Assembly: GCA_037447655.1 (NCBI GenBank)
Contig: JBBHKE010002273.1
Coordinates: 172,815 to 236,814 of the forward strand
Source: Zygnema cylindricum
Taxonomy: Eukaryota > Streptophyta > Zygnematophyceae > Zygnematales > Zygnemataceae
Length of the DNA: 64,000 bases
Reading direction: 5' to 3'
Positions 1-64,000 of the stretch are shown here, piece by piece. The notes beneath the pieces are model-generated. The model was not told where the DNA came from. It worked only from the letters and a program-made list of their open reading frames with translations, and did not search any database. Made by a program: the position numbers and the translations under genes. Position 1 is the first letter of the stretch. Each line of letters starts with the position of its first letter.

Positions 1-720
1 AAAAAAACAAATAAAGACAAAGACTTGTTCAACCGAATATTTACATCTACGTAGGATTTCGTATTCCACGTTAGATCATCGTGTACATGGTCCACTCTAA
101 CCAACATTTGTCGTCGCTCTCTATCCGCCACCCGCATATCAGATTTTGATCCATAAGTGAACCTCCAAGTGTCATTTCAGTCCTCAAGTGTATATATGAA
201 CCTACAGACGCATATTGCGGAATACGTACATCCCTATACCGACTCGAGTCTTGTGAATGTATTCATCGGTGTACTCTTTACTGAGACACTGTAACACCAA
301 TTATGCTTTGTACTAAACGGGACTTACAAAAAACACTCTTAGTTTTGAAAGTCTCTCTTCCTCACACCCGAGGCATAGAGAGGACTAAAGCTTTCCAAAA
401 CAACACTCCCTTAACGTCTTAGACTCTACTAGCCAATTAAATCACATGCCTATCTGCAAAACTATAATTTAGATGCAGGCAATGGTTAAGTCATCATGTC
501 CGCAACCATCTGCTCATCAAGTAAATAACTAAATTTTAGAACACTTCTTGTAACCTTCTCTCTTACAAAATGTAGCTTGATATCAATATGTTTTCTCTTA
601 AAGTGAGGGCTAGGGTTAGATGCAATAGCAATAGCAGCCTGATTCTCACACCACACTGTCAAAGGTCCAGATTGCATAAACAAAAGCTTTTGAATGAGCG
701 ACTTTACCCAAGGTAACTCC
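1..720 (-). mobile_element. 3' end of a Ty1/copia element (RNase H end plus LTR)
   Basis: On the minus strand, 683-486 encodes the last part of a Copia RNase H domain, with the CENQAAIAIA block, a histidine-rich HFKRKHIDI block and the VADMMT end typical of the family. Just downstream on that strand a purine tract (AAGGGAGTG type, around 405-415) precedes a TGTTG LTR start at 405, so 1-405 is taken as the 3' LTR, which runs off the window edge. A diverged relative of this LTR lies at 9395-9854. The rest of the element is missing; by about 720 the sequence has changed to the leader of another Copia on the opposite strand. It is a fragment and cannot make a functional protein. Confidence 0.8.
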
Positions 721-787
721 TAGGCAGCTGAGCCAAATGACGATGGTTCCGAATGACAGTTCAGAAATAGAATCACAACTTCCGAGT

Positions 788-963
788 TGGGAAATGGTTT
801 AAGGATCAAAAAAGTAAGGTGGAAAGAAGGGACAACCAAAAGTCAGAGTTTTTGTCTGCCAGGGTGGCAGTTATTTTTGCTTAAACACAAAGGGGTCAGG
901 ATTATCCTAGAGGCTTCTTGGAAGCTGTCCACTCTGAGGACTTATGGAGGTCTCAGAGTTTCA
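788..963 (+). repeat. Remnant of the 5' LTR end of a decayed Copia
   Basis: The phrases around the 'cagggtggcag' and 'gaggcttcttgg' blocks match the last 200 bases of the LTRs ending at 15454 and 47336. The copy ends in ATGGAGGTCTCAGAGTTTCA, the same in-LTR gag start seen in the other members. No left edge of the LTR can be identified. Confidence 0.6.
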
Positions 964-2682
964 AAAAAAAGGTGGAAAGAACCCAAAAATGCCATCTATA
1001 CCAGCTTTGGAGTTCAAAAGAGGAAGAAGAATTAGTAAAAGATTGCAAGAAAAAGAGGTATATAATCAGCTCACAACGATGTCAGTTCCACATGAGCCTG
1101 AAACTTATCAGGAGGTTGTTAATAGTAAAGAGTGTGAGAGATAAAACGCTACAATAAATGATAAAATGAACTCAATTATGGAGGCTAAGACTTGGGAGTT
1201 GGTAGATTATCATCCAAATAAAAAACTAATTGGGTTATAAATGGGTTTTTTAAAGTTAAAATTGAATCCAGATAGCACTATTAAGAGATTCAAAGGTCGT
1301 TTTGCGGTAAAAGGGGAAACATAGAAGAAGCGTATAGATTATGAGTAAACTTTTACACCGGTAGTGATGTTTCCTTCGGTCACATTTTTGCTAAGTTTGG
1401 CCACAGCGGAAGAATGGAAGTACATCAGAATGGATATTAAAACCGCTTTGCTCCACAGAGAATCGGAGGAAGAGATCTTTATGAAATAATCTGAGAGGTT
1501 TTTGGAGAAAGGGGAGGAAAGCAAGGTTTGCAGGTTAATCAAGTCCCTTTATGACTAAAACAGGCGCCACGAAAATAGTATATCAAGCTGGATAGGTTCC
1601 TTAACAAGTTGGCATTCATTAGAATCAGCTCAGACTATTCCATTTACATGTTTGAGAATGAAAATGGAGTCATTTATATTGTGGTTTATGTGGATGATCT
1701 GTTAGTATTGAGTAAGTCTTTCGAAATGATCACAAAACTTAAAATAGATTTGAGAAGTCAATTTGTTAGGAAAGACTTAGAGGACGCAAAATATATAAAG
1801 TGAATTCAAATGGAAAGAGATAGGGAAAAGAGAATAATCTGATTAACTCAGAAAGAGGCAATAGGTAATATGCTTGAAAGAATTTTAATCGGAAAGGCTA
1901 ATATATGTACAACTCCGATGGAGTTGAAGAAAATATATTAAGGGAATGATGAAGGAGGAGTGGTTTTTCTAAAAAATGAGATGAGTGAGGAAGAGAGAAA
2001 GATTTTGGAGAGAATTCCGTACAAGCAGATTGTAGGCTATCTGATTTACTTCATGAACTCCACTAAGCACAATATAGCGGCAACAATTGGAATCTTGAGT
2101 AGAATTCTTCACAAACCAAGAAAGAGAGACTATAAGGCAGCTAAGAGAGTGATGAGGTATGTGATTAGGACTCGGGAACTATAGTTGCATAACGGAGGGG
2201 GAAATAGCCACATCACCATTTCGAGTGATGCTAGTTATGGTGATACTTTTGTTAGAAAATCTACTTATAGATATATCTTGAAAATTGGGGAGGGTGCTTG
2301 CGGTTAAAGTAACAAACAACCAAAAGTCATCGCTCACACTACAATGCAGGCTAAATATATGGTTGTTTATGTTGCAATAAAAGAGTTGATGTGGGTGAAA
2401 AGTTCGCTTCAAAAATTAAAATTTATGAAGCGTGGAATTGAAAATTTCTTTTGTGACAATCATGTTCCTATTGCTATTGCAACCAATCCTAAACACCACT
2501 TTAAAGAAAAACACATGGATATTAAGCTAAGCTTTGTTAGAGAGAAAGTGGAAAATAAAATTGTCAAATTCATGTATAAACTAGATGGGCAGATGATAGT
2601 CGATATGATGACTAAATCTTTCCCGTCGCCTAAACTCATTTATTGCAAAAAGGAAAAAAGTCTAAAACTCAAAATTGGCTAG
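944..2682 (+). pseudogene. Decayed Copia gag-pol with large internal deletion
   Basis: This stretch is a broken Copia polyprotein gene. The gag start (MEVSEFQ) is joined within a few codons to the linker ahead of reverse transcriptase (PSIPALEF, matching PSIPASEF near 49980), so gag, protease and integrase have been lost. Reverse transcriptase follows in pieces with many stops; 1609-1803 keeps the YVDDLLVLSK catalytic block. RNase H is in 1960-2184 and 2344-2682, with CDNHVPIAIA and the VDMMTK end. The closest relative in the window is the pol gene at 49352-51664. It lies between an LTR remnant upstream and its 3' LTR starting at 2696. Decay is heavy, so this is an old insertion. Confidence 0.88.
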
Positions 2683-2695
2683 GAGTGAAGGGGAG

Positions 2696-3179
2696 CGTTG
2701 AAAAGAAAAAAAGTAATTCCTCTCCTACTTTTGATTCTCGGGGCAGACACAGAGAAGAAACCACAGGAGGAAGCCATAGCTTTCCATGGCACCTACAGCT
2801 AAGGGAGAGAGAGATAAAATGAATCTATTCAAAATAGGTGACTTGACATGGATTTGATCTTAGGTCCTACAGAGTGTAACCAGTCCTCCAGCGTATCCAC
2901 TAAGTGGTAGAAGAGTCGTTACACATTATAAGGTATAATACTTTAATTAACATGTACCGCGCAAATATACCATTTAACAGAATAAAACAAAATTAGAACA
3001 CAGGAAGTAGAAATTCGGCGCCCGCATAATCATACGGGCACCCAAAGAAGATGCAATTTGATCAAACGGCTCGCATGAGCGCCAAATGATTGGAATGGTT
3101 ATTTTGGAAGCTTACGCCAAGAAAGCAACAAAATATCAGTGGTAACATCTCATTAGATGCCGAAAAAGGAAGAGACAAA
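2696..3179 (+). repeat. 3' LTR of the decayed Copia, first part
   Basis: The LTR starts directly after a purine tract (GAAGGGGAG) with CGTTG, a one-base change from the family's TGTTG. It is broken at 3179 by the minus-strand Copia at 3180-8622 and resumes at 8628, after the ACAAA target duplication. Confidence 0.7.
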
Positions 3180-3827
3180 TGTAGGATCTTAAGCAAAAGA
3201 CATTCACTCTTAATAATTCATAAAACATAAATCATTACACAACGGAAGCTCATAAAAGACAAAAGGAATATTCAGCCAAAAATAATTTAAGTGTTCTTGG
3301 CCGAAGCCTTTTTACATCATCTCACTTATCCCTTCTCTCTCTTCTCTCTCCTCTTTAACTAATCTCTTACTCCAAGATTAATCCTCTATGATTCAACCAT
3401 ATATGATTCAATACTCTGGACAAATACATTGCTACCTATATACTCGGAACTCTACAATAAAAGACAACAAGGTAAGACAAACACAACTTAGCGTAGCGAC
3501 GAAGTCTGTCACTAGTTGACTGTGCACTCTTCAATGAAAGTTCCACGAAAGAAGGCGCACGCCCTTTCTTCCTTCGAAACATCTAACTTCCAAACATTGA
3601 CTTTACACATGTCACTTCACGAACACACTTGCACGCAAATTGAAACACCTGAGCACGAAACAAACAAGTGACGCCAAACGAAATAGAACATTTCGTTCGC
3701 GGATATCAAAAGTACCGTCGCGGAACGATATAGTACTTTTTGTATGATGACGCGACACTTCACGTCAAGCAAACAAATGTTGGTATGACGCTTCGCGGAA
3801 ATACCACGAATCGACAATACCCCAACA
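3180..3827 (-). repeat. 3' LTR of the nested minus-strand Copia
   Basis: On the minus strand the LTR begins TGTTGGGGTATTG at 3827 and ends at 3180 in ...CCTACA. It aligns along its whole length with 7974-8622. A purine tract (minus strand AAGAGGGGGA, about 3828-3840) lies just inside and is the likely polypurine primer site. Confidence 0.92.
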
Positions 3828-4089
3828 ATCCCCCTCTTATTGTCGGAATCGCCAAACTCTTCAAAATAATCCAAGTTTTGGTCGCCCCCTCTCAAATAAA
3901 TCATGCATAGCTGCTTTCGTCACCAAATCTGCCGCCTCCTCTTTTGTTGGAACTTAGGAAAACACAATCTCGTTCGCCGTAACCAAATCTCTTACAAAAT
4001 CTCCTTACAATATTGAGCTCGACTCAATTTAATGTTCCCTTTTTTGTCGCGTATCACTTCAATCCCAAAAAAAAATATATATATATATA
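3828..4089 (-). pseudogene. Residual RNase H end of the nested Copia
   Basis: Read on the minus strand, only short pieces of the Copia C-terminus can be made out here (an LVTKAAMHD-like end close to the LTR). About 150 codons that should separate reverse transcriptase from this point are missing. A TA microsatellite at 4074-4090 marks the likely deletion point. Confidence 0.5.
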
Positions 4090-4794
4090 TCATACCTCTC
4101 CAATATCCGTAACTTTGAAATGTAATCCATGGTAACGTTTCAACTCATTAATGCGATCCAACTTGTGGCATGCCATCAAGAAATCATCCACATAAACAGA
4201 AAAGATGATTTGGTCAACTCCTTCACCTTTCACATAAACTCCAAAATCGGACGTAGTCCATACAAATCCGAATTTCAATAGTACTTGATGAAGTCTCAAA
4301 TACCACGTGCGCGGCGCCTGTTTCAAACCATATAATGACTTTTGCAAACGCCATACATTTCCTTCCCGCAAAGGAGACACACCTTCTGGTACCTTCATGT
4401 ATACCTCTTCCTCCAACTCACCATTTAAAAACACTATTTCCACATCCATTTGATTGACGTGCTTCTTCCCCATCGCTGCAAGTGCAAAAATAATCCTTAG
4501 TGAGTAGAACTTCACCACGGGAGCATAAGTCTCCTTAAAATCAATTCCCTCACGTTGTTGGAACCCCTTACAAACAAGTCTCGCCTTGTACTTAATTATC
4601 TCACCCGAAGCTCCAGTCTTTGTCTTTAATACCCACTTTGCATCAATCGCCTTTTTCCCCTCCGGTAATTTCACTTCCTCAAAAGTTCGATTATCAACCA
4701 CCGATTTAAATTCTTTCTCACACGCCGGTTTCCACTTACTCTCCCAATCGGTCAACTTACTTGCCTCGACATAAGATTGAGGGTCGTCGGTCAT
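4090..4794 (-). pseudogene. Copia reverse transcriptase fragment
   Basis: This 234-residue frame is a Copia reverse transcriptase. It starts before the KTKTGASGEIIKYKARLV block, continues through NQMDVEIVFLNGELEEEVYM and YGLKQAPRTWY, and contains the YVDDFLMA catalytic motif, with the two aspartates intact. One conserved position reads DVEIVFLNG where the family normally has DVKTAFLNG, a sign of some decay. The frame stops at the DIGEV block, before the connection and RNase H domains, at a TA repeat. It is separated by a stop from the acidic linker frame at 4813-5112. No active product is expected without RNase H. Confidence 0.85.
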
Positions 4795-4812
4795 ATTTTC
4801 CGTAAGTGATTG

Positions 4813-5112
4813 CTACAAAAGAAACTCCGTCTCTTTAGCATCGGAAAGAAAATAATGCGAATTTGATGCATTTTCCCCATTTTGATCGTAAGTGAGTTTC
4901 TCCGGTTTCTTCCCCTTTGTAATCCTAGAGCTCCTTCTTATAACTTGCTCCTCCTTCTTCTCTTTCTCTTCCTCGGATTCAATTTCAATTTCCTTCTCAC
5001 TCGATTTAGAACTCGATTTAGAGCTTTGAGATTTCCGAATGTTCAAAGGCACTCGGGAATCCAAAGATCCGTTACTCTTTCTTTCAAATTCAACTTCAAC
5101 CGATTTCCCCAA
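4813..5112 (-). pseudogene. Copia integrase-RT linker fragment
   Basis: This 99-residue stretch is rich in Ser, Lys and Glu (SSKSSEKEIEIESEEEKEKK) and ends in RRSSRITKGKKPEKLTY, the basic block that normally lies between integrase and reverse transcriptase in Copia polyproteins. A stop separates it from the transcriptase frame. Confidence 0.6.
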
Positions 5113-5312
5113 TTTATTTTTCTAACTTTTTATATTCGGTTCCTGATCGGATTCCAAACCCCAATGAACGGAAAATTCTCAATTTCACTCTCCTTATAAA
5201 AATCCAAATTCTCTTTAAATTTCCCCACGGAATTCATGGCGGATTTGAGATCCTCATGAAAATCCACATTCCGAGATTCCTCCACGGTGTAACGAGCTGG
5301 ATCATACACTCG

Positions 5313-6326
5313 CTACAAATTCCCCTTCGCACTATAACCAACAAAAATTCTCGGCCAACACCTTAGTGCAAATTTCCCCTTCCTCTTGATTGATTCCACA
5401 TAAACCGTAGCATGACATCCCCAAATTCTCAAATGATGAACCCTGGGCTTTCTCCCACTCCATAACTCCTCCGGTGTTTTACTTCCGGAAACCGAATTGA
5501 CTCTTTGGTTACAAATATAATTCGGCGTAAGAATTGCATCTCCCCACAAAAAACATCTCTTGTCCGGAGCTATGAACCATCGCACGGACCATTTTTTGTA
5601 AAGTACGATTCTTCCTCTCGGCCACTCCATTTGACTCCGGAGAATAAGGCGTCGTGAATTGATGCCTTATCCCCCACTCCTTACAATACCCTTCAAAAAC
5701 AACAAACTCCCCTCCATTGTCCGAACGAATGGACTTAAGCTTCTTATCAATTCGCCTCTCGGCCATTACATGCCATTCTTAAAAATTTTCAAATGCATCC
5801 GATTTCTTTTTCAATAAATACACCCATGACTTCCGAGAGAAGTCATCAACAATTACCAAAGTATACTTGTTACCTCAGTTGTCTCGGGTTTAATATGTCC
5901 ACAAAGATCGATGTGGAAAACCTCCAAAGGACTTTGAGCTCGATGCATGATGTCTTTATTGGGATGGGATTTCTGAATTTGACGTCTTTTGCTACATCCT
6001 CCGCATCCGTTCACCTTCTCACCGGGTGCGAGGTCCAAACCCCTCACTGAAGAATGACGAATCATCTTCTTCAAACTTACCTAGGATGTGTGACACATCC
6101 GATGATGCCATGAGGTAAGATCACCTTTCAACTCCGAAATTTGATGTGAAATTCCCTCGGTGGGAACTTTAGATTTCGGCCTCCTCCATAAGAGCCGACT
6201 ATGATTCGCATCCGTTACAACTCCTTCTCCAATAACATTCCCCTTCTCATTCCAAATCTCGATAGATTGATCACCTCTCGCAAGTAAGCTTCCACCACTC
6301 TTTTGGATTTGTGGAACGCTTAACAA
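5313..6326 (-). pseudogene. Copia integrase, broken into several frames
   Basis: Integrase is spread over at least four frames on the minus strand. 6326-6081 holds the region after protease and the first zinc-binding histidines (WHHRMCHTS). 6074-5853 holds the CxxC side of the zinc finger (CGGCSKRRQ) and the first catalytic aspartate block (FHIDLCG). 5766-5509 holds IRSDNGGEF with the second catalytic aspartate and the GVAERKNRT block containing the catalytic glutamate. 5630-5313 holds the C-terminal PEELWSGRKP and IFVGYSAKG blocks. All parts are recognisable but frameshifts and stops separate them, so no functional integrase can be made from this copy. Confidence 0.85.
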
Positions 6327-6404
6327 ATTAACCGAACCGTCCAGAATATAAAGAGTATTTTGAAGATGATACTCCGTCGATCTCTCTTTCCCATCATTAT
6401 CCCA

Positions 6405-7931
6405 TTAAAGAAGATCAAGCCGAACCGTGCCAACCGTACCAACCGAAATGACATGGCCGCTTGCAACCGTAATAAACTTTTGAACCGTAAGTTCCCTCAT
6501 GTCATCAAAAAAGGTGGCATCCGTGCACACATGATGAGATGCCCCCGTATCAATAATCCACTCTTTCTCCAAATTTCCTCCAATACTTACCGAATCAAGG
6601 GTAAGATTAAGAACTGGAAACTCATCACCGGTTTCATTACCATAGTCAAAGTAATTTGTATTACCGTAACCACGACCACTACCGCGGCCTCCTCCTCGGT
6701 CGCCATCTCGGGCGCCTCTATCACCTCGTCTACCTCCTCTTCTACTTTCGGAATCTCCACTCTTTGCATAACATTGAGGGCTCATATGCCCCCACTTACC
6801 GCAAAAATGACATTGCTTGTCCTTATCACGACAAGAGAAAGACAAATGTCGAAGCCGGTTACACCGGTAGCATGTCACATTGGAAAGATACGAAAGGACA
6901 TTCGGTGGACGACCTTGATCCCTCTTGTTGCCTCGGCCGCCACCACCACTCGGGCCACCTCCTCTACCACCTCCTCTACACCCGGCATAGTTAAGATCCG
7001 TGGTTTCGGGTGTAGTAGAGTCGAGAACTCCTCCTCCACTTGAAGAAGCCGATGGAGTTCCCTCCAACATTTTGATAAAATTGACGGTGAATCCGAAGGT
7101 GTTATCCGCCTTCGCTCGTAAAATAGCTTTAGGATGCGAAAGCCTCTCCAGTAAAGCATTAAGAAAAACGCTTAACTTATCCGCATCCAAGATAACTCGG
7201 CCATTGTTGATTAATTGCTCGAGTATAATATTGAAGCGCTTCACGGCATCATCCATCAATTCATTTGACTTGATTTTAAAATTCATAAAGTCGGTATAAA
7301 CATATTGACCCTTGTTCTCAACGCCTTTCTCATATTGCTCCTCAAGTGCTTGCCAACACTCATGGGTCGTGCCGTGAGCAAGAAAATGATCAAGTACGGA
7401 AGAAGTGCAATTTTTCATCAAATTGGTCGTTGCCGCAATATCCTTCAACCTCCATTGAGCACGTGCTTTACTCTCGAGTGGCATTTTCTCTTTTCCGTTG
7501 AAAATTCTCCAAAGCTTCTTGAGAATAAGTTGGCTTGAAATAAACTTCTTCCAAACGGCATAATTGGTGCCATTAAAGGCCACGGATTTCCGCGAAATAT
7601 TATAATTTTCTTCGTTTTCCAATCCTTCGTCAAACTCGGACTCTTCTTCTTCTATCTTCGACTTTCCCTTCCTAATCCTCTCTTTTCCCTCACTCTCATT
7701 AGCTTCTCCTCTAAAGGGATCGGTAGTCGGAAAGGAAGTGTTTTCTTTGCTTTCTCTCAGTTGAGTTTGAAAACGGGAATCTACATATCTCATAAGTGTA
7801 TCAAACACTTCCTCAAATTTTCTCTCCGTATTCCGGGTCTCTTCAAATTGAGAACCCGAAAAATTGAATTCTCTTGCTCTCTCCGAAGTCGACATGGGGG
7901 AAGGAGTATTTCTATTCTTCTTCCTCCCCAT
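6405..7931 (-). CDS. Copia gag-protease, 508 residues
   Basis: This frame encodes the capsid (gag) protein and the start of the aspartic protease of the nested Copia. From the N-terminus it has a charged head, a capsid-like region beginning near SVAFNGTNYAVWKKF (about residues 115-130) with the usual AHGTTHECWQALEEQYEKG block, and a glycine/arginine-rich segment. Two zinc knuckles follow: CYRCNRLRHLSFSC, in which the usual Gly before His has changed, and CHFCGKWGHMSPQC, which is intact. The protease motif IDTGASHHVCTDATFFDD lies near the end. The frame stops shortly after, so it is cut off from the integrase frames. The start is the Met about 35 bases after the primer site. It is the best-preserved part of this element. 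Confidence 0.88.
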   Translation of the reverse strand: MGRKKNRNTPSPMSTSERAREFNFSGSQFEETRNTERKFEEVFDTLMRYVDSRFQTQLRESKENTSFPTTDPFRGEANESEGKERIRKGKSKIEEEESEFDEGLENEENYNISRKSVAFNGTNYAVWKKFISSQLILKKLWRIFNGKEKMPLESKARAQWRLKDIAATTNLMKNCTSSVLDHFLAHGTTHECWQALEEQYEKGVENKGQYVYTDFMNFKIKSNELMDDAVKRFNIILEQLINNGRVILDADKLSVFLNALLERLSHPKAILRAKADNTFGFTVNFIKMLEGTPSASSSGGGVLDSTTPETTDLNYAGCRGGGRGGGPSGGGGRGNKRDQGRPPNVLSYLSNVTCYRCNRLRHLSFSCRDKDKQCHFCGKWGHMSPQCYAKSGDSESRRGGRRGDRGARDGDRGGGRGSGRGYGNTNYFDYGNETGDEFPVLNLTLDSVSIGGNLEKEWIIDTGASHHVCTDATFFDDMRELTVQKFITVASGHVISVGTVGTVRLDLL

Positions 7932-7959
7932 GCGCTCTCTCTCTATCTCCGAAGCACTA

Positions 7960-7972
7960 GCTTCGATACCAA
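7960..7972 (-). promoter_or_regulatory. Primer-binding site, initiator tRNA-Met 3' end type
   Basis: On the minus strand TTGGTATCGAAGC lies just inside the 5' LTR. It is close to TGGTATCAGAGC, the standard Copia site complementary to the 3' end of initiator tRNA-Met. This differs from the anticodon-arm site used by the plus-strand family in this window. Confidence 0.75.
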
Positions 7973-7973
7973 T

Positions 7974-8622
7974 AATAGGATCTTAAGCAAAAGACATTCA
8001 CTCTTAATAATTCATAAAACATAAATCATTACACAGCGGAAGCTCATAAAAGACAAGAGGAATATTCAGCCAAAAAGAATTATAAGTGTTCTTGGCCGAA
8101 GCCTCTTTACATCATCTCTCTTCTCTCTTCTCTCTCTTCTCTCTCCTCTTTAACTAATCTCTTACTCCAAGATTAATCCTCTATGATTCAATCATATATG
8201 ATTCAATACTCTGCACAAATACATTGCTGCCTATATACTCGCAACTCTACACTAAGAGACAACAAGGTAAGACAAACAGAATTTAGCGTAGCGACGAAGT
8301 CTGTCACTTGCTGACTGTGCACTCTTCAATGAAAGTTCCACGAAGGAAGGCGCACGCTCTTTCTTCCTTCGAAACATCTAACTTCTAAACATTGACTTTA
8401 CACTTGTCACTTCACGAACACACGTGCACGCAAATTGAAACACCTGCGCACGAAACAAATAAGTGACGCAAAACGAAATACAACATTTCGTTTGCGGATA
8501 TCAAAAGTACCGTCGGGAAACGATGTAGTACTTTTTGTATGATGACGCGACACTTCACGTCAAGCAAACAAATGTTGGTATGACGCTTCGCGGAATGTCG
8601 CGAAAACGACAATACCCCAACA
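7974..8622 (-). repeat. 5' LTR of the nested minus-strand Copia
   Basis: This aligns along its length with 3180-3827 and ends in the same TGTTGGGG (minus strand) at 8622. The inner end reads ...CCTATT rather than CCTACA, a small change at the LTR border next to the primer site. Confidence 0.9.
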
Positions 8623-8627
8623 ACAAA

Positions 8628-9070
8628 TCCATGGCTTGAGACATAGATGGTACCACCCCCTTAGTGGTGTCGTACAACTATCGTACATCTATCGTACAAA
8701 ATCTGTGGTGGCTTGTAAATTATGTTCAGTACTTTACATTCCTTTGATTGGCGAAGGGTTTAGTAGATAGGCTCTGTGAGTAGGTTAGTCTAAGACTTAG
8801 TCTTTCTTAGGATTTTTTTGAAGCCCTCTCTCCCAAAGGCCATCTGTATAAATCTGTTATCTTTGAACAAGAATAAGTCACTGCTCAGGAGAGCATATGT
8901 GGATTTTCATTTTGCGTTTGACTCACGAGAGTCTTGACCTCACTTGGTGGAGGATGGTTAGAGTTTTTACCTACATGGGTGGCAGGTATTTCTTAATGAA
9001 TCAAAGTGGGTCAGGGTTATCTTATAGGCTTTCTATGAGCTGCTCATTCTATATGACTATGGAGTCCACA
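8628..9070 (+). repeat. 3' LTR of the decayed Copia, second part
   Basis: This continues the LTR broken at 3179. It carries the promoter-to-leader sequence seen in other members (TTAGTCTAAGACTTAG, the 'tgggtggcagg' block) and ends at ATGGAGTCCACA, the in-LTR gag start ending in CA. Confidence 0.68.
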
Positions 9071-9394
9071 TAATTTTATCCAGAGGGCGAGTTTTAGAGC
9101 TACGAAAAATAAAAAAATTGTTGATTTAGATTGATGGAAAATGACCATTTTCGCAAGGCTCTCGCAAAGGTAAGATTGTTGAAGATAAAGGCAACCGTTC
9201 TAGAAGATGACATATTACTACAGACAAAAAAGGCAAGCAATAGAAACAAAATTATTTTGAAGGGAATTTCTTCTAAGGGAAGATTGGGAAGTCCACAATA
9301 TATTATAGGTCCTACATATACAAGTGTGCCTACAGCTGATCTACATTGTACCACAATTACCGTGGTCTACTGGTACACTAATATTTATTAAAAA
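9071..9394. other. Stretch with no recognisable gene
   Basis: An 86-codon open frame (9131-9391, +) is present but has no recognisable motif and no splice or start context to support it. It is most likely chance or decayed transposon sequence. Confidence 0.4.
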
Positions 9395-9854
9395 AAAAAC
9401 CCGGCCGTCTTCCGTAAAAATATTTACATCAACCTTAAAGCCTGATTGGCGCTATAATGAAATAGTACGCGGTCAAAGTTTGTTCACTGAAATGACGGCG
9501 CTGTCAATATTTCCCTTTCAAAAATGATGGCGGACTCCGTCCGTCGTCCTCACATTCATTCATCACTGAAGATGAACCTCCACGTGTGAATCCAGTCTCC
9601 TAATAATTATGTACTTCGTCGTCCGGATCAAACCACCTTGACTTCCTCATGGACCGACACGTGTCCCTAGAGTGTACCGAACCTGTGTACTCCCTTTCGA
9701 GTTACATACCACACTAACTCCTGTCTCCGCCAATTCATTCTGTACACAATAATGATTGTCTCCGCCAATTCATTCTGTACACAAAAATGACTAAGTCCGG
9801 AATCTCATTGTCACACACGAGATATAGAGAGGACTAGAGGTTTTCAAAACAACA
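9395..9854 (-). repeat. Probable solo LTR related to the LTR at 1-405
   Basis: The minus-strand start TGTTGTTTTGAAAACC at 9854 and the 'tagagaggactaga' block match 405 downward. The opposite end shares 'aatatttacatc' with position 38 onward. No internal Copia sequence is attached on either side, so it looks like a solo LTR. A target duplication was not found. Confidence 0.55.
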
Positions 9855-10477
9855 ATTCACACCTAATTCACACCCAAGCCTAAAGGTTCTAAAATCCAGG
9901 TGGCAAATGCAATACGTGTAGGGATGGTTGTAGTAAACATGTCACCCGAAAAAGGGGCATTTATGAATATAAAAGAGTTAGTCCCACCCTTGATTATTTA
10001 TAAAAAAAATAAACATCAGTAGTGAATGTAAGAGAGCTAGTCCTACCCGTCAGTATTGAAAAAATAGTAGCATATCAAGGAGCTGGGGGTAACGGTTAGT
10101 GGTTTAGATTAAAAGCAAATTGTAAATTCTGGTGAAAAAAAAAAAAACCTCCGATAAAGACAATACGAGTGAGAACAAAAACCTTGAGGGATAGACTAGT
10201 AATAGAACTGAAAAAACACATAATACCAGTGATAGAAAAGTCAATAAGTGAAGGAGACAACCATCCGGGGGCACTCCTTAGGCTAAAGACATGAAAGAAA
10301 TTCACCTGCTAACAATGGAAAGTCCATAGAACTTTTTCTGAACAACTCCAGAAATAGATCATCTCTTAAAAAATACTGAATCCCACTTGCTAACAATGTG
10401 ACATACGAATGAATAATGTGATCAATTTTGAACAAATGGTAACTTACAAAAAAGAAAATTGATTTTTTTTGGGTCAG
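9855..10477. other. Stretch upstream of expansin 1 without a visible first exon
   Basis: Two diverged direct repeats occur near 9970 and 10030 (around 'gttagtccca' and 'ctagtcctac'). No frame with a signal peptide followed by a W..ATATW-type block could be found here, although the expansin 1 splice structure demands such an exon. Confidence 0.45.
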
Positions 10478-11079
10478 CCGGAAATTGCGACTATGGAGCT
10501 CTCTTGGCGACCGCGTATGGGAACACGGCGACAGCTGTCAGCTATACACTCTACCAGAATGGGGTGGGGTGTGGGGCATGTTACGAGGTAAATGACAATA
10601 ATAATAATAATAATGTTTAATAAATGTTAGCAACAACAATACGAACATATTCTTAGAGCATTTATTTGGTAATGTTTTGTGGTTGTTTTGGTAGTAATTT
10701 CCTGGGTTTTATCACGCTTTTTTGGGTTTTTTGAGGATGATCAGGATTGTAAAGACGCCACCTCTTTCTTTTTTCTGATCCATGTTATTGTCATTGTTTT
10801 TCCCGCATTTTTTTTTTTTCGGGCAGGCGATGTGCACAGGCAGTCCCTTGTGTTCTGGAAAACCCGTGAGCGTGACGGTGACGGATTCGTGTCCCGCAGG
10901 AGGAAACCCGAATTGGTGTGGAGAGGGAAACATACATTTTGATAGGACAAAAGAGGCATTCAAATCCATGGCGGTTAAGGGAGGGGAGGCGAATTTCCCA
11001 AATTACTTCGAGCAACTTTTCTATAGAAGGTCCGTACATGGCTTTACATCTAATTTTTCTTCATCGTCTTTATTTTTTT

Positions 11080-11470
11080 GCTGACGTCACCGTCGTTGTT
11101 TATTTATTTCATCTTCATTAGTTGCTGACACCTTCTTTCTTGTATCCTGACGTCAGCTGCGTGGTCTTTCTAAAATCATTTCCATCATTCGCTTCTATCA
11201 TCTTCTTTGGTTGCTGATGTCAATTTCATCACATGCTGACGTCATCTTCACAGTCAGTCTGGTCGCTAACATTTGCATGCTTCGTCGGCGTCTTCCTTTC
11301 TCGCTGCTGTCGTCGTCATCATTCGCTGATGTCATCTTCGTCCTTTGCTGACGCCATCTTAATAGTTCTCTAATACCATCTTCCTTCATTGATAACGCTC
11401 TTTTTTATTTGCTGACGTCATCTTCTTTAGTTGGCTGGCGTCATTTTTTTTGTTTGGTGACGTCATGCAG
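11080..11470 (+). repeat. Minisatellite of TGACGTCA-type motifs in expansin 1 intron
   Basis: The intron between exons 10827-11029 and 11471-11589 carries roughly ten copies of a unit resembling GCTGACGTCATCTTC at irregular spacing. TGACGTCA is the palindromic core recognised by bZIP transcription factors. The copies differ by single bases, so this is an old tandem array rather than a fresh expansion. Confidence 0.7.
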
Positions 11471-13518
11471 AGTGCCCTGCCGCTACCCAAGGAAAAATGT
11501 GCAGTTTTCGTTTAAAACTGGGAGCCACCAGTATTGGATAGGCCTTGTCCCCCGAGATGTCAACACTCACCCACGTCAGCATCAAAACTGTAAGTTTCTT
11601 TTGTTTTTTTTAACAGTTACTTCGTTTTTTTAACATTTTTTTTTTTTTCTTTTACAATCTACGATGCACTTTTTTCATTGACTTTGTAGTTTTTTTTTTT
11701 TTCGTCTGTTCTAAACTGATAATGTTTTTGATTTATCACACATTTGTGACACTGCATCATGCGACATTGAAAGTTCCTGTCATGAACAGTTTTATTATTT
11801 TATTAATTAGTCACTTATATTTATTGCTTATGTACTTGTTAAATCATTTGTTCTATCTGATTTGTCTATCTGTTTTAATTATGTATTTAGTTTGTATATT
11901 TTTCTTTACACTAAGCAGTAGGTGGGTTATTTTACATTTTATGTATTTTTTTTCCCGGAAGCGATTAATCATACTTCCTTAACAATTTCTGTTTTTTCTT
12001 TTAATTTTTCAGTCAAATTCCGATGTTTTCCAACCGATGGTCCACAGTAATTGGGGTGTGCCATTTCAAATTCAATCGACAGGAGAACCGTTCAACGGTC
12101 CTTACACTATCTCATTGGAGAATAAAAATACAAGTGAGTACGATTTTTCTATCTTTTCATTTAATTTCTATAGATAAATGCGAGAATATTTTTCTTTCAA
12201 AAAAAAAAAGGATAACATTTTTCTTAAAATGTATGTCTATAAATGTGCGGTAGTCGTTTGCCTTGACAAAACCAAAAACAAACAGTTCATTCCTACCGAC
12301 ACTGTTGAAAATCAATTAAAGAAATGTCTAGTTCCTTTGTAATTTGACCCCCTACTTTAAGTCCTACAAGCTACACTACAAATCTAGTACTTTTGGTTTA
12401 GCGTTCTGTACTTCTTAAGTGGTTTGTACATACCTCCTTCAGTGTAGATTATTCTTATCGTACAATAAGACTCTCCTTTGTGTCTTTTTAAAAAGAAACT
12501 CGTATGACAAACCTCTCCCTTGTTTTCTTTGTTTGTCGTTATCTCAATTGTCCCTGTGTATCTTTGGCCTTTTATTTTACTTTGGTCTCTCTTATTAATT
12601 TTTTCATATTAGTTATTTGGCCTTTTACGGCCTCTAATTCAATAGACGCTTCCCTTTTCATTTCTTTTCTTTTTCTATTATTCTTGCAAGTTAGAAATTC
12701 TTAGAAAAGCACGAAAAAATGGTAAAGAAAAATCTTCTATGACAACAGTAAATTTATCTGTTATGTTTTTCAAACATACCGATGACATTTTTATCGACAT
12801 TTTCAAGGCTATTTTATGTTTTCTAGTTTCAAAGAAAAGCACTTTTTTCTTAACAATCTTTAAGGTATAAGTTATATTTTTTTCAGCAATTCCGTAAATG
12901 TCCGTTGAATCTGTTTTCAATTTTTTGCTGTAGAAGTTGTGTTTATCCATATTCTAATGGAAACATGTTAGAAAAAACAACAGCGATAATTCTTTTATAA
13001 GTTAGCGTAATTCCGTCAAACAGAAATAAACAATAAAATAAAAAAGTTTATAAGTTCAATGTATTGATATTTTAACCAAATCCGTAATATAGTTTGTAAA
13101 AATAATCCGTTATATTTCTTTTTTCTTTGATTGTTTATTTTACAGGTGAAATGATCACATGTCCAAACAAACTACCAATGAATTTTAACCCTCAAATTAT
13201 ATACGATTGCGGAGCACAATTTCCAACGACAAACAAAAGCGATCCCCAAGACCCTCAAACTAGACCACCTCTAACAAAACTACCTCCAAAAACCCCATTT
13301 CCATACCTTCAACCTCTACCACCTCAACCTCTAAAATCCCAACCTCCAAGTCCCCAATTCCCAAAACCCCAACCTCCTCCAAAACCCCAACCTTCTCCAA
13401 AACCCCAACCTCCAAGTCCCCAATTCCCAAAACCCCAACTTTTAAAACCTCAATTTCCCAAACCACCGAATTTGAAAAAACCGCCTCGTCAATCAAATCC
13501 GCCAACAAGTCCTCCAAA

Positions 13519-13520
<2 letters not shown>

Positions 13521-13590
<70 letters not shown>
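13521..13590 (+). repeat. (CT)n microsatellite at the end of expansin 1 exon
   Basis: About 34 uninterrupted CT units begin immediately after the ACG|GTCTCT donor-like site that ends the proline-rich exon. More diverged CT/CCT sequence continues to about 13695. Confidence 0.9.
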
Positions 13591-13594
<4 letters not shown>

Positions 13595-14227
13595 CACACT
13601 CTCTCTCTCCTTTCCCCTACTCTCTCTCTCACTCTCTTTCTTACTCTCCTCCTTCCCCCCATCCTTCCCTCCCTCCCTTCCTTCCTCCAGTCATTTTCTC
13701 CTTTTTCTTGCATTGACATATAGCAGAAAAGTAAAATCTGGTTTTTTATTGCTTTGTAATAATTTCATCTACAGTTAATTTATTAATTTTTTTAATTTAT
13801 CAAAAGTAATTTACTAAAAAAGAAAATGTGTTCAGATATTTTAATTTGGTTAAAAAATTGTAAAATTGCTAAACCTTCTCTTTCCCCCAAAAAACCAACT
13901 CCTCAGAGAAATAGTGCAGTGTAAAATCAAAGAACAAATAAAAATGATAAAAAAATATTAAGAATAGGAGAAAAAAAAGCAAGAACGAAACCAGTCATCA
14001 CTTGATTATTGACAAGAATTTGAGTAAAATCAACATCAAAAAAAGAATGAATTTAACGGGAAAACAGAGAGTGTATTTGGAGTTGAACTACTTTTCTCAC
14101 TACTCTTTTTTTTTATCTTTGTCTTTGTTTTTTTTTTTTTTTTCTTGTTTCCTTCTATCATTTTTATTTTTTCCACTTTACCTTTTTTGATTTTCAGATG
14201 TGAAGCAAAATATACAAATAATTTTGA

Positions 14228-14266
14228 GAAGGAACTAGGACTTAGAAAAATCTGGTTGGTAGTCCT
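14228..14266 (+). repeat. Left piece of an old Copia LTR cut by a later insertion
   Basis: AGGACTTAGAAAAATCTGG matches the late part of the family LTRs (for example near 47071). With the GTCCT duplication counted once, it joins smoothly onto 19758-19994, showing that one LTR was split by the element between them. Confidence 0.75.
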
Positions 14267-15454
14267 TGTTGGAATTCAAGTATTTTCTGGGTCTAGAGAT
14301 TGCAAAATAAAAAGCAAATAGAAGATATTGACAGCCTGCCTCTAACTCCTCACTCAAGTCCCCACACTTGTCGCAGTCACTAAAGACTGGAGGAGGAGTT
14401 AGCCATGGCTGCCTGTGCTGTCCAGAGAGAGACAGGCAGTAGTGTCATTTGGTTTTCTAAAAAAGAGATTGACGGAGCCACGATTTGATCCAGGTACCTA
14501 CCATACGTCAATTTCGCAGTAGCCGAGTTCCTTAACCTAATAGTCTAGGCCATATGATAGTAATATGGGGTATGATAGTTATATAAATAGTTACATTTAG
14601 ACTAATTCATTTAACGTGAACTATATATATAATGCTTAGAAACAGTTGTGTAAAGTACGAAGTACGGTACGGTTACGAAATAAATACCGCGCATTTTGTT
14701 TGACATCGGAAAGGATACCTCGCACGTATTTATGACGCCTACGATTGAAATCCGGATTTCATCGGACGGCCGCGAAGGATGCCGAGATCGCGGAATAGGA
14801 TTTTGGCGGATTGCGATCACCGCCACATCGAATGACACGTGGCAAAACCACATTGGATTGCGACAACTCCGTGGATTACGGAAACGAATCCGGATATGAC
14901 ATGTGTCGACATTTTGGCCATGTCGTACGATGGTCGTACAGAAAATACACCTATACCTGTACTTTTCTGTACGACACAGTATTTTAATTGGTGCCGTACT
15001 TCAGTAGATAGAGTTTTAGAGGGAGATAGGACTTAGAAAAATTTGGTATATAGGACCCTCTTTATGAGAGAGCTTCTATACAAAAGGTCATCTTTGACCA
15101 TACATAACAATCAATTTACTTGACCATATTCAGTGATTCTTTTTGCTGCAGACTCAAGGGAGTCCAGACTACACACGGATGTAGTCGGTCAGAGTTTTTG
15201 CCTACCAGGGTGGCTGCATTTCTAAGGGAAAGTCAAAGTGGGTGAATGTGTCTAAAACTCATATTCTAACTTTGCATTCTGTGGTGAAACTGAGCACACA
15301 GAAAGTCTTATTTCACAAGGGTGAAGCTCTAATGGGTTTGTGATTGTCAAGGGGACAGTTATTTGGGTTTATATCAACTTGGAGTCGGCACTATCTAGAT
15401 AAGCTTCTTTTGGATCTGCCTACTTTGAGGGCCAATGGAGGTCTCAGAGTTCCA
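14267..15454 (+). repeat. LTR A (5' LTR), containing the gag start codon
   Basis: It begins TGTTGGAATTC and ends ...GAGTTCCA just before the primer site. The gag ATG at 15435 lies 20 bases inside the LTR end. In antisense the LTR has a tRNA-like stretch around 14480-14560 with a B-box-like GGATCAAATC. Confidence 0.88.
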
Positions 15455-16703
15455 GGTTATGGGCCCACCATCTAGGGTACCTATGTTTGATGGAACAGGC
15501 TTCACTTATTGGGAGTTTACAATAGAGGGATTGCTTTTCGAGAAGCACTTATGGGGAATTGTTTTGGGACAAGTGAGATGTCCTCCACCTCGCTTTGGAG
15601 GAGCATACTATGGCTAATCATCTGGGGCTGCCCAGAATATCAACCGGAGTTCAAATGCAACAGAAGGTGAAGGGAAAAACCTTTCCGTGGATGGGGAAAT
15701 AAGGGAGAAGGAAAAATGGACACCTATGGTAAGGGGAGCTAGGCTCTCAGCTATGGTACCACTTGTAGGGATTAAAATTGAAAAAAATGACAGAAAAATA
15801 TGGGAATATAAAAACACTATAGCAAAACATCTCATACTTAGATATGTGTCTAAGTCCATAGCTATCACTCTTTTAAGTCTAACCAAGTCTTCGAAAATCT
15901 GGGAAGCACTAACTCAGATTTATAAGAGTGAGACTATACAGAGGCAGCAGTTAGTAAAACAAGAAATAGAGGCCTATGTTTATAAAGGCGGTAGTATAAT
16001 ATAGTTTTGCAATGATATTGCTGCGCTATATGTTGAGCTTGCTAGTGCGGGATATGTAGAATCTGAGGTGAGAAAGATTAATACACTACTCATGAAACTC
16101 CCAGATAAGTATGAAAACATCATTTGTCGTATACAGGCAATGGATGGCTCCTCGTGGACTTGGAGCTTTACCATGGGGATAATTCTTGTGAGGGAAAGCA
16201 CTTTGGAATTTCGTAGGGGAACTGACAGGGTGAATGCATTTAGAGCTGGTGGTGATTGGCGGAAGCGTGATGAGAGGAACGGTGATGACGAGCAGAAGCG
16301 TGATGAGGGGAAGAAAGACAAAGGCAAACCTTATCGGAACTTTGGTGGAAAGAGAGGGAGAGGAAAAGAAAGTGGAGCTTCGAAAAAAGGGGTTTGCTTC
16401 TTTTGTAGGGAACCGGGTCACTATATAGAGGAATGCCCTTGTTTGGAAAAACTTAGAAGTTGGAATGTGGATGAGGAGGAAGAAGAAGAAGAGGAGAAAG
16501 AGGATGAAGATATTTTAGAGCTTCTCCGGATCAGTAGTATGGGGAAGAGAGAAAAGCACACAAAAATTCCACGAAATCAACAATGTGCTTTTGGAGGTAT
16601 AAGGGAAGTAAAGAGAGAGGAGATACTTGAGGGAGTTCAAAATATTGAGGATAGTTTCATAGATATTTTGGAAACTAAAAAGTGGTCGGAAAAGGAGACT
16701 TGA
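15435..16703 (+). pseudogene. Copia gag of the composite element, interrupted
   Basis: The gag reading starts at the ATG inside LTR A (MEVSEFQVMGPPSRVP; the VMGPP part is also the primer site). It continues with TYWEFTIEGLLFEKHLWG, the usual N-terminal gag block, to a stop at 15617. Capsid sequence resumes at 15687-16004 and 16068-16703, ending with one CCHC zinc knuckle (CFFCREPGHYIEEC) and an acidic tail of Glu-rich repeats. At least two stops or frame changes break it. It is homologous to the gag of the young element at 47317. No protease follows. Confidence 0.82.
15455..15470 (+). promoter_or_regulatory. Primer-binding site of half-tRNA-Met type, inside gag
   Basis: GGTTATGGGCCCACCA directly follows the CA that ends the LTR. 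It is complementary to the anticodon arm of plant initiator tRNA-Met and is read in frame as VMGP of gag. Confidence 0.85.
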
Positions 16704-17329
16704 ATGGATTCAAAGGATAGGGGAGAAAGGGAATATTTAAAGAAAGGTTTAGGGGAGGAGAAATATTATTTGGGAATAAAAATAGAAAGTGATAGTGGAA
16801 AGAATTCCATGGGAGAGAGTGAGGGAAGTTCAGAAAATGGGGTAATTATCATAGATAAAAATATGGGTACGGAAGATGTAGATCTTAGGAGGAACTTAGT
16901 GGGGACTAGTGATTTTTGAGAATATTTGGGGGGGGATGGATTTGACGTCACTACTTGGTGTGATGTCGCTTGTGAAGATGTGCTTGTAAAAGGGTTATCA
17001 TCCGGGTATGTGTTGCAAATTGGGGATGGGGCTGACTGTTGGAAATGCAAAAGGAAAAGTGGATTTTGGTTGGATGAAAAGGGAAAGAGGTGGATAAAAG
17101 CTTTGCTTCGATTTATGAAAATTGGCATGCAAAATAAAATGTATGATCGACAAGATGAAATTATTTTTGGTCATCTAATAAACTTTCTTAAATATAAAGG
17201 TATTCGCTTGAAGCTTTATGAAGGAAAAAGGAAAAAGGAAAGGAAAAAAAAAAAAAATATATATATATATAATATATATGTTGTTTTTGATGGGAGTTGA
17301 AAGAAAATTAGACTAGAATATAAGGGGAG
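16704..17329 (+). pseudogene. Remnant RNase H region of the composite element
   Basis: 16926-17130 retains a weak copy of the Copia RNase H start: VTTWCDVACEDV and SSGYVLQIGDGADCW match TTWSDASYGDA and SGYVLYVGEGACCW of the intact relative at 51190-51290. The catalytic aspartate position has been altered. 16704-16919 is unmatched acidic sequence. Integrase and reverse transcriptase have been deleted. Confidence 0.6.
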
Positions 17330-18512
17330 TGTTGGAATTCAAGTATTTTCTAGGTCTAGAGATTGCAAAATAAAAAGCAAATAGAAGATATTGATAGCCT
17401 GCCTCTAACTCCTCACTCAAGTCCCCACACTTGTCGCAGTCACTGAAGACTGGAGGAGGAGTTAGCCATGGCTGCCTGTGCTGTCTAGAGAGAGACAGGC
17501 AGTAGTTTCATTGGTTTTCCTAAAAAGGAGATTGACGGAGCCAGGATTTGATCCTGGTACCTACCATACGTCACTTTCGCAGTAGCCGATTCCTTAACCT
17601 AATAGTCTAGGCCATACGATAGTAATATGGGGTATGATAGTTATATAAATAGTTACATTTAGACTAATTCATTTAACGGGAACTATATACATAATGCATA
17701 GAAACAGTTGTGTAAAGTACGAAGTACGGTACGATTACGAAATAAATACCGCGCATTTTGTTTGACATCGGAAAGAATACCTCGCACCTATTTATGACGG
17801 CTACGATTGAAATCCGAATTTCATCGGACGGCCGCGAAGGATGCCGAGATCGCGGAATAGGATTTTGGCGGTTTGCGATCACCGCCACATCGAATGAAAC
17901 GTGGCAAAACCACATTAGATTGCGGCAACTCCGGGGATGACGGAAAAGAACTTGGATATGACATGTGTCGACATTTTGGCCATGTCGTACGATGGTCGTA
18001 CAAAAAGTACACCGATACCTGTACTTTTCTGTACGACACAGTATTTTAATTGGTGCCGTACATAGTAGGTAGTCGTGAGTAGGCAGACCGAGACTTAGTA
18101 ATATTTAGGTACCTCTCTCTCTAAGAGAGCTTGTAACTATAAAGGTCATCTTTGACCAGCCATAACTTAATGCTCGGGTGAGCAAATTCACTGATTCTTT
18201 TTGCTGCGGACTCAGGGGAGTCTAAGCTACACAAGGGTGTAGTCGGTCAGAGTCTTTGCGTGCCAGGGTGGCACTTATTCAGTGGGAAAGTCAAAGTGGG
18301 GAATATTGTCCAAAACACATATTGAAGCTTTGCATTTTGTGGTGGAACTGAGCACACAGAAGGTCTTCTCTTCACAGGGGTGAAGGTATATTGGAGTTCT
18401 TGTTGTCAAGGGATCATTTATTTGGGTTTATATCAACTTGGAGTCGGCACTATCTAGATTAGCTTCTTTTGGATCTGCGAATTCTGTGGGCAATGGAGCC
18501 CATAGAATTTCA
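17330..18512 (+). repeat. LTR B of the composite
   Basis: It begins TGTTGGAATTC and ends ...CCCATAGAATTTCA. It differs from LTR A by scattered substitutions and by a divergent segment near 18060-18320. It carries the same in-LTR ATG (MEPIEF). Confidence 0.88.
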
Positions 18513-18570
18513 ATATATATGTTGTTTTTGATGGGAGTTGAAAGAAAATTAGACTAGAAAATAAGGGGAG

Positions 18571-19757
18571 TGTTGGAATTCAAGTATTTTCTAGGTCTAG
18601 AGATTGCAAAATAAAAAGCAAATAGAAGATATTGACAGCCTGCCTCTAACTCCTCACTCAAGTCCCCACACTTGTCGCAGTCACTAAAAACTGGAGGAGG
18701 AGTTAGCCATGGCTGCCTGTGCTGTCTAGAGAGAGACAGGCAGTAGTTTCATTGGTTTTTCTAAAAGGGAGATTGACGGAGCCAGGATTTGATCCTGGTA
18801 CCTACCATACGTCAATTTCGCAGTAGCCGATTCCTTAACCTAATAGTCTAGGCCATACGATAGTAATATGGGGTATGATAGTTATATAAATAGTTACATT
18901 TAGACTAATTCATTTAACAAGAACTATATACATAATGCATAGAAACAGTTGTGTAAAGTACGAAGTACGGTACGATTACGAAATAAATACCGCGCATTTT
19001 GTTTGACATCGGAAAGAATACCTCGCACGTATTTATGACGGCTACGATTGAAATCCGAATTTCATCGGACGGCCGCGAAGGATGCCGAGATCGCGGAATA
19101 GGATTTTGGCGGTTTGCGATCACCGCCATATCGAATGACACGTGGCAAAACCACATTAGATTGCGGCCACTCCGGGGATGACGGAAACGAACTCGGATAT
19201 GACATGTGTCGACATTTTGGCCATGTCGTATGATGGTCGTACAAAAAGTACACCGATACCTGTACTTTTCTGTACGACACAGTATTTTAATTGGTGCCGT
19301 ACTTCAGTAGATAGATTTTAAGAGGGAGATAGGACTTAGAAAAAATTGGTAGATAGGACCCTCTTTGTGAGAGAGCTTCTGTACAAAAGGTCATCTTTGA
19401 CCATTCATAACAATCAATTTACTTGACCATTTTCAGTGATTCTTTTTGTTGCAGGCTCAGGGGAGTCCAGACTACACAGGGATGTAGTCGGTCAGAGTTT
19501 TTGCCTACCAGGGTGGCTGCATTTCTAAGGGAAAGTCAAAGTGGGTGAATGTGTCCAAAACTCATATTCTAACTTTGCATTCTGTGGTGAAACTGAGCAC
19601 ACACAAAGTCTTATTTCACAAGGGTGAAGCTCTAATGGGTTTGTGATTGTCAACGGGACAGCTATTTGGGTTTATATCAACTTGGAGTCGGCACTATCTA
19701 GATAAGCTTCTTTTGGATCTGCCTACTTTGAGGGCCAATGGAGGTCTCAGAGTTTTA
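18571..19757 (+). repeat. LTR C (outer 3' LTR) of the composite
   Basis: It is closer to LTR A than to LTR B over its second half (for example the GGACTTAGAAAAA and CTTCAGTAGATAGA blocks). It ends ATGGAGGTCTCAGAGTTTTA and is followed by the GTCCT duplication. Confidence 0.85.
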
Positions 19758-19994
19758 GTCCTCTCTCTCTTTGAGAGTTTGTATAAATTGGCATCTTTGC
19801 CAACCTATAACTAATCGCCTGGTTGGGCGTTTTCAGTGATTTTTTTTTGTACGGACTCAAAGGAGTCCATTCTGCATAAGAGTGCAGTCAATCTTATGGA
19901 CTTGGGCAGCAGTGGTTGCCATTGGAAGTGGGTTAGTTAACAACTATCTAGAGGCTTCATGAATTATGTAGTCCAATGGAGGTCACAGAATTCA
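19758..19994 (+). repeat. Right piece of the old Copia LTR split by the composite
   Basis: It resembles the end of the LTR at 47100-47336 ('gagagtttgta', 'aactaatcgcctggttgg', 'actatctagaggcttc') and ends ATGGAGGTCACAGAATTCA. No internal Copia sequence follows, so the split LTR is probably solo or a fragment. Confidence 0.75.
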
Positions 19995-20063
19995 AAGGTC
20001 CATGCTTGACGGATAAGGGAGTCAACAAGGACATTCTTTTCTTCGAGTTTTGGGTTGAGATCA

Positions 20064-21052
20064 ATGGCGGTTACGAAGGCATTGCCGGGAAGAGGACGGA
20101 AGGAAGCCGCTTCTGTCACCATAATACATGAAGAGTTTCTCGAGGATTTTGAACGGTTTAAGAAAGCGGGTATGAAGATGTCCACCTCAATTCTTGGGGA
20201 CATCGCACGACACATAATAAAACGAACGAGAGAAGAGTAAGGCCTGGAATGGTTTAATAATGATGGGTCCGAAATTCATCCAATAATTAATAAATGGTGG
20301 GTGCAAAGGTGTCAAGAAAAGCAGAACATCGTGGTGCGTGCACAAAATGGGATACTTCAATGTAGTCCCGAGAAAGAGGACTACATTGAGCAAACCGTTA
20401 CCTTCCACATGGGCGTACTAAAAAGAGGGTTTGAATACAGTAAGGAAGTTTTTATGATAATGCGTGTTTTATTTTTATTGAGTTTTATTTTGGTGTTATT
20501 TCCTACTTAAAGACATATACTAATAAAATATTTATATTTTTCCCTTTGGTTTGTTGTCGCATGAATACCACGAATCTTCAACGAAGATCGCGTGGAAAAC
20601 ATGGATGAAACTCACGTGATTGTGAACACCGATAATAGGAAGACATTGGGGTTTCGCGGGGATTATGTGGTGAAATACGCCGACGTCGCCGGAGGAGGTG
20701 AATCCATGACTCTTATGGTCCGAAAAATTGGTTCGACCCGGTAAAGCATTGTTTTGAAATTGGCAAGGGACTTCATCCACGAAGTAAATGCGACGAGGGA
20801 AAAAAACAGGATGAGTTATGCGGGAAAAGCCATGATTCAATGTGGCTTGTCCTAACGCGACGAACGGTGTGAAGAAGATATGCTCACACAGGAATTGCAA
20901 GGGATAATCGCCAAACACCTCAACCAGTTCGAAGGCGAAGTAGTGGAACCACCTTGCCCAAGGGCAAGAGAATTCCTCCAAATATTGAAGAAGCCGACAG
21001 TCAACAAGACAGCGTTTTCACCGAGGGTGTGATGAGCGGCAACAAGTTTTGA
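20064..21052 (+). pseudogene. Relic of a pogo/Tc1-like DDE transposase
   Basis: The first frame (20064-20240) resembles an N-terminal DNA-binding helix-turn-helix region (LEDFERFKKAGMKMSTSIL) and ends at a stop. The reading then continues to about 20460 with a second helix-turn-helix-like part (INKWWVQRCQEKQNIVVR). From about 20570 the frame NMDETHVIVNTDNRKTLGFR, then GDYVVKYADVAGGGESMT, is the first-aspartate block of the DDE endonuclease domain seen in pogo-like transposases. The middle of the catalytic domain is missing. The C-terminal part (INATREKN-like, RMSYAGKAMIQCGLS, PPCPRAREFLQ) follows with frameshifts and ends at 21052. Terminal repeats were not identified. The element cannot encode an active transposase. 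Confidence 0.7.
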
Positions 21053-22450
21053 AGACTTTAATTAATTACGTAGTATGTTTTTTGTTTAAATTGTAGTTTG
21101 GAAATGGTCGTTTAGTTATAGAGTAGGAATGGTAGTGGTAATCATGGCATCGTAATATAGGCAGTTCTTAGAGATAAATGGCTATCCACTTCACAAGACA
21201 AACCAGATATTATATGTGTGTATGATTTTATATTGGATAATACAATGATGTTTTATAAAAAGCTGACATGTTTTTTACAATGTGGAATTGGTTGCATTTA
21301 AATTGTATTCATGTGTTGTCATGTGTTTATTGTAAGATGTTGTTAATGTGTCATATGGAAAAAGAGTGTGCGTGTAGTCGCGATTGTGTGTCTTTGCAAC
21401 ATTGTGTACGACAAACTAACAAGCGATGAGAACGATTCGTCGCAGGTGAGTCATCCATTGACGAAGTTGAATCGTTGTAATTTTGCCAAAGAGCCTCTGC
21501 AAAATATTGAAAATTGTCCTTCTTAGCTGCGAGCATGCCTCGTCGATGAACTGAAATCCAAGGGTAAAAATGTTTCGTCGCTAAACTCAACAGAGGAGAG
21601 TCTGCCTAATTGGTTTGCTGCCAATGTGACGACGACTTTGACTCATCGCATGGACTTACAACAGTGAGGTTTGTTCATCGTTGGTCCATGAGGAGCGAGT
21701 TTGCATAATAGATGGGTAAGTTTACGCTTATCAAGTAAGACGAGCGTTTTTTTTTGTGCAACAAATTAGCATTTTGACCAAGGACAAAACATAAAAAATG
21801 CAACGAATAAAAAACCACATTATTATATATTATTAAAGCACCTTACTACTAAGGTTAGCGGTGAGCAGTACGATAAACGAAGACATATTGTCAGCATATA
21901 CAGAAGATACACAAAGGGGAAGTTGCCGATCACATTATATATAATTCAATACGAAAGTCATTGGAACAAAACATGAAACAAATGGAAAAAAAAACTAAAT
22001 AAATAAAATAAATAGCATAAGGTGACACAAATAAAGAGATTTATAAGCACAATGAAATTTAAGATAAAACAATTGTATATTGCACAGTGATATCCTTTAC
22101 AACGTTATACTAAACAAAATATTTGTCGAAACCATTTAATCTACATTATGCTACAAAGCCATGTATTTTACGGTATTATTAAGGATTGCGTCTATAGAAT
22201 GGAAACCCCCCACTAAAAAAAAAAAAAAACCCTTGGCAATACTATACACACTATCTAAGTGGTAATGATCCATCACGGTGAAGAGAGGTCCCACCAAAGT
22301 TCTTCACGGTTTGCTCCAAACGCTGTCTTCCACTCCAACACCTCGAAGAGGAGCCTAACTTCTTCCTAAAGATCATATGTTGTCGTGGGGTGCGGATTAA
22401 TACAACGACCATCGGATGGGTTTCACCGAATGAAAAATTTGAATGGCGAT
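21053..22450. other. AT-rich stretch without a recognisable gene
   Basis: Only short frames are present, none with a recognisable domain. A 58-codon end of a minus-strand frame at 22251-22440 looks somewhat protein-like, but there is no supported splice acceptor in front of it. Confidence 0.45.
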
Positions 22451-22454
22451 TATA

Positions 22455-23040
22455 ATATAAGATACAAAAGATAGACAGAGGGAAAAGAAACAACAAGGGG
22501 TACATGAGTACGATAATAGGGGTAAAGGGGAAAGAGAGAGTGGGAAGACGAGAACGAGAGAGAGGAGTATGGAAAGGGAACGGGACAAAATGAGAAAAAT
22601 AGAGAGACAGAGATTGGAAAGGAGTTAGTGAGGGAGATTAGTAGGGATAGGGTATGGAACAGAATAAGGGAGAGAGAGAGAGCATGGGAAGAATAGGGGG
22701 ACATAGAATATAAGAAAAAAGGTACGGAACACATCAGTGGGAGAGGGAGAAAACGGAAGAAAAGAGTGATAGAGGGTAGTCGGGAAAGGATATGGGACAA
22801 AATGAATGAGACAGGGAAAATGGAAAGAAGAGAGTGACAGGCAATAATAGGTAAATGGTACGGAACAAGACGAGAGAAAGGGAGAAATTGGGAAGAAGAT
22901 AGTGAGAGAGAGAGAGTAGAAAAAGGGGACGAGAAAAAATATAAAAGATTGACAACGCGAAGAGGGAGAGGGAGTGAGTAAGGGAGAAGGATATAGAGGG
23001 AAAGAGAATGAGAGAGGATTGAAAAAATTGATACAGCCGC
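22455..23040. repeat. Polypurine tandem tract (GA-rich, about 590 bases)
   Basis: The plus strand is almost pure purine, with loosely repeated units containing GGAAGAAGAGAGTGA and GGTACGGAACA. The long leucine/serine/proline-rich frames on the minus strand are products of this composition. Confidence 0.75.
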
Positions 23041-23042
23041 AC

Positions 23043-23151
23043 ACTTACCCATGCTATTGTTCGCATATCGTAGAAGATGACGCGCCCTTCTCTGTTGTAT
23101 CGCCATGTTATCGCCAACCCTAATACTGTTGTAAACCCTAAAATAATCCAT
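23043..23151 (-). other. Possible first exon of an unknown minus-strand gene
   Basis: On the minus strand an ATG-started frame of about 35 codons (MDYFRVYNSIRV ... RYANNSMG) ends at a good donor, G|GTAAGTG, at the edge of the polypurine tract, which would then be a CT-rich intron. No downstream exon with a clear acceptor was found and the peptide is not recognised. The call is weak. Confidence 0.2.
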
Positions 23152-24045
23152 GGCGTATTAGATGTCGTTTTATTTCAAGAGGCGGCAAAACGACGCATCT
23201 TCCTCAAAAAATGGAAATATTTTGTGAAAATGGCCCCGCAATATTCGCACGTCACCCACCGGTCTACTAGGATGTGGATGGGATTGGTCAGAAAAGGAAT
23301 CATTTTTTTTGTGTTTTGTCCGCAATCGCCATTATTTTATTGTCTTTTCATGTTTTCAAGGCGCCGCGTTTTTTCCATCCTAAATTGTGTAAATTTACTC
23401 TACTATGTACACATTGTGACACTAATTTGTTGCAATTTTGTGTATCACACCCCATTTTAGAGTCAAACTTAACTCTAATCTTAGTCTATTCCGTTTACAG
23501 GTCCGGTATTACCGTTATGTTTCCATTCGCCCGTGTAATAGTGTACATGTGTACTCTATTAAGTTAGACAGACCTCAAATACAGTTCAAACGGTAACGTA
23601 ATAGAATTAACTTTTCACAACTATACAACATAGGTAATCATGCGATAGTACGAATTCGTAACATACCCAATTATTCACATATGCACATGTTATCCGTTCA
23701 CATTATCACACACAAAGACGTACGTCTGAATGTATGCGAACGTCTACGTTGCAAAGTCGACTCCACGTTTATTCTCAGCGCAGTTTTGTATGTGACCGAC
23801 CTATCTTCATTACAAATTCCGTACGATTTCGGTCACGAAGTATAGAGATGTTCGAACAGCGACCTTCCGTACATCACACTATTCATGGAATATGTACGGT
23901 AACACCATTGACGCTAATTAACAAGAACCTTAATTAACGTCACGGAAAAAATAGAATCAGTCATTCTATTTCGTGTATCAATGTCAAAATTTTGGGGCGC
24001 CGATATTGAGTACATAAGTCTAATAACGATTCACGCTGTACTGTA

Positions 24046-24587
24046 CACTGCGGATCGTTATTAGTGTCAATATGTCTAATTTGGGTTCTTTAAATTTTGT
24101 TTTTTTTTCAAATAGGATAGATGATTCTAATTTTTCATTGACGTTAATTAAGGTACTGTTCAAAATAGCGTAAAGCCTGAAGGTACAATAAAATCTAAAT
24201 AGCGTGGCGTACATTCGATGTCAGACCGTACTTAAATGTACCTTTTCAAGTGAAAATTTACAAAAAATGATTTAAATCAGATGTGCATGCATAAAAATGT
24301 GTGCTAAAAAAAACGGGATTAGTAGGACACGTAAATTAGTATGGCATGTACGGATATTTTAAATTCGCGACGGCGTACGATTTCTTAGATTTTGTACGGA
24401 TACATATATTAATGTATATAATCGTACGGCGAATATTCCATTTTTTATGTTCCCAATTTAGCATTGACGCCAAAATTAGAATACACCTTTTTTTTGAAAA
24501 AAAATAAATTCTTAATTAGCATCAAGTACGGTAAATTTTCTTCAACACTATTTTAACTTTGACAATAATAACGATTCCGGTTTGCTG
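24046..24587. mobile_element. TA-flanked MITE, long type (542 bases)
   Basis: The ends are inverted (CACTGCGGATCGTTATTAG at the left; the right end reads TAATAACGATTCCGG in the opposite sense) with TA at both flanks (24044-24045 and 24588-24589). Internal blocks such as TGTCAGACCGTAC are shared with 26551-27091, which is one base shorter. It does not code for protein; TA duplication suggests Tc1/mariner mobilisation. Confidence 0.7.
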
Positions 24588-24589
24588 TA

Positions 24590-25815
24590 CACTGCCAATC
24601 GCTATTATAGTAAATAACGCTAATTCGGTGCCCTTAAAAAAAAAAAGTATGAAATACAATCCATAAGGGTGAAGTTCCATGAAATGAAAAGTGAGGTTGT
24701 TTACAGAAATTCTGACCTCTCCTTACTACGTTGTACGTCTTATTTTGATTTTATGTGGAAAATAACATTACAGAGAATCTTATTGATATTCTCCAAAAGT
24801 CTGGGAGTTAAGAGTGACCGTAGGATATTTTTTCGCGAAGCATTCGTTTCAAAAGTTTCTGTAATTGGTGATGTACCTCGCAAGGTACGTCACCAATTAC
24901 AGAAAAAATTGAGCCGCGACACGTTGGATAATGAGCATACGTGTTAAGATGGCAACCAATGGAAATCAAAAAATTTCGCACACGATATACGCATTCAAAA
25001 ATCCAACAAAAAATACAAACGAAATCTCGTAACGCACTTTTGTCACGCTATTTTTGTTGTCGCCCATTTGTCACACTATTTTTGGCAGCGCTACTTCGTC
25101 ACGCGTAAAAACAGGAACCCTAAAAAAAATTGAGGTGGTATTTGACAAGGCATATGCAAAGAGTACAAACTTGTGTTGAACGATGACATGATTACACACG
25201 TACATGGTATGCAAATGAATATTTTTGGTCGGTGTAAAAATCATTGACGATTGTCAATATGAAATCTATAGCTAAGTGGCACCACTCTTTTGTTACCACG
25301 TGGATTATAGACTCTCCGCATTGGAATTTCGTTCAAATTGTAGCATTCTGTAATGTTGGCCGTACAATTACAGAATGTCGTAATGGAACTTCACCCTAAT
25401 TCTATTTTTTTCTTACGCCTTTTAGGGTTGTTTTTTTAATTAGCGTTAATAGCGGAAGTACACCGCAATGTTTATAGTGTGGTATACGGACAGTTTTTTC
25501 CGTACCAAAATGTACTTTTTGAAATATAAATGTACAAAAAGTCATTAAATGTAATTGTGCACACATGTGAATGTGCACTGGGAAAAGAGACACAAACTCG
25601 AATATTCAGATTTCGGCGTACGAATTGTCAGATTTTGTACCATTACATATATTGATGTGGACATTAATACGGCGGGCATTTATTTTTCGGAAAAACCCAA
25701 ATTAGAGTTAGTGATTAATTAGTACATATGTTTTTTTTTTTTTTTTTCCAATTAGCGTTGATAACACTAATTTTTTTTTCTATTTATTCCTTTACTCTAA
25801 TAGCGATTGGCGGTG
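24590..25815. mobile_element. TA-flanked MITE, long type, split by a Tourist-like element
   Basis: The left end CACTGCCAATCGCTATTA at 24590 and right end TAGCGATTGGCGGTG at 25815 are inverted copies, flanked by TA. Without the 730-base insertion at 24667-25396 it is about 493 bases, near the size of its two relatives. It abuts the previous MITE and shares the TA between them. Confidence 0.62.
24667..25396. mobile_element. Tourist/PIF-Harbinger-like MITE, 730 bases, TAA duplication
   Basis: The terminal inverted repeats GGGTGAAGTTCCAT and ATGGAACTTCACCC are flanked on both sides by TAA (24664-24666 and 25397-25399). GGG ends with a three-base TAA target are typical of PIF/Harbinger-type MITEs. 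It contains a near-perfect hairpin at 24858-24906 (arms around CTGTAATTGGTGA). No transposase is encoded. Confidence 0.75.
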
Positions 25816-26199
25816 TACTGCACTCTCGAGCGCGGACATTTACGAAATTTCCACGTGGCATAATTTTATTGTACCACGGTTCAATGTGCGTAAACAACCG
25901 GAAACGGTGCGATTCTTGAACCATAAATGCGTGTATTGTACGGGAAAACCGCTGATACTGTACTGTAGCCTTTCCAATAATTTTCGCACGTTTCAAGTGA
26001 CGTTTTCTACTTTGTCGTTTTTGCCACCTCTATCGACATACTGATCTAACTGTACTGCTCGCGCGTGGATTTTGTGTGGCCGCAGTCGACCGCAAGTCTT
26101 GGAACCGCTTTTTTAGGGTTTTGGCTGTCCGTACATTGAGTGCAGAATAATAATGCTGAATATCGAGCGGGTACAGCCAAATCGGTATTCACTTTGATA

Positions 26200-27434
26200 C
26201 AGAGGTCGCAAAAGTCAAAATTTTACATAACCGAAACCGACCGTTTTTTTTTTCTCAAAATCTGAGTAACCGACGCCCGACCGGGTTATGTCACGCTCCA
26301 AAATTGTTAACCGTTAACCGACCGGCGTTTACGAAAATAAAAGTTAACCGAAACTCGATTTCTCGCGACTAACTGTGCCCGCCCGTAACCGAAAAAGTAC
26401 AAAATTAACTAATGTACGACGTATGAATAAGCCTAAAATTACTATTTGTCGCTTTCCCTTAGATTTGCGAAATGAATAGTGTTTACTAACGTGTCAGATT
26501 TGCGACGCTTTGTCGCGTTCTCTAAGATTAGCGAAATGAATAGTGTACTACACCGCCAATCGTTATTAGCGTTGTGTACGCTAATTCCGTCCCGCTTTTT
26601 TTTATTATTATTCTCCATTAGTGTAGTTCATTCTATTTTTTTCTTTATTCTATTTAGGGTTATTTTCAGCACGTTGTCTCTTAAATAGAGTGGTGTACGG
26701 TCATTGTCAGACCGTACACACATGTATCTTTTTAAGTTAAAAAGTACAATAAATTAGTTTTAGTAACCACGGACGCATGAGAATGTGCGTTCTAAAAAGG
26801 AAAAAAAACCAGGTCGTAAAAAAAATCCCGCTCGCACATATTCGTCCGACAGCCGCGTTTCGACCGTGTGAATGTACGATTTGTGTACGATTTGTCAGAT
26901 TTTGTACGAAGACCTATATTAGTGTAAGCATGTTTGCGACCGACATTTTTTTTTCAAAGTTCCAAATTACCATAACCAAACAATTAGAATGAATGCTTTT
27001 TTCCAAAATTTTCAAATTCTTAAATAGCGTACACCACGGTAATTATTTTTATACGCTAAAAAAACTTACACGCTAATAACGATTGGCGGTGTACCGTGTC
27101 AGATTTGCGACGCTTTGTCGCGTTCCCTAAGATTTGCGAAATGAATGGTGTTACTACCGTGTCAGATTTGCGACGCTAATCATGATGTGACGTACTTCCA
27201 AGATACCAAAGAGTACAAAGTACAATAATGTTGGATTGTATGGACAGTACAATTTTTTCATCTTTTTTGGTTTTTTGGTTGACCGACCGTAACTGACCGT
27301 TTTTTTTTTTCTGGTGAATCAACCGACCGCAACCGCCCGGCCCTCAAAATTTGACAACCGAATCCATTCCGGATCCGGCGCGGGCGGTCGGTTAACGGTC
27401 GGTCACGGTTTCGGTTGACCGTTTGCGACCTCTG
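26200..27434. mobile_element. hAT-like non-autonomous element, 8-bp duplication CTTTGATA
   Basis: The ends are CAGAGGTCGCAAA and its inverse TTTGCGACCTCTG. The eight bases CTTTGATA flank both sides exactly (26192-26199 and 27435-27442). Eight-base duplications and CAGAG-type ends are characters of hAT elements. It holds several ~65-base tandem units (the 'gtcagatttgcgacgc' block) and a nested TA-MITE. A relative lies at 61028-62490. No transposase frame is present. Confidence 0.9.
26551..27091. mobile_element. TA-flanked MITE nested in the hAT-like element (541 bases)
   Basis: CACCGCCAATCGTTATTAGC at the left and GCTAATAACGATTGGCGGTG at the right are exact inverted copies, flanked by TA (26549-26550 and 27092-27093). 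The relative of the host element at 61028-62490 lacks it, so it came in after the host element inserted or spread. Confidence 0.85.
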
Positions 27435-27442
27435 CTTTGATA

Positions 27443-28089
27443 ACCAATCTATCGACACTATATCCTAGACGATCAATAATCGCACTGTATTCATATCAAT
27501 ATCGTGTATCAACAATTGGAACATGTAATTTCGTACGATGTTTTTCTTTCGTAATTCTCTGCATTAAATTCTGGTGCTGTACATATCATACATCTAAAAT
27601 ACCTTAATAAAAATAACAATTCCGGTCGATTATTGTAAACCATCGCGATTTCGGTATCGTATTAATTATCACAGTTGAAAATTTCGATACTACGATATAG
27701 GGTATCGATGCGAAACACTATAGTACAGTACAAAATATGTACGAAAAGTACGGTAAAAAGTCAATACGGCAAATAATAATTTGCGGTCCTGCCAACAGTG
27801 CTTCATGTCGGTCCCTCGAATGCGGTCGACAATCGGCGAAACGTGATTGGTCCCACCAGATTCAGTAAAGTTCTGTACGGATTTTTCAAATCGGCTATAA
27901 AACCTTCCTAGGTCTCCCTCTAAAACGACATACGGCTTATATGGCAACCAATCCCGAAAGGTTCCGAAAATTCAAAGTACCGTAGAGTATATAGTATAGT
28001 ATATAGTATAAAATATAGTATCAAATTTGCTATATAGTTAGAAAAGGTTCGCAAAAAGTGAAACATATTTTCGTGTGTTTTGACAAGAC
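27443..28089. other. Upstream region of expansin 2
   Basis: This is the 650-base interval between the hAT-like element and the expansin 2 start codon. A TATA-rich stretch (TATAGTATAGTATATAG at 27990-28010) lies about 90 bases before the ATG and could hold the core promoter. No firm regulatory site can be named. Confidence 0.4.
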
Positions 28090-28716
28090 ATGGAGCACTC
28101 TTTCTCTCTCATCGCCATGTGGCCTCTCGTAATGCTTCTCCTGTTGCCACGTGTCGAATCAGCTCCATTTTATGACAACAAGTGGAGGAATGCTACTGCC
28201 ACGTGGTACCCGGGGAGACCAGGAGAGGGAAATCCTGACGGTGAGAATTTGAGCCTTCAAAAGTGTGACATGGGTAGACGCATTTGACACTAGATTTGGT
28301 AGACAGTTTTGACATTTAGCTGCAAAATGTGTGACATTGGTAGAAAATTGAAAATCTAGTTGCATAATGTGTGACATTGGTAGACATATTAGACATTTTC
28401 CGCTAAAATGTGTGACATTGGTAGATGAACTTGAAAATTAGGATTATCTTCACATTTGCGAACGTTGATGGAAATCCAAATAGATTAATCGCTATTGAAT
28501 AATATAAGAAATCGGACACATTATTTAGTGTTTCATCACTTAGGATGTTTGATAAGATGTCCCCAATTGCCAAGAAAAAAAAATTAATAATAATAATAAA
28601 ATAAAAAATAAAAAATGGGAAAGATAAAAGAATGAATTATCAAAAAATACCTTTAAAATTTCTTCACTTTTACTTAAAAAGTGAAAAGAAAATAAAAGAA
28701 ACAGTCTGAGAGCACC

Positions 28717-28754
<38 letters not shown>

Positions 28755-29231
28755 TAAAAAAAAAAAAAAAAATAAAAAATGGGAAAGATAAAAGAATAAA
28801 TTAACAAAAAATACCTTTAAAATTTCTTCAATTTTAATTAAAAAGAGAAAAAAAAAAAAAAAAAACAGTCTGAAAACACCCAAAAAAAAAAAAAAAAAAA
28901 AAATAATAAAAATCAACAAAAAATGTCAAATCTGACATTTAAGATTTTGACATCCGAATTTCCCCATGTGGATAAAAAATTCGACAAATTGCGGAAAATT
29001 CGCATCATAGATGCCACTGACACGTGGGCACCAATGCATTCCGTACGGCCGATCTGACATTTGCCACGTGTAATCCTTTATTGGTGCCAGGTGGCGCCTG
29101 TGGATACGGCAATCTGAACGTATTGGCGCAGAGAAGGCTATCGACAGCTGTCAGTGAGGCCCTCTGGATGGGAGGAGAGGGATGTGGGGCGTGCTATAAG
29201 GTGAGGCATTCTATTTTCTTCTCTCTCTCTA

Positions 29232-29283
<52 letters not shown>

Positions 29284-30859
29284 AATTCGTGAAAATTATT
29301 GTGACAAGTTTCCCCTCTCTCTCTTCCTCTTCCTCTCCCTCTCCTTCTCCCGTTTTCTCTCCCTATTCCTCAATTCCCCTTTACCCTCCCCTCCTCCTCA
29401 CCCTCTCCCTCTCCCTCTCCCTCTCCTTCTCCCTCTATCTCTCCCTTTTCCCAGGTAAAGTGTATAAGCAACTCTCTCTGTCGCGTGAAACCGGTCACGA
29501 TCACGGTGACTGACGTGTGCCCCGGAGGAGGAGACCCTAATTGGTGTGGACCCGGAAAGGCCCATTTTGATATGACCTGGGAAGCTTTTGGAGCCATGGC
29601 TAGAAAAGGACAAGAAAACGTTCTTCCTAATGCGGGTTATATGGATCAACTTATTTTCAAAAGGTAACAAATGAATGGATCAAGAATGAATGAAACAAAT
29701 CAAGTAATTAATGCCTCTCTTTCTCCCCCTCCCCCTCCCTCTCCCTCTCCCTCCTCTCTCCCTCTCCCTCTCCCTCTCACTCCCCCTCTCACTCCCCCTC
29801 TCACTCCCCCTCTCACTCCCCCTCTCCCTCTCCCTCTCCCTCTCCCTCAATTAATGAGTTAGCTGATGAGAAAATTAATGGGTTAGGTCATGAGTTAGTT
29901 TATAAGTTAGATAATAAGTTAGTCAACTACACCGCGCATCGTTATTAGTGTTATTAACTCTAATTTGGGTTCTTAAAATCTTGATTTTTTCCCGCAATTA
30001 GTATACATGATTTTCGAAATTAAATTAGCAACGCTATTTATGGACGTGGACCATAATCTGCCACGTTTCTGGCACTAAATTAGAATCAATAACACTTTTT
30101 TTTTTTACGCTATTTAAACTTTGACACTAAAAACGATGCGCGGTGTACCTGACTAATGAATTAAGTAATGAATCAAAGGAAGAAATGGAAGAAATAATGG
30201 ATGACATATTAATGACTGACATGATGAGGAAATAATTTTGAATCCCAAGATGGGACTTGAAATTCGTTCATAAATGAACTTTAAATGAGCTAGAATTCAC
30301 AAATTCACCTTGAATGTAATTGAATTTGAGTAATTTCTAATTGATTTAATGATTTCATCGATTTTATTGATTTAATTGATTTTAATTGATATTAATTGGT
30401 ACACTTTTCTTTTTATTGAGCTTGAACTTGAACTAAAAATTGGGTTCAATGTTGGACGAAAGCTGAATGCAAATTGAGCTGAAATGGAAAACTTACCGAG
30501 TTTTTTCTTATTTTTTCTTGGTTTTTTGTCCTTAATTTGTTAATTTTTTCCCCGTATGTTTCTTTACTTGTTAACTTTTTGTTTTTGTTTTTTCTCGGAT
30601 GGAAACCTTGGGCTAAATGTAATTTTTTCACGTATTAAAAAAGGTGTTGAGCCCTAAAATGACACCATTTTTGTTTTCTCTTTGTTTTTCTCTTTTTTTA
30701 TTTTTTTTCTGGGCAGGACTCCATGTGTATATAAGAAAAAGAAAATCGCTTTTTCTTTCAAACCCGAATCAAATGATTGGTGGAAAAGTCTTCTTATCCG
30801 AAATGTTGGCGGTCCGGGAACTGTTACCGATGTTTTTATTAAGCCGGTAAGGAGAGAGA

Positions 30860-30923
<64 letters not shown>

Positions 30924-32196
30924 GGGTTTTGGAACCTGAGGAATTTGAAATTTTGAGGTTTTTAATTTTAAAAGTGTGGGTTAAGCAATAATTCTAATGA
31001 TTACTTTTTTTTGTTTGTTTTCTTTTCTTTTTATTTTAAATAGGCGGGATTTAGCGATTATATTCGAATGGAGCACGATTGGGGCGCAAACTATGTTATG
31101 CAGTCAAATGGACCGCGATTTTTGGGCCCCTTTTATGTCAAACTGGTCAATTCCATAACAAGTGAGTATTACTTTACTTACATTTTTGTTTATTTAGTTT
31201 GCTTGTTTGCTTGTTTGTTTGTTCGTTTGTTTTTTTTTTTTTTTTTGCGGTTTTTGGTTAAGCGATTTTGTTTGTTGGTAAAACTTTCCATGCCCATAAG
31301 AATTTACATAAATAGCAGCAATAATAAAAAAGAATAAATAAAATAAATATAAAGATAAATAAAGAAAGATTCAAATAAATAGAACTTCTCTTTTGTGACT
31401 TTTTGGATATTTTATTTACTTCTTTTTCTATTTTTCAATTGAGGAATTTGTAGAATACTTAACTAAAAAGAGTGAAAAAAAAAAAAAGTTTTACCTCTTA
31501 ATTTTACTTATCATATTTTTTTTTTTATTTTTTTTTTTTTTTTTTTTTTTCTTTTTTTTTTTTGACTTTTTTTTTTTTTTTTTTTTTTTTTAAACAGTGG
31601 AATCCGTAGAATGTCCTCGACCGATTCCGGAGGATTTTCAAAATGGAGTACTTTACAATTGTGGAGTCCAATGGCCTCTCCCTTCCCCCCCTCTCTCCAC
31701 CCCTCTTATGGAACTCGCACCACCTTCCTCCTCTTTAATCAACGAAGATGAAGCAAATGAGGACCAAATCATTGATCCCCTCTCTCTCTCGTCTTCCCTT
31801 ACCTCTTCTTCCCCTCCTTCTCCCTCTCTCAATTCCTCTCCTTCCATGGAACCCCGACCACCTTCCTCTTCTTTAAAAAACCAAAATGAAGCAAATGGAG
31901 ACCAAGTTACCTCTTTTTCCCTTCTCTCTTCTTCCCTTCCCTCTACTTCCCTCCTCTCTTCTTCTTCTACCTCTTCTTCCCTTCCCTCTTCTTCCTCTCC
32001 CTCTCCCTCCACTCCCTCTTTTTCTAGCGTCAAGGCTCCTTCCTTTTATCCGGAATCTTTGACCAATAAGAAAAGGTTTCGTGGAACGACTCCGGAAAAT
32101 TTTTTGGAAGATTTTCCTGAAAATTTTTCGAACATTTTTGATTTTTCCGATTTAAATGAAGAAACGGATGGAGACCCAATTGAAACCATAGGGTAA
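28090..32196 (+). CDS. Expansin 2: secreted expansin with Ser/Pro-rich C-terminal tail, six exons
   Basis: Exons 28090-28240, 29091-29200, 29455-29663, 30717-30846, 31044-31161 and 31598-32196 join in frame to 438 residues; all introns are GT-AG. Residues 1-25 are a signal peptide (cut after ESA). About 32-157 is the six-stranded barrel domain (ATATWYPG, GACGYGN, GCGACY, HFD at 124-126). About 158-240 is the second, cellulose-binding-like domain (TPCVYKKKKIAFSF, LLIRNVGGPG, DWGANYVMQ). A motif at 245-265 (CPRPIP...YNCGVQW) links to a long Ser/Pro tail with a repeated PPSSSL..EAN.DQ unit and an acidic end. The expected product is a secreted wall-loosening protein. The last codons ATA G|GTAATT could also act as a donor, in the phase used in expansin 3 before its CBM49-like exon; no such exon was found downstream. 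Confidence 0.88.
28260..28440 (+). repeat. Minisatellite in expansin 2 intron 1
   Basis: Imperfect repeats of a GTGTGACATTGGTAGAC-type unit occur four to five times. The intron then becomes A-rich (28560-28920), with a roughly 190-base segment repeated twice. Confidence 0.65.
29221..29460 (+). repeat. (CT)n and CTCCCT tracts in expansin 2 intron 2
   Basis: A pure CT microsatellite (29231-29281) is followed by CCT-rich sequence up to the splice acceptor at 29454. Confidence 0.85.
29715..29850 (+). repeat. CTCCCT/CACTCCCC repeats in expansin 2 intron 3
   Basis: Hexamer repeats of the CTCCCT type enclose four copies of a TCACTCCCCC-type unit. Confidence 0.8.
29930..30145. mobile_element. TA-flanked MITE, short type (216 bases), in expansin 2 intron 3
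   Basis: CACCGCGCATCGTTATTAGTG at the left and its near-perfect inverse at the right are flanked by TA (29928-29929, 30146-30147). The element is exactly as long as the relative at 63626-63841. It carries no coding sequence and lies fully within the intron. Confidence 0.85.
30850..30920 (+). repeat. (AG)n microsatellite in expansin 2 intron 4
   Basis: About 30 AG units start right after the donor at 30847. Confidence 0.9.
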
Positions 32197-33380
32197 TTTA
32201 ACTAAAAAATGTGAAAATTTAAAAATGTTAGTGGAAATATTTCGGTTTTTGGTCTATTTTTTATCCGAGTTCTTTTTTCGGTTTGAACGTTGTCTGAGTA
32301 ACACTTCCTGTGAAACTTTTTGAGGTCAACAAAAACTGAAAATTTATTTGAACAAAATAGAAAACAAATTAGAAAGAAGAAATAGAAAGGAAAAAAATAT
32401 ATATATGTAAAAAAAATGGAGTTTATCGGAGAGGGAGGAAGAAAATTAGATATAGATTTTTTGTTTAAATCAGACTTTTTACATCTTGAAATTTTTGAAA
32501 ATCAGAATTAAAGTTTCATCAATTTTGAAAGGACTAAAGTAGTTTTCTTTCTTGTACTTAAATATTAGGATGGAGGTTTTGGGCATTTATATATTTTTTT
32601 TTCTTCAAAAAATGTTTTATTATTTTATTTAGATTTTTTTGGGTAACAAATGTAAATACTCAAATTTTAGGAAGTATATTATCATAGTTGGTTAGCTTAA
32701 ACTTGTACATTTTTTTGTACTCGACTAGTTTTACTTTCAAATTCTCTTGTTACTTGTTGCACTTTCTTTGTAAACTAAAAAAAAAATATTGTAATTTTTT
32801 TTTAGAATTTTTATTTTGATTTTTGAATGGTTTGAAGTTATGAGCTCTTAGGATTTACAATGTTTTAATCTATGTTGGTTCTAATCTATGTTGGTTCGTA
32901 ATTAGTGTGGTTTAGATTTGGTCACGCACTTCGCGCATTTAGTTTGTTTCGTTTAGTTTGATTTTGTACTTTTTTCTGTGCATTTTTTTTTGTTTCGTTT
33001 AGTTTGATTTTGTACTTCTTTTTGTGTTCGTTCGCATGTACACGGTTTGTTTTGTTTCGTTTGAGTTTCATAAGTATAGGACTTCGAGAAGTTTCGTTTC
33101 GTGCGAAGTACGTTTAATACTATACTATACTGCATAATTGTTCACGGCTATTAGTGCGAACGTACCAATCGCGACGAATTATAAGTAACGAGCGCATCGA
33201 ACCTTTTGAACAAATCGTTAAAAATCGTTAATGAATTTCCTTCCGTACTATTCCGTACATGAAAAAAAAAAACTTATACATATAGCGCAGTTTGCAAGTT
33301 TTTCTCGTTAAATGAGGGGTAAAACATTATAAATATTTTAATAAGTTTAACACTCCACTAAGGCACTGAAATTTCTTCAT
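32197..33380. other. AT-rich region after expansin 2
   Basis: No gene seen. It would hold the 3' untranslated part of expansin 2. A diverged repeat ('ttcgtttagtttgattttgtac') occurs twice near 32950-33020. Confidence 0.4.
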
Positions 33381-33384
33381 GGAC

Positions 33385-33455
33385 TGGCTAAGGACACTAT
33401 ATTAGAAGTCTACGTTGTTGCGTCCAAGATCGGGTTCAAATCTCGGTAAACGCAT
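33385..33455 (+). other. tRNA-like relic or SINE head
   Basis: GGCTAAGGACA resembles an A box and GGGTTCAAATCTC resembles a B box and T-arm, about 45 bases apart, with a CGG/CCG-type closing stem around the T-loop. It does not fold as a complete tRNA by eye, so a decayed tRNA gene or a tRNA-derived SINE is more likely. Confidence 0.35.
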
Positions 33456-33504
33456 TTTTTGACAAAGTTCCTCTGTCTGATACTATCTGACAAACATCCA
33501 TGGT

Positions 33505-33660
33505 CGCCTTCTCTCTCTATCTTTTCAATATTCCATGGCGGCTTCTTTCAAAAAAAAATGACTCTCTATCTTTTCAACATTCCATGGCGGATTCTTTCAA
33601 AAAAAATTGACTCTCTATCTTTTCAACATTCCATGGCGGCTTCTTTCAAAAAAAAATGAA
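33505..33660 (+). repeat. Three tandem copies of a ~50-base unit
   Basis: Each unit has CTCTCTATCTTTTCAA, ATTCCATGGCGG and TTCTTTCAAAAAAAA. The copies differ at only a few positions, so the expansion is recent. Confidence 0.85.
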
Positions 33661-35030
33661 GAAGATATTCGTACAGTTTTCAAACTTACCGCGCGAAAAT
33701 AGTTTGACATTTCAAATGTCTCCTTTCGAAAATGTCCATACATTTCGAATAAAATTACGTACATGTTCCGTGAAATTTCCGTTCAATTCACTGGACAGAA
33801 AGTACCAATAACTGTGACGTATGTTTTCCTCAAATTCCGTACATTTCCGTACCAAACCGTACATTTTACTGAAATACTGTTCTCTTCCCGTAAATTGTCT
33901 GTTCAGTTTACTGGACAGAAAGTACATCGCATTTTTTTGCGATTTTTTCAAAAGTCACAAATTATACGTTTCAATCGGAAAAAAAGGAAAAAATCGCACG
34001 ATTTGAACAACTATGCTATACTGTAGTTTCGTTTCGTGTAATTTACGGTTTCCGTACAAAACTTTTTCGCGTAGTTTCGTCTGCGTCTTTTTTACGCAGT
34101 GTGCCCATGTAACCGAAACTTTAAAATGAACCTTTTGATTTTAGCAAAGATTCTCCGTGTTATTTTCAAATTCTTCCCATGTCTAAAAATTAGTGGGGTA
34201 TCCCCATTTAATCAATAATTTGAATAATTAGGGTGCGTCTTTATGTGCCAAAGTAAAGGTTTTTTTCTGTCGTTTTATTGTAAAACTTAGAGCCGTACCG
34301 CGTAAGTTTTAACCGTACAAAAAAATAGAAAAAAGGAGAAGTATATTTTGCGTCATCATCGAATTTAAGATGTACTACATGTTGTCGTTTTGTGTTCTTC
34401 GACCCACGGGCACGCCAAAAAACGTCATCTTCAAACTTTTATTTAAAACACAAGACCGATGTGTTTTAAAACAAAGTATTTTTGAAAAACTAATAGGAAC
34501 ATGTATTCGAATTTGTAAAAATATTTACAAAAATTTCAAACGAATTCAAGCGACGGCAAAAGGTACACTATTCGTTATGTTTTGTCTGCTTGCGTCTATC
34601 AAAGTACACAATTTGTTTTGTTTTGTCGCGTTTCGTGCACTACGGATTTTTCCATTCCAAGGGTCTAAAAATTACAATGACATTTGACGAAATCGTGAGA
34701 AATCTGGCAGTGTTGGAAAGTTGAACGTCTACAAATGTCACGCAAGGTTATGCGACGTTCAAAGCATTTTTTTACCATTTGGTGCGTCATCACAGATTGT
34801 ACACTGTCGCCAGCCGTCACGGGCATTGTCGACGTATACAATCGTCACACCCTAAAGTGACAACTTCGTTTGGTACACATAGGGACACCCGAAATTCGGG
34901 TCCGCCGGATCTACACTAAAAAACAAAGTAAATTCTCTAAGTTTGAAGTACATAGGGACGCACCCTTACTTTGGAGTCTAATGAAAATTCTCCGTACTAC
35001 TTTGAAGAGCGTTCCAATGTGCGAAAATGA
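33661..35030. other. Gene-poor stretch
   Basis: A short duplicated segment (33780-33810 and 33905-33930, sharing ACTGGACAGAAAGTAC) is visible. The frames here are short and unrecognised. Confidence 0.4.
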
Positions 35031-35039
35031 AATCGGAAC

Positions 35040-35830
35040 TTTGAAATGTGACGGTTGTAAACGTAGGTACAACTTATGACGGTTGAAGACAACTACGAAA
35101 CAACGCCAACAAAATAGTGACAGCTGTAGACGTCTAGATTTTTGTGACATTGTAAGTGTCTAGGGTTTTGTGACATTGTGACCTCATGCACACTTGTGAC
35201 AGCGTCGACGTCGACGTCAGTGATTCAAGAATTTTCAGCCATGGCTTCACGATTTTGTTTTTTCTACTTTTCTCAATCGACTTGCCATCAAAATATACCT
35301 AAAGGTAGTCGAAAGAAATATTTATCAAATATCTTTAATTTCATACCAGAATTGTCGTGTCTCATTCTAAAAAGTGTGAGATAAAAGCGATAGTTTTAAA
35401 GGGAGAAGGGAGAGGCGGCGACGGCATAAACTTTTGCAAATGATGATTGTAGACCTAGGTACAACTTGTCACGATTGAAGGCGACTACGAAGCTTACGAA
35501 AATTGGTGACGTCTACAAAAACAGCGATAGTTGTAGACGTCAAGTTTTTTGTGACATTGTAGATGTTTAGGGTTTTGTGACATTGCGAAGTCATGCTACC
35601 TTGTTACCCTCATTAGTACGAAAATTTTCCGCCATGGTTTCTCGATTTCTTTTTTTTATCTTTTATCACTCGATATGCCATCAAACTACAACTAAAGGTT
35701 TTTCAAAAAAAAATAAAAAAAATGCTTTAATTTCATACCATTATTGTTGTATTTCATTCAAAGAAGAGGGAGAGAGGAGCGTTAAAGTGAAAAGGAGAGG
35801 GGGAGACGAGGACAACGTAAACTTTTGCAA
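35040..35830 (+). repeat. Diverged direct duplication, two units of about 400 bases
   Basis: Unit 1 (about 35040-35435) and unit 2 (about 35440-35830) share, in the same order, GTAGGTACAACTT-like, TTGTAGACGTC-like, AGGGTTTTGTGACATTG, GCCATGGTTTC-like and AATTTCATACCA blocks. Confidence 0.7.
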
Positions 35831-37430
35831 AAGGACCCGTGAATGAAAGTAGATGTCCGAGACCCTGCAATTTTTATTCCGTAAACTCATCATTTTTCTA
35901 CGTACATGCGTGTGACGACGAGCAAGAAAAACGTGTGACGTGTGCGACAACATTTTAATTTTCCTCGATCTGCGTTAAATAAAATCACCTCGTGAATAGA
36001 AGTTTGAATTTAAGCTGGAATGACGTGGCAGCGGGTCGAAAATATAATAGCGCCAAATTGGAGGTCATTCAATGTTTCAAGGTGACGGAAAATGTACTTT
36101 GGTTTTGACACATTTTTCGTACGGCGTAGGGTTTTCTTGTTACGAGTCCCATTTTCTATGAAAACGGCAGAAAAGAACCTTTACTTTAACACATAGACAC
36201 ACCGCCTTAGTTTACATCTAACTTGAAAGTGAGGTTTCTAGAAATTGAGTTTTAAATTGTTTCAACGGTTGAGTTAAAAAAAAGTCAGTTTGTGAGTGTA
36301 ATAGAATGAAGAATGAAAGAATTGTAAGCAATGTACGGAAATTGTATTGAGATAGTATGATTTCATTTTGAGTATTGAATTTGCCTCTATCTTGGATTAT
36401 GAGCGTTCAATTTGTTTGTAATGTTTGATTGGATTTCAATTTTGCAACTTAGACATTTAAGTAATTGTGACCGCACTCCGATTGGATGTTATTCATGAGC
36501 CATTCTTTATCCAGAGGGGCAAAAAGAAAAGAGAAGGGGAGAGGGAGAGGGAGAGGAAGAGGGTAAAAAGAATCTTTACGCAATGCCACAAATGTGAAGG
36601 CAAAGATAAAAAAACAAAATAAGAGAGGACAAATGAGAACAAGACAAAAGTAGAAATGCTCGTCCAAGAAATAACAAAGAAAATATAATAATATTAAAAA
36701 GTAACAATATTAAAATTTCACAAAATTTAAAAGTTAACAAAAAGATTAAAGTTGACAAAATTTAAAAGTAAGAAAACTAAAAAGTAACAAAAGTAAAAAG
36801 TAGAATAATTGGTAAATACGAGCCAAAGAACTTCTGTAGATCATTGCGAGTAAATTTGTTCCCCAGGACTTTAAAATTTTAAGAGTTTTAAAACATCAAA
36901 TTCACATAAAACTATCTTACCATGTGTAAACAAAACCGTTATTTCTATGGTTACATTGACATGAAAATAAGTCAAAGGAAGGCATAATGACATGTAAAAA
37001 TATAATAAAAGGTACCTTAAAGACTAAAGTAAAACAACTTAAAAGTACAATTTAAATTTAGACTCAAGAAGCTATTCATTTATAGACTTCCAATGTCTTC
37101 ATAAAAGAACAAAATCCACAAATAAAAAACAGTAATAAAACAATAATAAAACATTAATATGACAATAATATACAGACCGATAAAAAAAAAAAAAACGGAA
37201 ATGGATGTTTCCATCTTTTTTTCTGTTCCTTTTTTTTCATTTCTTTTCTTCCTTTTTTTTTGTTTTCTGATGCTCACAAAATAAAAAAAGATTATACGAA
37301 CCCGATAAATTTAAATTTTCCGCTTTGAAAGTCGAAACTATTTTGTTTTCTAGGAAAAAAACAAAAGATACATAAGAGGGTGCAAAGGACAAGTATTGCA
37401 GCTTCTCCCTTCCTTTTGTTTCCTCCTTTG
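35831..37430. other. AT-rich stretch without a gene
   Basis: Short frames only. Around 36700-36800 a loose 'aaaagttaacaaa' repeat is present. Confidence 0.4.
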
Positions 37431-37850
37431 AGGCGAGGGGAGGGGAGGGGGGGGGGGAGGGGAGGAGAGGAGAGGGGAGGTGTGGAGAGGAGAGATAATT
37501 TCTCCATATCTTTTTTCTTTTTCCCTTTTTCTTTTCCTTTCTTTTTCCTTTTCTTTCCTCGTGCTTCTCTTTTCCCCTTTTTCTCCCATTTTCCTTCACC
37601 CGCCTCTCCCTTTCTTTCATTTGTTTTTAATTTTTGAGAGGGCAAGGGAGAGGGAGAGGGAGGGAAAGGGAAAAGGAGAGGAAAAGGGAGAGGGAGAGGG
37701 ATAGGGATATGCAGAAGGAGAGGGAGAGGGAAAATGAGAGAAAGGGAAATGGAGAGGGAGAGAGAAAGGGGGAGGAGAGAGAGAGGGAGAAGGAGAGAGA
37801 AAGGGAGATGTCGAGGGAGCGGGAGAGGGAGACGAAGAGGGCTTTTTTTT
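37430..37850. repeat. GA/GGGA and CT-rich low-complexity tract
   Basis: Polypurine on the plus strand (GAGGGGAGG and GAGAGGGAGA units) with a pyrimidine-rich centre. It ends a few bases after the expansin 3 stop codon, so it probably includes the 3' untranslated region. All long frames here are compositional. Confidence 0.8.
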
Positions 37851-37862
37851 ACGCGTAGCATT

Positions 37863-38155
37863 TCAAGATTGGCTCACAATAAAAAATGTGGCTTTTCCTC
37901 CCAAATTAAAATATCCGAATTCCGAAGAAGTTCCACTTTTAAACGGAAAAACGTAATCGTTTAAACTAAATAAACCGCCGTTTAAATATTTAAGACTATA
38001 TGTTCCCGTCGGTTGAAATTTTTCTGCTTTAAAAACAATCGAATAAAGTGGTTTAGAACCGATATTTGTAAATTTTACACTATAATAAAAAACCGTATTT
38101 CCATTTCCATCCGGCCAAGTACTAATTAGGGTTTGAGAAATCGTCACGGTCACCC
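37863..38155 (-). other. CBM49-like exon of expansin 3
   Basis: This exon encodes 97 residues from an AG|GGGTGACC acceptor to a TGA stop. The pattern (VTISQTLISTWPDG, FYYSVKFTNIGSKPL, GTYSLKYLNGGLFSL, YVFPF, SSEFGYFN) follows the CBM49 layout: I.Q....SW near the start, a (T/K)(F/V)TN strand, a YGPLWGL-like turn and a final EF.Y strand. Confidence 0.72.
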
Positions 38156-41100
38156 CTAGGAAAAAGAGGGGGAGAGATGGAGAGGGAGAGGGAGAGGGAG
38201 AGGGAGAGAGAGAGGGAGAGAGAGAGAGGGAGAGAGAGAGGGAGAGAGAGAGAGCGAGAGGGAGAGAGAGGAGAGAGATAGGAGAGAGGGAGAGGAGAGA
38301 AAAGAGAGAGAGGGAGAAAGGAGCGAAAGTGAGAGAAAGTGTGAGTTTAAAATTTTTGAAAAACGTAGAAGAGTGAAACGCAGAAAAATCAAACAAAAAA
38401 ACAAAAGAAAGAGGTTAAAAAATAAATAAAAAAAAGAGTAAATAACAACTGAAGAACCAAAAAAAATAAATCTATACTGACCTGAGGGAGGAGGGATTAG
38501 TGGTGTTGGCGGTGAGGATTTCGGAGGAGGAGGAGAAGACTTTGGGGGTGGAGGGAGGGATTTTGGAGGAGGAGGAGGAGAGTTTCGGGGTGGAAGGAGG
38601 GATGTTGGAGGAGGAGGAGAGCTTGGGGGTGGAGGGAGGGATTTTGGAGGAGAAGAGTTTGGAGGTGGAGGTAGTGAAGAAGGTGGTGGAGGAGAGAGGG
38701 GTGGAGATAGTAAAGGAGGTGGAGAAGTAACTGGGCGGGAAGTAGGAGGGAAAGTAAAGGGGGAGAGGGAGGAGAGGAAATTGGAGAAGGGCAACGGAGA
38801 GGAAGGGGGAGAAGAGGTAACTGGAAGGGGAGGAGGAAGAGAAGTAACACGAGGGGGAGAAGGAGGAGAGGTTACTGTGGAGGGAGAAATTGGAGGGGGG
38901 AAGTTGGGAGATGGAGTTATTGGGGGTATACTTGGTGGGCTGATGGGAGGGAGAGAGTTAGGAGATGGGATTTGGGGGGGTAGAGGTAGAGGAGGAGATG
39001 ACTGAGTCGGAGGAGGAGAAGGAGAGGGAGGAGGAGGAGGAAGAGAAGGTGAAGATATCGGAGGTGTAAATGTTAGAGGTGGAGATTTTGGAGGTGGGAA
39101 TTTTGGGGGTAGAGGTAAGGGAGGCGACAATTGAGGAGGAGGAGGTAGAGGAGACGTTGGAGGTGGGTTTTTGGGAAGAAGAGGGGGAGGAGGAGGAGAA
39201 GGGGAGGGATTCATGGCTCCTGGAGAAAATTGGGCTCCACAATCGAAGGAATTCTCAGCCGCAAATGTTGCGGGAATTGTCTTGGAACATGTTAATACTT
39301 CAACTATAAAAAACCATATTAGTGATTTTGACATTTAAGTAACATTGAGTGAGATTAAGTGACATTTAGTGAAATTATGTGGGATTAAGTTACATAAAGT
39401 AACATTTAGTAAGATTTCGTGACACTAAGTGTCAAATATACTATGTTTAAGTGCCATTGAGTGGCGATTTAAGGACATTAAATGAGATTAAATGGCATCA
39501 CGTGGTTATTTAGTTGATGTTAAATGACATATAGTGACATTAAGTGACATGCGATTAAGTGATAGTTGAGTTGTAATTCAAGTGACATTAAGTAATATTT
39601 TGTGACTTTTACCGAGGTGCGATTAACGACATTAAGTGACCATTTACGAGGCAATTTCCGTGAGGTTAAGTGAAATTAAGTCACATTTTTGCGGTATTAT
39701 TTGAAAGTAAGTGAGGTGAAATGATGATTAGAGTGACATTAAGTGACAGTTAGTAAAATTAAGTGACATTAAATTACATTAAGTGGTCAATTTAAGTGAT
39801 ACTAATGAGCATTAAGTGGAAAGCAGTGACTTATAGAACTTAAAGTGAAATCAAATGACATTAAATAAACTGGTGATTTAAGTGTTATTAAGTAATACTA
39901 AGTGAAATTTTGTGACAGTAAGTGAGATTTAGTGAGGTTAAGTAAGCATGTGTGATTTAGTCGGATAAAATGATATTTATTGACATTAACTGACATCTAT
40001 TGACATTTGATGACACTCATTGAGATTATTATATGTGACATGATATTTTGAGTGAAGTTTAGAAACACATTAAGTGACATTATGAGTGAAAATTTGGGTA
40101 AAATTTGAGCGGTTTAAAGGAACCTGCTTTGAATATGATTTTGGATGACATTGAACGTCATTTAAAAAAAAAAAATATTATATCGTATCACATTGTTAAT
40201 GGACATTATGGGAGGCAATTTTGATATCGCGTTTGACACTTTGAGTTAGTCTAATCACAACACCATCCACCCGCTTTAATTTTTTTTTTTTTTTTTTTTT
40301 CTGTCCACAACATTGCAGATGACATTTCCGGTAAGTAAAATTTGTGAGATTTCAGAATGAAAAATTGTGACATTTTAAGATGAAAAATTGTACCAAAAAA
40401 GTTGTGAAAACTTTAAAGTAGAAAACTGTGACATTTAAAAAGTGAAAGGTGTAAAATTAAAAATTTAGACACTGTGTCTTGTAAAACGTTAAATCATAAC
40501 ATTTTAAACTAAAAATTGTGGAATTTTCAGCTAGAATTTGTAACATTTTGAACGAGGAATTGCGACATTTTATAACAGCAAAATGTGACATTTTAAATTA
40601 AGACAACATTTAAAAAAAAAATGCGACATTTTAAACTAAAAACTGTAAAAAACTGTAAAATCTTACGTATTTCTTACTAGTAGAACTTACCGTGAGTCGA
40701 ACAGTGAAAGGTCCAACCATCGGTGTTGGACTATTTAAGACAAAAGAACCTCCCCAATCCTTTCTTAAAGTCACAAATGTTCCCGAATTCGCCTAAAAAA
40801 AGAAAGAAGGATAAGAGGAAAAAAAAAACATTGGCGCCGTAATCAAGTAATAAACAAAAAGAGAATATAACGTCGTAGATTTCCCCGACTAAGCCAAAAA
40901 GAAGAAATTAAGTAAAAGAAAAAAATTGGCACCGTAGTTAAGTAACAATTAACAAGAGATATAAAAAACATAGTCAAGAAAATAATTTAAGACTTCAAAA
41001 AAAAAAAAAATGTCTCTATGTCAAAAATAACTGTGTTGAGAGAGTTGATGTCAAATTACTAACAGTTAATAAATGGTTGATAAATCAAGTTGAGGAATTT

Positions 41101-43047
41101 CGAAATTGAAATCACTATAATACATATGATGTTTGATTTTTTTGCAAAAAAAAAGAATTTTAAGATTTAGAATCGTTGTAAAGAAAGAAATAATAAGATG
41201 ACCTTTGTACGATCGAGGTTTGAGTTTCTAGAGAAAAGCAACTCAAATTTTAGTTAAAAGAGAAGGGCATCTACCGAAAAAATCCTTCACTTCCTTCCCT
41301 TTCCTTCCTTCCCCTCCCTTTCCCTCTCTTCCCCTCCCTTACCCTCCTTCCCCTGAGTTACAACAAAATCAAATCGTAATCTTTTGGTTTTTCGGGGAAA
41401 AAAAAAGAAAAAACAGTCTTAAGTTTTGGAAAAATCTTAATCTTACATTTGATACATATAATACACAGGTAGAGAGGAAGAGAAGGAGCGAGAGAGGGAG
41501 AGAGAGAGGGAGAGAGTGAGGGAGAGAGAGAGACAGAGGGAGAGAGAGAGAGGGAGAGGGAGGGAGATAGAGGGGAAGAGAGAGGGCGAGAAAGAGGGGA
41601 GAGAGAGGGGGAGGGGGAGAAAAAAGGAGAGAGAGAGAGAGAGGGAGAGGAAGAGGGAGAAAGAGAGAGAGAGAGACGGGGGGGGGTGGTGTGAGAGAGG
41701 GAGAATACCTGTCTAAAGGCAACTGAGGAGACAATTCCCGGTCCAGCTCCCCCATATGGAACTATCCCGAGATACCACGGATTAAATTCCGATAAAACAC
41801 GAATAAATAAATTGTTGGAGGAGTACGGACATGGTACTCTGAAATTAAGTTACAAAAAAAAAAAAACAGTAAATCGATGTCAAATTACACAAAATAATTG
41901 GTCTTCCGATAGAGTTTTCTTGCAGTATAAGTGTCTTAAGCTGATAAAAACACGAGTTTAACTAAATTTCGGATTAAAAATAAAAAAAAAACCTGCAAAA
42001 TCAAGAAAAAACTGTAAAAAAAACGAGGAAAAACCGTAAAAAATCAAGGAAAAACCATTAAAAACGAGGAAAAGGCGTAAAAAACGAGGAAAAAACGTAA
42101 AAAAAACGAAATAAAAACCGTAAAAATACGAGGAAAAACCCTAAAATCAGAAAAAACGAAGAGTACTATACCGTTTGCAGGGAAATGTCGAGAACGCCGA
42201 CCAAGTTCCTCAGCTCGTTCTGTTTCAAAAAATACCAAAAAATACCAAAAAATACCAAAAATACCAAAAATACCAAAAAATACCAAAAAATACCAAAAAA
42301 TACCAAAAAAATACCAAAAAATACCAAAAAATACCAAAAAAATACCAGATAATACCAGAAAATACCAAAAAATATGAAACAAAAATGTACGGAATTACAT
42401 ACCGTGCGTACGAAATATCCAGAACGCCGACTAAGTTCCGGAGCTCGTTTTCTTTCCCCGGGAGCGCGAGAGCGCCAAAAGCCATTCCGCTCAAATCGAA
42501 ATGCGTTTTTCCGCCGCCGGAAAACTCGCCGGCGGGACAAAGGTCCGTAACCGACACCACAATTGGTGTGGAGGAACAGCGCGGGTTGTTTAGACACCGG
42601 ACCTGGAAAAAGACAAACGAGAAACGGGATACGAGGAAATTAAAGAGGAAAGAATAAAAACAAAGATCGGCGGTTTCGGTAAAGGTTTTTGTTTTTTTTA
42701 ATGTTTCAATGTAGATTGGATCTATATATGTAAGAAAAGGACAGAAAAGGGACAAAAAAGACAAAAAAGACAAAAAAAAGACAAAAAAAGACAAAAAAAG
42801 AAAAAAAAAAGAACAAAAAAAAGGACAAAAAAAGAACAAAACAAAAACAAAACAGAAAAAAATATAAAAAAATAAATAAAAGCAAAAGAGTCTTTTACTG
42901 ATTCTATTTATTATTTTTTACTAATTAATTTCCGTACCCGGTAACAAGCTCCACAACCTCCCCCGTTTTGGAAAATAGGGGAACTCCCGGCCGCGACAAA
43001 AACGTTGTACGGAGTAGAAGCCAAAGGACCGAATCCGCACGCTCCGG
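37863..43047 (-). CDS. Expansin 3: expansin + extensin-like linker + CBM49-like module (first exon not found)
   Basis: Minus-strand exons in order are 43047-42938, 42602-42403, 41838-41709, 40792-40678, 39303-38482 and 38155-37863. They join in frame to 556 residues (exon 1 missing). Residues 1-104: barrel domain (GCGACY, VTDLCPAGE, HFDLSGMAFGALA; HFD intact). 105-186: second expansin domain (VPCPYSSNN, YLGIVPYGGAGPG, DWGGSFVLNSP). Then TCSKTIPATF...FDCGAQF. About 215-459: proline-rich linker with SPPPP motifs, like extensins. 460-556: module starting VTISQTLISTWPDG, resembling CBM49, known from plant GH9C cellulases as a cellulose binder. All introns are GT-AG with phases as in expansin 2. 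Expected role: wall-loosening protein held on cellulose. Exon 1 may lie beyond the Copia insertion upstream. Confidence 0.85.
38160..38345. repeat. GA-rich tract in expansin 3 last intron
   Basis: GAGAGGGAGA-type purine repeats (CT-rich on the sense strand) run up to the splice acceptor of the CBM49-like exon. Confidence 0.85.
39320..40110. repeat. Minisatellite of an AAGTGACATT-type unit in expansin 3 intron
   Basis: Dozens of imperfect copies of AAGTGACATT, with TTAGTGA and GAGTGA variants, fill most of the intron between exons 40792-40678 and 39303-38482. Confidence 0.8.
41465..41700. repeat. GA-rich tract in expansin 3 intron
   Basis: GAGAGAGGGAG-type repeats lie next to the splice donor of exon 41838-41709. 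Confidence 0.85.
42172..42219 (-). other. 48-base duplicate of the end of expansin 3 exon 42602-42403
   Basis: On the minus strand the sequence encodes NELRNLVGVLDISLQT. It mirrors the end of the preceding exon (NELRNLVGVLDISYA) with several silent-type differences. An AAACAG acceptor precedes it and a G|GTATAG donor follows. At 48 bases it could be skipped or included without changing frame. Whether it is spliced in cannot be judged from sequence. Confidence 0.6.
42228..42375. repeat. Tandem ATACCAAAAA repeats in expansin 3 intron
   Basis: About 14 copies of a 10-11-base unit lie between the exon and its 48-base duplicate. Confidence 0.9.
42735..42850. repeat. (GACAAAAAA)n repeat in expansin 3 intron
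   Basis: Roughly ten units of GACAAAAAA with length variation. Confidence 0.85.
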
Positions 43048-43074
43048 CTGTTTGTACGGAGTTTTGTAAAGTAC

Positions 43075-43275
43075 GAAAAAATATTACGAAAATTTGCGAA
43101 ATATTGTAGAACCACAAAAAGCACGGAAACGTACGGAAAAATCGGGAGTGTAAGGAAATGTGAAAATTGTACAGAATTGTTGGAAATTGTACGAAAATGG
43201 TGGAAATTATATGACATTGTTGGAAATTGTACGAAATTGTGCAATGTGTACGGAATTGTACGGAATTGTAGGGAA
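43075..43275. repeat. GAAATTGTACG minisatellite upstream of expansin 3 exon
   Basis: Imperfect repeats of a TGTACGAAATTG-type unit occupy the interval next to the acceptor of exon 43047-42938. Confidence 0.75.
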
Positions 43276-43551
43276 TCAATGAACAACGAAGTAAGGAACG
43301 GAGCGCACATGGAACACAGAAACACAAAAAAAAGAGGAGAATCGGAGGGTTAGAAGAGGGAAAAGGGGGATGGAGGGACAGGAAGAGGGGGAGAGGGAGA
43401 GAGGGAGGAGAAATGCAAAACTGGAAGAACGGCGTAGCGGAACGGAACACACACATGGAACGGGAGAGAGGGGGGGAAACACGGAAGGGGGGGAGGGAGA
43501 GGGACATGTGACAGCGAGTGACATTTTAAGAATAAAAACTAATATCGACAT

Positions 43552-44135
43552 TGTTGAGATTCTGAAGAAGTGGCCATAGGATCGATCAATTACAAGACAG
43601 GGAGCTAAGGAAAACAATTCTCTATATGAGAAAGCAAGGCTTAAGGAAAACAATTCTCTATATGAGAAAGCAAGGCTTAATTACTGAACAAGAAAAGAAG
43701 ATAGATTAATTCCACGACAAAATAAGCACTCAGTGCAAAACTAGCAGCAGGAAAAAATTGGAGAGAATCATTCGATTGATGATTAATTTTCAATGTCCAG
43801 CATGAGTACATTTTGTATGTGTAGGTGACGTAGGTCCTACGCTACTTGTGTTCCACGTAAAGAAAATACAATCTTAACTTGTGACCTACGTAATCGAATC
43901 AATGGTCACAATTCGCTACATGACACATACTCAAAATCCGCGACAACTTGACTTGCCGTACGGAACAAGTCAATGACCAATTTTTGACGTCTACGCAAAT
44001 ATAACTTGACGTCTACACAAATGTACCTTCACGTTTACTCAACTGTACCGAACCATACCGGACCTACTTGACTTCTCGCTCACGTAACAACTTTGATTTT
44101 TGTCCTTATTAGAAAATGGACACAGAATTTTAACA
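43552..44135 (-). repeat. 3' LTR of the minus-strand Copia
   Basis: It matches the right-hand LTR along its length, and has a 38-base tandem duplication (around 43610-43680, 'attctctatatgagaaagca') absent from the other LTR. Confidence 0.85.
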
Positions 44136-44162
44136 CCCCCTCTCTGGGTCATTTTCTGCATA

Positions 44163-45693
44163 CTATTGATTGTCCACACTAAATAAGCCCAACTCCTGTG
44201 AGCTGATTACAAACAACAATTTATCTCGAGGAACTCCTTTAGTCGAGTGATCTGCTGCTTGTTGAGCTGAACTAACAAACTCAAACTTTAAAAGTTTCTT
44301 TTCAACTTGTTCTCTCACGAAATGTGTCTGAATGTCTATATGTTTTGTCCTTGCATGGTAAACTGGATTTTTCATCAAAGCAATGCTACTTTGATTATCT
44401 ATAAAAATCAAAGTCTCCTCTATGGGTTCAAACCCTATCTCAGAATAAAAGTTGCGAAGCCAAATACCTTCCTTTGCTCCTTGAGTAGCCGCCATGTATT
44501 CTGCCTCTGTGCTTGATAATGCCACAGAAGATTGACGTTTTGAAATCCCTCCTATATAGGTCCTCCTGAACACGTAAAAATCCAGCCGGTAGTGCTCCTC
44601 CTTCTGTCGAGGTCGCCTCCCCAATCCGCATCAACATAGCCGGAAAAATCAATGTCTCCGGTGTTCTTCAAAAATTGTAGGCCGTAATTTATAGTCCCTT
44701 TCACATAACGTAAAATACGTTTAACAGCATACCAATGCTCTAGACCTGGGTTCTGCATGAATTGACTAACCGAGCCTACAGCTGCACCTAAATCAGGGCG
44801 TGTGCCAACCATTAAGTACATCAAGCTACCCACTGCCTCTTTGTAAGGGACTTGCCTCATCTGTTCTTTCTCAAACTCTGACTTAGGACCCATTTCCTTT
44901 GTAAGCTTTTGACTCGGGTCTAAAGGCGTTGATACGGGAATACAATCTTCCATACCAAAGCGTTTTAAAACTTCTCCTGCATATTTCTGTTGATTCATGG
45001 AGACTGTATAAACATCGTTTTTGATTTCTATACCAAGAAGGTAACTTAACTCTCCAAGGTCAGTCGTCTCAAATTTGTTGTTCAAGAACCGTTTGACCTT
45101 TTCAATCTCGGCTGACAGATAACCAAACACACTCATGTCATCGACATAAACTGAGACAATCACTAAGCTATTGTCTTCTCCAATAGTGTAAACTGCTCTA
45201 TCTGTGTGACATCTCTGAAGCCTTTTTTTTTCATTTCAGTGTCAAGTTTAATGTTCCAACACCTAGGATTTTGTTTTAGACCATATATAGATTTGTGGAG
45301 TTTACACACCATGTGTACTTTTCTTGGTTCTATCATGCCCTCTGGTTGTTCCATGTAGACTTCTTCCTCTAAATCCCCATTAAGAAATGTAGTTTTGATA
45401 TCTAGTTGATGCATTTGCATTCCCTCTGCTGCCCCTAAGGCTATTAAACTTCTGAGACTATTAAACTTCAATACTGGTGAGAAAGTCTCAGTATAATCAA
45501 CCCCCTCAACTTGTGAATACCCCTTAGCTACCAACCTCGCTTTATATCTTTCCACTGATCCATCTGATTTCCTCTTAATCTTAAAGACCCATTTACACCC
45601 TACAATGTTTTTCTCTTCAGGGCGTTCTACTAAGGTCCAAGTTTTGTTTTTGATCAGTGATTCATATTCTAATTCTATTGCCTTTTTCTTCAT
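44163..45693 (-). pseudogene. Copia reverse transcriptase and RNase H, three frames
   Basis: Minus-strand frame 45693-45163 holds the first half of reverse transcriptase (GCKWVFKIKRKSDGSVERYK, QLDIKTTFLNGDLEEEVYME, YGLKQNPRCWN). 45163-44552 holds the catalytic YVDD motif (VYVDDMSVFG), the LGIEI block and the start of RNase H (DADWGGDLDRRRSTTGW). 44624-44163 holds the rest of RNase H (SSTEAEYMA, DNQSSIALM, HARTKHIDI, ending VPRDKL). Frame changes at about 45163 and 44600 break it. Its sequence belongs to a different Copia lineage from the plus-strand elements. Confidence 0.88.
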
Positions 45694-45809
45694 GTACAGT
45701 CCTTAATTTATCCCACATAGCCTTAGGTTTTTCTAACTCAACTATATGTAAAAGTTGACTACCATTAAATTTCTGGATGTCTGTAATTTTACCTAAAGCT
45801 CCGATACCA
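45694..45809 (-). pseudogene. Primer site and gag remnant of the minus-strand Copia
   Basis: On the minus strand, TGGTATCGGAGC (initiator tRNA-Met 3'-end type) follows the LTR. A short gag start (ITDIQKFNGSQ) is fused to an internal gag block (AMWDKLRTVHEEK), and this runs straight into reverse transcriptase. Confidence 0.65.
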
Positions 45810-46303
45810 TGTTGAGATTCTGAAAAAGAGGCCATAGGATCGATAAATTACAAGACAGGAAGCTAAGGAAAACAATTCTCTATATGAGAAAGCAAGGCTT
45901 AATTACTGAACAAGAAGAAGAGATTAATTCCACGACAAAATAAGCACTCATTGCAAAACTAGCTGCAGGGAAAATTGGAGAGAATCATTCGATTGATGAT
46001 TAATTTTCAATGTCCAGCATGAGTACATTTTGTATGTGTAGGTGACGTAGGTCCTACGCTACTTGTGTTCCACGTAAAGAAAGTACAATCTTAACTTGTG
46101 ACCTACGTAATAGAATCAATGGTCACAATTCGCTATGCGACACATACTCAAAATCTGCGACAATTTGTACTTGCCGAACAATAGATGTAAACAATTACGT
46201 TTCGCTTAACTTGACGTCTACGCAAAGTATGCTTGACGTCTACACAAATTTTGACGTCTACTCAACCGTACATGAACCTAACAGGACTTCGGTTGACTTC
46301 TTT
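45810..46303 (-). repeat. 5' LTR of the minus-strand Copia, first part
   Basis: It begins TGTTGAGATTCTG like 43552 and is cut at 46303 by the young plus-strand Copia. It resumes after the TCTTT duplication at 52716 and ends at 52780. Confidence 0.85.
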
Positions 46304-47336
46304 TGTTGAAATCTATAGATTTCTATAGTATTTTCTAGGTTGAAATATGTTTTAATATAAGGAAAAAGGACGGACAGCCTGCCTCCACCTCGCTCTCTAG
46401 CTCCCATACTTGTTGTAGTCACTGAAGGTAAGAGAGAGAGGTTGATCCATGGCTGCCTTTAGTTCAACAGACAGCTATTTTTAGTAGGTTACTAAAAATA
46501 TACTTGACGGACGAGAGATTTGATCCCGGTACCTACGGTTCGTCAAGTCGACCGGTAGCGGTCAGCTTTATCCTAATAGACTAGGACCAATGCTAAGTGC
46601 TATGGTATGTGATAGATATATATTTAGTTAGGAAGAATTAAATCCATTTAACTAGAACTGTGTACGACGCACATAGATTCAGTTTTATATAGTACGTCGT
46701 ACGACGCTAATTCAAAACGGATACCGCGCATTTTATTTCGACATCGGAACAAATATCGCGCAAGTATTTATTACGGCTAAGATTGCGTTTCGCATAAAAT
46801 CCAACGGCGCACATCATCACCGAAATCCCGGAGTGGTCACTTTGGCGTTTTGTGACGTGGCATAATCTGGAGACACGTGGAGAGATGACATTCGGTCATA
46901 GGAATTCCGAGGAACGTACGGACGAGTGAAAAGCGGACACGCGTCCACTTAATAGCCTTGTCGTACATAGGCCGTACAAAAGGTACATCGGCAGTAGTAC
47001 TTTTGTGTACGATACAGTAATCTGATTGGTCCGTACTTCAGTAGATAGGAGTTATTAGAGAGAATCAGGACTTAGAAAATTTTGGTAGGTGGTCACCTCT
47101 CCCTTTGAGAGTTTGTACAAATTGGCATTTTTACTGCCTCATAACTAATCGCCTGGTTGGCCTTTTTCAGTGATTCTTTTTTCTACGGACTCAGGGGAGT
47201 CCAGGCTACACAGGGGTGCAGTCAAATTGTCAGTTTGCCTTCTTGGGCAGTAGTGGTTGTGGCTTGAAGTGGGTTAGTTAAATACTATCTAGAGGCTTCC
47301 TGTATTCTGTAGTCCAATGGAGGACACAGAATTGCA
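46304..47336 (+). repeat. 5' LTR of the young Copia, containing the gag start
   Basis: It begins TGTTGAAATC and ends ATGGAGGACACAGAATTGCA. The gag ATG at 47317 is the 20th base from the LTR end. The 3' LTR carries the same ATG, which there leads nowhere. Confidence 0.95.
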
Positions 47337-48599
47337 GGTTATGGGCCCACCCTCTAGGGTGCCCACCTTCAATGGATCTGGGTTCATCTATTGGGAAGCC
47401 ATGATGATGGGAGCTTTGTGTGAAAAACGATACTGGGGTATCGTCAGTGGACAAGTGAAACGTCCACCTTCGCGAACTCCACCAGGATTTGGGGGAGTAA
47501 GGTTTTCTGCAACAACGGCTGCCTCAGCGAAGGAGGCAGATGATGGGGACAGTAGTGTGTCCGAAAAGGAGAAAGGGAAGGAGACACCCCTCACTCCTAT
47601 TGCCACAGTATCGGGAGCGGCGACCGTGAAGACCGTGGAGAACGATACTCAAATGTGGGAGGATGTAAACATGGCTGCAAAGAACTTCATTCTAAGGCAC
47701 CTCACTCAAGGTTTGGCCACTCCTCATCTTCACATTTACAAGGCCGAGGAGTTGTGGGAGAGTGTGGTGGAGATTTATAGAGCTGGAACTATTCAGGAGC
47801 TCCAGTTGGCTGAGCAAAAGCTATTGAGTTACACTTACAAAGGAGGAAAGATGTTAGATTACTGTAAGGATCTTTTTTGTTTGTATATGGAAATGGAAAG
47901 TGCCGGGTGGACAGGTACAATGAAAATGAAAGTTAACACCCATATCATGAAATTACCAGATGAGTTCGAAAACATAGTGTACCGAGTACGAGAATGCCTG
48001 ATAGTTCATGGAAATGGATTACAGTAGTCAGGATGATACTTGTGCAGGAAAACACAATGAAGATTAGGAGAGGAGGAAAGAGCATTCAAGCTCTAGCAAC
48101 AGGAGGGGACCGATGGGGGAAGGACCCGAAGATACCTTATAGAGGGGAAAGAGATAATTCTGGGGGACAGAGGCCCCCAAAGGGTCTTTGTCATTATTGC
48201 AAAAAGTCGGGACACTTTATTGCAGATTGTGTCAAGCTATCGGAGCTGAGGCTCGAAGAAAACCCTGGAGGGGGTTCTTCCGGAGGGAAGAAAAAGGCAC
48301 TTGTGGTTACAAAAGTGTCAGGAGAAACCGAGGATGAGTCATCTGAGGAGGATGGGGAGCTTCTTCTTGACGAGAATCTGGAGGAGAATGAGATCCTTCG
48401 GAGGCAGAAGTGTGCCCTTGGAGCAATTCGGGAAGCTCCACAGGAACAATGGATCATCGACTCAGGTGCATCCATGCATATGTGTCGTGATAAAGAACTC
48501 TTCACAAAGCTAAGAAAGATTCCTACTGTAGAGATAGAGTTTGGGGATGGGAGAGTGGTTACTACAAATCTAGTGGGATCAGTAGATCTGAAAGTCTAA
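47317..48599 (+). pseudogene. Copia gag-protease of the young element, one frame change
   Basis: Gag starts in the LTR (MEDTELQVMGPPSRVP) and runs with the YWEAMMMGALCEKRYWG block and the capsid region to about 48005, where one base is out of step; the reading continues in the frame 47994-48599. That second part has the CCHC knuckle CHYCKKSGHFIADC, an acidic stretch, and the protease motif WIIDSGASMHMC. A TAA at 48597-48599 then interrupts the protease-integrase junction. The zinc knuckle packages RNA and the protease would mature the polyprotein. Homologous gag pieces are at 15435 and 56177. Confidence 0.9.
47337..47351 (+). promoter_or_regulatory. Primer-binding site of half-tRNA-Met type, inside gag
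   Basis: GGTTATGGGCCCACC begins at the first base after the LTR. It is complementary to fifteen bases of the anticodon arm of plant initiator tRNA-Met and encodes the end of LQVMGPP in gag. Confidence 0.87.
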
Positions 48600-49343
48600 G
48601 TGGAGGGTAAGACTTCTATACTTACATTCTCAGATATACTTTACATTCCTCAGCTGAGTAAAAATCTTGTCTCTACGTCTGTGTTAGATGACAAAGAGTT
48701 TGATACCTTCCCTAGAAAGGGAGTCTTTACAGCTAAGTATGGGGATGAAGTTTACTTCAGAGCAAATAAGGATAGCCAAGGAATGTTTAGGCTTAACTTG
48801 AGTAATGAAAAGAAGAATGCTTACTATGTTGGTGTTCCTAAGGTGATGATTTGGCATAAGCGGTTGGGGCATGTACATTTTGATAGGTTAAGGGAAATGA
48901 AAAAACTTGGGGTAGTAGATGGCATTGAGTTTGGGGATAATGAAATGATGGATGATTGTAGTGGTTGTGCTCAAGGTAAGGCTCACAGACTTCCCTTTCC
49001 CAAAGCCGCCACATATAGAGGTGAGAAAGTATTAGATTTAGTCCACACAGATATTTGGGGGCCTGCAAAAGTACCTTCGGTTGGAGGAAAGAGGTTTATG
49101 ATGACAATAACTGATGACTGGTCTAGATACTCTAGAGTCTACTTTCTGAAAACAAAGTCTGAAGCATCAACTTACTTCAAAGAATATAAAGCTTGGAGTG
49201 AGAAGTTGCATGAAACCCCCATTAAAAGGATAAGGAGTGATAATGGGGGGGAATATACCTCTAACGAGTTTGAGGAATATTTGAGAGATGAGGGAGTGCA
49301 GCACCAGAAAACTGTACCATATAACCGGAACAAAATGGGGTAG
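48600..49343 (+). pseudogene. Copia integrase (N-terminal part) of the young element
   Basis: The frame continues directly after the stop at 48597 with the protease end and the integrase zinc finger (WHKRLGHVHF ... CSGCAQGKAHRLPF). It then has the catalytic core with first aspartate (VHTDIWGP) and second aspartate (IRSDNGGEYTS). The frame is lost at about 49324, just before the block that carries the catalytic glutamate, which continues in the next frame. Confidence 0.9.
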
Positions 49344-49351
49344 CTGAGAGG

Positions 49352-51664
49352 TTGAATCGAACACTAGGAGATAGTGCATGCAGTATGTTGGCAGACAAGA
49401 AAATAGGAAAGAGATTTTGGGCAGAAGCAATGAACTGTGCAAACTATATTAAAAATAGAGTCCTTACCTCAGCTGTAAAGGGAGTGACACCTTATGAGAG
49501 ATGGGTTGGAAGGAAACCAGATATCTCACACCTTAAAGTATTTGGTAGCCAAGTTTACAGTCTTGATACGGATAGGAAAAACTGGAAACTAGATGCTAAG
49601 GGAAAACCTGGATACTTTGTGGGATATGATGAGGATGTTAAGGGATATAGAGTCTATGACTTAGCAAAGAAAGATATCATTCTGGTCAAACACTTAGTTG
49701 TCATGGATGAAGGGAAGTCATTTGACCCCTTCAAATATACAAAAAGGATAAGGATCAGATTTGAGTCCGAAAATGAGGAGAACTCAGTCGTTCCCGAAAA
49801 AGACATGAGTGAAACTGTGATTACAGACTCAGGGGAGATCGAAGATATAAGAGACTCACCGGAAACCTCACATACTCCTATGGACTTCGAGGAGATGGAA
49901 GAAGCGGGACAAGATACGGTTTTTATGGACAGGGGAGCCGATGAGACAGTGAGAAGAAATCCAAGACTTCCATCCATTCCAGCTTCGGAGTTTGAGGGAG
50001 GAAGGAGGAGCAGCAAAAGGATACAGGAAAAACAAGCTGCCCATAAGGTAACTAAGCTATCTCACCCAGATGAGCCTCAGTCTTACTTAGAGGCAGTGAA
50101 TAGTCCAGAGAAAGAAAGATGGATTAGGGCCATAAATGATGAGATGGCTTCTATCATGGAAGCAAATACTTGGGAACTAGCGGATTGCCCTCCAGACAGA
50201 AAACCTATTGGGTGTAAATGGGTATTTAAACTAAAACTGAACCCAGATAATACAATTGAGAGGTATAAGGCTCGATTGGTAGCAAAGGGGTTCACCCAAA
50301 AAGAGGGGATTGACTATGAGGAGACCTTTGCTCCAGTTGTTCGGTTCCCATCAGTAAGGATTCTCCTCAGTCTGGCCGCAGCGGAAGACATGGAAATTCA
50401 CCAGATGGATATTAAGACTGCTTTTCTTAATGGTGAGTTAGAGGAAGAAATTTTTATGAGGCAACCCGAGGGGTTTGTGGAAGAAGGAGAAGAGAGCAAA
50501 GTGTGCAGGCTCATAAAGTCCTTATATGGACTGAAACAGGCTCCCCGACAGTGGAATAAGAAACTAGATGAGTTTCTCACCGATCTGGGATACATCCGGA
50601 TCAGCTCTGATCATTCTATCTATATGTTTGAAGATGAGAATGGTGTCATTTTTATTGCAATTTATGTGGATGATCTGCTTGTGTTAAGTAAGTCTTTAGA
50701 GAATATCAATAGGCTAAAGAAAGATCTTAGGGGCAGATTTGATATGAAGGATTTAGGGGAGGCAAAATATATTTTGGGGATCCAAATGGAAAGAGATAGG
50801 GGGAAGAAGATTATCAGACTTACTCAGAAAGAAGCAATAGGTAATATGCTTGAGAAATTCCAGATGGAAAATGCTAACAGTTGTACCACTCCCATGGACT
50901 TGAAAAAAGGAAGTGATGGGAGTGTAGAAGGAGGAGTGATGATCTTAGACGATCAGATGAGTCCAGAGGAAAGAGAATTCATGAAGTCTATCCCTTATAG
51001 ACAGGTCGTAGGAAGCTTAATCTATTTTATGAACTGTACCAGGCCGGACATAGCGGCGGCAGTTGGTGTACTCAGTAGGAGTCTTAATGATCCTAGGAAG
51101 AGGGATTGGGAGGCAGCCAAGAGAGTCATGAGATATCTGGTGGGAACTAGAGAGTTATGGTTGCATTTGGGAGGGGAGCACACTGACATCACTACTTGGA
51201 GTGATGCCAGTTATGGGGACGCACCTATGAGACGATGCACTTCTGGGTATGTGTTGTATGTTGGAGAAGGTGCTTGTTGTTGGAGCAGTAAGCAACAAAA
51301 GGTGGTTGCTCAGTCTACTATGGAGGCTGAGTATATGGCGTCTTGTTCTGCTGTGAAAGAACTAATGTGGGTGAAGTCATTATTGCAAGAACTGGGATAT
51401 ATGAAGGAGGGAGTGCATGAAATCTTTTGCGATAATCAAGCTGCAATCGCAATCGCAGCCAATCCAAAACATCATTTCAAAGCAAAACATATGGACATAA
51501 GATTAAGCTTCGTAAGAGAAAAAGTTGAAAACAAAATTTTAAATCTTGTGTATAGACCTGATGAAGAAATGGTGGCTGACATGATGACCAAACCTGTGCC
51601 CTCTCCTAAACTAAAATATTGTCGGGAAAAATGTGGGTTGAAAGAAAAATTAAAATTAGACTAG
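49352..51664 (+). CDS. Copia integrase C-terminus, reverse transcriptase and RNase H, 770 residues
   Basis: This long frame copies element RNA into DNA. Residues 1-110 are the integrase C-terminal region (MLADKKIGKRFWAEAMNCA, GVTPYERWVGRKPDISHLKV). About 110-250 is the acidic linker with PSIPASEFEGGRRSSKR. About 265-515 is reverse transcriptase (GCKWVFKLKLNPDNTIERYK, HQMDIKTAFLNGELEEEI, YGLKQAPRQWN, and the catalytic YVDDLLVLSK). About 600-770 is RNase H (WSDASYGDAPM, STMEAEYMA, CDNQAAIAIA, HHFKAKHMDI, VADMMTK). The recorded start is not a real one, since the reading enters from the integrase frame upstream. All catalytic residues of reverse transcriptase and RNase H are present. It ends 13 bases before the 3' LTR. 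Confidence 0.93.
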   Translation: MNRTLGDSACSMLADKKIGKRFWAEAMNCANYIKNRVLTSAVKGVTPYERWVGRKPDISHLKVFGSQVYSLDTDRKNWKLDAKGKPGYFVGYDEDVKGYRVYDLAKKDIILVKHLVVMDEGKSFDPFKYTKRIRIRFESENEENSVVPEKDMSETVITDSGEIEDIRDSPETSHTPMDFEEMEEAGQDTVFMDRGADETVRRNPRLPSIPASEFEGGRRSSKRIQEKQAAHKVTKLSHPDEPQSYLEAVNSPEKERWIRAINDEMASIMEANTWELADCPPDRKPIGCKWVFKLKLNPDNTIERYKARLVAKGFTQKEGIDYEETFAPVVRFPSVRILLSLAAAEDMEIHQMDIKTAFLNGELEEEIFMRQPEGFVEEGEESKVCRLIKSLYGLKQAPRQWNKKLDEFLTDLGYIRISSDHSIYMFEDENGVIFIAIYVDDLLVLSKSLENINRLKKDLRGRFDMKDLGEAKYILGIQMERDRGKKIIRLTQKEAIGNMLEKFQMENANSCTTPMDLKKGSDGSVEGGVMILDDQMSPEEREFMKSIPYRQVVGSLIYFMNCTRPDIAAAVGVLSRSLNDPRKRDWEAAKRVMRYLVGTRELWLHLGGEHTDITTWSDASYGDAPMRRCTSGYVLYVGEGACCWSSKQQKVVAQSTMEAEYMASCSAVKELMWVKSLLQELGYMKEGVHEIFCDNQAAIAIAANPKHHFKAKHMDIRLSFVREKVENKILNLVYRPDEEMVADMMTKPVPSPKLKYCREKCGLKEKLKLD

Positions 51665-51677
51665 AAAATAAGGGGAG

Positions 51678-52710
51678 TGTTGAAATCTATAGATTTCTAT
51701 AGTATTTTCTAGGTTGAAATATGTTTTAATATAAGGAAAAAGGACGGACAGCCTGCCTCCACCTCGCTCTCTAGCTCCCATACTTGTTGTAGTCACTGAA
51801 GGTAAGAGAGAGAGGTTGATCCATGGCTGCCTTTAGTTCAACAGACAGCTATTTTTAGTAGGTTACTAAAAATATACTTGACGGACGAGAGATTTGATCC
51901 CGGTACCTACGGTTCGTCAAGTCGACCGGTAGCGGTCAGCTTTATCCTAATAGACTAGGACCAATGCTAAGTGCTATGGTATGTGATAGATATATATTTA
52001 GTTAGGAAGAATTAAATCCATTTAACTAGAACTGTGTACGACGCACATAGATTCAGTTTTATATAGTACGTCGTACGACGCTAATTCAAAACGGATACCG
52101 CGCATTTTATTTCGACATCGGAACAAATATCGCGCAAGTATTTATTACGGCTAAGATTGCGTTTCGCATAAAATCCAACGGCGCACATCATCACCGAAAT
52201 CCCGGAGTGGTCACTTTGGCGTTTTGTGACGTGGCATAATCTGGAGACACGTGGAGAGATGACATTCGGTCATAGGAATTCCGAGGAACGTACGGACGAG
52301 TGAAAAGCGGACACGCGTCCACTTAATAGCCTTGTCGTACATAGGCCGTACAAAAGGTACATCGGCAGTAGTACTTTTGTGTACGATACAGTAATCTGAT
52401 TGGTCCGTACTTCAGTAGATAGGAGTTATTAGAGAGAATCAGGACTTAGAAAATTTTGGTAGGTGGTCACCTCTCCCTTTGAGAGTTTGTACAAATTGGC
52501 ATTTTTACTGCCTCATAACTAATCGCCTGGTTGGCCTTTTTCAGTGATTCTTTTTTCTACGGACTCAGGGGAGTCCAGGCTACACAGGGGTGCAGTCAAA
52601 TTGTCAGTTTGCCTTCTTGGGCAGTAGTGGTTGTGGCTTGAAGTGGGTTAGTTAAATACTATCTAGAGGCTTCCTGTATTCTGTAGTCCAATGGAGGACA
52701 CAGAATTGCA
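51678..52710 (+). repeat. 3' LTR of the young Copia
   Basis: Same length and, by eye, same sequence as 46304-47336. It is preceded by the purine tract AATAAGGGGAG. Confidence 0.95.
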
Positions 52711-52715
52711 TCTTT

Positions 52716-52780
52716 CTCACGTCACTTTGACTAACTTTGACTTCTGGTCCTTAGCAGGAAATGGACACAGAATTTTAACA
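52716..52780 (-). repeat. 5' LTR of the minus-strand Copia, second part
   Basis: GGTCCTTAGCAGGAAATGG to TTTTAACA matches the end of the left LTR (44098-44135). Confidence 0.8.
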
Positions 52781-55002
52781 ATTGTTGTGTTTGCTTTAAG
52801 TTTTTTGTTGTGCATTAAACCCATCAATTGGTATGTGAGGGGGGAAAGCTCTGGAATTGTGTAGCTAAGGCAAGTGTGGTAGTTATGGGGGGGAAGAAGA
52901 AGATGTTGACAACAAAATCACCCATGGCGACCCCCCTGCAAGAGCCTTTGGAAGGAGTTTAGACTACGGAAGAGCGAAAACCGAGTGAAGCGAAGCCATT
53001 CAGTTTCGGAGGGGCGCAATACGAGGAATCTTTTTCTACTAACCCATTTGGACAACCTTGATATGGAGGAGCAAGTACTATAGTCGTAACCTTTTCAGAA
53101 ATCTTATGCGCTATGTTGATGAAAAAATGAAAATTAGATAAGAGATTAGAGGGACAAGAAGGAAATGAGAGGTGACACGAACCGTCGCTCGGGTGGAGAT
53201 AGTTGCAACAGGGAGGAATAGAAGATAAGTGAGTGTAGATGCCTGGGAAGACTGTCGAGCCTACTCCTTTGGGAATCCAGTATCCAGTTTGAGCGGTGGA
53301 TATGGAGATTCTCACAGAGCGCATATGAGACACTTCCTTACCAGTCGTCCTGTTGTGGTCATCTGCGACTGCTGTTTCCACGGACGTCGCCGGATAGACA
53401 GCCTATTATCCTAAAACAATGATCAACTGGAGGTCCAAAAATTTCATCAACCCTCTCCCCTATTGGAGGTGGATTGGCAGACGCCATGAAATCATACACA
53501 AGACAAAAGATCAATGCATTGATGAGATAAATTGAATTAAATTTGGGATGGATTATTCAAGTGAAGAAGTCCATTATATACAAATCACACTGTGCTAATT
53601 ACTGTGGAGACTACGTGCGCTTTGGTGCGCTAATTACTGTGGAGACTACGTGCGCTTTGGTGCGCTGTAACAAAATGGATCCTAATCTAGATTCTAATAA
53701 AATGTATTCTAGATTCTAAGGGATTGATTTTAGGGCGGCAATGTACAACATAAGCAAGCCTAAAGTAATGACGTAGATTCGGACGCTAAGAAGTGTACGA
53801 AGATACGATCAAAAATATAAAAGTGAATCACACTTTCTTCAGGATGGATATTAAGGTTGTGTCTTGGTGGCCTCTTACCTATAATCGATATTGACTTATC
53901 AATAATGAATACAAATATATCGTTAATGAAAATTTTAATTGAAATATCGGTTCAATTTGTCAATAAAAATTTATCGCGACAATTGTACGTTACACACCTT
54001 ACATTTGTCTTGGTTCTGATAAATATATTTATTCAATTTGGAGCCATGCATTGCCCCCCATGGCCGTTGTTAACCAAGAATTGTGGGTTTTTAAACTAAA
54101 GCATTGGAAAATTAAACGATACACAAAACTACACAGTGAATAGCTTTTTAACGATGAATAACACGACACCTAGAATCGCTATTAGTGTAATTAGATTGTT
54201 TGGTTAAATAAAAAAAAATCGTTTTTGACTCTATTTTGGGTTCAAGAGCTAAAGTCAACAAAACATAAACGCTAATCTACACGGATTTTGATACACGTAC
54301 TCGTATCGTAGCCACTATAGCTTGTGTCCACATAGTTGATGTTTCAATTTGTGAGAACAAGTTAACGTCATTTTCCCTCATTTTTATCACTAAGGCTCTA
54401 GTTCCATCGACACGTTGCTGTAAATGGACGGAAAACATTATTGGCTCTAATTTTTAGGACTTGCGCCATCAATAAGCTTTCACATAAGTGCTCTATGTTG
54501 AGTGGTACAAAGTTATATTTTGACAATCGTCAAAGATTTTATAAACTGACCAATTTCAATAGACCTTTTGTACTTTCATACTTTGTAAATGTACGAATAC
54601 TACATACTACGTCATTGTACCACCAAAATCCCCTTTTAATCGTAGACGCTTTGTCTTTTGTAGAGGTTATTTTTTCAACATTATTGTTTCACAACAAAAA
54701 CAAGAAGCGTGGAAAATGAGGAAGGTGAAAGGAAGACAAAAGGCACACGACATGATAATAGTTACTACACCGCCCATTGTTATTAGAGTTCAACTTTTTC
54801 CAAAATGTCAAAAACGTTTCACTTCTTAATGGACTGTTGGTTTTTTTTTTCTGAGGTAATCGATCGAAAAGTAACTGCTATAACCTTTGACCGTGATGTC
54901 ACCAATACAAATAGAAAAAGTATATGCGATTAAAAGGACTTTGACTGCTCGGAAAATGTTTAGCTTTAATAAAGATGGGCAGTGTCGTTTTCCAAGAAAT
55001 TT
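52781..55002. other. Stretch with no recognisable gene
   Basis: A 140-codon minus-strand frame (53381-52959) has no known motif and no homologue in the window, so it is not called. A 35-base unit (ATTACTGTGGAGACTACG core) is duplicated in tandem at 53596-53666. Single ends of the TA-MITE type occur near 54170 and 54765 (CACCGCCCATTGTTATTAG). Confidence 0.4.
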
Positions 55003-55223
55003 GAAGCGTTTGCAGAATTGAAGCGCTTTAATAAAACTGAAGCGCTTTCATAAAACTGAAGCGCTTTCACAAAAATGAAGCGCTTTCACAAAACTGAAGC
55101 GCATTAAGAAAACTGAAGCCCTTTCACAAAACTGAAGCTCTTTCACAAAACTCAAATGCTTTAATAAAACTGATGCGCTTTAATAAAACCAAAGCACTTT
55201 AATTAAACTGAAGCACTATAATC
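55003..55223 (+). repeat. 19-bp satellite array, segment 1
   Basis: About eleven copies of the unit AATAAAACTGAAGCGCTTT with point changes. The array is cut at 55224 by a Copia insertion, TAATC being duplicated. Confidence 0.88.
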
Positions 55224-56235
55224 TGTTGTATTTTATAAATATTTATTTCAGTAAATAGGGGTAAAAATAACTTAGGATATTTTTTATTCTAGTAGTCCAC
55301 TGTAATACTTACCTTAATTAGTGTTACAGTAGCAAAAAGTACAGTAGAGTGTATCGTACTTTTGCAAGGACACGTGTCGGCGAAAGAACGTATGAGGGTT
55401 TTTCGGAGTAGCGCTGAGAGTCAGCCATACGTGTCAAAAGGTTGACGATGTGATTCACATGATCGTACGGACGGGATCTGTCCCGGGTATTCCGAAAACA
55501 TATGGTACAGTTCGACGGTACCATCGTCGATCGAATTTTTTCCAACGGACGCGATTCATCTAGGACCACAAGCGTGATTCATGAGGGACCACAAGCGTGA
55601 TTCGCGTGGGACCACAAGTGACAAAGCACTCAGGTGCTTCGTACTACACGACCACATTCGGCTAGACTTTAGCAGCTACCGCTGACTCAGCATTTCGAAC
55701 ATTTTGTGTACGGTTCAATGTCTGTAAATATCTGAATAACATTAATTTGTAGTTTAGTGTGATAAAAAATAGTGTTCCATTAATCAGGTTTTTAGAAATT
55801 AATAATTAGGGTTTTGAGGTACAGTGACGTACAGGTAGGATGATTTGTCGTTAGCCAGGATAATAACCATAGTAACGATTACCCAAATTAGTGTAGATCA
55901 GAAGATACACACTGTGAGTATATAACTTAGGACTTAGCCAATTTTGTAGTATCCAGTTTTGGGAATATGATTTTCTAAGGGCAGTTTTTAGGAAACTTCC
56001 AGACATCATATCTTATGGTTTACTAGATCATTTAGGCCGCAATTTTGGGAATTGTCTGTTTACTATATTAATAATCACTGTGGCAAATTTGAAGCATATT
56101 GGATTTGTGAGTCATATTTTGTGTCAGTTCTAAGTCCGGTGTTGAGTAGGTACTTTGAGAGTTTCTGTTGTTTTTCATGTCTATTTCCACTTCTACTGCT
56201 GGTTCTCCCCCTGTAACAGTGGTTGTAGAACAACA
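55224..56235 (+). repeat. 5' LTR of the inverted-segment Copia
   Basis: It begins TGTTGTATTTT and ends GTTGTAGAACAACA. The last 59 bases include the gag start (ATG at 56177). The next bases, CGTTGTGGGCC, are a mutated form of the GGTTATGGGCC primer site. Confidence 0.8.
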
Positions 56236-57777
56236 CGTTGTGGGCCTTTCGTCAAGAATTCCTATCTTCAATGGCCAAAAGTATGCGTACTGGGCGGCGA
56301 TGGTTGAATCGTCGTTTGAAATTGCTGACTTATTGGGGGTCTTGATGGCTCCCTTGATGAAACAGATCCAAGTTGGGCGAAAAAGAATTCAATGGCAAAG
56401 AACAATCTAATTATTTGCATTTCAGAAAATCTGGTCATGTCTCGCTTGAAAATGAAGAAGGGGAAAGAGATTTGGACATCACTGAAATCTGCTTTTGAGA
56501 AAGCGAATGTCCAATAGGAGCTCTTGGTGGCTGGAATATTTTGGGGGTACGAATACTGGGGGGGAACTATGGTTATGTATTGTGACAAATTTCGTGCACT
56601 TATTGATGCACACTCTTCTACTGGGGGTTCATTTCCTGAGTTTTAGCAGGCAGCTTTGCTTATTAGAGGACTTCGTAGTAGCATGAAAGGTGTGTCTGCT
56701 TAGTTAACGAGTCATGATAAAGCTAGTTTGTCGTTTTAATTAGCATATAATCTTATATTGGAGGAAGAGTCTAATACTAAACTCCTTGAAGGAGAAGGAA
56801 AGGTTGAAGCTTTTGCAACAGACTTTGACAAAAATAATTAGTTTAACCAGAATCAGAATCAGTTTAATCAGAGGCAGAATAGGCCATCTACTACTACTTG
56901 TTTCTATTGTTTTGAGAAGGGTCATGGATAAAGGTACTGTCCTAAATTGAAGAAGGCTAATGAGACAGGTTTATACAGGCCAGGTTGGCAATAGAACCAG
57001 TATCACAGAGGTTTTTCTGAAAATCCTTCTCGTGGAAATGCTCTTTTTTCAGATTCTGCAACTGATGGAGATGAGTCTCTCAGCTTCAATGAGCAAGAGG
57101 AGGCGGATTTATTTGCTATGGCGGCTGCCATGGAGGGTCCAAAGTATGTAGGATGGATCATGGACACGGGAGCGTCTGCCCACATGTGTTAGAACAAGGC
57201 GGTTTTTATGAATCTGCAACAAATATCTCCAAAGAGAATCTACTATGCTTGCCGCATGAGGGTTCAAACCTCAGCTCACGGTGATGTATCATTGATGGGT
57301 GATGTGGGAAGAAAGTCGGTAGAGAGAACCCTTCACAATGTTTTGAATATTCCATATTTTAAGAAAAATCTTTTTTCTACATCATGAGTTGAGAGCAAAT
57401 GCTTTGAAGAAGTTATGAAAGGAGGGAGACAGGTTGTTAGCAGAAAAGGGAAAGACCCAGTAACAAGAACTAGAGATGCTATCAAAATGTACCGGATGGA
57501 CATGGCTGAATATAAGGAAAATGATGTTTTCTACTCCAGTGTCGAATATGAGAATGAGTTGTGGCATAAGAGATTAGGACACATGAATTATGATAGTCTA
57601 AAGAAAATGGTGAATTCGGAAAAAGTTGATGGAGTTTCTCTCACATCTCATCCTATAAAAATATGTGATCGTTGTTCACTTGGCAAGATCCACAAATTGC
57701 CATTTCCACAGGAAACAGACCATAGATCGGAAAAAGTTCAGCAGCTCATCCATTCTATTGTACTTTGCCTACTGTAA
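56177..57777 (+). pseudogene. Copia gag, protease and integrase start, broken
   Basis: Gag begins MSISTSTAGSPP within the LTR, then VVGLSSRIPIFNGQKYAYW, which lines up with VMGPPSRVPTFNGSGFIYW of the young element. Many stops follow. A damaged zinc knuckle (CFYCFEKGHG) lies near 56900. The protease block WIMDTGASAHMC is at about 57155. Integrase zinc-finger residues are in 57415-57750 (LWHKRLGHMNYDSLKKM, CDRCSLGKIHKLPFP). The reading is lost at the inversion breakpoint near 57750. Confidence 0.82.
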
Positions 57778-57880
57778 CACTAATAAAGGTAAGTCTTATA
57801 TACCACTTTTTAGAAACTATTCTAAGTCTACTCTATTTACTAACTAAAGATTTCAAATCTCAACACTCCCCTAAATCTTT
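57755..57880 (-). repeat. Inverted first part of the 3' LTR
   Basis: On the minus strand it starts TGTTGAGATTTGAAATC after an AGGGGAG purine tract. It runs to TTAGTGTTACAGTAGGCAAA, matching 55224 to about 55350 in the 5' LTR. Confidence 0.75.
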
Positions 57881-57921
57881 AAACTTAGTTACTCACTTAG
57901 TCGAACAGCTTCTCTGCAAAA

Positions 57922-58785
57922 CTACAATTTAGGAGCAGGAAGGGCTTTTGTTAACATGTCAGCCACCATCTTCTCATCCGGTAAATAACACAACTTAATG
58001 ACTTTTGCAAGTACTTTTTCCCTGACAAAGTGAAGTCTAACATCCATGTGTTTACTTTTTAAATGATAGCTGGGGTTAGAGGAAATGGCAATGGCTGCCT
58101 GGTTGTCACACCAAATAGACTGAGGACTTGTTTGCATGTACCCAAGTTCCTGTAGGATAAACTTGACCCATAGGAGCTCCTTGAGGGCCGAAGCTGCAGC
58201 CATATATTCAGACTCCATTGTGGATTGAGCTGCAACCTTTTGTAATTTGCTACTCCAACAACAAGTTCCATCTCCAATCTTAAGTACAAAACTAGTTGTA
58301 GATTTCCGGCTTGGCATGTCCCCATAGCTAGCATCGCTCTACGTCTATATTTTCACCTCTCCTCCTTCGAGTACAAGCTTGAGATTTGGAGTTCCTCCAA
58401 GATATCTCAACACCCTTTTCGCTGCTTCCGAATCTGCCCTTTTAGGATTTTGCAGACTTCTACACAAGACTCCCACAGCTGCTTCAATGTCCGGTCTCAT
58501 ACAATTCATAAAATATATAAGACTTTCGACAACCTCTCTATATGGATTTGAAGCCATAAACTCTTCCTCCCCTATCTCTAGACTCCCACGAACCATTATG
58601 CCTGAATCTGTATTAATTCCTTCTAATTTCTGCGTGAATTCCATAGGAATTACAGATCCTTTTACATCTCTCATTTGAAATCTTTCCAGCATGTTACCTA
58701 TTGCTTCTTTCTGAGTTAACATAATCAGCCTCTTGTTTTTGTCTGTTTCTATCTGTATCAGGTGTTTCGTACTACACGACCACAT
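57922..58785 (-). pseudogene. Inverted Copia reverse transcriptase end and RNase H
   Basis: Minus-strand frame 58785-58345 carries the region after the catalytic core (LTQKEAIGNMLERFQM, PYREVVESLIYFMNCMRPDI). 58317-57922 carries RNase H (STMESEYMAAASALKELLW, CDNQAAIAISSNPSYHLKSK, VADMLTKALP). A small break at about 58320-58345 separates them. The catalytic YVDD part is missing. Orientation is opposite to gag in the same element. Confidence 0.88.
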
Positions 58786-59387
58786 TCGGTTTGACTTTAG
58801 CGGTTACCGCTGACTAAGCATTTGGAACGTTTTGTGTACGGTTAGAACATTTTGTGTACGGTTCAATGTCTGTAAATATCTGAATAACATTAGTTTGTAG
58901 TTTAGTGTGATAAAAAAATAGTGTTCCATTAATCAAGGTTTTAAGAAAAAAGTAATTAAGGTTTTTTGAGGTACAGTGACGTACGGGAAGGATGTTTTGT
59001 CGTTAGTCAAGATAATAACCGTAGTAACGGTTAACCAAATTAGTGTAGATCAGTAGATACACACTGTGAGTATATAACTTAGGACTTAGCCAATTTTGTA
59101 GTATCCAGTTTTGGGAATATGATTTTCTAAGGGCAGTTTTTGGGAAACTTCCAGACATCATATCTTATGTTTTACTCGGTCATTTGGGCTGCAATTTTGG
59201 AAATTGTGAGTTTACTGTATTGTGTATCACTATGGAAAATTTTAAGCATATTGAATTTGTGAGTCATATTTTGTGTCAGTTCTAAGTTGGCTGTTGAGTA
59301 GGTAGTTTGATAGTTTCTGTTGTTTTTCATGTCTACTTCCACTACTACTGCTGGTTCTCCCCCTGCAACGGTGGTTGTAGAACAACA
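58766..59387 (+). repeat. Second part of the 3' LTR of the inverted-segment Copia
   Basis: It aligns with 55636-56235 (CGTACTACACGACCACATTCGG block to GTAGAACAACA), with a 20-base duplication near 58830-58860. It carries the same in-LTR ATG (MSTSTTTAGSPP). Confidence 0.88.
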
Positions 59388-59392
59388 TAATC

Positions 59393-59662
59393 AAACTGAA
59401 GCGCTTTCATCAAACTGAAGCACTTTCATGAAACTGAAGGGCTTTCACAAACCTGAAGCGCTTTAACAAAACAAAAGCGGTTTCCCAAAATAGAAGCGCT
59501 TTCACGAAACTGAAGTGGAGCGCTCTCACGAAACTGAAGCGCATTAAGTAAACTGAAGCGCTTTAACAAAACGGAAGTGCTTTAAGAAAACTGAAGCGAT
59601 CTAATAAATCTGAAGCGCTTTAACAAAACTGAAGCGCTTTAACAAAATTGAAGCGTTTTAAT
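59393..59662 (+). repeat. 19-bp satellite array, segment 2
   Basis: About 14 copies of AACTGAAGCGCTTTAACAA-like units. It continues segment 1 after the Copia. Confidence 0.9.
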
Positions 59663-60453
59663 TAGTGTTGTGTATCGGTAAGGATTTGTCGATAATCGAT
59701 ATGGGCATTTTTTCGGGTAGCCGATAATCGATATTTTGGTACGATATATTGTTATCGGTATTATCGTTGAAAAATACGTGATATTTATCTGTTATTATCG
59801 GCGATAACACCGATATGGATAACTATCGTCGATATCTGTACGGACCATACAGATAAGAGTACGGCTAGTACACTCAGCTATACGTGTTATCCGAAGGACG
59901 CGCCGCAAACCCCCTTCCCCCTGATTTCGGCAATAATCGCGATATTTCCGCAATTATTTCTCATTTAAGGGGGTTTTACTTGGGTACCCCTTCCAGAATG
60001 TCCTTTGATTATAATTTTTTAATAAATGGCAGTTTATGGCACCAATCTCACAGATTTGTTCGTCTGCTTAATTTGTTTGTTCGTCTGGTTTTCAAAAAAG
60101 TTTGATTTTACAAATTTCCAATGATTTTTTTTTTTGTTTCGGTACTATAATTTTAGAACTATAAACTATTATTTCAAATTTGTCAACGTTTATGTGCCAC
60201 GGTATCCGTGATAAACTTCAGTTAAACAGCGTACGGAACAAATTATTACACGTGGCATACCACGCTATATAAAGTAAATAATATACTACAGTATATAAAG
60301 TACTATTGTATGCATACTATATTTTTTTAAGTTATCGCCGATATGGAATTTGTTGGTCTCGAACCGATATATCGGGACCTCTAACCGTTCGATAACCGAT
60401 AACTATCGGTATATGCGTTATCGCGATATATTTTTTACCGATACACAACACTA
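59663..60453. mobile_element. hAT-like non-autonomous element, 8-bp duplication GTTTTAAT
   Basis: The ends TAGTGTTGTGTATCGGTAA and the inverse TTACCGATACACAACACTA are perfect over 19 bases. GTTTTAAT is repeated exactly at 59655-59662 and 60454-60461. The body is rich in CGATA-type palindromes. No transposase is present. Confidence 0.92.
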
Positions 60454-60461
60454 GTTTTAAT

Positions 60462-61027
60462 ATATTTGAAGCGCTTTAGATTTAATAAAACTGAAGCGTT
60501 GTCACAAAACTGAAGCGCTTTCACAAAACTGAGCGCTTTCACAAAACTGAAGCACTTTCATCAATCTGAAGGGCTTTAACAAAATTGAATAGATTTAATA
60601 AAACTGAATAGGTTTAATAAAATTGAACTGCTTTAAAAAAACTGTAGGGCTTTACTCTAGGGCTAAAACTGAAGGGCTATAATAAAACTGAAGCACTTTA
60701 ATAAAACTGAAGCGCTTTGACAAAAGTGAATCACAATTTGAAGCGCTTTCACAAAACTCAAGCGCTCTCAGAATCTGAAATGCTTTCATAAAACTCAAGC
60801 GCTTTAAGGAAACTGAAGTGCTTTAACAAAACTGAAGCTCTTTAATAAAACTGAAGTGCTTTATTAAAACTGAAGCGCTTTAATAAAATTGAAGCGCTTT
60901 ATTAAAACTGAAATGCTTTTATAAAACTGAATCACTTTCCTAAAACTGAAGCGCTTTCATAAAACTGAAGCGCTTTCATAAAACTGAAGCGCTTTATTAA
61001 TATTGAAGCGCTTCATTAAAAATGAAG
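60462..61027 (+). repeat. 19-bp satellite array, segment 3
   Basis: Some 29 units of AATAAAACTGAAGCGCTTT with frequent GCGCTTTCA variants; a few units have small indels. Confidence 0.9.
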
Positions 61028-62490
61028 CAGAGGTCGCAAAAGTCAAAATTTTACACAAACGAAACCAACCGTTTTTTTTTTTTTTCAAAATCTGAGTTTT
61101 TTTTTTTTTCAAAATCTGATTTTTTTTTTTTTTCAAAATCTGAGTAACTGACGCCCGACCGGGTTATGTCATGCTCCAAAATTGTTAACCGTTAACCGAC
61201 CGGCCTTTACGAAAATAAAAGTTAATCGAAAGTCGATTTCTCGCGACTACCCGTACCCGCCCGTAACTGAAAAAGTACAAAAAAAATTCATAGTTTTTCA
61301 CATAGATGTCTCATTCGTACGGATTTTGACATTTTTACGAAATTTCGTTATTTTTTCTAGTGTTTGAATCTTTCGTAAAATGCGTATTATTTGCGTACGG
61401 ATAAAATGTACGGAAAACTCCAAAAAGAGACGTTGCTTCATTTCCGCGAGCAAAGAGAGTTTCTCGTCCATAGTTGTTTAATTCGTACGAATAATGATAT
61501 TTTTTTACAAAAACTGCGTAGTATATGTCGATTTCATACTTTAAATAAAATTCGTAAAGTTTTTGTTGTACGAAAATGAACGGAGGTGTAGTAAAATATA
61601 CGGAAAATGTGACCAAAAGAAAATCCTTAAAAAATATGAAAAATAACGAAAAATATACGGAAATGTACGACATTATACGGAATGTGTACCCTAAAACCTT
61701 AAAATTACGGAAAATTTAGGGCAAATGTACTGAAATATACGGAAATGTACGAGAATGTACCCTAAAAACCCTAAAATCTAGAGCTTAAAAACTCTAGAAG
61801 GTACAAAAATGTACGGCCATTGAACGCAAATGTACAAAAGATAAACGAGGCTGTATTGAAGTTTCAGGGAATGTACGGAAGTATACATTTAAAACCCTAA
61901 AAGGAACAACCCTAAGAAGTACGGAATATTATGAACACTTTGCGTAAATGTATGTAAAATGTAAGGCAGTTGTACCGAAATATACATAATGCACGAAAGT
62001 CTACCCTAAAAACTTTTAGTATGAAGTCAAAGTCGGTCAACGCATTCGAAAAGATTTTGAATTTTGTTCTGTGCGCATATTCATTATTTTTGGGGGGTTT
62101 CATGTGTGCGTTGTATGCGCATGACACATCTATGGTTTCTCACGATGTATGAATAAGCCAATAATTACGATTTGTCGCGTTCTCTAAGATTTGCAAAATG
62201 AATTGTTATTACCGTATCAGATTTGCAATGCTAATCATGATGCCCCGTACTTTCACGATACCAAAGAGTACAAAGTACAATAATGTTGGATTGTATAGGC
62301 AGTACAAATTTTTCACATTTTTTCGTTTTTTTGCTTGACCGACCGTAACTGACTTTTTTATTTGTTCTGGTGAATCAACCGACCGAGACCTCCCGCCCCC
62401 CAAAATTTGGCAACGAAATTTGTTCTGGATCCGACGCGGGTGGTCGGTTAACGGTCGGTCACGCTTTCGGTTGACCGTTTGCGACCTCTG
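61028..62490. mobile_element. hAT-like non-autonomous element, relative of 26200-27434
   Basis: It has the same ends, CAGAGGTCGCAAA and TTTGCGACCTCTG, and the same outer 250-300 bases as 26200-27434, but the central part (61290-62150) is unrelated and rich in TGTACGGAAA-type repeats. The flanking eight bases (AAATGAAG and AGCTAAAG) match at only five positions, so the duplication is decayed. A CAAAATCTGA segment with poly-T is triplicated near 61070-61140. Confidence 0.82.
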
Positions 62491-62498
62491 AGCTAAAG

Positions 62499-62553
62499 TG
62501 CTGTATTAAAACTGAATCGCTTTAACAAAACTGAAGCGCTTTAACATCGCCAT
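62499..62553 (+). repeat. 19-bp satellite array, segment 4
   Basis: Three units, the right edge of the array after the hAT-like insertion. Confidence 0.85.
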
Positions 62554-63625
62554 TTGCAGAGAGCTCAATAATTCCGATTTCGTCCTCCGCGAGCCGCCGA
62601 ACAAAACCAGCTAAGGCAGGTACACCTGGCCGGGTGAGATCTCCGCGCGGCTACCCGAAAAGTTTCGAACCGACTTCCGCGCTATAGTACCGTGTATTGC
62701 TTCTAATCTACAATTAGGCCTATTCTCCATTACGCGGTCTCAGTAAACATGCAAATACGTCTATTTCTCATGTTTACTGGCACCACCTTCCATTATGTCG
62801 TGCCAGTAAACATCGTTTCTCAATTATGATTGGCTCCACGTAGGCTAATTTTCAGAATCTTCAAATCTAAAATTATTCTTCAAGCTGAAAATTTGTACAT
62901 AATATTTATACGGGCGGAGGTAGTTAAAGATTCGCACAAAAATTTTGCGACCAGATTTTAATTTTGAAATTGAAAATCAAAATTTTGAAACGGAATGTAA
63001 AAAAGGAGCCGCAAACTTTTAAGGTCAGCGGATGTCACAAGGAGCGTGCGAAGATATTTCGATCCACCTTCATACACCGTAGCGGAAGGCACATGGTGTG
63101 TACGACATGCTTGATTCTCATTGCATGTTCGTGGTGGATTTTTTTTTACTTTTCAAGTTAACCAATGGTACGCGACCAGTCTGAAGAAACTCTCCTCGCC
63201 GAGGAAAATCCCTTCAAAAGTCTCTTCAAACTAGACGATGGCTTCGCAAAAAGTGAAAAATCCAACGGTCGATACTTACGCCTATAATATTAAAGCCATC
63301 TAGTAGACATGTTTTGTCATGTTTCGTCTGACAAAAAAAAATGGTACGAATCTGTACGAAATCGTACGGCATCCAGTAAACAACCCCACTTTTCCTCTAA
63401 TGGAAGTTCACCCTTATTGATGATTTTTGACAACTTTAAAACATCTTCTCTCCTTGCACAGTCGTTCGCATGTTAACTTGACAGCTGCAATTGAAAGATT
63501 TGGTTATCACCTCCCGATTGGCTGTATCTCTCCGAAAATCGGACATGTGTGCACAGAGAAAAATATGTTTTAATTAAATCAAAAAATATTAAAACTAACA
63601 ACCATACACGGTGTACTATACTGTA
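62554..63625. other. Stretch without a recognisable gene
   Basis: CAGTAAACATG appears near 62740 and its inverse CATGTTTACTG at 62770, with another copy near 62810, which suggests a decayed foldback element. A single end like that of the Tourist-type element (AATGGAAGTTCACCC) is at 63400. Confidence 0.4.
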
Positions 63626-63841
63626 CACGGTGAATCGCTATTAGGGTTAATGTTTTTTTCGCCAGTTAAAACATATTTTTTTCAAACATACTTGTCGGAT
63701 TGTGGATCCGACGGTTCCGATCAAAATGTAAGATTCTCAGCTTCCGATTGGCGTTCTCAAATTAAAAACCGGACAATTGTGTACGGAAAAAAATGTTTTA
63801 AGTGGCGTAAAAATTTTTAACCCTAACAACGATACATGGTG
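63626..63841. mobile_element. TA-flanked MITE, short type (216 bases)
   Basis: The left end CACGGTGAATCGCTATTAGG and right end CCTAACAACGATACATGGTG are diverged inverted copies flanked by TA (63624-63625, 63842-63843). The length equals that of 29930-30145. Confidence 0.75.
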
Positions 63842-63872
63842 TAGTGTCCACAAGGTATCCCGGTGCCGGCTT

Positions 63873-64000
63873 TATTCTGTTGTTCTGAGACAAGTGTTGG
63901 TACTGAAGATGAAGAAGATGCAGCAGTAGTCATCGTAGAACAAATCAAGAGAGGAAGCTTCCACAAATACCGATGGCTGAACAGCAACTTTGACAGACTA
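63873..64000 (+). other. Coding-like open frame running off the window
   Basis: The last 126 bases are open in one frame (CCSETSVGTEDEEDAAVVIV, then EQIKRGSFHKYRWLNSNFDR) and have more protein-like composition than the flank. No domain can be named from so short a piece; the beginning of a gene or transposase exon is possible. Confidence 0.25.

Follow-up and report, generated by a model that had tools for sequence, protein, structure and literature searches.

A predicted expansin from Zygnema cylindricum with a proline-rich spacer and a C-terminal CBM49 module

The window, by which we mean the whole 64,000-nt stretch of Zygnema cylindricum DNA that was analyzed, contains three expansin genes (Exp1, Exp2, and Exp3) and two LTR elements, whose positions are given in Table 1. 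Exp3, the subject of this report, consists of six visible exons on the minus strand (43047-37863), which encode the expansin domains, a proline-rich spacer, and a CBM49. The outer ends that an earlier note on this DNA had given for the first and last visible exons (43047 and 37863) are exact to the base. The note had also proposed that the six exons join in frame with GT-AG borders, which holds provided that exon 4 ends at the donor 40678|gtaaga. A more obvious donor, 40691|gtaagt, was rejected because it brings in a stop as the fourth codon of exon 5, so exon 4 must end at 40678. The corrected donor, 13 bases downstream, restores the frame and defines the same phase-1 intron as in Exp1 and Exp2. 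The resulting model has 555 complete sense codons plus a split first codon, no internal stop, and GT-AG borders in all five introns. At 42225-42169, within intron 2 of Exp3, part of the preceding exon recurs in diverged form (KQNELRNLVGVLDISLQTV) between splice-like borders, which looks like a failed exon duplication.

Table 1. Expansin genes, Exp3 exons, and LTR elements in the window
Feature	Coordinates	Strand	Description
Exp1	10478..14238	+	Expansin core and Pro tail; one non-GT donor; last mini-exon guessed
Exp2	28090..32196	+	Six exons, ATG to stop; signal-peptide-like start, both domains, Pro/Ser tail
Exp3 exon 6 (last)	37863..38155	-	CBM49 module, 97 residues, and stop codon
Exp3 last intron	38156..38481	-	Phase-1 GT-AG, gtcagt...tttttcctag; between spacer exon and CBM49 exon
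Exp3 exon 5	38482..39303	-	End of domain 2 (Cys pair) and 248-residue Pro/Ser-rich spacer
Exp3 exon 4	40678..40792	-	Domain 2; corrected donor 40678|gtaaga
Exp3 exon 3	41709..41838	-	Expansin domain 2 begins here
Exp3 exon 2	42403..42602	-	Remainder of domain 1, THFDLSG motif; DPBB_1 match, residues 18-86
Exp3 first visible exon	42938..43047	-	Start of expansin domain 1 (GACGFG...CGACYR)
Older, shortened copia-type LTR element	43552..46301	-	Directly upstream of visible Exp3 exons; right end abuts young element
Young Ty1/copia element, complete-looking	46304..52710	+	1033-bp LTRs, 100% identical; 5-bp target duplication TCTTT; RVT_2 E 1.4e-84

As for the expansin moiety, the Pfam searches agree with the claim that both domains are present. 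Domain 1, a GH45-like double-psi barrel, matches DPBB_1 at residues 18-86 with 56.5 bits (cut-off 28.8), and the CBM63-like domain 2 matches Expansin_C at residues 122-195 of the corrected protein with 30.5 bits (cut-off 24.6), up from 25.8 bits with the provisional junction. EXPB1_D1 scores 26.0 bits, below its cut-off of 27, the first 18 positions of that model corresponding to the missing exon. The HFD and CGAC motifs are kept (THFDLSG and GCGACYR). The best solved relatives of the Exp3 core are the beta-expansins Phl p 1 (1n10) and beta-expansin 1a (2hcz), with E values of 2.8e-34 and 6.8e-34; the alignment covers residues 2-202 of the 207-residue provisional core, with the HFDLSG stretch kept. 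Like Exp3, these plant proteins (EXPB) have domains 1 and 2, HFDLSG, and a CGACY-type motif, but their chains (241 and 245 residues) stop after domain 2, where Exp3 adds the spacer and the CBM49. We file Exp3 as an expansin, beta-type by nearest similarity only. No GH9 catalytic domain is found in the 555-residue protein, since Pfam to E 1 returns four families, none of them GH9.

The C-terminal 97-residue module had been said to follow the CBM49 pattern, and the profile search places it in Pfam CBM49 and in no unrelated family. The last exon alone (38155-37863) scores 43.2 bits (E 4.8e-11, cut-off 23.4), with no family other than CBM49 to E 10. Within the whole protein, the match (E 2e-9, 38.0 bits) spans residues 462-541 and profile positions 1-78 of 80. 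The CBM49 lies at the C-terminus on a last exon of its own, which is also the arrangement in AtGH9C1, and we found no further copy like it elsewhere in the 64,000-nt window. A structure model of the exon is poor (pLDDT 53.7), and fold matches from it mean little. Three of the 19 aromatic residues in the module (W14, Y53, and Y68), picked by spacing alone and not from a CBM49 alignment, are 39 and 15 residues apart. In the accessible text of PMC11423589, the cellulose-contact aromatic triads of Luke-2 have spacings of 38/15 and 41/16. W14-Y53-Y68 is a possible counterpart of this CBM2/CBM49-type triad, in which only the first residue is Trp. The "two cellulose-contact points" proposed in the earlier note are putative, a weaker claim than the one it had made.

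The same note had regarded the fusion as a gene structure rather than an assembly join. This reading is backed by the introns and the tail exon shared with the paralogs, by the donor of the spacer exon and the acceptor of the CBM49 exon both being phase 1, and by the absence of any N from the window, so the join looks like a gene structure. Read from stop to stop, the CBM49 frame starts at 38414 and has no Met before the module, which makes it unlikely that a separate gene begins in this exon. Exons 5 and 6 are joined by a predicted splice, and the CBM49 exon might lie outside the main product, either because the transcript ends in a retained intron after the spacer or because the exon belongs to a minor isoform. 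We regard this as very improbable. The exon 5 frame (39334-38159) is open through most of the last intron, the Exp1 and Exp2 models are devoid of CBM49, and the donor, GTCAGT, falls short of the strongest form when judged by the consensus. Nevertheless, the acceptor has a strong pyrimidine tract, the phase-1 ends match, and decay would be expected of a CBM49 frame that is not used. Retention of the intron would let frame 39334-38159 encode a strongly hydrophobic tail, probably an effect of T-rich sequence.

Between the two moieties lies the spacer, which had been described as about 245 proline-rich residues with SPPPP motifs. We count 248 residues, with 118 Pro, 50 Ser, and no Tyr, and seven SP3+ motifs, five of which are SP4 or longer. 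Classical extensins cross-link through Tyr motifs (YXY and VYK). The SP3+ motifs justify the term "extensin-like," but since there is no Tyr, the spacer is not a cross-linking extensin. A polyproline-II helix rises by ~0.31 nm per residue, which gives the 248 residues a reach of at most ~75 nm. According to the part of PMC8012813 that is available, SP3+ motifs are broadly accepted as enough for Pro hydroxylation and arabinosylation, which has not been validated in extensin chimeras. The motifs for the "O-glycosylated spacer" of the earlier note are present, and glycosylation is presumable, a weaker statement than the one it had made.

The paralogs provide the context for this gene model. Exp1, Exp2, and Exp3 have intron positions and phases in common, and their cores are 43% (Exp1-Exp2), 36% (Exp2-Exp3), and 35% (Exp1-Exp3) identical. 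Towards the end of domain 2, two Cys that form a candidate extra disulphide occupy the same two alignment columns in all three and in P0006, a protein considered below, and are absent from 18 of 24 aligned cores (the row of P0004 is a misaligned tandem copy). The shared Cys columns and introns speak for one family. The Exp2 protein has a hydrophobic start and an ATWYP motif. Neither the Exp1 nor the Exp2 model has a CBM49 match in Pfam. Exp1 may be a decaying copy or bear a sequence error, because its intron 3 (11589-12012) has a displaced donor (tgtaagt), the donor at 11589 not being GT, because it reads HFDR where HFDL is expected, because Expansin_C is missing from the Pfam matches of its model up to E 1, and because its first exon was not found. 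At 13146-14238, Exp1 has a tail exon whose donor is phase 1, as in Exp3. A candidate last mini-exon would yield DVKQNIQIILRRN and a stop; a C-terminal module has perhaps been lost or replaced.

P0006 is a 401-residue protein encoded on a 1,918-base contig and is 69% identical to Exp2 across the whole searched region. It runs on into a similar tail, which ends in DEETEEGPIDPIG, compared with NEETDGDPIETIG in Exp2. Since the contig has one open frame in its 1,918 bases, whereas the introns of Exp2 measure 197-1053 bases, it is best read as a spliced mRNA, probably of a related species. P0006 covers core and tail and supports the exon model and the tail of the family; it bears on Exp2, not on the CBM49 exon of Exp3. 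In a tree of 24 expansin cores chosen from 125, with no alpha-expansins knowingly included, Exp1, Exp2, and P0006 group with a support of 100, while the group that also includes Exp3 has a support of 68 only. P0003 from Closterium sp. Yama58-4 groups with the long-branched P0004 (support 96), not with Exp3. The Cys columns and shared introns, taken with this Pro-tailed Closterium relative, hint at a zygnematophyte origin, a weak placement that the tree does not directly support.

We then consider homologues with the same domain order. A search with the Exp3 core among proteins of 303-966 residues returned 4 of 1447 candidates at E <= 1e-3, P0003 being the only algal one, and none of the four has a CBM49 domain. 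The CBM49 part matched none of 65 candidates at E <= 10. Both of these searches covered proteins of 303 residues or more. With the Exp2 core, 403 of 1277 candidates matched, and CBM49 occurs in none of 120 among the matches listed. All protein searches rely on shared 5-residue words, which distant fusions can escape. Among the matches listed, there is no Exp3 transcript and no relative of the same domain order. P0003 resembles Exp3 in its core (39% identity), its Pro/Ser/Gly/Asn-rich tail, and two Cys close to where domain 2 ends, the first of which is three columns later than in Exp1-3. Unlike Exp3, it does not match CBM49 at any E value up to 1, and the two are apart in the tree.

Whether Exp3 is an intact gene depends on its 5' region. 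The first visible exon has a phase-1 acceptor, the same as that of Exp2 intron 1. Because the position and phase of this intron agree with those in Exp2, a further 5' exon is expected upstream, which would encode the signal peptide and the N-terminal TWY motif. Neither motif nor profile searches of the preceding 21 kb (43,048-64,000) found it. The LTRs of the older element (43552-44076 and 45810-46301) are 82.3% identical in a gapped BLAST alignment and differ at 49 of 480 sites aligned by MAFFT, with 7 gaps (K2P 0.11). The adjoining element is very young, since its LTRs are identical and its target duplication is intact. Farther upstream, 54994-55222, 59388-59670, and 60456-61029 are related, internally repetitive stretches that are roughly 73-85% alike.

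The Exp3 locus could therefore be a 5'-truncated gene or a recent pseudogene, in which retrotransposons have cut the body from its promoter and signal-peptide exon and from which no fusion protein is secreted today. We consider this rather unlikely. It would account for the first exon not being found by motif or profile in 43-64 kb and for the two LTR elements directly upstream, one of them very young, and Exp1 likewise has no first exon that we could find and has a non-GT donor. However, intron 1 exists in Exp2, so the missing exon may lie past the window, across an enlarged intron, and no lesion is visible in the 555 sense codons and five introns, which makes decay since the older insertion unlikely. 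We simulated neutral decay of the Exp3 coding sequence over the age of the older element (d ~0.055 per lineage, 3000 runs), with the divergence of the LTRs taken as a clock and equal rates assumed in exons. On average, 2.15 new stops appeared, and 10.9% of the runs were stop-free, indels and splice sites not being counted; ~12 indels would be expected, and the chance of intact splice dinucleotides is 32%. At a quarter of that divergence, 56% of the runs were stop-free. Since the frame is undamaged where simulated decay predicts stops and indels, Exp3 looks to have been maintained after the older insertion. The young element by itself could have silenced Exp3 tracelessly, since death from this insertion would not show as lesions.

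Expansins loosen walls without hydrolysis. On balance, we lean slightly towards reading Exp3 as a secreted beta-type expansin to which a CBM49 has been added behind the proline-rich tail, making it a tethered, non-hydrolytic loosener. By comparison with its paralog Exp2, the protein would be secreted. The CBM49 would anchor it on cellulose, and the stiff, Hyp-rich, presumably O-arabinosylated spacer would act as a tether with a length of some tens of nanometres at most. Within the reach of this tether, the expansin head (the groove of domain 1 and the surface of domain 2) would slip into polymer junctions and loosen them without hydrolysis. The proline-rich tail would have existed first, and the CBM49 would then have been gained in the form of a new last exon, probably the one that encodes this module in a class C GH9 cellulase-type gene. 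The green lineage is known to have an exon suited to such a transfer, since a single last exon encodes the entire CBM49 of AtGH9C1, as it does in Exp3 (PMC3500288). The accessible portions of the same source report that the CBM49 of tomato SlCel9C1 binds crystalline cellulose and that the CBM49 of AtGH9C1 confines the enzyme to certain wall regions, its removal making wall binding diffuse instead of localized.

A more specific proposal, possible but less likely than not, is that Exp3 is a bivalent expansin, in which the CBM49 clamps one cellulose surface and the head works on junctions at a distance set by the glycosylated spacer, whose length would then decide the site of loosening. If this is true, Exp3 would be, as far as searched, the first expansin of the plant lineage in which targeting is separate from loosening, and the CBM49 exon would have been shuffled between cellulases and expansins. 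Alternatively, the protein might be a structural tether or spacer and not a loosener, with cellulose binders at both ends of a rod linking or spacing microfibrils. This we find improbable. It is consistent with the architecture only (expansin core, 248-residue proline-rich rod, and CBM49) and with expansin domain 2 itself being CBM63-like, as stated in the available part of PMC11547041, but the HFD motif is kept in domain 1, and extensin-type cross-links would need Tyr, which the spacer does not contain.

The favored reading, a tethered loosener, brings together parts that are known separately. The class C GH9 cellulases SlCel9C1 and AtGH9C1 have, like Exp3, a C-terminal CBM49 after a linker (PMC3500288), but Exp3 has no GH9 match and its linker is long and proline-rich, whereas that of AtGH9C1 is called short (PMC3500288). 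The nematode proteins Gr-EXP1 and HaEXPB2 also combine an expansin with an additional cellulose-binding module, which belongs to another family, CBM2, and is N-terminal in Gr-EXP1; no extensin-like spacer is mentioned in the available portions (PMC5093861). MdEXP2 from Micrasterias carries a long extension at its C-terminus, which is described as typical of EXLA (PMC3191482). Chimeric extensins (LRX, PERK, and algal long chimeric extensins) join an SP3+ segment to another domain as Exp3 does (PMC8012813 and PMC10762512), while Exp3 has no Tyr cross-link motif and the accessible text of these papers names no sub-class with an expansin or CBM49 partner. A CBM49 or CBM49-related module also occurs in Dictyostelium CBM49 proteins and Acanthamoeba Luke lectins, and Luke-2 binds cellulose via sets of three aromatics (PMC12821622 and PMC11423589). 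In contrast to Exp3, no expansin-CBM49 fusion is named for these organisms in the excerpts, expl7 being listed with DPBB_1 only (PMC9117722).

The earlier note knew of no described plant expansin with a CBM49, and we have found none either, as far as the literature and protein databases searched. The literature covered, excerpts of mostly non-subscription papers that included PMC4755413, PMC3500288, PMC12821622, PMC4981690, PMC11423589, and PMC9117722, contained no expansin-CBM49 protein. The combination is therefore new as far as searched. How expansins locate the rare cellulose junctions that bear load, and how they act on them, could be tested directly with a natural expansin such as Exp3, whose second cellulose anchor would sit on a long spacer and be detachable. 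Exp3 would also be a case in which cellulases and expansins of algae near land plants have exchanged a CBM49 exon. Such C-terminal modules could be overlooked by surveys that select DPBB and CBM63 domains, as in the accessible part of PMC11547041, and by comparisons that first trim C-terminal extensions, as in that of PMC3191482.
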